Assembly: GCA_015232245.1 (NCBI GenBank)
Contig: JADGAB010000004.1
Coordinates: forward strand, 1-39,334
Length of the DNA stretch: 39,334 nt
DNA from: Magnetococcales bacterium
Lineage (GTDB): Bacteria > Pseudomonadota > Magnetococcia > Magnetococcales > Magnetaquicoccaceae
Direction of reading: 5' to 3'
Each line of letters begins with the position of its first letter. Within the stretch, counting starts at the first letter, position 1. Below the pieces are notes generated by a model, which did no database searches, was not told the DNA's origin, and saw only the letters and a list, made by a program, of their open reading frames with translations. A program made the position numbers and the translations under genes. Shown piece after piece: positions 1 to 39,334 of this stretch.

Positions 1-2
1 TC

Positions 3-200
3 AGGTTCCACACTCCGATGGACCACCGTTTCGATGATCATACTTGGTTTTGGGATGGTTATTCAGAGCGCGTTAAAGGGGGCAGTTCCGCAAAATTGGC
101 GTTTCAAGGTCTGTGGGATGCCATCAACGCCAAGCGCGGCCATGGGTGGGATACCAACCCGTGGGTGTGGGTGATCGAGTTCAAGAGGCTGGAACAATGA
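3..200 (+). CDS. C-terminal end of a short phage protein (left end cut off)
   Basis: This reading frame is open to the left edge and ends at a TGA overlapping the next ATG (ATGA). The visible part ends in a Trp-rich tail, with 'LWDAINAKRGHGWDTNPWVW' near the C terminus. From memory, that tail is common at the end of ASCH-like or uncharacterised proteins in proteobacterial phages. The ATG at 18 is probably internal, because the frame continues upstream of it without a stop. The molecular role is unknown. I infer only that it is the last part of a phage accessory gene transcribed together with the recombinase remnant that follows. Confidence 0.55.
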   Translation, partial: RFHTPMDHRFDDHTWFWDGYSERVKGGSSAKLAFQGLWDAINAKRGHGWDTNPWVWVIEFKRLEQ

Positions 201-889
201 AACTTTCCACCGAAAAAGCCTATCAAGGCGATATTGAAAGATTTTTGATGTGGGGTGGAGCCGTCCCGGCGCCTGAAAAAATGGTGGCATCCTATCTGTA
301 CGAACATTCCGACAGTCACAAGTTCGCCACGCTGGCCCGCTGGCGGGTCTCCCTGGGCAAGGCCCATTCCGTCCAGGGACTGAAAGATCCCACGAAAACC
401 GAACTGGTCAATGCCGTACTCAAGGGCATCAAGCAGGAGCATGGCCGGGAACAGCGTCGCGTGGCTCCCCTGACCAGCCTTGAGGCAAAGGTGCTGCTCA
501 ACACCATGGGAGGCAGTCTCAAAGACCTGCGGGACAAGGCTTTGATCGGGGTTGGTTTCTTCGGTGGTCTGCGCCGGTCCGAAATCACCAACCTCACGGT
601 AGAGAACATCACGAGAATGGCCAGATATGGGGAACTCACCTTGAGCACCGGTCGCGTGGTGGTGATCCCGCTTGACCAGGTGAAAGACCTGGATGAGTGG
701 CTGGCCACCTCGGGAATCGAAACCGGCGCGGTCTTCCGGAGCATCAACCGGCATGGCCAGATCTCCGGTAAACCCCTCACAGGCCACGGCGTGGCACGGA
801 TTATCAAAGAACGGTTTGCCTCGATTTGTATGGATCCTGCGCTGTATAGCGTGGGGAGTCTTCGTTCTGGTCTTTTGGGTCGATTTTAG
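197..889 (+). pseudogene. Decayed or truncated tyrosine recombinase
   Basis: The start ATG at 197 overlaps the preceding stop; the longer track start at 113 would overlap a real gene. The 230-aa product has an N-terminal SAM-like core-binding region (about residues 1-95) and the first catalytic arginine context, 'FFGGLRRSEI'. In tyrosine recombinases the next motif is HxxR, followed about 30 residues later by the GH and nucleophilic Tyr boxes. Here the sequence reads 'YSVGSLRSGLLGRF' and stops. The conserved His of HxxR appears lost, and the tyrosine segment is absent. The AAA+ gene begins 10 bases later. It is probably inactive for strand exchange and was likely truncated when the AAA+ gene was acquired. 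A DNA-binding-only role cannot be excluded. Confidence 0.75.
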
Positions 890-899
890 AGGCAGGAAG

Positions 900-1871
900 A
901 TGGCGACAGTAGACATGATTATAGCAGGACTTAACGCCTGTTTGACCGGTAACAGCAATGCAATCCGGTCGGCCTTGGATACAATGGTCGCCCACGAAAT
1001 CAAGACTGGCAACCACACGGTTGCTGCCAAGTTCCGTTCTGTGCTGGAAAGTCATGAAAACCAAGTTATTTCGTCGACAAGAAGAACATATGCCGCCAAA
1101 AAAATATTGCGCAGCGACACGCCAAAAGGAATGAGTGAGCAGGTTGTTGTTCACGGAATAGACAGCATGACGCTGGAAAAATGCGTTCTTGATGTCGTTC
1201 TGAAAATGATCAAGGAACATAAAAACCGTGAAAGGTTGCAGAGTTACAATCTTGATCCGCACCACAAGATTTTATTAATCGGTCCCCCGGGAAATGGCAA
1301 GACAACTCTGGCCTCCAGAATTGCGGCTGATCTTGGAGTTCCATTTTTTTCGGTTAATGGCGATGTCCTATCATCGTTAATGGGAGAAACAACTAAAAAT
1401 ATAAAAGAAATTTTCACATACTCTGCGAAAGCAGGGGGATGCGTGTTGTTTCTTGATGAGTTTGACGCCATGGGGGCGGAAAGATCGGGTAAACACTCAG
1501 ATGTAGGCGAAGCAAAACGCATAACCGCATTTCTTCTGACCGAAATTGATGCGCTCCCGTCAGACGTTGTTATGATAGCCGCAACAAACCACCAGGAATT
1601 ACTTGACCGTGCTTTATGGCGTCGGTTCCAAATAAAACTTGAACTTGGCATGCCAAGTCATGAGCAGGCAACCGTTTTTGTTTCATCTACAGGTAAAAGA
1701 CACCGTGTTGAGTTCTCTCCAAGGCAAATTTTACGTATCGTGAAACATACGAAAGGGAAATGTATTGCAGAGATAGAGCATGTCTGCATAGAAATTATCA
1801 CTGATATGGCAATGTCTGACAAACCAGACTTGGAAATGTCTGTTGAAAAAATTGTTGGTATCATGGATTGA
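900..1871 (+). CDS. AAA+ ATPase, small N-terminal domain, probable accessory/defence gene
   Basis: The product is 323 aa. The start at 900 follows a purine-rich RBS (GAGGCAGGAAG); the track start at 693 is an upstream frame extension into the recombinase. AAA+ landmarks are Walker A 'GPPGNGKT' (residues 128-135), Walker B 'LFLDEFDA' (about 183-190), the sensor-1 'AATN' (about 227-230) and an arginine-finger-like 'LDRALWRRF' (about 235-243). This makes it a classical FtsH/Cdc48-type AAA module. The N-terminal 60 residues form a small helical region like that of the AAA ATPases paired with subtilisin-like proteases in defence loci. No protease gene lies next to it here. The gene is visibly more AT-rich than its flanks and sits directly after the truncated recombinase, which suggests recent acquisition. 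The substrate is unknown. Confidence 0.8.
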   Translation: MATVDMIIAGLNACLTGNSNAIRSALDTMVAHEIKTGNHTVAAKFRSVLESHENQVISSTRRTYAAKKILRSDTPKGMSEQVVVHGIDSMTLEKCVLDVVLKMIKEHKNRERLQSYNLDPHHKILLIGPPGNGKTTLASRIAADLGVPFFSVNGDVLSSLMGETTKNIKEIFTYSAKAGGCVLFLDEFDAMGAERSGKHSDVGEAKRITAFLLTEIDALPSDVVMIAATNHQELLDRALWRRFQIKLELGMPSHEQATVFVSSTGKRHRVEFSPRQILRIVKHTKGKCIAEIEHVCIEIITDMAMSDKPDLEMSVEKIVGIMD

Positions 1872-1897
1872 CTGACGGACATTTGCGGAGAATCCCC

Positions 1898-2326
1898 ATG
1901 ACAGACCAAAATTCCAAGTTGCAGCGTCATCTGCACATTATCCAACATTCCCTTGGACGCGACCAATACGGTCTCCTTCCGAGTGGAGTCAAGGAAGAAT
2001 TCCGGAATCACTACGTTATCGGACCTGAAAGTAATGGATATGATGACTGCACAGATCTGGTAGACGCTGGCTTGATGACTCGTTCTCCTGGAGGTGAATT
2101 GCTTTCAGGGATGGACATATTCTGTGTGACCGAATCCGGTAGAGCATTCATGGTTGCCAACAGCCATAAGCCAGAATATATCAGTCGATCAAAACAACGT
2201 GCCAAACAGAAATATCAACATTATCTTGCTTATTCAGATTTTATTTCTATTCCATTTATTGATTTTCTTAAGATGGAAAGTGACGATAGGAAAGATGGTG
2301 AAGATAAGAAGGAATACAGGTGGTGA
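1898..2326 (+). CDS. Small phage protein of unknown function
   Basis: The product is 142 aa. The track begins at a TTG (1868) overlapping the AAA+ stop. The ATG at 1898, preceded by GCGGAG seven bases upstream, is the better start. The central segment, with 'DDCTDLVDAGLMTRSPGG' followed by 'FCVTESGRAFM', has the pattern of short phage proteins seen in early or accessory operons. The C terminus is charged (Lys/Asp/Glu) and AT-rich. No catalytic motif is recognisable. It could assist the AAA+ ATPase just upstream, but position is the only support for that. Confidence 0.6.
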   Translation: MTDQNSKLQRHLHIIQHSLGRDQYGLLPSGVKEEFRNHYVIGPESNGYDDCTDLVDAGLMTRSPGGELLSGMDIFCVTESGRAFMVANSHKPEYISRSKQRAKQKYQHYLAYSDFISIPFIDFLKMESDDRKDGEDKKEYRW

Positions 2327-2814
2327 GTCATCCCCGGTCCCTGCTCCCCTTGGTAACGTTTGAGTCCAGCACTCTGACCCACGTCAATGACTGCCTGATT
2401 GCTTGGGGGCATCGAATGGGACCAGTTTTAAGGGGTAATCAAGCTGGAATCTGTCATGCGCTGCTGCACGACGGGGATACGGTTGCCGTGACGACTGCCC
2501 ACACGCTGATCCGTGAGACGGTGGGAGGCGGTAACAACTACCTGACAAGGGAGAACACCATCGAACTGTCGCGCTTGTGCGCAAGCAGGCCCGGTCTCTG
2601 CCGGGTCGCCCTTCGGATCTGGCGAGAGTTCGTTTTTCCCACCCTGGGATATAATTATGCCATCAGCTATCAGGACGCCGACATGCATACCGGATCGACG
2701 TATCGGTTTGACGGGTGGAAGAGGATTGGTGATTTGGCCGTGTCTGGGACTGATTCCAGGTCGGGAAGAAAAGGGCGCAAGAAATGGGTTTGGATGTGGG
2801 AGAGCAGAGTATGA
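2320..2814 (+). CDS. Mom-like acyltransferase-fold protein (putative DNA modification)
   Basis: The product is 164 aa. The GTG start at 2320 overlaps the previous stop, and AAGAAGGA lies just upstream; GTG 2323 is an alternative. The core reads 'IELSRLCASRPGLCRVALRI', a Trp-Arg-Glu helix, then 'YAISYQDADMHTGSTYRFDG'. In phage Mu Mom and relatives (GNAT-fold enzymes that modify adenine in DNA), the corresponding pattern is an ELxRL strand, a helix, a SYAD-like strand and a His-Gly-TxYxA turn. The match is by eye and at motif level only. The C terminus is basic ('SRSGRKGRKKWVW'), suiting nucleic-acid contact. It sits immediately before a DNA methyltransferase. It could instead be another GNAT-like phage protein with a non-DNA substrate. 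Confidence 0.5.
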   Translation: MVSHPRSLLPLVTFESSTLTHVNDCLIAWGHRMGPVLRGNQAGICHALLHDGDTVAVTTAHTLIRETVGGGNNYLTRENTIELSRLCASRPGLCRVALRIWREFVFPTLGYNYAISYQDADMHTGSTYRFDGWKRIGDLAVSGTDSRSGRKGRKKWVWMWESRV

Positions 2815-2873
2815 ACACGGCAATCACCCCGGAGATTCCACAGGATGACAACGCTGTCCACGTGCTGGCCTGA
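2811..2873 (+). CDS. Tiny 20-codon coupled ORF between the Mom-like and methyltransferase genes
   Basis: Too short for the ORF track. The ATG at 2811 overlaps the stop of the Mom-like gene (ATGA). The ORF encodes 20 residues, 'MNTAITPEIPQDDNAVHVLA'. Its TGA overlaps the methyltransferase ATG (TGATG). Ribosomes finishing the upstream gene could restart here and again at the methyltransferase, so it may serve as a translational coupling leader. It could equally be chance in dense coding DNA. Confidence 0.35.
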   Translation: MNTAITPEIPQDDNAVHVLA

Positions 2874-4435
2874 TGAGTAGCATCACCCACTTCCAAGTCT
2901 TTTGCGGCCTCGGCGGCGGGGCCCTTGGATTCCAACAGGCATCACCCAGGATTCCGGGTGTGCAGGGGCGGTTCCGGTGCCTGGGTGGGATCGATTCTGA
3001 CCCGGCGGCAATCCGGGATTTCTCGCGCCTGGTCGGCACGCCCGGCACCGTGCTGGACCTGTTCGACCGCGACCAGTACACGGACTGGCACGGCCACGAG
3101 CCGCCAGCCGGGTGGCACGAGGCTACCCTGGATGACATACGGCGCGCTGCCGGGAGGGAGTCTCCGGACGTGGTGTTCACCTCGCCGCCGTGCAAGGGAT
3201 ACTCCGGCCTGCTGCCGGAGAGGTCCAGCAAAACGGCCAAGTACCAGGCCATGAACCGGCTGGCCCTGCGTGGGATCTGGCTCACCCTGGAGGCGTTTGC
3301 AGATGATCCACCGGCGTTCGTCATCCTGGAGAACGTGCCACGGATCGCCAGCCGTGGCCGCCACCTGCTGGACCAGATTGGCAACCTCCTCCGGCACCAC
3401 GGGTACGCCGTGGCTGAGACCGTCCATGACTGCGGGGAGTTGGGTGGACTCGCCCAGTCGCGCCGGAGGTTCCTGCTGGTGGCCCGCCATTTGGCGAAAG
3501 TCCCGCCCTACCTCTACCAGCCGGAGAGCAAGCCGCTCCGCACCGTGGGAGAGGTTATCGGCTCGTTGCCGGTGCCCATCGGGGAGCAGGCCAACCCAAT
3601 GCACCGGGTACCGTCGCTCTCCTGGCGTACCTGGGTGCGCCTGGCCCTGATTCCTCCCGGTGGGGACTGGCGGTCGCTGCGTGATCTGCGGGTGGAGGAT
3701 GGGGTGTTGGCCGACTACGCCATCCTGGCCACGCCCCGGGACGATCACCTGGGAGTCCACCGGATGGGCGACACTATGGGTACCGTCACCGGCAAGGCGG
3801 GGGCGACTAACGGGGCTTTCTCAATCGCAGATCCGCGTATTCTTGGCGGACAGGGCAAGCAGAGCTACAAGTCCGGCAACCTGTTCGGTATCACCACTTG
3901 GGATGGTCAGTCCGGCGGCGTCACCGGATCCGCCTGCCACGACAACGGGCCATGGACCATCGCTGATCCGAGGACGGCAATGTCCGGTGAGTACGGGCAA
4001 TACGGGATCATCCCGTGGGATCAATCCATGGGGGCTGTATCCGGCCAGTCCGCTCCAGGGGGTGGGCGATACTCGGTCGCCGACCCGCGCGCACCGGACC
4101 ATGCCGAGGGCAATCTCAACATGGTTCCCAAAGATCCGGACACCAGGGGCCTGTTCATCATTCGCGCCCTGCACGGCGGCGCGTGGCACCGGCCATTCAC
4201 CACACTGGAGCTGGCGGCGCTCCAGGGGTTCGATTTGGCCGATCCGCTTGACGGCACATCGGACACCCGGTGGCGCATGGCCATCGGCAATGCGGTCCCA
4301 CCACCGGCAGCGCAAGCCGTGGCTGAGGTAATCGGGCGAGCAATCCTGTTGGCGCGGGCCGGGGAGACGTATGTGATGGGGATGACGCCGGTCTGGGTGA
4401 GGCGGATGGCGGCGGCGGTGTCGTTAAAGAGGTGA
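2873..4435 (+). CDS. C5-cytosine DNA methyltransferase
   Basis: The product is 520 aa, with an ATG overlapping the tiny upstream ORF. It transfers a methyl group from SAM to C5 of cytosine in a specific DNA site. Motif I (SAM binding) is 'FCGLGGGALGF' at about residues 10-20. Motif IV 'SPPCKGYSG' carries the catalytic Cys107. Motif VI is 'LENVPRI' at about 152-158, and motif VIII is 'QSRRRFLLVAR'. Motifs IX-X lie at the C terminus ('TTLELAALQGF', 'GNAVPPPAAQAVAEV'). The target-recognition region (about residues 295-420) is built of repeats, each ending in an ADPR tetrapeptide. No restriction endonuclease is adjacent, so it is an orphan enzyme that probably protects phage DNA. It is GC-rich, unlike the AAA+ gene and the small genes that follow. 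Confidence 0.9.
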   Translation: MSSITHFQVFCGLGGGALGFQQASPRIPGVQGRFRCLGGIDSDPAAIRDFSRLVGTPGTVLDLFDRDQYTDWHGHEPPAGWHEATLDDIRRAAGRESPDVVFTSPPCKGYSGLLPERSSKTAKYQAMNRLALRGIWLTLEAFADDPPAFVILENVPRIASRGRHLLDQIGNLLRHHGYAVAETVHDCGELGGLAQSRRRFLLVARHLAKVPPYLYQPESKPLRTVGEVIGSLPVPIGEQANPMHRVPSLSWRTWVRLALIPPGGDWRSLRDLRVEDGVLADYAILATPRDDHLGVHRMGDTMGTVTGKAGATNGAFSIADPRILGGQGKQSYKSGNLFGITTWDGQSGGVTGSACHDNGPWTIADPRTAMSGEYGQYGIIPWDQSMGAVSGQSAPGGGRYSVADPRAPDHAEGNLNMVPKDPDTRGLFIIRALHGGAWHRPFTTLELAALQGFDLADPLDGTSDTRWRMAIGNAVPPPAAQAVAEVIGRAILLARAGETYVMGMTPVWVRRMAAAVSLKR

Positions 4436-4443
4436 ATGCCAAA

Positions 4444-4599
4444 ATGAAAAACATAGAAGGATGTTTCTGTAAGAAGTGTCGTCGGTCTGGCGCGTGGAAG
4501 GTGACAAAAGAATGGCGAAACATGTCAGCGCGCGCAATAAGAAGAGAATTAAAGAAAAACATTGATACATTATTTATCGTCAAAAGACCGTGGTCTTGA
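4444..4599 (+). CDS. Small basic Cys-containing protein
   Basis: A 51-aa ORF below the track's length limit. It starts at ATG 4444, nine bases after the methyltransferase stop. It contains 'GCFCKKCRR' near the N terminus (three Cys in a CxCxxC spacing), followed by Arg/Lys-rich helices. This could be a small metal-binding or nucleic-acid-binding protein. The DNA is AT-rich compared with the methyltransferase. There is no strong RBS, and I do not recognise the family. Confidence 0.4.
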   Translation: MKNIEGCFCKKCRRSGAWKVTKEWRNMSARAIRRELKKNIDTLFIVKRPWS

Positions 4600-4610
4600 C
4601 AAGGATACAA

Positions 4611-4826
4611 ATGAACGTCGAATGGAAAAATTTTCAAATGTTTGAGTGTCATCATAAAGACTCAATTGAATATGATGACGAAGGAAGCCAGCAATACGAA
4701 AAATGCATGGGTGGAGAATGCTGTCGTTTCGATTATATCGAAAAATGCAAATATGCTGAATTTCATCTTGATGATTTGTTGTCGCTGATTGCCATCGACA
4801 AGAAAAACAACAAGAAAAACCATTAA
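4611..4826 (+). CDS. Small acidic Cys-rich protein
   Basis: The product is 71 aa. ATG 4611 is preceded by AAGGA five bases upstream and is preferred over the track's GTG at 4590, which overlaps the previous gene. It contains 'FECHHKD' and 'KCMGGECCRFDYIEKCKY', a cluster of Cys and His suggestive of a metal site, and a Lys/Asn-rich tail. AT-rich. Function unknown. With the 51-aa gene upstream it forms a pair of tiny Cys-containing proteins of the kind often found among phage early host-takeover genes; that role is inference. Confidence 0.5.
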   Translation: MNVEWKNFQMFECHHKDSIEYDDEGSQQYEKCMGGECCRFDYIEKCKYAEFHLDDLLSLIAIDKKNNKKNH

Positions 4827-4844
4827 GAAGACAGATGTGCATGC

Positions 4845-4872
4845 GGATCTGGAATGGGTCCAGAACAGATCC
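4845..4872. promoter_or_regulatory. Dyad-symmetric element upstream of the ABA-sandwich gene
   Basis: In the 150-base gap between two genes, GGATCTG (4845-4851) and CAGATCC (4866-4872) form a perfect 7-bp inverted repeat. The inner part is also near-symmetric (GAA-TGG-GT-CCA-GAA). It could be a protein-binding operator or an RNA hairpin in the leader of the next gene. No partner protein can be named from sequence. Confidence 0.35.
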
Positions 4873-4913
4873 AGGTCAGGCTCACCATTGATCTGATGGA
4901 CAGTCTTTCCTTA

Positions 4914-4949
4914 GTTGCGCAGGGGGGCTCTTGTTGTGTCCGGCGCAAC
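4914..4949. promoter_or_regulatory. Second inverted repeat in the same gap
   Basis: GTTGCGC (4914-4920) pairs with GCGCAAC (4943-4949) across a 22-base G/T-rich spacer. It is followed within 30 bases by the RBS of the next gene. No U-run follows, so it is not a typical intrinsic terminator. It may be a leader hairpin affecting translation or transcription of the ABA-sandwich gene. Confidence 0.3.
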
Positions 4950-4976
4950 CCAATACCAGACCAGTTGGAGGTCTCC

Positions 4977-5426
4977 ATGATGGTTGTCAAGACAGAATTG
5001 GACGAACTGCTTGCCGATTTGCGATCCGCAAAAGTCGGAAACCCAGAACTCGATCTCCGGATTGCCAAGTTGACAGGTGTTGTCCCAAAAGATGGTTGGG
5101 TTTTCGACGAGCATAGATCCGGACCGAAAAGCAAATGGATCCTGAATCCTTGGTGCCATGACGAAGCAGGTGGATTCTATCCACGCTACACCCAGTCGCT
5201 CGACGCCACCGAGAACGCTTTCTTTGATGACAGTTGGTGGTGGGAAAGCATGAAAGTATTAAGAATCATGAACAGAAGAAATGTTGTGCAAGAATATCGT
5301 TTCCAATGGACAGCACACGGCATTTCTGAATCGGGTGATGAACTGGCGGCAATGGACTCACACCCTGACAACAAGATCGCCAGGGCCATATGCGTGGTGC
5401 TTTCGCACGCACAATGCACGGCGTGA
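4977..5426 (+). CDS. Phage ABA-sandwich domain protein
   Basis: The product is 149 aa. I chose ATG 4977 because GGAGG lies five bases upstream; the track start at 4854 lacks an RBS and runs through the hairpins. Residues from about 22 onward follow the phage ABA-sandwich family pattern: an 'ELDLRIAKLTG' helix, a 'YPRYTQSLDA' strand-turn, a Trp-rich 'DSWWWES' segment and a C-terminal 'IARAICVVLSHA' helix. The family is widespread in phages and has no established function. It lies just upstream of the replication genes and is probably co-transcribed with them. Confidence 0.65.
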   Translation: MMVVKTELDELLADLRSAKVGNPELDLRIAKLTGVVPKDGWVFDEHRSGPKSKWILNPWCHDEAGGFYPRYTQSLDATENAFFDDSWWWESMKVLRIMNRRNVVQEYRFQWTAHGISESGDELAAMDSHPDNKIARAICVVLSHAQCTA

Positions 5427-5435
5427 CGAGATCTT

Positions 5436-6365
5436 ATGGGCATCTTTCTGACATCCGAGGAAGTGGACGCCCTCTTTGACTGCGGGGAGAAGCGGCTCAA
5501 GAACCGTGACCGGGCGGCCTTTCTGTACCTGCGGGAGCGGATGGACTCAAACACGCTGCTGACCTCCATGGGGTGGAAAGCCCTCTCCCTGGCCCTTGAG
5601 GAACTGCCGGTGCAGGGGTCCACGGAAAAGCCGTTCATCGGTACTCGGGATACCATACGGTGGATCCTGCGGCGTCTTGAGGGAAAAGGACTGATCGAAC
5701 AAGTGCATGGCGAAAAAATGATGGAGTCTGTTTTTCGCTTCCCCCTGTATGACCGCATCCATGCGTCCGAAAAAAGAAGACCCAATGAAGACCCACGGAG
5801 CAGGCCACAGGAGAACACCCAGGAAAATAAGATTGAAAACAATGTATTGGGAGACAAGAGAAACCAGAAGAACACCCATGAAAAAAGCGAGAAGAGGACC
5901 CATTATCCTATTAATCCTATGATTGAAGAGAAGATAAATCCCCCTACCCCCTTGCAAAAAGTTGCGGAGACCGGGCGTGGTCACATCTACCCGGAGGCGT
6001 TCCTGCAGGCGGTGACCGCCTATCCGAAACGGCACACATCGATCGACAAGGCAACCTCCTACCGGGCATGGTCGGCCAGGGTCAAAGAGGGGCATGACCC
6101 GGAGATGATCCTGGCCGGGATCGAACGGTACAAGCGATTCATGCTCGCAGAGGGGAACGTGGGGACAAGGTACGTCAAGATGATGGCCACGTTTCTGGGC
6201 AAGGCCGATCCGCCGTTCTTTTTGATGCCATGGAAAGTCAACGGCCATGTTGGCATCACCCAGGGGACCGACAGGGATTACGACCAGGTGGATTATCGGG
6301 TGGGGGCAACCCCCACGGAAACCGTTGATTGGGTTGTGGAGGGTGGCCGTGAATGCATCCGTTGA
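5436..6365 (+). CDS. Phage replication initiator (lambda O-like organisation)
   Basis: The product is 309 aa. The N-terminal part (about residues 1-105) looks like a winged-helix DNA-binding domain, with 'TRDTIRWILRRLEGKGLIEQ' resembling a recognition helix and wing. Residues about 108-170 form a charged, low-complexity linker. The C-terminal domain (about 185-270), with 'TSYRAWSARVKEGHDPEMIL', resembles C-terminal regions of phage initiators that contact the helicase loader. The gene overlaps the DnaC-like loader gene by 17 bases. The linker DNA holds five imperfect copies of a GAAGA-(AC)-CCCA motif followed by AT-rich sequence, which matches the way lambda's origin lies inside gene O. The RBS is weak (GAG). 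Confidence 0.65.
   Translation: MGIFLTSEEVDALFDCGEKRLKNRDRAAFLYLRERMDSNTLLTSMGWKALSLALEELPVQGSTEKPFIGTRDTIRWILRRLEGKGLIEQVHGEKMMESVFRFPLYDRIHASEKRRPNEDPRSRPQENTQENKIENNVLGDKRNQKNTHEKSEKRTHYPINPMIEEKINPPTPLQKVAETGRGHIYPEAFLQAVTAYPKRHTSIDKATSYRAWSARVKEGHDPEMILAGIERYKRFMLAEGNVGTRYVKMMATFLGKADPPFFLMPWKVNGHVGITQGTDRDYDQVDYRVGATPTETVDWVVEGGRECIR
5776..5940. other. Candidate replication origin inside the initiator gene
   Basis: Imperfect repeats occur at 5776-5784 and 5787-5795 (GAAGACCCA), 5811-5821 (GAGAACACCCA), 5867-5878 (GAAGAACACCCA) and 5891-5902 (GAAGAGGACCCA). The spacings are 11, 24, 56 and 24 bases. An AT-rich stretch follows (5902-5940, 'CATTATCCTATTAATCC'). Iterons followed by an AT-rich unwinding region inside the initiator's linker is the layout of the lambda origin. 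The repeats may instead reflect the Glu/Lys/Asn/Pro-rich coding sequence. Confidence 0.5.
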
Positions 6366-7137
6366 GCAGGAATTTTGCTGCGAACAACATGGAGCCTGGA
6401 AGGGGAGACTGCTCCCGCACCCGTTCCAGAAGGGGGAAACGCTGGCACCTATGTGCCCGGACTGTATCGCAATCGCCGAGCGCAACCGACAGGAAGAGGA
6501 GCAGTTGCAAAAGGGCAGAGAGAGACAGTCATTGATCGAAAAAAAGATTGGACAGGCCGGAATCGAGAGGAGGTTTCTGGGAAAAACATTCTCGAATTTT
6601 TTGGCGGTCAACGAAGACCAGGCAAAAGCCCTTAAAGTTGCCAAACGCTATGCGACGACGCTGGATGATCGCATCGACCAGGGGGATTGCCTGGTGTTTT
6701 GTGGCAGACCGGGAACCGGTAAAAGTCATCTTGCATCGTCCATCATACAGTTGGCGATCAATGAGGGGAAAACGGCGGCATACCTGTCTGTCTATGACCT
6801 GATCCTGACGGCCCGCTCGACCTATGGCAACCGCAATGGTCCGACCCTCAAGGAGGAGTTGCAGGCGCTGATCGACGTGGACTTGTTGGCCCTGGATGAG
6901 GTTGGGGTCAAGTCGGGGAGCGAGGACGGATGGCTGATTGCCTCCCTCATCGATGCCAGATACCGCAAAAAGAAACCGTCCATCGTGATCAGCAATCTGT
7001 CCCCGGATGCGCTGGAGGAATACCTGGGTGAGAGGATCATGGACCGTCTACGGGATGGCAAGGGGGTGGTGGTGGCTTTCTGCTGGGAAAGTCACCGTCG
7101 CCAGAAGCAACCGTCAACCAACAAGGTGGCAGCATGA
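6349..7137 (+). CDS. DnaC-like helicase loader ATPase
   Basis: The product is 262 aa. The GTG at 6349 lies within the 3' end of the initiator gene and has GGAGGG upstream; the track start at 6247 would overlap far more. The N terminus holds 'CCEQHG' and 'CPDC' (Cys10, Cys11, His14, Cys36, Cys39), a probable zinc-binding motif. The AAA+ core has Walker A 'GRPGTGKS' (119-126) and Walker B 'LLALDEVG' (179-186). DnaC-type proteins open the replicative DnaB helicase ring and load it at the origin. Position directly after the initiator supports this, as with lambda O and P. No helicase gene is in the window, so the host DnaB is the likely client. Confidence 0.8.
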   Translation: MNASVEQEFCCEQHGAWKGRLLPHPFQKGETLAPMCPDCIAIAERNRQEEEQLQKGRERQSLIEKKIGQAGIERRFLGKTFSNFLAVNEDQAKALKVAKRYATTLDDRIDQGDCLVFCGRPGTGKSHLASSIIQLAINEGKTAAYLSVYDLILTARSTYGNRNGPTLKEELQALIDVDLLALDEVGVKSGSEDGWLIASLIDARYRKKKPSIVISNLSPDALEEYLGERIMDRLRDGKGVVVAFCWESHRRQKQPSTNKVAA

Positions 7138-7328
7138 GCGAAACGAAGATATCCAAAAGTCATTTGCTGGAATTTTCAAACCGGTTGACCGACCTTTCCG
7201 ATGCAATGATTGCGCTTGGACAGGATCTGTGTGCGTATGGGTATGAACAAGGCTGGGAAATGGTTGGAGCTGGTGGGATTGCCGGTCAATTGGCGAAGAA
7301 GTTGGCCGAGGAAGCCGACAAACCATGA
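7134..7328 (+). CDS. Small protein of unknown function in the replication operon
   Basis: The product is 64 aa, with an ATG overlapping the loader's stop (ATGA). It is predicted to be mainly helical, with 'HLLEFSNRLTDLSDAMIALG' and a short Gly-rich segment. No Cys cluster, transmembrane helix or signal peptide is evident. Tight coupling on both sides (its own stop overlaps the next ATG at 7325) indicates co-translation with replication genes. Family not recognised. Confidence 0.55.
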   Translation: MSETKISKSHLLEFSNRLTDLSDAMIALGQDLCAYGYEQGWEMVGAGGIAGQLAKKLAEEADKP

Positions 7329-7729
7329 CCGAATTGCCTCCCACTCTGGAGCCATGGACCCCGGAACTGGTCAAGGCACGTCTGGAGCAGGCGGCCCAAA
7401 TAGAACGCCGACGCCCCGAGCGGCATGTGCGTCCAGACGGGGCAAGATCCTCGTGGCCCGCCCATCAGATCCAGCGCGATTTTGACTTGGTTGAGGTGCT
7501 GCCCCCATGCCCAACGCCACAGGAGATCATCCGGGCGGAAGAGGCCATGGGGTGGCTCAGGTGGGTGCCATCGGCAGGGGTGCGCAGGATGTTGTGGAGC
7601 CTGGCGTGCGGATCCGCCGTGCGAACGATGATGACCGAATACCGCCGGGGCAGGAAAACTATTGATCGTCTGTGCGCATCCGGGTTGAAGCGCATCGCCA
7701 ACAGACTGAACGCCAGGGAGCGTCGATGA
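7325..7729 (+). CDS. DUF6362-type phage protein (putative HTH)
   Basis: The product is 134 aa with an ATGA overlap on each side. The pattern is 'WTPELVKARLEQAAQIERR', a WP segment (residues about 42-45), 'PTPQEIIRAEEAMGWLRWVP', and a C-terminal basic part, 'EYRRGRKTIDRLCASGLKRI'. This matches the general layout of DUF6362 proteins, which sit in phage early operons and whose C-terminal end resembles a helix-turn-helix with a recognition helix. The function is unproven. A DNA-binding regulator or terminase-region regulator is plausible. Confidence 0.6.
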   Translation: MTELPPTLEPWTPELVKARLEQAAQIERRRPERHVRPDGARSSWPAHQIQRDFDLVEVLPPCPTPQEIIRAEEAMGWLRWVPSAGVRRMLWSLACGSAVRTMMTEYRRGRKTIDRLCASGLKRIANRLNARERR

Positions 7730-8013
7730 CCGATCTTTTGACTGTTGCCGAGGCCGCCGCTTTTCTGCACCTCAAACCCAAAACCCTCAATAATTGGCGG
7801 ACGGGAGCCAGAAGGCGGGGACCGATTTATGTCCCGGTCGGGAGGAAGATCTTTTATTCACGGGAGGATCTGGTGCAATGGCTCAATGAACAGAAGGTGG
7901 ATCCACAGAGTGCATGGGCGTTGCGCAAGGCCAAAATGAAAGAACACAAGGCCGAAGATTTGCGTAACACCCTGAAATTGCCACGGGTGAGAAAAGACGG
8001 GAAACCGTTTTAG
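7726..8013 (+). CDS. MerR/excisionase-like helix-turn-helix protein
   Basis: The product is 95 aa. ATG 7726 overlaps the previous stop and is preferred over the track's 7672. The N-terminal 60 residues are an HTH_17-type domain: 'LTVAEAAAFLHLKPKTLNNW', then 'GPIYVPVGRKIFYSREDLVQ', the wing and helix typical of phage excisionases and AlpA-like regulators. The C-terminal tail is basic. It is the last gene of the early plus-strand operon and ends convergently on hicB with a 4-bp overlap. It may act as an excisionase for the integrase encoded opposite or as a regulator; the sequence does not decide between these. Confidence 0.75.
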   Translation: MTDLLTVAEAAAFLHLKPKTLNNWRTGARRRGPIYVPVGRKIFYSREDLVQWLNEQKVDPQSAWALRKAKMKEHKAEDLRNTLKLPRVRKDGKPF

Positions 8014-8420
8014 TGGCCAGTCTGTTGCGTACAGAGCGACTTCTTTGGCCTTGGACTGCTTGTCCTGGATGTCTCTTCCCCACGGCCAATCCCTTCAGCC
8101 AATAAGGCTGTCACCAATGCATTGAGACTGACCCCTTCGCGCCGGGCCCTGGTGGAGAGTCTGGCATGCAAAGTCTTCGGTACCCTGGCGACGAATTTGC
8201 CGGAAAGACCACCCGACATGGGGGCAGGAACCGGAAGGCCCAATTCTTCCAGTGTTTGAATCATGCCGCATAACGCATCCATGCCGTTTTCAATGGCGTC
8301 ATTCACGGTATCACCGTCGGAGATGCATTCGTTGAAGTCGGTGAAGGAAATCAGATACCCATTTCCTTCATCTTGGGCCAATGGCCTGATTTCAAAAGGG
8401 TAATCTTCAATTTTGCGCAT
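8010..8420 (-). CDS. hicB: HicB antitoxin
   Basis: The product is 136 aa. The N-terminal HicB fold (about residues 5-65) includes 'GYLISFTDFNECISDGDTVN' and 'AIENGMDALCGMIQTLEELG'. Residues about 73-115 form a ribbon-helix-helix DNA-binding domain ('GKFVARVPKTLHARLSTRAR', then 'GVSLNALVTALLAEGI'). HicB neutralises the HicA mRNA interferase and represses the operon. It begins three bases after hicA. The C-terminal tail beyond the RHH is a short disordered extension. The gene is convergent with, and overlaps by 4 bp, the HTH gene on the other strand. Confidence 0.85.
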   Translation of the reverse strand: MRKIEDYPFEIRPLAQDEGNGYLISFTDFNECISDGDTVNDAIENGMDALCGMIQTLEELGLPVPAPMSGGLSGKFVARVPKTLHARLSTRARREGVSLNALVTALLAEGIGRGEETSRTSSPRPKKSLCTQQTGH

Positions 8421-8423
8421 CGA

Positions 8424-8651
8424 TCATTCCCCTTTTACAAAAAGAACAAACTTTTTAACATATACTGGTTTAACAGGACGATGAGCAGGAATCGATAACG
8501 TTCTCCCATCGTCACGAAAAAAATAACAATGGCTGGTCCCTCGCTGCCGCCACACAATGCCGTGTTGCTGCGCAACCGTTTGCAACTGGTCAATCCGCCA
8601 ATCCAAAGGCTGACGGGTCATGGCTTCAAGAAGTTTGGCGGAACTGTTCAT
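8424..8651 (-). CDS. hicA: HicA-type toxin (mRNA interferase)
   Basis: A 75-aa product starting at the ATG complementary to 8649-8651; the longer track form (from 8759) has a Cys-rich, unlikely N terminus. 'KLLEAMTRQPLDWRIDQLQT' is followed by 'RQRGTSHCYFF', where the Ser-His matches the position of the catalytic His in HicA's dsRBD-like fold, and then 'RTLSIPAHRP'. HicA cleaves mRNAs when free of HicB. The gene order toxin then antitoxin is standard for hicAB. No clear RBS is visible upstream, which fits low toxin expression. An ATG at 8669 is an alternative start. Confidence 0.75.
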   Translation of the reverse strand: MNSSAKLLEAMTRQPLDWRIDQLQTVAQQHGIVWRQRGTSHCYFFRDDGRTLSIPAHRPVKPVYVKKFVLFVKGE

Positions 8652-8730
8652 GGGTAAAGATGGTACCATTGGTGGTATTGAATTGCAAGCGCAGAGCCAT
8701 GCAGACCTTCCAAGAAGAGCATGACGACAG

Positions 8731-8746
8731 GCGCACAATTGCGCGC
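8731..8746. promoter_or_regulatory. Possible operator upstream of hicA
   Basis: GCGCACAATTGCGCGC is an imperfect palindrome centred on AATT in the 135-base gap between int and hicA. It lies where a HicB ribbon-helix-helix operator or hicA promoter would be expected. A TTGACT on the minus strand nearby could be a -35 element, but no convincing -10 was found at normal spacing. Confidence 0.25.
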
Positions 8747-8786
8747 AGTTTTGGAACAAAATGAGTCAACTCTCCTGGCTTTACTC

Positions 8787-9944
8787 TTAACTTGGTCCAA
8801 TCATCCCCATCATCCTGTCCACGGCCCGTTCCATCGCCTCCCGCACTGGATCCAGATCCAGCCGCGCATAGATCGCCGTCGTCTGTTGCGATTGGTGGCC
8901 CAGGGATTTGCCGATCACCGGCAGGGAGGCACCGGTCATGGCCTGCCAGCTCCCCATGGTCCGGCGCAGATCGTGGATATGGGCGTCGGTGATCCCGGCC
9001 CGGGTCAGGATGCGCTGCCAGGCTGCCAACGGGTCCACCAGATGTCCACTCTTTGATCGGGCGGACGGGAACACCCATTCTCCCGGATTCTGCCCGCGCA
9101 ATCCAACCAACTCCTCCACAGCCTGTGGCACCAACGGGATGGTGATCGGCAGGCCGTTCTTGGTAAGCTGGATTTTCCATACCCTGCGATCAAAATCAAG
9201 ATCCTCCCACCGCATGGACAGAATGTTTCGTTTGCGCGCACCCGTGAGCAGACAAATCATGAAAAAAAGATGCACCCGTGGGGGTTCTTCCCGCAAGGCT
9301 GAAAAAAAACGTCGCAACTCCTCCCCCGAGAGAAACCGGTCGCGGCTGATCTCCCGGTAATAGCGTATCCCCTTGGCCGGATTGGCCATCTCCAGGATTC
9401 CGCTCTCAAGGCCGAAATTGAAGAGCTTTGAAAGCAGGGCCAAAAGGCGATTGGCAAACGAGGGATGTTCTTTACCGATCCGGGCATGAAGGTCGGCAAC
9501 GTCCCGGCGCGTGATGGACGAGAGCCTCTTGCCGTGCAGTGGCACAAGATGCAGGCGAAATTTGCTTTCATCATCCCGCCAGCTTTTCTTTCTGACCCGC
9601 GCCCATCGTTCCAGGTAGAGGTCAAAGAGGTCGGCAAAGGTCATCTCCGCATCGATGGCCTGACGCTCCTCGCTGGGACTCTCGCCCTGGGTCACCAGGG
9701 CGTTGAGCTGTCCGGCGTGTCTCCTGGCATCCTCCACCGACATGCGTGGCCAGCGACCCAGAGTGATCCGTTCCGGACCTCCACCTCTGACGCGCCTGTA
9801 CCACGACCAGGTTTTCACCCCGGAAGGGGAAACGCGCATCTGCAAGCCGGGGGTGTGCTGGTCATGCCAGACCTCCCGACGCCCGGGAGCAGAGGCAGGC
9901 AGTTCGGCGATGCGGGTGGCGGTGAAGATGATCTTTTGGGCCAT
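8787..9944 (-). CDS. int: Phage integrase (tyrosine recombinase)
   Basis: The product is 385 aa. I chose the ATG complementary to 9942-9944, because the N terminus 'MAQKIIFTATRIAELPASAP' is like that of P4-type integrases; the track's 69 extra residues read through upstream repeats. Residues 1-95 form the arm-binding domain and about 100-190 the core-binding domain. The catalytic domain has Arg237 ('LTGARKRNIL'), His324 and Arg327 ('HIHDLRRTMG'), His350 ('SLGHQSQQTT') and the nucleophile Tyr359 ('AIYARLD'). It should integrate the phage at a host attachment site. It is transcribed away from the late genes and is intact, unlike the recombinase at 197-889. Confidence 0.92.
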   Translation of the reverse strand: MAQKIIFTATRIAELPASAPGRREVWHDQHTPGLQMRVSPSGVKTWSWYRRVRGGGPERITLGRWPRMSVEDARRHAGQLNALVTQGESPSEERQAIDAEMTFADLFDLYLERWARVRKKSWRDDESKFRLHLVPLHGKRLSSITRRDVADLHARIGKEHPSFANRLLALLSKLFNFGLESGILEMANPAKGIRYYREISRDRFLSGEELRRFFSALREEPPRVHLFFMICLLTGARKRNILSMRWEDLDFDRRVWKIQLTKNGLPITIPLVPQAVEELVGLRGQNPGEWVFPSARSKSGHLVDPLAAWQRILTRAGITDAHIHDLRRTMGSWQAMTGASLPVIGKSLGHQSQQTTAIYARLDLDPVREAMERAVDRMMGMIGPS

Positions 9945-9945
9945 T

Positions 9946-9978
9946 TTGGGCTTGCCTTGGGTTACGCTTGGGTTACGC
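9946..9978. repeat. Three 11-bp tandem repeats upstream of int
   Basis: TTGGGTTACGC occurs twice in perfect tandem (9957-9967, 9968-9978). An imperfect copy, TTGGGCTTGCC, is in register at 9946-9956. The 11-bp period is one DNA turn, so a protein could bind the same face three times. The site abuts the int start codon. Integrase arm sites, excisionase sites or an autoregulatory operator are all possible. Confidence 0.5.
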
Positions 9979-10093
9979 ATCTGCGGGATTGAAACCGTAT
10001 TTTGCGGGCACTCCAGGGATCTAAACGGGAAAAAGATTTCTGGCCACCATTGATAATACTGGATTCTTGCAAAGCACCCATCCGGATATACAT

Positions 10094-10120
10094 TCCGTAT
10101 GGGTAACATATGGATACGGA
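10094..10120. promoter_or_regulatory. Inverted repeat in the control region
   Basis: TCCGTAT (10094-10100) and ATACGGA (10114-10120) are perfect 7-bp arms around a 13-base spacer. This is a candidate operator or recombination-protein site. No U-run follows, so it is not a terminator. Confidence 0.35.
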
Positions 10121-10230
10121 CGACGATAAAAATGAAGTTATTCAGCATGTCGCATTAAAGCAGATTTTCCAATCGCAAAAATCGGCGAAAAAGGGTAATA
10201 ATTTTCTATGCTGTGGAGAGGTGCGCAAGT

Positions 10231-10264
10231 AAAGCCCGACAGATGTTTCAAGTCGGGCTTTTTC
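10231..10264 (+). terminator. Intrinsic terminator before the late operon
   Basis: The stem AAAGCCCGAC (10231-10240) pairs with GTCGGGCTTT (10252-10261) around an 11-base loop, followed by TT-C-TTT. The stem is 10 bp and GC-rich. The U-rich tract is on the plus strand only. It lies 26 bases upstream of the first late gene with no plus-strand gene before it. This suggests it ends a short leader transcript or is overcome by antitermination. Confidence 0.75.
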
Positions 10265-10289
10265 TTTGACCGGGTTTGGAGCCAAAAAG

Positions 10290-10688
10290 ATGACGATCAT
10301 AATCGATTGGCCGTGGCAACATTTCACCAGAGACGAAATGCAATGCCAGTGTGGGTGTGGTCGGGCCACGATGGACACGGCCTTTATGGACCGCCTGGAG
10401 CGGCTGAGAGGGGCGTATGGCAAGCCGATGCGGGTATCGTCGGGGTACCGGTGCGCAGCCCACAATCTGGCGGTGGCTCATACCGGGAGCACTGGACCGC
10501 ATACCACAGGTCATGCAGTGGATATATTGATCACATCGCCTGACGCCTGGAATTTGGTGAGACTGGCAACCTGCCTGGGATTTACGGGCATCGGTGTGAG
10601 CCAGACTGGGACACCCGCCAACCATTTCATTCACCTTGACGACCTCCGCGCCCCTGCATACCCAAGGCCGTGGTTGGGGTCGTATTGA
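10290..10688 (+). CDS. M15-family peptidase, probable endolysin
   Basis: The product is 132 aa. The ATG at 10290 has GGAG nine bases upstream; the track's TTG at 10266 overlaps the terminator tail. It is a Peptidase_M15_3-type zinc peptidase: 'MRVSSGYRCAAHN', then 'TGPHTTGHAVDI' with likely zinc ligands His71 and Asp78, and 'NHFIHLDDLR' with the third ligand (His115 or His112). Such enzymes cut peptide cross-links in peptidoglycan, releasing progeny phage. No signal peptide is visible, so export probably depends on the holin-like gene that follows. The short single-domain form is common in phages of Gram-negative bacteria. Confidence 0.85.
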   Translation: MTIIIDWPWQHFTRDEMQCQCGCGRATMDTAFMDRLERLRGAYGKPMRVSSGYRCAAHNLAVAHTGSTGPHTTGHAVDILITSPDAWNLVRLATCLGFTGIGVSQTGTPANHFIHLDDLRAPAYPRPWLGSY

Positions 10689-10703
10689 GGTCTGGAGGTG
10701 AGC

Positions 10704-11024
10704 ATGCCCGCTATCGATAGCAGACCCGGCGCGACTTCGATCCAGGATCCTGCCAATGTCAGACCGGCCAATGTGGCCCACGACAGGACGCAGGCCCGCC
10801 TTTCATATTTGACTTTCCTGGGCTTTTTGCTGGTAACTGGCGCGATCCTTTGGAAGGGAGTGCCTGCCGATAATGCGGCTGCACTGCTGGTGGGGACATT
10901 GGCCCAACAGGCGTACAGCTTGGCCAAAGAGGCCATTGGCGTCTTTACCGGGGCCAGCCCGGCGTCTGCCAAGGCCAACCCTGCCCAACTTGAGCCGAAA
11001 ATGGATATCAGAGAGGCGAAATGA
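10704..11024 (+). CDS. Holin-like membrane protein
   Basis: The product is 106 aa. The ATG at 10704 follows TCTGGAGG five bases upstream; the track start is a GTG inside that RBS. A hydrophobic segment, 'LTFLGFLLVTGAILW' (about residues 36-50), forms one clear transmembrane helix. A second, weaker Ala/Leu-rich helix follows ('AALLVGTLAQQAYSLA'). The N and C termini are polar. Size, hydrophobic profile and position between the endolysin and an XhlA-like protein suggest a holin or a holin accessory protein that permeabilises the inner membrane at lysis. Confidence 0.6.
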   Translation: MPAIDSRPGATSIQDPANVRPANVAHDRTQARLSYLTFLGFLLVTGAILWKGVPADNAAALLVGTLAQQAYSLAKEAIGVFTGASPASAKANPAQLEPKMDIREAK

Positions 11025-11299
11025 TCCCAGAAAATACGTGTCAGATCCAAGGAAAGGGATCAACACAATGCCCATTTGCCCCGACGTTCGCCCGCATCGA
11101 GGAACAGATGCGCCAAGTACAGGAACAACTGCGAGAAGGAAAAGAGGAATTCAAGGAAATCAAGGAAACGTTGCGGACCTTGACGGAAGCGCAGCAACAG
11201 GCTACCGGAGTTGTCTATACCGCCCGGGCATTGCTGGTCGCGGTTGGGGCAACGGTGAGCCTGATTTTCGCCGGATTGCAGTTTTGGAAAAATCATTGA
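11021..11299 (+). CDS. XhlA-like coiled-coil membrane protein
   Basis: The product is 92 aa, with an ATG overlapping the holin stop (ATGA). Residues about 25-60 form a charged coiled coil ('IEEQMRQVQEQLREGKEEFK'). The C terminus is one transmembrane helix ('ALLVAVGATVSLIFAGLQFW'). This architecture resembles haemolysin XhlA-type proteins, which work with holins and endolysins in lysis. It could also be an inner-membrane spanin-like component. It lacks an N-terminal signal. Confidence 0.6.
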   Translation: MIPENTCQIQGKGSTQCPFAPTFARIEEQMRQVQEQLREGKEEFKEIKETLRTLTEAQQQATGVVYTARALLVAVGATVSLIFAGLQFWKNH

Positions 11300-11323
11300 T
11301 CTCTTGTCCGTAAGGTTTTAAAC

Positions 11324-11833
11324 ATGGAACACAGGCTGACGAAAAGGCAAGAGCGTTTCGTCGAGGAATATCTGCTCGATTTTAACGTCACGCAAGCTGC
11401 TGTTCGTGCTGGATATTCCAAGGCCCATGCCGGGCGTATCGGGTATGAGAACTTACAAAAAGTCCATATCCAAACCGCAATCGGTAATCGACAAAAACAA
11501 TTAGTTGTTTCGTCGGGAGTGGGACCGGAACGGGTCGTCAAGGAGTTGACAAAACTGGCCTTCGCCAGGGTCGATGACTTGTTCGACGCTGAATGGAATT
11601 TGAAGAATGCCGATCAGGTGCCAGAACATTCCAAGGCCGCTATCGCATCGGTCACGAAGACCAACACTCCCGGAAGCAATACCACGGTCAAGGTGACTCT
11701 GGCCAGCAAGTTGGGGGCTCTTGATCAGCTTGCCAGGATCCTGGGGATTACAGGCCTGGACAAAAACAGGGACAGCGACGACAAAGACCTGATCGAGGCG
11801 GTCAAGGCGGCGAGGAGGCGATATGACGCCTAA
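11324..11833 (+). CDS. Terminase small subunit
   Basis: The product is 169 aa. The N terminus, 'LTKRQERFVEEYLLDFNVTQ', followed by 'AAVRAGYSKAHAGRIGYENL', is the HTH DNA-binding region of the Terminase_2 family. The middle segment and the C-terminal 'LIEAVKAARRRY' would form the oligomerisation and large-subunit-interacting parts. It recognises phage DNA and directs the large subunit to start packaging. The gene overlaps the large terminase by 11 bases. Confidence 0.88.
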   Translation: MEHRLTKRQERFVEEYLLDFNVTQAAVRAGYSKAHAGRIGYENLQKVHIQTAIGNRQKQLVVSSGVGPERVVKELTKLAFARVDDLFDAEWNLKNADQVPEHSKAAIASVTKTNTPGSNTTVKVTLASKLGALDQLARILGITGLDKNRDSDDKDLIEAVKAARRRYDA

Positions 11834-13298
11834 ATCACCCAGGCTGGAACTGGCGTCTCTGGTCGGAGGCTATTACGATGACCCGCTCATGTTTGTCAGG
11901 GTGATGTTCCCTTGGAAAGAACCGGGAACGCTGGCAAACCAAACTGGACCAAGGGCATGGCAGGAAAAGTTTCTGGCCGACCTTGGCGCAATGGTGCGAT
12001 CCAGGCGCTTCAACGGGCTCGACCCGGTGCAACCCATCCTGATGTCGGTGGTCTCCGGGCACGGCGTCGGCAAAAGCGCCCTGGTGGCGTGGATATGCCT
12101 GTGGATCATGGCCACGCGACCCAACTGCAAGGGCATTGTTACGGCCAACACCAGCATCCAACTCCAGTCCAAAACCTGGTCGGAGTTGGGGAAGTGGGTC
12201 AAGCTCTGTCGGATAGGACACTGGTTTGGCTACTCCTCCGGAGACCGGAGCATGGTGCTCAAATCAATTTTCAGCCCGGAGTCCTGGCGCGTCGAGGCGA
12301 TCACCTGGAGGATTGAACAGTCTGAGGCGTTTGCCGGGTTGCACTGCGTGGACTCGACGCCATTCTATGTCTTCGACGAGGCGAGCGCCATACCGGACAA
12401 AATACTGGAGGTGGCAGATGGCGGTCTGACGGACGGCGAGCCGATGATGTTCCTGTTTGGCAACGGCACCCGAAACACCGGACGCTTCAAAGAGACCTTC
12501 GGCAAATTGCGGCATCGCTGGGACACCCGGCAAATCGATTCACGCACCGTCGAGGGGACCAACAAGGAGCTGTTCGCGCAATGGGAGGCGGATCACGGCG
12601 CGGAGTCGGACTTTTTCAAGGTCCGGGTGCGCGGCATGTTCCCAGCATCGGCAACGACGCAGTTCATTTCCGAGGGCGATGTCGATAACAGCATCGCCCT
12701 CACCGTGGAAGATGCCAACGTGGCGCATATGCCGCTGATTTTCGGGGTGGACGTGGCCCGGTTCGGCGATGACGACTCGTGCCTTGTGGCCAGACGAGGA
12801 CGCAAGGTGATGGAGTTGATCCCCTGGAGCGGATTGGACACGATGCAACTGGCCTCCATGGTCGCCCGGGAGATCGACAAGCAGCATCCAGACGCCGTGT
12901 TCGTGGACGGATGCGGATTGGGTGCCGGGGTTGTGGACCGATTGAGGAGTCTGGGCTACCACCAGGTGATCGATGTACAGTCCGCCGCCAGCCCCAACGA
13001 CCCCAAAGCCAAGTGCGGCAACCTGCGCGCCGAGATGTGGTCCAGCATGCGGGATGCCATTAAGGTCGGTCTGGATCTGCCGGACGAACAGAGGCTCAAG
13101 GATGATCTGATCGGCCCGGATTATTTCTACAACGCCAATGACGAACTCATGATCGAGTCCAAGAAGTCGATGAAGGCCCGTGGTCTGGCCTCACCGGATC
13201 GCGGGGATGCCCTGGCGATGACCTATGCCTATCCGGTCAGGTCCACGGGCAGATCAACCACACCCACCACCAGACCGGCACGCAACTGGAGGGTGTGA
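11823..13298 (+). CDS. Terminase large subunit
   Basis: The product is 491 aa, with an ATG preceded by GAGGAGG inside the end of the small-subunit gene. The ATPase half has Walker A 'SGHGVGKS' (residues 78-85) and Walker B 'FYVFDEAS' (about 181-188). The nuclease half has the RNase H-fold acidic sites: Asp310 in 'GVDVARFGDD', 'FVDGCGLGAGV', and 'SPDRGDALAM' near the C terminus. It is the motor that pumps DNA into the prohead through the portal and cuts concatemers. The length and motifs are complete. Its stop overlaps the portal start. Confidence 0.95.
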   Translation: MTPKSPRLELASLVGGYYDDPLMFVRVMFPWKEPGTLANQTGPRAWQEKFLADLGAMVRSRRFNGLDPVQPILMSVVSGHGVGKSALVAWICLWIMATRPNCKGIVTANTSIQLQSKTWSELGKWVKLCRIGHWFGYSSGDRSMVLKSIFSPESWRVEAITWRIEQSEAFAGLHCVDSTPFYVFDEASAIPDKILEVADGGLTDGEPMMFLFGNGTRNTGRFKETFGKLRHRWDTRQIDSRTVEGTNKELFAQWEADHGAESDFFKVRVRGMFPASATTQFISEGDVDNSIALTVEDANVAHMPLIFGVDVARFGDDDSCLVARRGRKVMELIPWSGLDTMQLASMVAREIDKQHPDAVFVDGCGLGAGVVDRLRSLGYHQVIDVQSAASPNDPKAKCGNLRAEMWSSMRDAIKVGLDLPDEQRLKDDLIGPDYFYNANDELMIESKKSMKARGLASPDRGDALAMTYAYPVRSTGRSTTPTTRPARNWRV

Positions 13299-15277
13299 TG
13301 GCAACCACTGCGGCGCTGACCAGGAGGGATCTGGAAAAATTCCTGGAGGATGCGCGCAACGAACCATCCTGGCGGGAGGAGGCCAACAAGGCCGCCGCCT
13401 ATTACGACGGCGATCAGCTCGACCAGGAGACCCTGGCCAAAAAACAGGCGTCGGGGTCGGCACCGGTCACACGCAATCTGGTCGCCCCCATGATCGATCT
13501 GATGCTGGGAGCGCAGGCCAAGGCGCGGCAGGATTGGAAGGTGGTGGCCCAGGATGAAGAGTCCATCGACCTGGCGGAGGCACTGACCCACAAGATGAGG
13601 GACGCCGAACGGATGTCTGGCGCGGACCGGGCATGCGCCGATGCCTATGCCAGCATGGTCAAGACCGGCATCGGCTGGGTGGAGGTCGCCAAAGAAACCG
13701 ATCCATTCAAACCGGCCTACCGGGTGCAGGCCATCCATCGCAACGAGATCTGGTGGGACTGGCGGGCCAAGCGTCCGGATCTGTCCGACGCCAGATTTCT
13801 GTTCCGAAAAAAGTTCTTCGATTCCGACATCCTGGAGCAGACATTCCCGAAACATGTGGATTTGATCCGGCGCTCCATGATGGGATGGTCCAACTGGGAT
13901 CCGGGCAAAGATGACAATCCGGAAACATGGTCCGCATTCAATACCGTCCATTCGACCTCCGTGCCTGCGCAGGATTGGATTGACACCCAACGCAAACGAC
14001 TCTGCCTCTATGAGGTATGGTCCCGCACCTGGGAAATCGGGTTCATCCTCCGCTTCGAAGATGGACGGGTGATCGAGTTGGACGAAGGCAACGAACACCA
14101 TCTTGAGGCAATTTTGTCCGGTCAGGCAGAGGTGGAAAAAGGGCGATTGAGTCGCGTCTGGCTATCGTGGTGGCTGGGACCGCATCTGTTGAGCGTCCGT
14201 CCATCCCCCTATCAGCACAACCAGTTCCCGTATGTGCCGTTCTGGGGGTTTCGCAAAGACAAGGATGGGGCTCCCTACGGCATGATCAGTCGCATGCTGT
14301 CCCCTCAAGACATCATCAACTTCCTGCTCTCCAAATTGATGGATTTTACCGGCACGCAACGCATCATTGCCGACGATGACGCATTCGGGTTTGACATGGA
14401 TATCGCCAAGGCCGGAATGGAACTGGGTCGCACCGACACGCTGATCAATCTCAATCCGAACCGGAAAAATGCGGACGCCGTGAAAATCGTCACCGAACCA
14501 CAGTTGACGGCACAACATGCCCAGGTTCTGAAAGACGCCACGCTGGGGATCCAGTCCGTGGCAGGAATCCATCAGGAGATGATGGGCAAGTCCGGGGATG
14601 CCAACTCCGGGGTGGCCATCAATTCGCTGATCGAGCAAGGGACCACCACGCAGGCCGAAATCAACGACAATTTCCTCACAGGTCGGCGCACAACCGGGGA
14701 GTTGCTCCTCAGCCTGGTTCGAGACAAGATCGGTGACAGGCCCATCGTGGTCACGATCAAACGGTCGGGAGCGAAAATCCCGATCCAATTGAATCAAATG
14801 ACCACCGACGAGCAGGGGAACCCATACCGATCCAACGATGTGGTCAACACGCAACTCAAGGTGGATCTGGAGGATATCCCGGCATCGGCGAGTGTCCGGC
14901 AGCAGCAATCCAGAGAACTCGGTGAACTGATCGCCAAGGTACCGCAATTGCTGCAATACGTGATCGATCTGGTCATCAAGTCCTCCGATCTGCCCTACAA
15001 GGATGAACTGGTGGCCCGGTTGCAGACCATCATCCCGGGGATGCAAGCGGCTCAGCAACAGTCAGGACCGTCACCACAGGATGTGGCCATGCAGGCCCAG
15101 CAACAGCAGATGATGCAGGAGGCGCATGACGCCAAACTGGCAGAGCAGGCGGCAAAAATTCACAAACTCAATGCCGAGGCCGCCACCATCCGCACCCGGA
15201 ATGACGCCGAGATGGCGTCGCAATTCGTTCAACAGCCCATGAGGTTATCCCCCAATGCAATTTCGTACTCCGCATGA
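13298..15277 (+). CDS. Portal protein, P22-like
   Basis: The product is 659 aa. ATG 13298, with GGAGGG four bases upstream, is preferred over the track's GTG 13295. It has a P22-type portal layout: an N-terminal helical start, an early 'APVTRNLVAPMIDLMLGAQA' segment, a wing region with 'YVPFWGFRKDKDGAPYGMIS' and 'QDIINFLLSKLMDF', and a C-terminal Gln/Met-rich helical barrel tail ('QAQQQQMMQEAHD'). Portals form the dodecameric ring at one capsid vertex through which DNA enters and leaves. It directly follows the terminase. The barrel-like C-terminal helix fits P22-family portals. Confidence 0.88.
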   Translation: MATTAALTRRDLEKFLEDARNEPSWREEANKAAAYYDGDQLDQETLAKKQASGSAPVTRNLVAPMIDLMLGAQAKARQDWKVVAQDEESIDLAEALTHKMRDAERMSGADRACADAYASMVKTGIGWVEVAKETDPFKPAYRVQAIHRNEIWWDWRAKRPDLSDARFLFRKKFFDSDILEQTFPKHVDLIRRSMMGWSNWDPGKDDNPETWSAFNTVHSTSVPAQDWIDTQRKRLCLYEVWSRTWEIGFILRFEDGRVIELDEGNEHHLEAILSGQAEVEKGRLSRVWLSWWLGPHLLSVRPSPYQHNQFPYVPFWGFRKDKDGAPYGMISRMLSPQDIINFLLSKLMDFTGTQRIIADDDAFGFDMDIAKAGMELGRTDTLINLNPNRKNADAVKIVTEPQLTAQHAQVLKDATLGIQSVAGIHQEMMGKSGDANSGVAINSLIEQGTTTQAEINDNFLTGRRTTGELLLSLVRDKIGDRPIVVTIKRSGAKIPIQLNQMTTDEQGNPYRSNDVVNTQLKVDLEDIPASASVRQQQSRELGELIAKVPQLLQYVIDLVIKSSDLPYKDELVARLQTIIPGMQAAQQQSGPSPQDVAMQAQQQQMMQEAHDAKLAEQAAKIHKLNAEAATIRTRNDAEMASQFVQQPMRLSPNAISYSA

Positions 15278-15530
15278 CCTGCGAGCCAGCAATCCCGATG
15301 TGGTCACGGATGCCAATGACCTGATGATCATGCAGATTGATACCAACACCAACGGATCACCGTCATACGTCGGATACGCCCCTCCAGGGACAACATTCGA
15401 TCAGGGGTTCTGGCGTATCAAGAAATTCGTTTATGACCAGAATGGGTTGATCATCGGAACAAGGTGGGCCGGGGGAGACGCAAAGATGAACTATGTCTGG
15501 AACGACCGAAACAGTTACACCTACGGGTGA
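15255..15530 (+). CDS. Conserved small phage protein, head region
   Basis: The product is 91 aa, overlapping the portal by 23 bases. It has 'YVGYAPPGTTFDQGFWRIKK' and 'RWAGGDAKMNYVWNDRNSYT', a pattern I recall from small proteins in many tailed-phage head modules ('WQIMKIVYD...RWADG...VWANRTSYSY'-like). No function is established. It may be a minor virion or assembly protein. It is followed by an intrinsic terminator. Confidence 0.6.
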   Translation: MQFRTPHDLRASNPDVVTDANDLMIMQIDTNTNGSPSYVGYAPPGTTFDQGFWRIKKFVYDQNGLIIGTRWAGGDAKMNYVWNDRNSYTYG

Positions 15531-15554
15531 GATCCTCACCTGACCATGGATTCT

Positions 15555-15577
15555 ACCGGATTATGCCGGTTTTTTTT
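15555..15577 (+). terminator. Weak intrinsic terminator after the small head gene
   Basis: ACCGG (15555-15559) pairs with CCGGT (15566-15570) around a 6-base loop, followed by seven T residues. The 5-bp stem is short but GC-rich. It may partially reduce transcription into scaffold and capsid, or mark a processing point, since the late operon continues. Confidence 0.5.
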
Positions 15578-15608
15578 GTGCCAAAATCAATGATAAGGAA
15601 CAACCACC

Positions 15609-16526
15609 ATGCCGGAAGAAGAGACAGTAGACGGAGAAGTATACGAAGAAGGGTTGGAGTCCGGTGAACAGGAAGGCGCGGAAGCTGACCCATCGCAGGG
15701 AGAGACGCCTGATTCTGGAGCAGCGCCGCAAGAGGCACCCCAGGAAGCCAAGGCCCCGACCCAGACGCAGGGTGATGACCGAATGGAGGCCCTGGAACGC
15801 CAGAACCAGATGCTGACGCAGATGCTGCAGCAGTTCGTGGCGCAAGGCAAGACGCCTGATGAGAGGCAATCCAGGGAGGCGCAAACGCCGCCACCGGCTG
15901 ACCCGTATGAGCAGTACCTGCAAGGGTTTGCCATGAGCGAAAAACAGCAGGCGGAATACGAACGACGCAAAAACGATTTCGGAGAAGACTATGCTTCCGA
16001 TTACAGGGATCGGTTGATGGTCGAGCATGTCAACCGCACCCTGGCGCAACAGCAACGCGCATTGCAGGAGCATTATCACCAGCAACAGCAGGCCGCCGCC
16101 CAGCGTGCTGTGGATGAGGCCCAGAACGCCATCGCCCAGGAACCGGTGCTGCGGGATCTTCAGGCCAAGCAAGGGCCGGAATGGCAGATGTTGAATGATA
16201 TCCACCTCGCGGCCATGAGGAACAATCCCGGATACCAACAGGGGTCCTGGAAAGACCGCAGCCAGATGTTGGCGCGCATGGCCACGAGCATGTTTGCCAC
16301 CCCTGCCGCATCACCCCCGTCACCCCCTGCCCAGACGGTGGCGGACAAGCGTCAGGCCGTGGCCGAAAAGATGAAAGGTGCCCGGACTCCAGAACCGTTG
16401 TCCATGTCGGATCTGCCCAAAGGCACACCGTCTGATGTGCAACCGAATCTGAATAAAATGACGGGCGAGGAACTGCACAAGCATTTCAGACAGAACAGAA
16501 ACGCATCTCGAATCGTTAACTATTAA
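15609..16526 (+). CDS. Scaffolding protein (putative)
   Basis: The product is 305 aa, with AAGGA nine bases before the ATG. It is strongly acidic at the N terminus and Gln-rich in the middle ('QNQMLTQMLQQFVAQGK', 'AQQQRALQEHYHQQQQAAAQ'), and probably a long helix. Such acidic, helical, low-complexity proteins directly before the capsid gene are usually scaffolds that template prohead assembly and then leave. The C-terminal segment ('LNKMTGEELHKHFRQNR') is more basic and could bind the capsid protein. No protease gene is seen. Confidence 0.7.
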   Translation: MPEEETVDGEVYEEGLESGEQEGAEADPSQGETPDSGAAPQEAPQEAKAPTQTQGDDRMEALERQNQMLTQMLQQFVAQGKTPDERQSREAQTPPPADPYEQYLQGFAMSEKQQAEYERRKNDFGEDYASDYRDRLMVEHVNRTLAQQQRALQEHYHQQQQAAAQRAVDEAQNAIAQEPVLRDLQAKQGPEWQMLNDIHLAAMRNNPGYQQGSWKDRSQMLARMATSMFATPAASPPSPPAQTVADKRQAVAEKMKGARTPEPLSMSDLPKGTPSDVQPNLNKMTGEELHKHFRQNRNASRIVNY

Positions 16527-16543
16527 CAATCTGGAGGGATTTC

Positions 16544-17815
16544 ATGCCAACATCGGTTGTCAATCAGTCGGTTTCTGCCGCACCGTTCGGAAGTATCGAA
16601 GGTGGAAGGATTATCGGGGCCTCGGTCTTTGCCGAAGCCACCACCGCCAACACCATTTGCAACTGCATGACCGGTCCCGAACCCACGGAGGCGGACGCGG
16701 CGGACAAATTGCGGATCCAGTCTTCCCCGGATTACCCCATCGTCCGGATTCGTGATCTGGAAAAAGGGTCGGCGGGGGAGGTGCGGGTGGACTCTTTCAA
16801 CATTCTTGAAGGGTTGCCGGTCATGGGGGATGCCCGTATCGGTGGCAGACTGATGAGCCTCTCATCGTCCAGCATGACCATCCGTATCGATCAGATTCGT
16901 GGTGGCGCGGATCTGGGAGGCAACATGGCGCGCCAAAGAACCTCCCACAACCTGAGAACCATTGGCCGGGCCGGGTTGGAAGGGTGGTGGAAACGCTATC
17001 TGGACCAATGCAAAATCGTGCACATGGCGGGTGCGCGGGGGGATTTCAATACCTCACATTGCGTGATCCCTCTGGCGGGACATCCGGAGTTCGCGGGGAT
17101 CATGGTAAATCAAGTCATGGCCCCGACCTACAACCGCCACTTCTATGGGGGTGACGCGAGCAGCATCGCCGACATCGATCCGGCGGACCTCATGACCCTG
17201 GATACCGTTTCCAAGCTGCGCACCCAACTGGACGAGAGCGATATCCCCCTGCAACCGGTCAAGTTCTACGACGACCCGCAGGCGGAAATGAACCCTCTGT
17301 TCATCCTGATGGTCACCCCACGGCAGTGGAGGACACTGCAATCCAACTCGTCGGACAAGGACTGGCATACCTTCCTGTCCGCGGCTGGGGTCCGGGGTTC
17401 AAAAAACCCGCTGTTCACCGGCGACACCTCCGGCATGTGGGACGGCATTCTGATTCGCAAGATGGAAAACTACCCGACCCGCTTCAAACAGGGCAGCAGC
17501 ATCAAGGTGGCCACCAACGCCGATGCCTATGCGGAGACCACGACGGTCGTGCCGACCTACAATGCCGACCCCAACGCCACGGTTGACCGGGCCATTCTCC
17601 TGGGGGGGCAGGCCATTGGCGAAGTGTGGGGTATTCAATCCGCCACCGGAACCCATTTCCGCTGGTATGAAGGCAAAACCGACCATGGCAGTGTGTTGGA
17701 AGCCTCCATCAGCTCCATCGGGGGGTTTGGTAAATTCCGCTTCAAGAATGCCAGGGGCCAGGATTACGACCACGGGGTGGCGGTGATCGACACCTATGCG
17801 CCGTCGCCACGGTGA
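16544..17815 (+). CDS. Major capsid protein, N4 gp56-like (DUF4043-type)
   Basis: The product is 423 aa, with the strongest RBS in the region (GGAGGG, six bases upstream). Characteristic features are an early 'SVFAEATTANTICNCMTGPE', a conserved 'VRVDSFNILEGLPVMGD' segment near residues 80-100, the central 'FYGGDASSIADIDPADLMTL' and the C-terminal 'GKTDHGSVLEASISSIGGFG'. These match the N4 gp56-type / Phage_capsid_3 family of HK97-fold capsid proteins. It should form the icosahedral shell. Position after the scaffold and the strong translation signal support this. Confidence 0.85.
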   Translation: MPTSVVNQSVSAAPFGSIEGGRIIGASVFAEATTANTICNCMTGPEPTEADAADKLRIQSSPDYPIVRIRDLEKGSAGEVRVDSFNILEGLPVMGDARIGGRLMSLSSSSMTIRIDQIRGGADLGGNMARQRTSHNLRTIGRAGLEGWWKRYLDQCKIVHMAGARGDFNTSHCVIPLAGHPEFAGIMVNQVMAPTYNRHFYGGDASSIADIDPADLMTLDTVSKLRTQLDESDIPLQPVKFYDDPQAEMNPLFILMVTPRQWRTLQSNSSDKDWHTFLSAAGVRGSKNPLFTGDTSGMWDGILIRKMENYPTRFKQGSSIKVATNADAYAETTTVVPTYNADPNATVDRAILLGGQAIGEVWGIQSATGTHFRWYEGKTDHGSVLEASISSIGGFGKFRFKNARGQDYDHGVAVIDTYAPSPR

Positions 17816-17848
17816 TTCCATCAACACCATCAAGGGTGACCAACCAAC

Positions 17849-18259
17849 ATGACGACGACACACAACAAAATCGATGCCGACCGGAATCTGCTTTCCTTCG
17901 GGGAGTTCGGCAACACCTATTCGGCGGTTCTCACCTATGACGCGGCGGGCATCGCCAGCGGGGACGTGATTATCCTGGGCAAAATCCCGGGGGAAAGCCG
18001 GATCACCGATCTGCGTCTCAACCATGGGGCCATGGGGACCAATGTGACCCTGAACGTGGGTTGGATCGATGCCGGTGTGGCCAACAGCAGCAACGCCAAC
18101 TATTTCCTGAGTGGATCCAATGTCGCGGCAGCCGGGGTGAAGCGCTCCGACGCCAAAGTGCTGAACGTGGTCAACGACACCTACATCACCGCCACGGTGG
18201 GTGGCGCGACGGCCACGGGGAATCTGGAGATGATCGTCACCTACCAGTTCCACGGATGA
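17849..18259 (+). CDS. Capsid-associated protein, possible decoration protein
   Basis: The product is 136 aa and directly follows the capsid gene. It is rich in Gly, Ala, Thr and Val with predicted beta strands ('AVLTYDAAGIASGDVIILGK', 'TLNVGWIDAGVANSSNA'). No catalytic residues stand out. In tailed phages a small beta-rich protein in this place is often a capsid decoration or stabilising protein. That assignment rests on position and composition only. Confidence 0.5.
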   Translation: MTTTHNKIDADRNLLSFGEFGNTYSAVLTYDAAGIASGDVIILGKIPGESRITDLRLNHGAMGTNVTLNVGWIDAGVANSSNANYFLSGSNVAAAGVKRSDAKVLNVVNDTYITATVGGATATGNLEMIVTYQFHG

Positions 18260-18269
18260 GGCCAACCCC

Positions 18270-18488
18270 ATGCAAAAAATCCGCTACATCGGGAACAAAC
18301 CCTTCAAACGGGATACCGTGACCAAATCGGGAACCGTCTGGCAAGGACGGGGGGATGTGCAGGAGGTGGACGACAAGTTTGCGGAGAAGCTGTTGCTCTT
18401 CCCGGATATCTGGGAGGTGGCCGTTGAGGAAACGCCACCTGTCGCACCGCCACCGCCAAAACCGAACAGAAGGACGGCAACGCCATGA
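18270..18488 (+). CDS. Small head protein
   Basis: The product is 72 aa. It starts with 'KIRYIGNKPFKRDTVTKSGT', followed by 'QEVDDKFAEKLLLFPDIWEV' and a proline-rich tail. Short proteins with a 'GDVQEV...AEKLL..PDVW' pattern are common between capsid and connector genes in phages, and their function is not known. It overlaps the adaptor gene by 4 bases (ATGA). Confidence 0.55.
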   Translation: MQKIRYIGNKPFKRDTVTKSGTVWQGRGDVQEVDDKFAEKLLLFPDIWEVAVEETPPVAPPPPKPNRRTATP

Positions 18489-19150
18489 TGGACCTGGAAC
18501 ACCTGATCGGTTACGCCAGATCTCGCCTGGATGATCTGGTGGAACCGTATCTGTGGTCGGACCAAGAGTTGACGCAATACGCCAACCAGGCCGTCATTGA
18601 AGCCTGCCTCCGTGCCGACCTGCTGCAGGATGACCAGACGATTGCAATCTGCAGCATCAACGTTGTGGCCGGACAGGAGAGGTATCCCCTGCATCCCAAG
18701 GTGATCCTCATCAAACGGGCCACCATGATGGGAAACAGACCACGCAGGGTGCTTCCCAAATCAACCACGGCGGCACTGATGCAGGCATTCCCGGATTATC
18801 CGGATCAAGACGGCACGCCGGAATATTTCGTCCAGGACGTGGGAAGTTCCCAAATCGGGCTCTTCCCACGTCCGGTTGCCGACGAGGTGTTGCAACTGCT
18901 CGTCAGCAGGTTGCCGCTGTCCGACCTGGTTCATGGCGCCGACATACCGGAAATCCATCCAATGCACCATGCGGCGCTGGTGTATTGGATGGTCCATGAG
19001 GCGCTCCTGAAGGAGGATTCCGAGACCAGGAACGAACAGAAGGCCATGCAGTACCTGCAACTTTTCGAGGCGCAATTCGGACCCCGCAAAAACGCGCAGG
19101 AGATGGAGCAACAGGTCAGGTTTGCCATTCATCCAGGACGACGCAGGTAA
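18485..19150 (+). CDS. Head-to-tail adaptor protein (SU10/P22 gp4-like)
   Basis: The product is 221 aa. It begins with helices, 'LIGYARSRLDDLVEPYLWSD' then 'ELTQYANQAVIEACLRADLL', the usual opening of podovirus adaptors (first helix pair, then a beta insert with 'AGQERYPLHPKVILIKRATM'). The C-terminal half is helical, 'MHHAALVYWMVHEALLKEDS'. Adaptor rings bind the portal and give a platform for the nozzle. The position between head and nozzle genes is as expected. Confidence 0.72.
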   Translation: MMDLEHLIGYARSRLDDLVEPYLWSDQELTQYANQAVIEACLRADLLQDDQTIAICSINVVAGQERYPLHPKVILIKRATMMGNRPRRVLPKSTTAALMQAFPDYPDQDGTPEYFVQDVGSSQIGLFPRPVADEVLQLLVSRLPLSDLVHGADIPEIHPMHHAALVYWMVHEALLKEDSETRNEQKAMQYLQLFEAQFGPRKNAQEMEQQVRFAIHPGRRR

Positions 19151-19162
19151 CCAATCCACACC

Positions 19163-20479
19163 ATGAGCGACCAGCAGGCAGTCCACATTGCATCCTTTGC
19201 AGGAATCAACAATGTGACTGATCCGGCACGCCTGAAGCCGGGAGAGCTGGTCAGGGCGGTCAATGTGGACATCCACAATGACGGGATGCTCTCGCAACGG
19301 GGAGGCACGACACGGGTTTTCAGTGGTCGCTGTCGGTCGGTCTTCGGATCAAGTCAGGGGTTGCTTTTCGCCGAAGAGGAAAACCTCTATCTGATGAATG
19401 CCGACCATAACGCGAAAGTGATGCGTGCCGATCTGGATCCATCGCTTCCCCTGACCTATGCGGAAGTGGCCGGTGAGGTGCTCTATTCCAACACCGTCAT
19501 CACCGGCTCCATTCGCCAGGGACAATCCGAGCCATGGGGGCCACCCACCCCGGACGCCCCCATGCTCTCCATGACCCCAAGTGGCCGCATCCCACCCGGG
19601 AGATACCGGGCCGTCGTCACCTTCTTCGATGCCGCAGGCCGGGAGTCGGGGGCCAGCGAATCAAGCAACGTCGTCGAGTTCAAAGAGGTCAGAAATGGCC
19701 TGTCGGTCCGACCGCCCGCCATGTCGGACGGCGTATACGGCGTTGGGGTGTATCTCTCCTCCGGAACGAATTTCTTCCGGGTTGGGTTATCCACCTCATG
19801 CGGAGAGGTGCGGGTTGACGTTTTCAACCAGGCCGACCACTTGAAGTCTCAATTTTTCGAGACTGCCCCTCCGGGTCACATCATCCGGTTCTACAGGGGG
19901 CGCGTCTATGTCGCCACGGACAACCTGGTGTTCTACTCCGAGCCAGCCCCCAACTTCCACCACTTCAGCGACGAGAACGTTTTTCAGTTCGATGGGAAAG
20001 TCCTGCTGATGGAACCGGTCGCCGACGGGATCTATGTCGCTGATCACGATACCTTCTTCCTGTCCGGCACCGACCCGGAGGAGATGACCATCAACAAAGT
20101 CGGACAAGCCAGGGTGGTTCCAGGATCCTCCGTCGTCATCGATGCGAAACACCTTGGTGTCGAGAAAATTCAAGGGCCGGTTGCAGCATGGTTTACGGAA
20201 AAAGATGGCCTCATCGTCGGCTTGTCCAACATGAATGGCGATCTTCTGCAACTCACCTCCGGCAGGTTTGCCATTCCCGATGGCCTTGAAGGCATGGGCA
20301 TGGCGTTCAGGCAATACCGGGGCATTAATCAGTTGGTGACTGCGTTCAGAACGGGTCTGGAAGATCAGAGAATGGGGGCCTCGGACAAGGTTTCATCCGA
20401 GGTGATCATGCGTTCCAACGTCATGGATTCGTTTGCGTGTTCTGACACAGTGACCATAACCGTCAATGGAATCGTTTAA
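19163..20479 (+). CDS. Tail nozzle / stabilisation protein (putative beta-propeller)
   Basis: The product is 438 aa. The opening 'FAGINNVTDPARLKPGELVR' with 'AVNVDIHNDGMLSQRGG' is the hallmark of podovirus nozzle or head-stabilisation proteins. Repeated beta strands with short loops follow ('VYVATDNLVFYSEPAPNFHH', 'FLSGTDPEEMTINKV'), fitting a propeller with an inserted fibronectin-like domain ('PPGRYRAVVTFFDAAGRESG'). It would form the tube that continues the portal channel. No ruler or sheath genes are present, supporting a short tail. Confidence 0.7.
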   Translation: MSDQQAVHIASFAGINNVTDPARLKPGELVRAVNVDIHNDGMLSQRGGTTRVFSGRCRSVFGSSQGLLFAEEENLYLMNADHNAKVMRADLDPSLPLTYAEVAGEVLYSNTVITGSIRQGQSEPWGPPTPDAPMLSMTPSGRIPPGRYRAVVTFFDAAGRESGASESSNVVEFKEVRNGLSVRPPAMSDGVYGVGVYLSSGTNFFRVGLSTSCGEVRVDVFNQADHLKSQFFETAPPGHIIRFYRGRVYVATDNLVFYSEPAPNFHHFSDENVFQFDGKVLLMEPVADGIYVADHDTFFLSGTDPEEMTINKVGQARVVPGSSVVIDAKHLGVEKIQGPVAAWFTEKDGLIVGLSNMNGDLLQLTSGRFAIPDGLEGMGMAFRQYRGINQLVTAFRTGLEDQRMGASDKVSSEVIMRSNVMDSFACSDTVTITVNGIV

Positions 20480-20495
20480 TTCAAAGGAAAAACAG

Positions 20496-21071
20496 ATGGC
20501 TCTCATCAAGGTTCGGATGACATTGGAAAAAGGGCTGGGCGATGTGGACCGGCTCAGGAAGCATGTCAACCAGGGGGTGAAACTCGGCGGTCGGTTCTCC
20601 CATCAGGTGTTCCGCCATGGCAAGCCGATCACGGACGAGGAGTGGTCCGACAACATCGTGCCCGATCAGATGCTCAACTACTCCCTGGATACGGCATTGC
20701 GGAACCAGTCTCCCAGGAGCAACTGGTACGTGGGGCTTTTCTCGGGCAACGTGGTGCCGGGGGCCACGCTCACCGGGGCGACGGTCGATGCGGTGTTGAC
20801 CGAAATCACCGCCTACACCTCTGCCACGCGCATTCCCTACCTCCCGGCGGCGGCCACGGGAAAGATCCTCACCAATGCCACGTCCAAGGCCGAGTTCACC
20901 ATCAATGCCTCGGTGACGGCCTATGGCGCGTTCCTGGTCTCTCATGCCACCAAGGGTGACACCACGAGCACCACCATCTGCGCGGCAGCCTCGAAGTTCA
21001 CCACGCAACGGACCTTGGTTGACCAGGATCAGTTGCTGGTGACCTACCAGATCACGGCCTCCAGCACCTGA
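20496..21071 (+). CDS. Virion structural protein
   Basis: The product is 191 aa. The ATG at 20496 has AAAGGA seven bases upstream; the track start at 20466 overlaps the nozzle gene. Its centre, 'NWYVGLFSGNVVPGATLTG', is a pattern found in phage structural proteins of N4-like and related short-tailed phages. The rest is beta-rich with many Ala/Thr ('SATRIPYLPAAATGKILTNA'). No enzymatic motif was found. It could be a tail or appendage component, and I cannot say which. Confidence 0.6.
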   Translation: MALIKVRMTLEKGLGDVDRLRKHVNQGVKLGGRFSHQVFRHGKPITDEEWSDNIVPDQMLNYSLDTALRNQSPRSNWYVGLFSGNVVPGATLTGATVDAVLTEITAYTSATRIPYLPAAATGKILTNATSKAEFTINASVTAYGAFLVSHATKGDTTSTTICAAASKFTTQRTLVDQDQLLVTYQITASST

Positions 21072-21084
21072 TGATGCCGCAGAC

Positions 21085-23946
21085 ATGAAAGAAATCATCC
21101 CGTTCAGAATGGTCAAATCTGGAGACCAGGAGAGAACAACCCATCATGAATTCAGGGGAAAGCGCCTTCTTGAATCATTGCTGGACGGGATGAAAGCGCA
21201 AGGCCTGCAACAGGGCAAGAAACAACAAACCATGCCAGACGGCACGGTGATCAGGGTTTACGCCTTTCCTGGCGAGAACAGGATCCATATCACCGCGCCC
21301 ACCCAGGGGGGCAAGGAGACTTTCACCCCCAGGGCGCAACCGAGCAGACAGGAAACCATGACCCATCCACCGAAAGGGCCAGCAAACGTGACAGTCACAC
21401 CGAAAATTGACCGTCATGATTTCGCGCCTGTCGGAAACGCACCCGTTTATCATGTTTCACCCAAGGCCGTACCGGCGGTCAGGGCCAAACCGGTTGCCGA
21501 CCAACCCGTTGTTCCAGAAACCCCACCTGGAGAACAGGTTGCACCGGAGAAGGCAGCAGCGAGACACGACTTCGCCAGGTTCGTTCCGGTTGAAAAGACG
21601 CCTGCGGTTCGTCTTCCACGGGTCGAGGGGGGAGCCAAACCCCTTGACCCGCCGGCGAGCACACCACCAGCCAAGGATCACAGCTTTCCGGAGTTAAAAC
21701 AGGAGACGTTTGTCCCCGGTGATCCGGCCATACCAGCAGATGCCATTCCCCACGAATTACCTCCCTTGTCGCAGGCGGAAGCAGACATCACCCCCATGGA
21801 GTCTGCTGCCGAAGAGAAGCAAACCAAGGCTGAACCGGGTGAATTTAAGCCTTTTTATGAGGAGATTTACGAGGAAAAGCAATATGTTCTCTATGGATTC
21901 AAAGGTTCAGAATTCTTTGTTGGCAGGCAATTGGGGAAACACTGGAGAAAGGTCAGCGATATCGGCTTTAAACCGCACGATGTCATCCATACGGGGCGCG
22001 GAACCTTCATCGCGATTGAAAACCAGCAAGGGTTCCGGGTGTCTACCGACCGTGGACGCACCTGGGAACCGATGAAGGATTTGACTGCCGATGCGTTTGA
22101 CAACGAACGGAAGCTAACGGGGAAATGGCCCGGTGAGCATTCCCAAGAAGAGAAGATCAACCTTGAAGGGTATCAATTCTCTGCCAGAGTGGCCGTCGTC
22201 TCACCCGGCAGGTTCGTTTTCTTCACCGCCGATACGGGCCTGAAGGCATCAACCGCCACCTGGACAGGCAAACAAGAACCGCTCCCCCAGGGAACACCCG
22301 GGGAGCCAAGACCAGAGCCAAAACCGGTTGAAGTGAAGAAGCGTGAGAGTTCAACCATGGGGTTGCCAAGTGCCATGTTGGCATTGAGAACAAAACAATA
22401 CAGACCTGGCATGGTCCGATCCCCCATCATCAATATTGGAGGTGGAAAACTCGTCAGCTTCTTTTGTGGAATGTCTGAAAGAAATCTGACCAGAACGGTA
22501 CAATCATCTCTTAGAGTCGAAAACGAAGGAAGAGAAGACCTTAAACGAAATGATGATGGTATTTGGGAATCCAAGGATATTGGTAATTTGGAGAATCCGC
22601 AACCGTTCGGTGCTCCAATCGGAATGTTGCCGGATGGTACGAACTGTTACATTCCTCATTCCCGTTTCGGGGTGCATGCATCCTTGGTTGGACTGATTGA
22701 GTACAATTACTCAAGCGGGTTTGACAGATTGCACAAATATGATCATCTGGTGCAATACGTTTCAGGCACATACTGGGGAAACAACATCTACCGTCTTCTT
22801 GATCCAAACTACATGATGGGGATGATGACGGCCTGGGCAACCAGTCAAACCACCAAGTTTATACTCCCCGACATGCCCCTGTATGTGGCTGAAAAACTCG
22901 TCAAACAGGGACCACCCATTGTCACGCATGCCTGGGAAGATTGGGTGGAAACATATACGCGCACAGTATTGTTTGGTGTTTCTGATCTACAGTTATTGCA
23001 CCAGTGGTCCACTTACGTAACCGATGTGCGCAATGGCAATGTGTGCGGTAAGTTTTCAGGTACTATATACGACAATATATGGTATCACGGCATCATCAAC
23101 GCGACTCTTGATTTTTCTTGGAAACCTGAAGAACCCGGGCGACCAGTCAACATGGTGGTAAACGCCGAATTTCTGAAGGCAGATTACACCTGTTACACAA
23201 TGATGAGCAATGACGGAGGGTTGACATGGGTTTCCATTGAAAAAGCCCCCTTTGCCTTTGCTTTATGGTCCGTGGCGCTTGGTGAGAATGTGGTTCTGGT
23301 ATATGGGGTTCGCATTGATTTTTATGCGACCACCGAAGCCAAGGTGGTTTTTGGATTGTGGCGGTCCGATGATGGTCGCAAGTGGGAACTGGTCCTGGAT
23401 GACAAGGATGGCAACTGGTTTCTCAAGCCAACAGATTGGACGGACAGCGCGTGGAATGAATGGGTGGTCCAGATATTTCCAATGATCTCGATAGAAAAAA
23501 CTGACCTTTTCTTGGAATTGGCTGACAGGTTCATCCCGCAAAACGTCATCGTCTCCCTTGGCCGGATTCGCGAACACCACAAAGACAAAGACAAACTGTT
23601 GTGGATGAAACCGCATGAGACGCTGGTGTCCGAGGATCTTGGGAAGACGTTTACCTCAATTGACAATCCCTTCAACTCGGTCGGGAAACCGATTCCTCTG
23701 GGGGACATCCCCTTCAACCTCTCAAGACCATGGGAGGTCAACGGGGCGGCATTGGTCGGAGTATGCGGTGATTGTGATGCCGGCAAAGTGGACAGAGGCG
23801 ATCCGGGAGGGCCAGGCTTTTTCCTGTCCAAAGACAACGGGGAGAGTTGGTCAAGACAAAGCGATACGAAAGGAATTTTCAGCGTTATGCATGCCAACAG
23901 AAAAATTGATCTGGCACTGCCAGAACTTTACAAGGGATTGGTCTAA
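21085..23946 (+). CDS. Large virion protein with Asp-box (sialidase-like) repeats, putative tail spike
   Basis: The product is 953 aa. Residues about 1-260 are Pro/Lys/Glu-rich and probably extended. The rest has five Asp-box-like turns (S-x-D-x-G-x-x-W/F): 'STDRGRTWEP' (about residue 320), 'SNDGGLTWVS' (about 708), 'RSDDGRKWEL' (about 760), 'SEDLGKTFTS' (about 849) and 'SKDNGESWSR' (about 914). Asp boxes mark beta-propellers of sialidase and BNR-type proteins. This suggests a domain that binds or cuts surface glycans. It lies where tail-spike genes lie, between nozzle-region genes and the discoidin-like protein. No full sialidase active site was identified. Confidence 0.65.
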   Translation: MKEIIPFRMVKSGDQERTTHHEFRGKRLLESLLDGMKAQGLQQGKKQQTMPDGTVIRVYAFPGENRIHITAPTQGGKETFTPRAQPSRQETMTHPPKGPANVTVTPKIDRHDFAPVGNAPVYHVSPKAVPAVRAKPVADQPVVPETPPGEQVAPEKAAARHDFARFVPVEKTPAVRLPRVEGGAKPLDPPASTPPAKDHSFPELKQETFVPGDPAIPADAIPHELPPLSQAEADITPMESAAEEKQTKAEPGEFKPFYEEIYEEKQYVLYGFKGSEFFVGRQLGKHWRKVSDIGFKPHDVIHTGRGTFIAIENQQGFRVSTDRGRTWEPMKDLTADAFDNERKLTGKWPGEHSQEEKINLEGYQFSARVAVVSPGRFVFFTADTGLKASTATWTGKQEPLPQGTPGEPRPEPKPVEVKKRESSTMGLPSAMLALRTKQYRPGMVRSPIINIGGGKLVSFFCGMSERNLTRTVQSSLRVENEGREDLKRNDDGIWESKDIGNLENPQPFGAPIGMLPDGTNCYIPHSRFGVHASLVGLIEYNYSSGFDRLHKYDHLVQYVSGTYWGNNIYRLLDPNYMMGMMTAWATSQTTKFILPDMPLYVAEKLVKQGPPIVTHAWEDWVETYTRTVLFGVSDLQLLHQWSTYVTDVRNGNVCGKFSGTIYDNIWYHGIINATLDFSWKPEEPGRPVNMVVNAEFLKADYTCYTMMSNDGGLTWVSIEKAPFAFALWSVALGENVVLVYGVRIDFYATTEAKVVFGLWRSDDGRKWELVLDDKDGNWFLKPTDWTDSAWNEWVVQIFPMISIEKTDLFLELADRFIPQNVIVSLGRIREHHKDKDKLLWMKPHETLVSEDLGKTFTSIDNPFNSVGKPIPLGDIPFNLSRPWEVNGAALVGVCGDCDAGKVDRGDPGGPGFFLSKDNGESWSRQSDTKGIFSVMHANRKIDLALPELYKGLV

Positions 23947-23948
23947 CC

Positions 23949-26879
23949 ATGGCGAACCACCGTTACTGGAGATTGTATATCACATCAACCAATCATGCGG
24001 ATGGTGTGTCGTTAAAGATCAATAAAATAGCATTTGCAGTATTTAACGATTTTTTTATATACGATCCTCAAAATATTAATGTTTCCCCTAGCAATGAATT
24101 TAATAATGTGTTTTCAATGCAAAATTATTCAGGGCTATGGTTTGCAGACTCTGCAGAAAAATGGGTTTCTTATGATTTTATATACGCTGTTGATGTTATA
24201 GAAATTGATATTCGTTGCATGGATGAAGGATTCACTCCTAGAAATCTTGAACTGCAATTCTCAGATGACACCATCACATGGGAGAAAAAATTTTCATGGT
24301 TTGACCAACTTCCAACAATGCAATGGAACTTTTTCAGAGAACAAGAAAGCAATGAATTTACTGGATGTCGTTATTGGAAACTTAGAATACACACAACCAA
24401 TAGTCAAGATTTCGTCTCTGCGACCATAAGAGAAATAGAATTCAGAGGAAGTATTGGTGGTGAAGATCTGACATCAAGCAATATTAACGCTGTAACGAAC
24501 TATCCAAGCAACCAGACTGAAAATATTTTCAATAACAATACTGGCGATTATTGGTATGCTGACACCATGCCAAGATGGGTTGTCTATGATTTTGGGGTTG
24601 ATAACAATTCTGTGAAAGTGATTGTCAGAGAGGTTGCTATTTATTGTATCGATAACAACACCCCAAAAGATTTCACGTTATATTGCTCAAACGATGGGTA
24701 TTCTTGGGTTGATGCAATCGACTGGAGGGAAACAACCGACTATACATACGGGTTCAACGCTTTCAATAAAAACAACGCAGTATGGTACCATCATAATATT
24801 TACGGTACCTCACAATTCTATTCTATTGTTGATGATGCGTGCAATACATCGGAGAGCTTAACCGGGAAGATGATTGCCGGAGAATCCCTCGAAGGCGTCG
24901 TTTCCTGCACGTCTGCGCTTGATAACGCTGTCGCCATCTTGAGAGAAGCGGCAGACGGCATGAACGTCTCCGAATCTCCTGCAAGCCAAAGATTCCTGGC
25001 CATCGCCATCAACGAATTGCAGTTCCTGTCCGGGATGCTCGACCCGCAAAGCATCATCTCCCAGACCGCAACGGAAGGGGCGACCTTGGACGGGGTTGTC
25101 ATTTCCTGGCTACAGATTTTGCGGGAAGCCATGGACGGGTTGAGCGTCAGCGATACCAGCCAAGGCATGCTCTCTTTCGTTCTCAGCGAACTGCAAATCC
25201 TGGCAACCACCCTGGAACAGCAAAGGAGACTCTCCCATACCGTAACCGGTGGAATCGTCATGGCCGGGACTGCCGGTTCGTGGATGCGGATTCTGCGGGA
25301 TGCCGTGGCCGGGATGAGCGTCGCGGACGACAGCCAATCCAGGTTGTCTTTCGCCATCCAGGAATTGCAAACCTTCGTGGGCACCTGCGAACAGCAAGGC
25401 AGACTCGCCAATGCCGTAACCGGTGGAATGGCCTTGTCCGGAAACGTGCTGATTGGTTCGGCCCTTCTTCACATCAAGGAGGTCATGGACGGGTTGAGCC
25501 TGGAGGATGCCTCCCGTTCATGGTTGTCGTTTGTCGTGGCCGAACTGGAAGGAATCCAGGAGAGTTTGAATGCTCTCGGCAAATGCTCTCCCATGGTGAC
25601 AGGCGATGTGTCTTTCTCTGCCGTGTCCACGTCCGTGTTTCGTGTTTTGAGGACAGTGCTTGATTCGGCAACACTGGATGATGCAAGCCGATGCGCGTTG
25701 GCGCTTGCAATTGCTGAACTGCAAAACAGCGATGCCTCTGTGGCATCGATGGCAAGAAAGTCCAATCTCGTCACCGGGACGTTGAACCTGAAAGGAACCG
25801 TCTCCCTGGCGGCAGGACTGCTGCTGGCCGTGGCGGAAAGCGTGATACTGACCGATTCCACAGCGATTCAGGCCCCACGCATGGTCCTGGTGCTGGATCG
25901 ATTTGGCATATTGGATTCCAACAGAGCCAACCTGATGGCCAACACCACCGTAACCAGTGGAATGTCATCGTCCGAAGCGGTACGGGTGGCCATGTACGCC
26001 TTTTCCCAGGATGCGGCAACCTGGACCTCTTCCTGTGATGAAATCAGGCTGAAGGCTCTGCTGGTCGCCGAATCCCTGGTTCTCTCCGGGGCTGTCGGGT
26101 CACTGCTGCATGCCCGGATCATCGTTGCCGCAGCACTCACCCTGCAAGATGCCACAATCGGTCATAGAGGGTTTCATGATCAGGCGATAGAGAACATCGT
26201 TCTCAGCGAGGCGTTGTTGCGACTCTGGGTGCATCATGCCACCGCCCTGGACACCATGCTGTTGGCCGATTCCGTGGCAAAAACAGCCCGACTCCAGATT
26301 GCCTTGCAGGATGAATTCAGGTTCCAAGACACGGTTTCTCCTGGAGCGGTATTCAAAGAACTCATGGCGGACGGGGTAAAGATCTTCCTCACATTCAGCC
26401 ATGACGATGACGCCGTTTATTCCGGTTTCGTGCTCAATACCAAAAATTTAGCGGTCAGTGAGTACGCCAACTTCAGGTTCAATTCCATCACTACATGGAA
26501 TGGTCTGGTTTGCATGGCAAATTCATCTGGAATTTTCTTCATGTCCGATAACAACGATGATGACGGACTGAAAATCCAAAGCATGATCAGAACCGGCCTG
26601 ATGGACTTTGGATCTGATCATCTCAAGCGGATTCAAGAGGCGTTTATCGGAATCCGTGGCAACGGACAAATGATCCTCAAGACCATCACCGGAGATGCAA
26701 AAGAAAATTGGTATGATTTAAGGGTGTTACGGTCAAATCCCGGGAAAAACAGAATCAAGTTGGGTCGCGGGGTATCTTCGCTATTCTGGCAATTTGAACT
26801 TCAAAACACAGGAGGGGAGACGTTTGAGATGAAAGAGCTGACATTGTACCCGGTGGCACTTTCGAGGAGGGAACGATAA
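23949..26879 (+). CDS. Virion protein with two discoidin-like domains and a helical repeat stalk
   Basis: The product is 976 aa. Residues 1-139 and 140-280 are two related beta-sandwich-like domains, each opening with a YW(R/K)L strand ('YWRLYITSTN' and 'YWKLRIHTTN'). They resemble F5/8 type C (discoidin) modules, which bind sugars. Residues about 325-800 contain six or more repeats of about 55-60 aa ('LREAMDGLSVSDTSQGMLSF', then 'ELQILATTLEQQ', then a 'VTGG' turn). The C-terminal part (about 815-976), with 'IRTGLMDFGSDHLKRIQEAF' and 'LGRGVSSLFWQFELQNTGG', is a conserved phage virion domain. The first 900 bases are strikingly AT-rich. A host-glycan-binding tail component is likely. Confidence 0.65.
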   Translation: MANHRYWRLYITSTNHADGVSLKINKIAFAVFNDFFIYDPQNINVSPSNEFNNVFSMQNYSGLWFADSAEKWVSYDFIYAVDVIEIDIRCMDEGFTPRNLELQFSDDTITWEKKFSWFDQLPTMQWNFFREQESNEFTGCRYWKLRIHTTNSQDFVSATIREIEFRGSIGGEDLTSSNINAVTNYPSNQTENIFNNNTGDYWYADTMPRWVVYDFGVDNNSVKVIVREVAIYCIDNNTPKDFTLYCSNDGYSWVDAIDWRETTDYTYGFNAFNKNNAVWYHHNIYGTSQFYSIVDDACNTSESLTGKMIAGESLEGVVSCTSALDNAVAILREAADGMNVSESPASQRFLAIAINELQFLSGMLDPQSIISQTATEGATLDGVVISWLQILREAMDGLSVSDTSQGMLSFVLSELQILATTLEQQRRLSHTVTGGIVMAGTAGSWMRILRDAVAGMSVADDSQSRLSFAIQELQTFVGTCEQQGRLANAVTGGMALSGNVLIGSALLHIKEVMDGLSLEDASRSWLSFVVAELEGIQESLNALGKCSPMVTGDVSFSAVSTSVFRVLRTVLDSATLDDASRCALALAIAELQNSDASVASMARKSNLVTGTLNLKGTVSLAAGLLLAVAESVILTDSTAIQAPRMVLVLDRFGILDSNRANLMANTTVTSGMSSSEAVRVAMYAFSQDAATWTSSCDEIRLKALLVAESLVLSGAVGSLLHARIIVAAALTLQDATIGHRGFHDQAIENIVLSEALLRLWVHHATALDTMLLADSVAKTARLQIALQDEFRFQDTVSPGAVFKELMADGVKIFLTFSHDDDAVYSGFVLNTKNLAVSEYANFRFNSITTWNGLVCMANSSGIFFMSDNNDDDGLKIQSMIRTGLMDFGSDHLKRIQEAFIGIRGNGQMILKTITGDAKENWYDLRVLRSNPGKNRIKLGRGVSSLFWQFELQNTGGETFEMKELTLYPVALSRRER
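24920..26350 (+). repeat. Protein-level repeats, about 55-60 residues each
   Basis: Repeated units run from an 'LREA(A/M)DG(M/L)xVS' helix through an '(A/L)xxELQ' helix to a 'TGG(x)xLxG' turn. The first four copies are clear and two more diverge toward the C terminus. They are related at protein level but clearly diverged in DNA, so the duplications are old. Confidence 0.6.
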
Positions 26880-29800
26880 TGGGATCAGGAGGAGCAGGTC
26901 AAGTACCTTATGACGCGAATGCCGCACCGGCACCATTTGAAGCGCATGCAGATCCTCCACAGCCTGTCAAAGCTGAACCGGCCCCATTCGACGCCTTTGC
27001 CGCACCGGCCCCATTCGACGCCTTTGCTGCACCGGCTCCATTCAATGCGCAAGCTGCACCGGCTCCATTCAATGCGCAAGCTGCACCGGCTCCGTTCAAT
27101 GCGCAAGCTGCACCGGCTCCGTTCAATGCGCAAGCTGCACCGGCTCCGTTCAACGCGCTTGCTGCACCGGCTCCGTTCAACGCGCTTGCTGCACCGGCTC
27201 CGTTCAATGCGCAAGCTGCACCGGCTCCGTTCAATGCGCAAGCTGCACCGGCTCCGTTCGCTGCACATGCTGCACCGGCTCCGTTCAACGCGATTGCCGA
27301 AGCGGCCCCATGGACAGCGCCACCGCCCTGGACCGACAAAGCCGACCCGGCCCCTTGGCAGGAGAGTTCAACACCTGCGCCCTGGTGCAACCCGGCGGAA
27401 CCGCCGCCTTGGATCGATGCTGTCAGCGTGGCCCCGGCTGCCAGCGCTTCCAGGTTGGCACGCCCCCCCAGATCCAATCCCTACGACATTCCCGGGAGCA
27501 TCACCGCCGCGCATTCCAAGGCGGCAGCCACGGCAGACGTCGCCGTTGCCAATGCGATTATGTTTGCCAACAAGCTGTCCGAGGTGGCCACCAACATTGC
27601 CGATTTGTCTCAGGAAAAGCTCACACCCAGAGACAAAGGTCGCATGCCGACCCGAACGACAACCATTCAACCACCCACCCCGATTGTCCTGGATGAACCC
27701 CAACTGAACCAGCCAGCCGGGGTCATCCTGAAACCACTGACAGAATTTCCTATCCAGGACACGTCGCCAACCATCGCGGATATTGCCGCGCCAACCCCTT
27801 TTGACGGGGCCTTTCCGGTCAATACGAGTGTCCTCCCCGAGCCAAGAGAGGTCGCGATTCCAACGGAAAGACCACCCTCCGCGCCGATTCTCCCGGAGAT
27901 CACCATTCCCGATCTGCCAGATCTGGACCTGGCCGTGTTCGATGTGGCGGCACCGGTCAGCCCGGTCATGCGGGAGGTGGTGTTCGATGATTCCGTCATC
28001 CAACCCGTGCGCCCGATGCCGGTATTCGACTTCACCGCCATGGAACGGCTTTACCAGAAAACCTCCACCTTGTCCGATGCCATTTTCAACGGGGACAGAA
28101 CCACCGTATTCCGCATTTTTCCCCACATCAACGACGCCGTTTTGCGGGTGGCCCTTGATCGGGAAGCGGGGAACGACCTGAATGGCGAATATGCCATTCT
28201 GAACGGCTTTGCGCAGCGAGGTTTCGCCCGGCCACCGGGTGCCGCATTGAAACAATTGAGAAGGGCCAGGGAAGCCAGAGAGGCGCGGAACTCGGAGGCG
28301 ATCCGGGCCATGATGGTCCAGGAGATCACCCAGGAGCGGGAAGAGATCCGATGGGTTACGGAAATGGTCTCGTCCACCACGAAGGAGCTGCTTGGGTTTG
28401 AAAGCCTGTTGTTTGAAAGGGCGGTCAATTTCCAAAAACAGATGCTCGACCTGGGGATCACCTTCTTTGGGTATCAGAAAGACCAATTCCTGACCAGGCT
28501 TTCCGAGCATGAAGCCCATCGGAAGGATGCCCGTGAAAAAATCGAGATGCAATTGTTGACCCTGGAAAAAAGCAAACTCGATCTGGAGTTCGCAAGAGCC
28601 AGGGGGACGTTGCAGGAACTTGCCCTGAAGAAATATGAATCTGAAATCAAGGGGGCGGAGAGCGCCTATCAACTGTATCAGAGCCAACTGGATGGCGAGA
28701 AAACCAGAATCAGCATGGGGCAATTACAACTGGAGGCCTTTGGCAAGGAGATCCAGGCTTACGAAGCGGCTGTCCATGCGAAAAGCATGGAATACGACGC
28801 CTACGCAAAACGATGGTCCGGGGAAGGAATCAAAATCGATGCTTTCGCCAAGTCCGCCGAAGCGTTCAGATCCCGTGTCGAAGCCTTTACAGGCATCAGG
28901 GATGGGGAGATCAAACAACAGGGCCTGCTCAACGAGAATTACAGAAGCAACCTGGAAGCGTTCAAAATCGCTTCCGAGATGAAGAATGCGCAAGCGGAAA
29001 AAAGGCTGGCTCTGTTTGATAACCAAATCAAACTTTTTTCAGCACAGGTCGCAGGCCAGGAAGCTTTGGGGAAACTGGAAGTGGACGAATACCGGATCGA
29101 TGCCGGCATCCTGGAAAAAGAGATCGAGCATGATATCGAAATACTGAAAAACAAAGCCGCCATTGCGCAGCAGTCCGCAAATGTCATGCTGGAATCGTCA
29201 AGGCATTTGTCAGGAGTGTTCTCCCAGGTTGCGGCCTCGTCTCTGTCTGTCGTGAATTACAACGGCTCCATGTCAGCCTCCGACTCAACCTCCGAATCCT
29301 ACGGTTTCAACGAGTCCAATTCCTCATCCACGTCGGATTCCACCAGCAACAGCGCCTCCAATTCCACCAGCAACTCGACAAACAACAGCACCTCAAACAG
29401 TGCCAGCAATGTCTCCTCGAATTCGGCATCCAATTCCGCCAGCAACAGTTCATCGAACGGAGCATCCAACTCGGCCAGCAATGCGGCTTCCAATGCGACG
29501 TCAAATTCGGCCAGCAATTCGGCTTCCAACAGCGCGTCCAATTCGGCCAGCAATAGCGCCAGCAATTCGGCCAGCAATAGCGCCTCCAACAGCGCCTCCA
29601 ACTCGGCCTCGAATTCGGCCAGCAACAGCGCGTCCAACTCGGCCAGCAATAGCGCCAGCAACAGCGCATCCAACAGCGCCTCCAACTCGGCCAGCAATAG
29701 CGCCTCCAACAGCGCGTCCAATTCGGCCTCGAATTCGGCTTCCAACAGCGCGTCCAACTCGGCCAGCAATAGCGCCAGCAACTCGGCCAGCAATAGCGCC

Positions 29801-30208
29801 AGCAACTCGGCCAGCAATAGCGCCTCCAACAGCGCCTCGAATTCGGCTTCCAACTCGGCCAGCAATGTGGCCTCCAACAGCGCCTCGAATACGGCCAGCA
29901 ACAGCGCCAGCAATGTGGCCTCCAACAGCGCATCCAACTCGGCTTCCAACTCGGCCAGCAATGTGGCCTCCAACAGCGCCTCGAATACGGCCAGCAATTC
30001 GGCCTCCAACTCGGCCAGCAATTCGGCCTCCAACAGTGCGTCCAACAGCGCGTCCAACTCGGCCAGCAATGTTGCTTCCAACAGTGCGACGAACTCGGCT
30101 TCCAACAACTCTTCCAACTCGGCAGTCAACAGTTCATCGAACAATGCAAGCAACACTTCAAGCAATTCATGGACTGAGACTCATTATTATGACAATTCCG
30201 CAGGTTAA
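26879..30208 (+). CDS. 1109-aa coiled-coil virion protein with two repeat arrays
   Basis: Translation is coupled to the gene upstream (TAATG), with GAGGAGGGA ahead. Residues about 14-145 are tandem 9-mers of the type AAPAPFNAQ, then PAPW variants. Residues about 240-390 are Pro/Val-rich. Residues about 430-780 form a long charged coiled coil ('KIEMQLLTLEKSKLDLEFAR', 'AHRKDAREKIE'). Residues about 820-1097 are almost entirely Ser-Ala-Ser-Asn tetrapeptides, closed by 'NSWTETHYYDNSAG'. I recognise no enzyme. It lies between tail-fibre-like genes and the polyvalent gene. A long structural fibre, tail tube component or ejected virion protein are the main options. Confidence 0.7.
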   Translation: MGSGGAGQVPYDANAAPAPFEAHADPPQPVKAEPAPFDAFAAPAPFDAFAAPAPFNAQAAPAPFNAQAAPAPFNAQAAPAPFNAQAAPAPFNALAAPAPFNALAAPAPFNAQAAPAPFNAQAAPAPFAAHAAPAPFNAIAEAAPWTAPPPWTDKADPAPWQESSTPAPWCNPAEPPPWIDAVSVAPAASASRLARPPRSNPYDIPGSITAAHSKAAATADVAVANAIMFANKLSEVATNIADLSQEKLTPRDKGRMPTRTTTIQPPTPIVLDEPQLNQPAGVILKPLTEFPIQDTSPTIADIAAPTPFDGAFPVNTSVLPEPREVAIPTERPPSAPILPEITIPDLPDLDLAVFDVAAPVSPVMREVVFDDSVIQPVRPMPVFDFTAMERLYQKTSTLSDAIFNGDRTTVFRIFPHINDAVLRVALDREAGNDLNGEYAILNGFAQRGFARPPGAALKQLRRAREAREARNSEAIRAMMVQEITQEREEIRWVTEMVSSTTKELLGFESLLFERAVNFQKQMLDLGITFFGYQKDQFLTRLSEHEAHRKDAREKIEMQLLTLEKSKLDLEFARARGTLQELALKKYESEIKGAESAYQLYQSQLDGEKTRISMGQLQLEAFGKEIQAYEAAVHAKSMEYDAYAKRWSGEGIKIDAFAKSAEAFRSRVEAFTGIRDGEIKQQGLLNENYRSNLEAFKIASEMKNAQAEKRLALFDNQIKLFSAQVAGQEALGKLEVDEYRIDAGILEKEIEHDIEILKNKAAIAQQSANVMLESSRHLSGVFSQVAASSLSVVNYNGSMSASDSTSESYGFNESNSSSTSDSTSNSASNSTSNSTNNSTSNSASNVSSNSASNSASNSSSNGASNSASNAASNATSNSASNSASNSASNSASNSASNSASNSASNSASNSASNSASNSASNSASNSASNSASNSASNSASNSASNSASNSASNSASNSASNSASNSASNSASNSASNSASNSASNSASNSASNSASNVASNSASNTASNSASNVASNSASNSASNSASNVASNSASNTASNSASNSASNSASNSASNSASNSASNVASNSATNSASNNSSNSAVNSSSNNASNTSSNSWTETHYYDNSAG
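26919..27315 (+). repeat. 27-bp tandem repeats encoding APAPFNAQ-type 9-mers
   Basis: About 12 units of GCTGCACCGGCTCCGTTCAA-type DNA (27 bp, 9 codons), varying at the last residue (Gln, Leu, Phe, His, Ile). Several neighbouring copies are nearly identical at DNA level, so expansion was recent or is still active. Confidence 0.85.
29341..30168 (+). repeat. 12-bp tandem array encoding about 69 Ser-Ala-Ser-Asn units
   Basis: The unit is a 12-bp coding repeat (for example GCCAGCAATAGC, GCCTCCAACAGC, GCGTCCAACTCG). Serine is written as AGC, TCC or TCG and asparagine as AAC or AAT in many combinations, while the peptide stays almost constant. Because the unit is a multiple of three and has no stop in any frame, spurious ORFs appear on both strands. 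Confidence 0.9.
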
Positions 30209-30222
30209 TACGGGGTGTTGCA

Positions 30223-31626
30223 ATGGCTTACACGATAGATGATTGGTGGAATACCTTCAAGAAGCGCAACGCTCCGGCTTCTGACATGATGAGCACACCA
30301 CCCGCCAATGCGCTTGGTTTTGACCAGAACAAACCTGCGCCGTTGCCTGGGGCTCCGGCAGCGCCTGCAGATCAAAATCGCGAAAACACGGTTGGTGGAT
30401 TTCGGATATTGCCAAGAGAACCAGAGACCCCGTTGCCAGGGGCTCCGGCATCGCCACCGGCTGTGGTTCCCAAGCTTGACCAGTGGTTTGGGGGAGACAC
30501 CCGAGAACGCAGCAACGACTGGTTGACGGAGTTCAGGAACAACAACACGCAGACCGTTGTTCCTCTGAATGCAACGGCTTTGCCAGGTGCAGCGCCACCG
30601 GCTGTGGTTCCCAAGATCGACCAGTGGTTTGGTTCTGATGCGCCACCACGAAGCAACGACTGGTTGACGGAGTTCAGTAAGAACAACACGCAACCGGATG
30701 GGCCTGCCAATATTCTTGGTTTGCCTGGTGGTCCGGCAGCGCCTGCGGCGGTGGCAACTCCACCAAAAACACCCCCGGTAACGCCATTACCCCAGACAAA
30801 AAGTCCTGACACGCCTGGAACGTTTGCGAACAACCGGGAAACGACAACTTGGCCTGTTGAAATCGCGGACCCGACCAAGCCTTTCCCTGCGCCAACCCCC
30901 AATGCCAACAACCTCCAAAATCCAATCCCTGACAATACCCTCGGCCCCCAACCGAGGCAAACATGGCAGAGGATGAGACCCGACCCTCTGAATCCTGAAC
31001 CGGGCAGCATGCGGCCTTCGGGAAACTATTCTGGGCCATCCCAGGAAGCGTGGGGGTTGGCAGAACCACAACCCTTGCCAAACGGGCCTGATAATGTCGC
31101 ATCCAGGCATAACTCCTTCTCCCAGAGCCGGAGTGCGACCAATCCGGTTTTCAGGGAGATGTCACCGCAGCAAATAGAGGCTTTCAATAAAGCGTCGGAG
31201 ATTGTTGATAGATTATCCAACATGCCGGTCATGGAGAACGGAAGAACCATCAAAGGGAGAATGAACGAAACCGTCAGGACACTTCTCCAGGCTGCATTTG
31301 CTGGCATCGGCGCGCATGGGGCACAGTCGCAAAGCATTCATAACCAGGGTTCCAATCAGTGGAGCCTGCCGTCAACACCGCCAAGCGACAAGGGGAGATA
31401 TCATTTCACTCCGAACCCGAACTTTGACGGCAAATTGATTGTTTCGGATAGCGTCTCTGGTGATTCATGGCTCAGAACCCCTGGAGCGCCGCCCGTTCCA
31501 GGAACAGCCACGGCTCCGACAGGGAAGGCAGAGCCTGTTTTCGCAAGCCCTGAGGCGGCCAAGGCGGCGGGGAAGAAGCCGGGTGATGTTGTCACGACTG
31601 CGGACGGAAAAAGAAGGATTCTGTAA
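30223..31626 (+). CDS. Proline-rich protein with repeated DQWF/DWLTEF motifs
   Basis: The product is 467 aa, preceded by a weak RBS. It opens with 'YTIDDWWNTFKKRNA', and related units recur as 'DQWFGGDTRERSNDWLTEFR' and 'DQWFGSDAPPRSNDWLTEFS', separated by Pro/Ala linkers. The middle is Pro/Asn-rich. Residues about 305-375 look helical ('PQQIEAFNKASEIVDRLSNM'). The C terminus ends with a small beta-like segment, 'GKKPGDVVTTADGKRRIL'. Its stop overlaps the start of the giant gene (TAATG), so the two are translationally coupled. The DWW/DWLTEF motifs may be docking peptides for another virion or packaged protein. The family is unknown. Confidence 0.6.
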   Translation: MAYTIDDWWNTFKKRNAPASDMMSTPPANALGFDQNKPAPLPGAPAAPADQNRENTVGGFRILPREPETPLPGAPASPPAVVPKLDQWFGGDTRERSNDWLTEFRNNNTQTVVPLNATALPGAAPPAVVPKIDQWFGSDAPPRSNDWLTEFSKNNTQPDGPANILGLPGGPAAPAAVATPPKTPPVTPLPQTKSPDTPGTFANNRETTTWPVEIADPTKPFPAPTPNANNLQNPIPDNTLGPQPRQTWQRMRPDPLNPEPGSMRPSGNYSGPSQEAWGLAEPQPLPNGPDNVASRHNSFSQSRSATNPVFREMSPQQIEAFNKASEIVDRLSNMPVMENGRTIKGRMNETVRTLLQAAFAGIGAHGAQSQSIHNQGSNQWSLPSTPPSDKGRYHFTPNPNFDGKLIVSDSVSGDSWLRTPGAPPVPGTATAPTGKAEPVFASPEAAKAAGKKPGDVVTTADGKRRIL

Positions 31627-34600
31627 TGCCCAACTACGCGAATGACCCATGGGCAGGGTTTGAACTGGTTGCCCCGAAGCAGAAGGAAGTTCAACCCGCC
31701 AAGCCGAAAGACCCCTGGGAAGGGTATCAGGAAGTCAAACCTTCGGATTCGAAAGACCCCTGGGCAGGGTATCAGGAAGTCAAACCTTCGGATTCGAAAG
31801 ACCCCTGGGCAGGGTATCAGGAAGTCAAACCTTCGGATCCAAAAGACCCCTGGGCAGGGTATCAGGAAGTCAAACCAGAGAACGCGCCTAAAATGACGTT
31901 CGGTCAGGCGTTTGGACAGGGTGTCGAACAGGCCAAAGAAATGGGGGCTGGCGGAATCAAGGTGATTGGTGAGGCGGCAGGCTGGCCATCATTTGTGGAT
32001 GCAGGGGAGAAATGGAGAAAAGAAGCGCATGATGCGGTGGAGGGGTACGGCCAGCAACAAACATTTGAAGGCATCCGCAGTCCTGGAGATTTAGGGCAGT
32101 GGGGCAAGGAAACTGTTGGGAGACAAATCCCCATAATGGCCCCTTCCGTGATTGGAGGTTTTGCGGGGGGGATGATTGGCGGCAGGATTTTCGGACCAAT
32201 CGGTGCCAGAATCGGTTCCAGAATCGGCGCAGGAGTTGGTGGATACCTGATAAATGTCGGTGATGTGGAAAACAACATCATGGACCGTGGCGATGGCGCA
32301 TCTGCTCCTTTGGCTGCGTTAGGTGGTGGTGCCGTGATCAGTGCCTTGGACAGTTACGGGTCTGGAAAATTAGGCGATAAGCTGGCTGGGATGATCGGCA
32401 AGAAAACGGCTGAAAACATTGCAGAAGTGACGCTGAAAGATCGACTGAAAGGAGTCGGAAAAGCGGCGTTGAAAGATGGCGTCATTGAGGGAGTCACGGA
32501 AACTGCGCAGGATTATGTCAGTGAGGGATCGGCAGCAACAGGGACAGGGACACCGTTCAATCCTGCCAACATTCAACCGTTGGAATCTGGTGCGGCTGGT
32601 TTCCTGTTGGGTGCGTTGATGGGGGGTGGAGGGCATTTGAGGCGACAAGGGCACGGCGAGCAAACTCCCTCGGGTTCATCCACCCAGGACACTGCCACCC
32701 AGGTTTCCCCCATCCCAGACCCGGCGCAGACCGCGCAAGACGAGTCGCATATCAATGATCAGGTGGAGGAATACCGTGATCTGTTCGCGCATTTGGTTGC
32801 AAATGGCGAGCATCCGGATGAGGTGGCGAAAAACCTCCAGGAGTTGTACGGCCCGCAGATCGCCGAATTGGGGAATCAGGGTGTGGATCTGGGGGAGCCT
32901 GCCCGGCAGGACTGGAGTCAGGCGGAAACCTCGGAACCGGTGCCGCCCCATCTTTCCGCGTCGGGGATTGCTGTGCCACCCGGGGAAAGGGCGGCCACGG
33001 AGAAGGGGCTTTCACAGGAAATCGCCTCACGCATGGCAGAACCCGCGCATCCACAACCGGTGGAGTCGGCACCTCAAGTCAGCCCGTCCGCGCCTCTCCC
33101 TGAAGCCGCTCCAGGGCCAGAGGCGGCGCGACAACCGGAGCGGGTCGTCAACCCACCGGTAGCGGTCACACCCCTGGAAACAGGCGGGCAACCCCTCGAT
33201 ATCGAAAAAATGGCGGACGCTTTCAGCCAATTTGGCGTGTCCGCCGCCAACCTGGAGAAGCACCTTGGAAAACCGTTGTCCGAAATCACCCCGGACGATA
33301 TGCAAACCTTGCGGCAGACCTATGCGCGTCTGCAAAAAGGCTCGTCATTGCCAGAAGAGGTCTTCCCGGATCTGCGGGTTGCGAAAATTCTTGCAAGCAG
33401 AGGGTTCCAGGATGGTCTGATCTTTGACGAGAATGGTCAACCCTGGAACACCATGCAAAAGGCGCGCTTGGCCTCCGGCGGCAATTGGACCACCCCTTTG
33501 CGCAATCAGGGGTATAACCTGATCCCGTACCAGCAGGAAGGCAATGGCGGATGGGGATTGCGGGTGGTGCCTCCGGAAGAGAAAATCGCCACCCCTCCCG
33601 CGTCTCCATCTTCCCAGATCAATCCCGCGCCCATGCCGCCCGGCGCGCAGGGAGCCCCCCCAGGATTGGCGGGACAACCAGCAACTCAACCAACACCCTC
33701 CCATCAAGAGGGCGTTGTCGTTTCCGGGGGAACCCCATTGCCGCCTGCCGGCAAGGGGGTTCCCCCGGCCATGACCGGAACGAACCAGGAGGCCGTCACG
33801 ACTGGCATGGCATCCGGAGGCCCAACCGACGTATTGGCATCCAACGGCAAGCCCTTCGTCAGCCAACGCGCCGCAAGTCTGGCCGCCAAGGCCAGAAAAA
33901 TCAGCGACACCCATGAACCGGTGGAAAACAGTGGGAATGGGTGGGTGTTGAGATCCAGAAACGCCCAGACCCAGCAGGCGCAACCCACCCAGCAGGCGCA
34001 ACCCGAACCGTTGACGCAGGCGACGCCCGACATCGCGACGCCTGAGCCGGTCCCGGAACAGCAGGGGGGAGAACTGCCAGGGGTTGGGGTGTCCGTGCGA
34101 CCGGATGCCGGGTCACATGTCTTCGAAAAGGATCCGGATTGGCTTCCTGCCAAAAAACAAAGCGACATCGAAGCGGCGCGACGTTTCGCGGAACGGCATT
34201 GGACTCCCAAACAGACGGAAGCCATCAAGGCGCAACTGGTTGATCCGGCCAATACGGTGTTCATCTCGCAACCAAGTACCAGTGGACAAAACACGCTCCC
34301 AACCGGGTTGGCGGAAAAACTGGCAAAAGAAACAGGTGGAACAGTTCTTGATGGAGATCAATTTTTCTTGGCGCAACACACAGAACAGTCCAAGAATATC
34401 CAAAAAGACAGACGGGTTTTCCATCCAAGAGACTATGAAATTCTGGACCCTGGGAAACTCCGCGACCTGATTCATGGAAGAGAGGTCGTTATCGCGGATG
34501 ATGTGTTCACCACAGGGGGTTCGGTTGGGCAACTCATTCGTACCATGAAAGCCGCCGGGATGCCGGTGAAGGCGGTGGCGGGCTATGTGGGCGATACACG

Positions 34601-37600
34601 GCTTAAGCCGGAACCACAAATCATTTCCTCCTTGCAGGGAGCGCTCAGGAATGCGAAAATAGATGTCAAAGGCAAAGACCTTGCGTCTATCCTGACCCGA
34701 GCGGAAATACAAGAAATCACGAGGCTGATCAACAATGCGCGAACTCCTGAAGCCCGTCAAACCCTTGCCAGAGACCTACATGGGTTACTCACCGGAAGAA
34801 TTGATCCAGGTATGGTTGCAAATCAACTCTCCGGGAGGAGCAGTGGGAACCCCACGGGAAAAAATTGGGGCAATGCGGCGCATGTTCCTGGAATACAAAA
34901 TGACGCCGGGGTTCAAACGACCACCGAGCCCGTGGGAAATCGGGAGATAGCCGGGAAAGGGCCAAATGACCCCCATGTTTCAAGCCCCCCCGGAGAAGCG
35001 GGAGATCGAGCCCGAGGGTTTCAGGAACTGACAGGACTCCCAGACCAGCCCGCCGCCCCCCGGCAAGACCACCCAACGCCATCCCCCAAGGATGGCGTTG
35101 CTGTTTCCGACATCCCCGCCCATGGAGCACTTGAGCCAGGGGATATCGAAAAGGATCCCATTACCGGAAAAGAATTCGCATCGGACGAAAGCGCCAGACT
35201 TTTCACAAAGCTTGCGAAAAAACCATTTGAAGTGGTAAAAGTTGGACAGGAAAAATGGGTGGCCAGACCTGTGCCGCAACCAACCTCAACTCAAGTGGAG
35301 ACCCCCGATGAACATCGACCCGAACATGATCCTGGGAGAACTCAAACTGAAGAACCCGGAAGAGTACGCCCGGTTGAAGAAAGAGGGCGGACTGCAGGCC
35401 CTGGACCAGTACTGCCGGGAGAAGGAACGGGAGATCAGGGACACCATGAGCTTCATCAAGCCGGTGAATCCGAACGCCACGGAACCGAATCCGGCGGATC
35501 TGGTGATCGCCCGGGAACTGGCGATGAGCTGACCAACCATCGGATCCTGCCCGGTTCGTTGGAAGAGAACCGGGGCATGAAAACCAAGGCCCGGGACAAT
35601 CTGACCGCCATCAAGCTGGTCAAGCAACTTGCGACGCAAGGACGCGCCGCCACGCCGGAAGAACGGCAACTCCTCGCCAGGTATGTGGGTTGGGGCGGGT
35701 TGAGCGGTGCGTTTCCCAATTCGAAGGGTGATTTCGGTCCGGGCATGCGCGAAATCGGTGCGGAGTTGCGCCAGATCCTCACCGACGAGGAGTATGCCAC
35801 GGCCCGAAAATCCACCCAGTATGCCCACTACACCTCTGAACCCGTGGTGCGGGCCATGTGGCAGGCGGTGGAACGTTTCGGCTTCCAGGGGGGCAAGGTG
35901 TTCGAACCCGGCATGGGCACAGGGAATTTCGCGGGTATGATGCCCGAAACCCTGGTGAACCAATCGGACTATACCGGGGTGGAGATGGATCCCATGACCG
36001 CGCGCATCGCGCAGGCCCTGTATCCGAAATGGGACATCCGGGAAGCGGATTTCACCCGCTATCAGACTCCCAAGAACTCCTTTGATCTGGCCATCGGCAA
36101 CCCGCCTTTCGCCGACATCCGGGTCAAATCCGATCCGGAATACGCCAAACACGCCTTTCTGCTGCATGACTACTTTTTCGCCAAGTCCATGGACGCCTTG
36201 AAACCAGGAGGCATCCTCGCGTTCATCTCCTCGGCTGGCACCCTGAACAAAACAGACCCCAGAGCGCGCAATCATCTGGCGGACCGGGCCGACTTTCTGG
36301 GCGCGATCCGCTTGCCGGGCAATGCGTTTTCCAAAAACGCCGGAACCGAGGTCACGACCGACATCATCTTCCTGCGCAAACGCCAGACGGGAGAAGCGCA
36401 GGGAGACCGCGCCTGGACCCGATCCGAATCGTTCACCGGACCGGACAAAACCGGGAATCCTGAAACCGGCTACAGAAACGCCTGGTTCGGCACCCACCCT
36501 GAAATGGTTCTGGGAGAGGAAGGGTTCTTCGACCGCCTTTATCCGGGACGGTACGCGGTACGGGCGCGCCCAGGGGACGATCTGAACAAACTGCTCGCCA
36601 CGGCCCTGCAACACCTTCCCGGGAATGTTCTCCAGGGGAAAAACCCGGCCACACCACAGCAGGAGAAGAGCGATACGCGGGTTGTCGAAACCAAGAACGG
36701 ATCCTATTACGTCCGGGACGGAGGTCTGTTCCAGTTCGTGGAGGGGCGCGGCGTACCGGTGTTGACACGGGGACCGGGAGTGGTCGGAGGCATGACCCGG
36801 GCCGAACAGGAGGTGGTCAAGCGGCTGATTCCCATGCGGGACGCCTTGCGCGCGGTCTACGCCGCCGATGCCGGCAACGACACGCAGGATGCCGCCAAGG
36901 CCAGAAAGACGTTGAACCGACTCTATGACGCCTTTGTGGCCACCCATGGCCCGATCAACAAAACGGTGGTCACCACCAGCAAACCGACCTTGCTCCAGCA
37001 GGAGAGAGCCAGGAACGAAGCGCGTGATCAGTCCGAGGGGTTTTTTGACGAAGGCTCGTTCGATCCCTCCGCAATGATCCTGGCCAACCGTCCGATCAAG
37101 GAAATCGCCGAAGCCAGACAGAAAGCGCGCAACGAGGCGGCAGCCAGAAACCGATCCTGGGATGAGGGTTCTTTCGATCCCGGGAAAATGCCGGACAACG
37201 AAACCTTCCGCTATCCGAACATCGACCCGTTCACCGATGACCCGGAGAGTTACCGGTTGCGCTCCATCGAGGCCTATGACAAGGAGACCGACAAGGCATC
37301 CAAGCGGCGGGTGTTCACCGAAAACCCGGTGGCGGCGGAAACCGCACCAGTGATCCGTTCCGTTGGTGACGCCCTGATGCACGTTTTGAACAAAACAGGT
37401 CGCGTGGACATCGACGCGACTGCCGAGGTGGCCGGGAAAAACCGGGATGCGGTCATCCAGGAACTGGGGGACCGGGTGTTTCAGATTCCCGGGTCAAACG
37501 ATCAGTGGGTGACGCGGCATGAATACCTGTCCGGGCGGGTCAAGACGAAACTCAAAGAGGCCATGGAGGCAGCCAAAAGGGATCCATCCTTCGAGCGCAA

Positions 37601-39334
37601 CGTCGAGGCCCTGACCAAGGCCCAACCGGCCCCGTTGGCACCGGAGGAGATCCATTTGACCCTGGGCATGAACTGGATCCCGCCCAGACTCATCGAGGAG
37701 TTCGCCGAAAAAGGTCTTGGATTGCGTCACGCATCCGTCCATTCCATTCCGGAGATCAGCGAATGGACCGTGCAGGGGGACGAGAAGTCGGCGGCAGCGA
37801 CCAGCGTTTGGGGTACCCCGGAAAAAAGCGCCATTGAACTGCTGCGGTACGCACTGAACAAACAGGTGCCCCGCATCCATCACCCTGGAGAGCAGCCCGG
37901 CAAGATTGGTCCTTTGAACACCGAGGCCACCGGCGCGGCGATTTCCAAAGTGAACGAAATCCAGGAGCGGTTCAAAGAGTGGGCATACGGGAAAGACTGG
38001 CTGTTTCAACTCTACAATGACATGTTCAACAACAACGTGGTTCCAGACCGGATGGACGGCGAGTATCTGACCACTCCCGGCGTCCGGGTGGGCTGGGAGT
38101 GGCGGCCCCATCAAAAGTCCGTGATCGCCCGCATCATCATGCGCGGCAACACCTACATGGCCCACTCCGTGGGGTCAGGAAAGACCTCGGCCATGATCGG
38201 ATCGGCCATGGAAATGCGGCGGCTCGGACTGGTGAAAAAACCCATGTTCGTGGTGCCGAACCACATGTTGATCCAATTCGCATCCGAATTCTACGATCAG
38301 TACCCAAACGCCAAAATCATGGTGGCGGACGAGGAGAAATTCCACACCTCCAGACGCAAGCAGTTCATCGCGGATGTGGCCAGTCAGGATCTGGATGCGG
38401 TCATCATCACCCATTCGGCCTTTGGCATGATTCCGATCAGCGACGCCTTTCAGGACCGGTTGATTGAAGAGCAGGTCGAGCGCTATCGCAACGCCATTGC
38501 CGAGGCCCAGAGCGCAAGAAACGAAGAAGCGCGGATCACGGTCAAACGTCTGGAAAAGATGGTGCAAAAGCTTCAGGAACGCCTGACCGGTCAGGGGAAT
38601 CTGCGCAAGGATCAGGTATTCACCTTCGAAGAGATGGGGGCGGATTTCCTGTTTGTGGATGAGGCCCATGAATTCCGCAAACTGTCATTCCCGACCAGGC
38701 AGCAGTTGAAAGGGATCGATCCGGAAGGCTCCAAAAAGGCGTGGGATCTGTACACCAAAACCCGGTATCTGGAGACCGTGCGACCCGGACGCAATCTGGT
38801 GATGTCCTCCGGGACGCCGGTCACCAACACCATGGGCGAACTGTTCAATCTCTCCCGCTTCATGCAACCAAACGAATTGAAATTGAACGGGTTGGAGACC
38901 TTTGACGACTGGTCCGCCATGTACGGCACCGTTTCCGCCGACCAGGAACAGACCCCGACCGGCGGGTATCAACTGGTGACCCGGTTCAATCGCTTCGTCA
39001 ACGTGGCGGATCTGTCCCGCATGGTGCGGCAGAACATGGATGTCGTGACCTCCTCCCAACTCGGCGAGTTCGTCACCCGCCCGCAAGAGAAACGGCAACT
39101 CCATATCCTGCCACGCCTGCCCATCTTGCGGGCGTTCCAGAAACAGTTGAATACCCGGTGGGAGATCATCAAAAACCGCAATGGCAAATCAAAACCCGGG
39201 GAAGACATCATCCTGAACATCATCGGCGACGGTCGCAAGGCGGCCTTCGACATGCGGTTGATCAACAGTAACGCACCGTCCGATCCCGACAGCAAATTGA
39301 ACACCATTATCCGCAACGTGTTCGACATATGGGG
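31626..39334 (+). CDS. Giant polyvalent protein: PRTase, N6-methylase and helicase domains (right end cut off)
   Basis: This frame is open from ATG 31626 to the edge, at least 2569 codons; the track omits it because no stop is reached. Order: four PWAGYQEVKPS repeats (residues 26-85), a glycine-zipper membrane segment (about 176-210, 'GGFAGGMIGGRIFGPIGARI'), Pro-rich linkers with three GK(P/E)F-type modules (about 600, 739, 1180), and a phosphoribosyltransferase-like motif 'VVIADDVFTTGGSVGQL' (about 954). Then come 'LLARYVGWGGLSGAF', an N6-adenine methylase ('VFEPGMGTGNF' about 1426, 'AIGNPPF' about 1491) and an SF2 helicase (Walker A 'AHSVGSGKTS' about 2180, 'FVDEAHEF' about 2343). It resembles polyvalent phage proteins and P1 DarB, which are packaged and act on entry. 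The start is coupled to the previous stop (TAATG). Confidence 0.85.
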   Translation, partial: MPNYANDPWAGFELVAPKQKEVQPAKPKDPWEGYQEVKPSDSKDPWAGYQEVKPSDSKDPWAGYQEVKPSDPKDPWAGYQEVKPENAPKMTFGQAFGQGVEQAKEMGAGGIKVIGEAAGWPSFVDAGEKWRKEAHDAVEGYGQQQTFEGIRSPGDLGQWGKETVGRQIPIMAPSVIGGFAGGMIGGRIFGPIGARIGSRIGAGVGGYLINVGDVENNIMDRGDGASAPLAALGGGAVISALDSYGSGKLGDKLAGMIGKKTAENIAEVTLKDRLKGVGKAALKDGVIEGVTETAQDYVSEGSAATGTGTPFNPANIQPLESGAAGFLLGALMGGGGHLRRQGHGEQTPSGSSTQDTATQVSPIPDPAQTAQDESHINDQVEEYRDLFAHLVANGEHPDEVAKNLQELYGPQIAELGNQGVDLGEPARQDWSQAETSEPVPPHLSASGIAVPPGERAATEKGLSQEIASRMAEPAHPQPVESAPQVSPSAPLPEAAPGPEAARQPERVVNPPVAVTPLETGGQPLDIEKMADAFSQFGVSAANLEKHLGKPLSEITPDDMQTLRQTYARLQKGSSLPEEVFPDLRVAKILASRGFQDGLIFDENGQPWNTMQKARLASGGNWTTPLRNQGYNLIPYQQEGNGGWGLRVVPPEEKIATPPASPSSQINPAPMPPGAQGAPPGLAGQPATQPTPSHQEGVVVSGGTPLPPAGKGVPPAMTGTNQEAVTTGMASGGPTDVLASNGKPFVSQRAASLAAKARKISDTHEPVENSGNGWVLRSRNAQTQQAQPTQQAQPEPLTQATPDIATPEPVPEQQGGELPGVGVSVRPDAGSHVFEKDPDWLPAKKQSDIEAARRFAERHWTPKQTEAIKAQLVDPANTVFISQPSTSGQNTLPTGLAEKLAKETGGTVLDGDQFFLAQHTEQSKNIQKDRRVFHPRDYEILDPGKLRDLIHGREVVIADDVFTTGGSVGQLIRTMKAAGMPVKAVAGYVGDTRLKPEPQIISSLQGALRNAKIDVKGKDLASILTRAEIQEITRLINNARTPEARQTLARDLHGLLTGRIDPGMVANQLSGRSSGNPTGKNWGNAAHVPGIQNDAGVQTTTEPVGNREIAGKGPNDPHVSSPPGEAGDRARGFQELTGLPDQPAAPRQDHPTPSPKDGVAVSDIPAHGALEPGDIEKDPITGKEFASDESARLFTKLAKKPFEVVKVGQEKWVARPVPQPTSTQVETPDEHRPEHDPGRTQTEEPGRVRPVEERGRTAGPGPVLPGEGTGDQGHHELHQAGESERHGTESGGSGDRPGTGDELTNHRILPGSLEENRGMKTKARDNLTAIKLVKQLATQGRAATPEERQLLARYVGWGGLSGAFPNSKGDFGPGMREIGAELRQILTDEEYATARKSTQYAHYTSEPVVRAMWQAVERFGFQGGKVFEPGMGTGNFAGMMPETLVNQSDYTGVEMDPMTARIAQALYPKWDIREADFTRYQTPKNSFDLAIGNPPFADIRVKSDPEYAKHAFLLHDYFFAKSMDALKPGGILAFISSAGTLNKTDPRARNHLADRADFLGAIRLPGNAFSKNAGTEVTTDIIFLRKRQTGEAQGDRAWTRSESFTGPDKTGNPETGYRNAWFGTHPEMVLGEEGFFDRLYPGRYAVRARPGDDLNKLLATALQHLPGNVLQGKNPATPQQEKSDTRVVETKNGSYYVRDGGLFQFVEGRGVPVLTRGPGVVGGMTRAEQEVVKRLIPMRDALRAVYAADAGNDTQDAAKARKTLNRLYDAFVATHGPINKTVVTTSKPTLLQQERARNEARDQSEGFFDEGSFDPSAMILANRPIKEIAEARQKARNEAAARNRSWDEGSFDPGKMPDNETFRYPNIDPFTDDPESYRLRSIEAYDKETDKASKRRVFTENPVAAETAPVIRSVGDALMHVLNKTGRVDIDATAEVAGKNRDAVIQELGDRVFQIPGSNDQWVTRHEYLSGRVKTKLKEAMEAAKRDPSFERNVEALTKAQPAPLAPEEIHLTLGMNWIPPRLIEEFAEKGLGLRHASVHSIPEISEWTVQGDEKSAAATSVWGTPEKSAIELLRYALNKQVPRIHHPGEQPGKIGPLNTEATGAAISKVNEIQERFKEWAYGKDWLFQLYNDMFNNNVVPDRMDGEYLTTPGVRVGWEWRPHQKSVIARIIMRGNTYMAHSVGSGKTSAMIGSAMEMRRLGLVKKPMFVVPNHMLIQFASEFYDQYPNAKIMVADEEKFHTSRRKQFIADVASQDLDAVIITHSAFGMIPISDAFQDRLIEEQVERYRNAIAEAQSARNEEARITVKRLEKMVQKLQERLTGQGNLRKDQVFTFEEMGADFLFVDEAHEFRKLSFPTRQQLKGIDPEGSKKAWDLYTKTRYLETVRPGRNLVMSSGTPVTNTMGELFNLSRFMQPNELKLNGLETFDDWSAMYGTVSADQEQTPTGGYQLVTRFNRFVNVADLSRMVRQNMDVVTSSQLGEFVTRPQEKRQLHILPRLPILRAFQKQLNTRWEIIKNRNGKSKPGEDIILNIIGDGRKAAFDMRLINSNAPSDPDSKLNTIIRNVFDIW
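31701..31880 (+). repeat. Four 45-bp tandem repeats at the start of the polyvalent gene
   Basis: Each unit encodes 15 residues of the form 'DSKDPWAGYQEVKPS'. Copies two and three are nearly identical in DNA, and the first and last differ at a few codons. A related single unit ('NDPWAGFELVAP') precedes them. Short DPWAGF-like peptides occur at the N terminus of some phage internal virion proteins, so they may be packaging or docking tags. Confidence 0.85.
34735..34950 (+). CDS. Candidate overprinted gene 1 inside the polyvalent ORF (+1 frame)
   Basis: A 71-aa product, 'MRELLKPVKPLPETYMGYSP' continuing to 'KRPPSPWEIGR'. GAGG lies 10 bases before the ATG. The +1-frame peptide has balanced, protein-like composition with helices ('EELIQVWLQI', 'KIGAMRRMFLEYKM'). 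The giant frame here reads a low-complexity Gly/Asn/Pro linker. It could be a separate overlapping gene, or a former stand-alone gene swallowed by fusion. No homologue is recognised, so function is unknown. Confidence 0.5.
   Translation: MRELLKPVKPLPETYMGYSPEELIQVWLQINSPGGAVGTPREKIGAMRRMFLEYKMTPGFKRPPSPWEIGR
35308..35532 (+). CDS. Candidate overprinted gene 2 inside the polyvalent ORF (+1 frame)
   Basis: A 74-aa product starting 'MNIDPNMILGELKLKNPEEY'. GGAG is seven bases upstream, a near-ideal Shine-Dalgarno placement. It looks like a compact helical protein ('LKKEGGLQALDQYCREKERE'). In the same DNA the giant frame reads an Arg/Gly/Glu/Pro-rich string typical of a shadow frame. The ORF ends just before the methylase-helicase part begins ('NRGMKTKARDN'). 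This fits an ancestral order of separate genes, now read through in one frame. Confidence 0.55.
   Translation: MNIDPNMILGELKLKNPEEYARLKKEGGLQALDQYCREKEREIRDTMSFIKPVNPNATEPNPADLVIARELAMS

Follow-up and report, generated by a model that had tools for sequence, protein, structure and literature searches.

A giant DarB-like gene of a Magnetococcales podovirus-like element very probably contains a second, nested gene in the +1 frame

Introduction

The dar system was described in 1987. In phage P1, DarB is carried in the head, its first 30 residues being sufficient as a packaging signal (PMC9024508), and genetics has identified it as an antirestriction factor (PMC5512222). Iyer et al. proposed that a translocating adenine methylase acts on entering DNA (PMC5512222), and both the methylase-helicase dyad and phosphoribosyltransferases (PRTases) in polyvalent proteins have already been described (PMC5512222). 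Purified virions yielded 51 unique peptides of JC1 gp69, a relative of the protein considered here (PMC9144972). DarB-like giants are common, with matches in 117 phage records and 289 candidates in IMG/VR, of which we kept 79 loci. Their cargo varies and includes transglycosylase, inorganic pyrophosphatase, ADP-ribosyltransferase, ParB-like and PBECR1 nuclease domains.

Here we describe a gene at the right-hand end of the window, the whole 39,334-nucleotide stretch of Magnetococcales DNA that we analysed. By sequence comparison its product belongs to the polyvalent, DarB-like virion proteins of podoviruses, a known kind; it extends the DarB-like class to Magnetococcales and has a modular front part. 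Moreover, the locus very probably has two coding layers, the giant DarB-like protein and a separate 74-aa protein read in the +1 frame. In our view the nested gene matters more than the giant, being a strongly supported, unannotated overlapping gene with selection reversed between the frames.

The giant gene and its phage-like setting

The window is one contig (G000:C426) of a 481-contig Magnetococcales MAG, and its surroundings form a temperate podovirus-like element. An integrase and an endolysin are followed by terminase, portal and major head protein genes and then by large late genes. The giant gene lies at the end of this podovirus late operon; a late-operon position had been noted in the first-pass annotation. 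One of the late genes (26879-30208, 1109 aa) carries about 14 APAPFNAxAAP repeats at its N terminus and a long NSASNSAS repeat at its C terminus; it has no Pfam match and is possibly a virion fibre-like protein. The features of the giant frame, with the integrase, are as follows.

8787-10148, minus strand: integrase
31626-39334, plus strand: first 2569 codons (about 60%) of the DarB-like giant polyvalent gene, continuing on C430:15193-10006 (minus strand)
31644-31871, plus strand: five copies of DPW(A/E)G(F/Y)xxV, residues 7-82, four of them within a 45-nt tandem repeat
31782-32657, plus strand: N-terminal module of the LUZ24 virion-protein family, residues 53-344, glycine zipper included (hmmsearch E=1.4e-29; phrog_6958 E=1.1e-30; hhalign prob 99)
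34116-34805, plus strand: PRTase-like domain, residues 831-1060 (PRPP motif; hhalign match to ComF)
34497-34523, plus strand: DDVFTTGGS, PRPP motif, residue 958 (motif search)
35574-36407, plus strand: methylase module, gamma-class N6-adenine methylase of DarB type, residues 1317-1594 (Pfam Eco57I E=4e-7; TaqI in PDB)
35904, plus strand: EPGMGTGNF, SAM motif, residue 1427 (motif search)
36096, plus strand: GNPPF, residue 1491, with NPPF at 36099 (motif search)
37959-39332, plus strand: SNF2/SF2 helicase, first RecA lobe, from residue about 2112 (Walker A, DEAH, SGTP)
38172, plus strand: GSGKT, Walker A, residue 2183 (motif search)
38658, plus strand: DEAH, residue 2345 (motif search)

The frame of at least 2569 codons that was earlier reported to run off the contig edge does so. 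In the ORF listing it extends from an ATG at 31626 to 39332 on the plus strand, 2569 codons with the 3′ end open and no stop up to the end of the contig. Its start had also been described as coupled to a preceding virion gene. The coupling holds, since the ATG and the stop codon before it share one base (TAATG); the virion label of the gene concerned (30223-31626) is one of position only, and profile searches gave no family match for it.

A sister species (G009) carries an intact homologue of 4234 aa on contig C53, 64% identical to the window protein across residues 522-2569, and a second, partial copy on C296. Because of this intact homologue and the low dN/dS in the methylase and helicase (dN 0.12, dS about 1.0, window vs sister), we regard the open frame as real coding sequence. 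The stretch 34700-35580 had been singled out as the place where a stop or a frameshift would split the frame; the frame is open there, and in both sister copies as well.

A search of the window's own MAG with the C terminus of the sister protein found a contig of 15193 b, C430, whose minus strand opens with the giant's next codons and continues for 1728 codons to a stop at C430:10006. This part is 58% identical to the sister protein. The two contigs abut in frame with zero sequence overlap, and we infer that C426 and C430 hold one gene, which if joined would encode a protein of about 4298 residues. The window being a whole contig, the rightward extension suggested for the frame is indirect and arrives at a stop codon by way of this postulated join. 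Past the giant gene, C430 (L141) 1-9431 is a defence-island-like cluster adjoining the phage, with an AbiEi/AbiEii pair, a C5 methylase with Vsr, a GHKL ATPase and a Z1-domain protein. Also on this contig, at L141 3546-5996 (minus strand), an 816-aa protein has N-terminal ankyrin repeats fused to a sigma-70 factor (regions 1.2, 2, 3 and 4).

Domain architecture of the giant

All of the motifs named in the first-pass annotation are present in the giant frame, and its description of the protein as polyvalent and related to P1 DarB was borne out by PHROG 10089, 'DarB-like antirestriction' (E=0), and by about 40% identity to Lessievirus DarB-like proteins (39-42% for residues 1284-2566 vs Lessievirus DarB). 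At the N-terminal end, what comparison shows is that residues 53-344 are homologous to the N-terminal part of LUZ24-type virion proteins. The glycine zipper reported there is present; the membrane-active character ascribed to this end is not supported. The 19-residue Kyte-Doolittle mean never exceeds 1.4 in the window part, and the strong hydrophobic segments of the giant lie in its C430 part (Kyte-Doolittle, 19-residue windows). We also considered that cargo might have entered between the two halves of a LUZ24-type virion protein, and rejected this reading: homology is clear at the N-terminal end but was not significant at the C-terminal end (hhalign prob 2.8; hmmsearch). The DPWxG repeats at the very N terminus could possibly act as a packaging or docking signal. 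As a general signal of DarB-like giants they were rejected, short N-terminal repeats (at least three copies) in 3/73 giants (the window, L060 and L112) vs 0/219 internal stretches being too weak a difference.

The EPGxGxG-type and NPP(Y/F) motifs of the methylase are invariant across 8 giants. Behind it, the helicase has motifs I, II and III in the window and its C-terminal domain, the second lobe, on C430. The C430 part also contains LPD39 (E=6.6e-18) and a PLxRFG domain (NF032893, E=2.8e-201, 670 bits vs a cutoff of 100), the latter assigned to the giant by way of the postulated join. An HExxH motif in the same part, NHEIIHAL, is kept in both homologues and, having no family match, marks a putative peptidase only. 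LPD39, PRTase-like domain, methylase and helicase are thus found in one polypeptide, as expected of a polyvalent protein. Third-position GC goes up from 0.5-0.55 to about 0.75 near 35800, at the start of the methylase module, a step consistent with a mosaic gene.

The PRTase-like domain is related to ComF (hhalign prob 97, E=2e-11), and a profile search of PDB sequences led to OPRT/APRT. Its score against Pfam PF00156 was below cutoff, and a low-confidence model (pLDDT 59) had APRT as its top structural match. Between window and sister it shows dN 0.22 and dS 1.24. In a search of 399 genomes of the phylum, Magnetococcales alone had close relatives (E<1e-10). In the sister genome G010, a solo PRTase of the same family (268 aa, L016:10046-10852, G010:C20) lies a few kb from dnaA-dnaN-recF-gyrB-like genes. 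G018 has a PRTase at the end of another polyvalent protein, and a Desulfosarcina plasmid has a relative close to its TraA relaxase gene. On G009:C296 (L015:144-326, 1530-2207) a C-terminal PRTase fragment is duplicated upstream of the full PRTase. A tblastn search of 50,697 phage records gave no convincing match to the PRTase, and two peptide-pattern scans of IMG/VR gave no relatives; nor did peptide patterns find close relatives of the whole window protein there. A related PRTase is encoded behind the helicase in the IMG/VR locus L065, a distant DarB-like giant (E=2e-9); L098 and L087 are weaker cases. The suggestion that the exact domain combination may be new is thus weak, given that its parts have been described (PMC5512222) and that L065 has a related PRTase in a DarB-like giant. 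As far as these sequences go, it is not the combination of domains that is new but their order.

The LUZ24-type virion N terminus and the PLxRFG C-terminal domain would also suit a giant that is mainly a DNA-ejection or structural protein, with a methylase-helicase that is not antirestriction but, for example, marks or translocates the entering genome. Moreover, no DarA homologue has been reported in related phages (PMC10269572). We consider such a role unlikely on balance, though a serious contender, in view of the strong constraint on methylase and helicase, which keep all of their motifs, and of the genetics of P1 DarB (PMC5512222). Protection of incoming DNA is the function that we favour for the giant.

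A probable gene nested in the +1 frame

The linker just before the methylase lies inside the 34700-35580 stretch and contains a second open frame, to us the most unusual feature of the locus and one that the first-pass annotation passed over.

35297-35300, plus strand: Shine-Dalgarno-like GGAG, 7 nt upstream of the ATG of the nested gene
35308-35532, plus strand: nested overlapping gene, 74 aa and TGA, in the +1 frame of the giant, of a distantly TnpV-like family

In the giant frame the linker (residues 1064-1310) has dS 0.58 and dN 0.47, vs dS of about 1.0 and dN of 0.12 in the neighbouring methylase and helicase. The +1 ORFs of the window and of the two sister copies have identical ATG and stop positions and are 77-84% identical. 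Over the 74 nested codons, pN/pS in this trio is 0.40, 0.30 and 0.21 in the nested frame vs 2.12, 1.56 and 2.16 in the giant frame, and conservation of the protein begins at the nested ATG. AlphaFold2 predicts four helices (pLDDT 82.5), a fold for which the PDB gave no match with E<=0.001.

Shuffling the codons with the giant peptide kept gives +1 runs as long as that observed, so that a test of run length was not significant, as would be expected were the ORF an untranslated by-product of the low-complexity G/R/E-rich linker. We rejected this shuffle as a test of the nested gene, since the fixed G/R/E-rich peptide of the giant already excludes +1 stops and leaves it little power. A by-product would not explain why it is the +1 protein that is under selection rather than the linker peptide, why start and ribosome site are kept across very diverse phages, why the offset is the same in 83/83 loci, or why the nested protein is predicted to fold with confidence. 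We therefore give this reading almost no weight. A translated nested gene fits far better: its frame appears to be the constrained layer here, and the linker of the giant to be tolerated shadow sequence.

Built from the window copy and its two sisters, an HMM gave weak matches just before the methylase in other giants, and the +1 ORFs collected from that place form a clear protein family with the start methionine aligned. With a 42-sequence HMM the nested gene was found in 83/90 DarB-like loci, every match on the plus strand and at offset +1; 40 of these 83 loci lie outside the model, some of them near-duplicates of its members, and matches in the loci used to build it are circular and not independent evidence. 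Among the seven loci without a match, four (L102, L114, L124 and L136) break off inside the methylase or near it. A model built without the window and L019 again picked out the window copy, at E=4e-4 in a set of 37,657 ORFs, and had no further match in the window.

Starts were located in 58 loci, 55 with ATG and 3 with GTG, a few of them (such as L128, L134 and L083) on the wrong run, the real copy later being found elsewhere in the linker. A Shine-Dalgarno sequence precedes 49/58 nested starts (84%) vs 635/6956 background ATGs of the +1 frame (9%, p=1e-42). Of 237 pairs of giants, 211 have the nested frame better conserved than that of the giant (median pN/pS 0.64 vs 0.96), most clearly in the pair L075/L115, with pN 0.08 and pS 0.44 in the nested frame against pN 0.18 and pS 0.11 in that of the giant. 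Across DarB-like loci this predicted gene keeps its frame, its start with the ribosome site, its stop and its protein sequence. Selection in a second frame, an own start with a ribosome site and a conserved stop are the features by which overlapping genes are recognised, and all were found here.

Matches in 21 phage records are covered by the annotation of the giant only and are not annotated as a separate gene, and in 61 related host genomes the nested gene occurs only inside the three giants. It has probably been overlooked since annotation keeps the longer frame alone. The family resembles TnpV distantly: the L085 copy passes the Pfam cutoff (28.3 vs 27) and several others match part or most of the profile weakly. 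The window copy has no match of its own to Pfam TnpV (PF14198), and with the L085 copy as query no TnpV relatives were found in plasmids.

The +1 frame might also be reached by programmed frameshifting, which would yield, next to the full giant, a shorter product made up of the N-terminal cargo and the nested domain. Shine-Dalgarno-like sites can stimulate frameshifting. In PBC5 as deposited (L142, AF448724) orf33 and orf23 split the DarB-like gene, and the upstream half, orf33, reads in frame through the nested domain and then stops, which reflects either an indel error or a real variant. PHROG 938, a 2185-position 'endolysin' profile, likewise has the nested domain at its C terminus. Against this, the +1 frame of L119, L115, L131, L046 and L049 is open for just two codons ahead of the ATG, a stop closes it shortly before the ATG in the C296 copy, and in the window trio conservation starts at the ATG itself. 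Moreover, ATG or GTG stands at 58/58 located starts, 49 of them with a Shine-Dalgarno sequence. We judge frameshifting improbable and hold to a separate gene with its own start.

Proposed roles of the two proteins

We hypothesise that the giant is a DarB-like protein of about 4.3 kaa from a temperate podovirus whose host is a Magnetococcales bacterium. Like P1 DarB and JC1 gp69, with which we draw the analogy, it would be packaged in the virion and enter the host with the DNA, where its methylase and SNF2-type translocase may act on the incoming DNA and so protect it from restriction; packaging, ejection and function are all extrapolated from these relatives. The PRTase, the putative HExxH peptidase and LPD39 would be exchangeable cargo.

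The 74-aa helical protein would be read in the +1 frame from its own ATG at 35308 behind the Shine-Dalgarno sequence; ribosomes would initiate there internally, late, on the mRNA that also encodes the giant. Because it is constantly encoded beside the methylase-helicase, it may be a partner or regulator of that pair. The nesting probably arose when an upstream polyvalent gene was fused to a methylase gene through an intervening small gene. Should the nested protein indeed partner the methylase-helicase, it would offer a direct genetic handle on DarB-type protection of incoming DNA. For a broader claim we see about even odds, namely that DarB-like giants across podovirus groups are systematically dual-coding and that the small TnpV-like protein is dedicated to the methylase-translocase, as its partner, its inhibitor or a control of its dosage. 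If this is true, work on known DarB-like systems has missed one of their components.

Comparison with known systems

P1 DarB has a methylase and a helicase homologous to those of the giant (E 3e-24 and 8e-11). However, it is shorter (2255 aa), the N-terminal cargo is absent and the nested gene was not found in it. The pattern search did not recognise an NPPF/Y/W motif IV in P1 DarB (L058 10469-17236), a motif that all podovirus giants checked possess. In the record of Itty13 (L051, NC_070969), which appears to be mis-annotated, the deposited genes lie on the strand opposite a 4112-codon DarB-like frame.

The 1055-aa virion structural protein of LUZ24-type phages (Bruynoghevirus) is alike over its N-terminal 300 residues (E=1.4e-29), whereas the C-terminal halves have no significant similarity. 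With the PRTases of polyvalent proteins (Iyer et al. 2017, PMC5512222) the domain in the giant shares the DD of the PRPP motif, the relation to ComF and the occurrence in phage and plasmid elements; it is placed before the methylase in the window giant but behind the helicase in L065. The likeness to TnpV (PF14198) is seen in several nested copies, and here the gene sits nested in another gene.

The DarB-like proteins of Lessievirus and relatives (BcepMigl, JC1, Bcep22) come closest. Unlike them, the window giant has a PRTase and a LUZ24-type N terminus, and no lytic transglycosylase was found in its N-terminal part; it ends in a PLxRFG domain, whereas the PLxRFG motif was not found in BcepMigl. 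The order of methylase followed by SNF2-type helicase is the same, at about 40% identity. Moreover, the Lessievirus-type proteins, like the window giant, measure 4-5 kaa and stand at the end of the late operon, and BcepMigl (L012) also has a nested +1 ORF.
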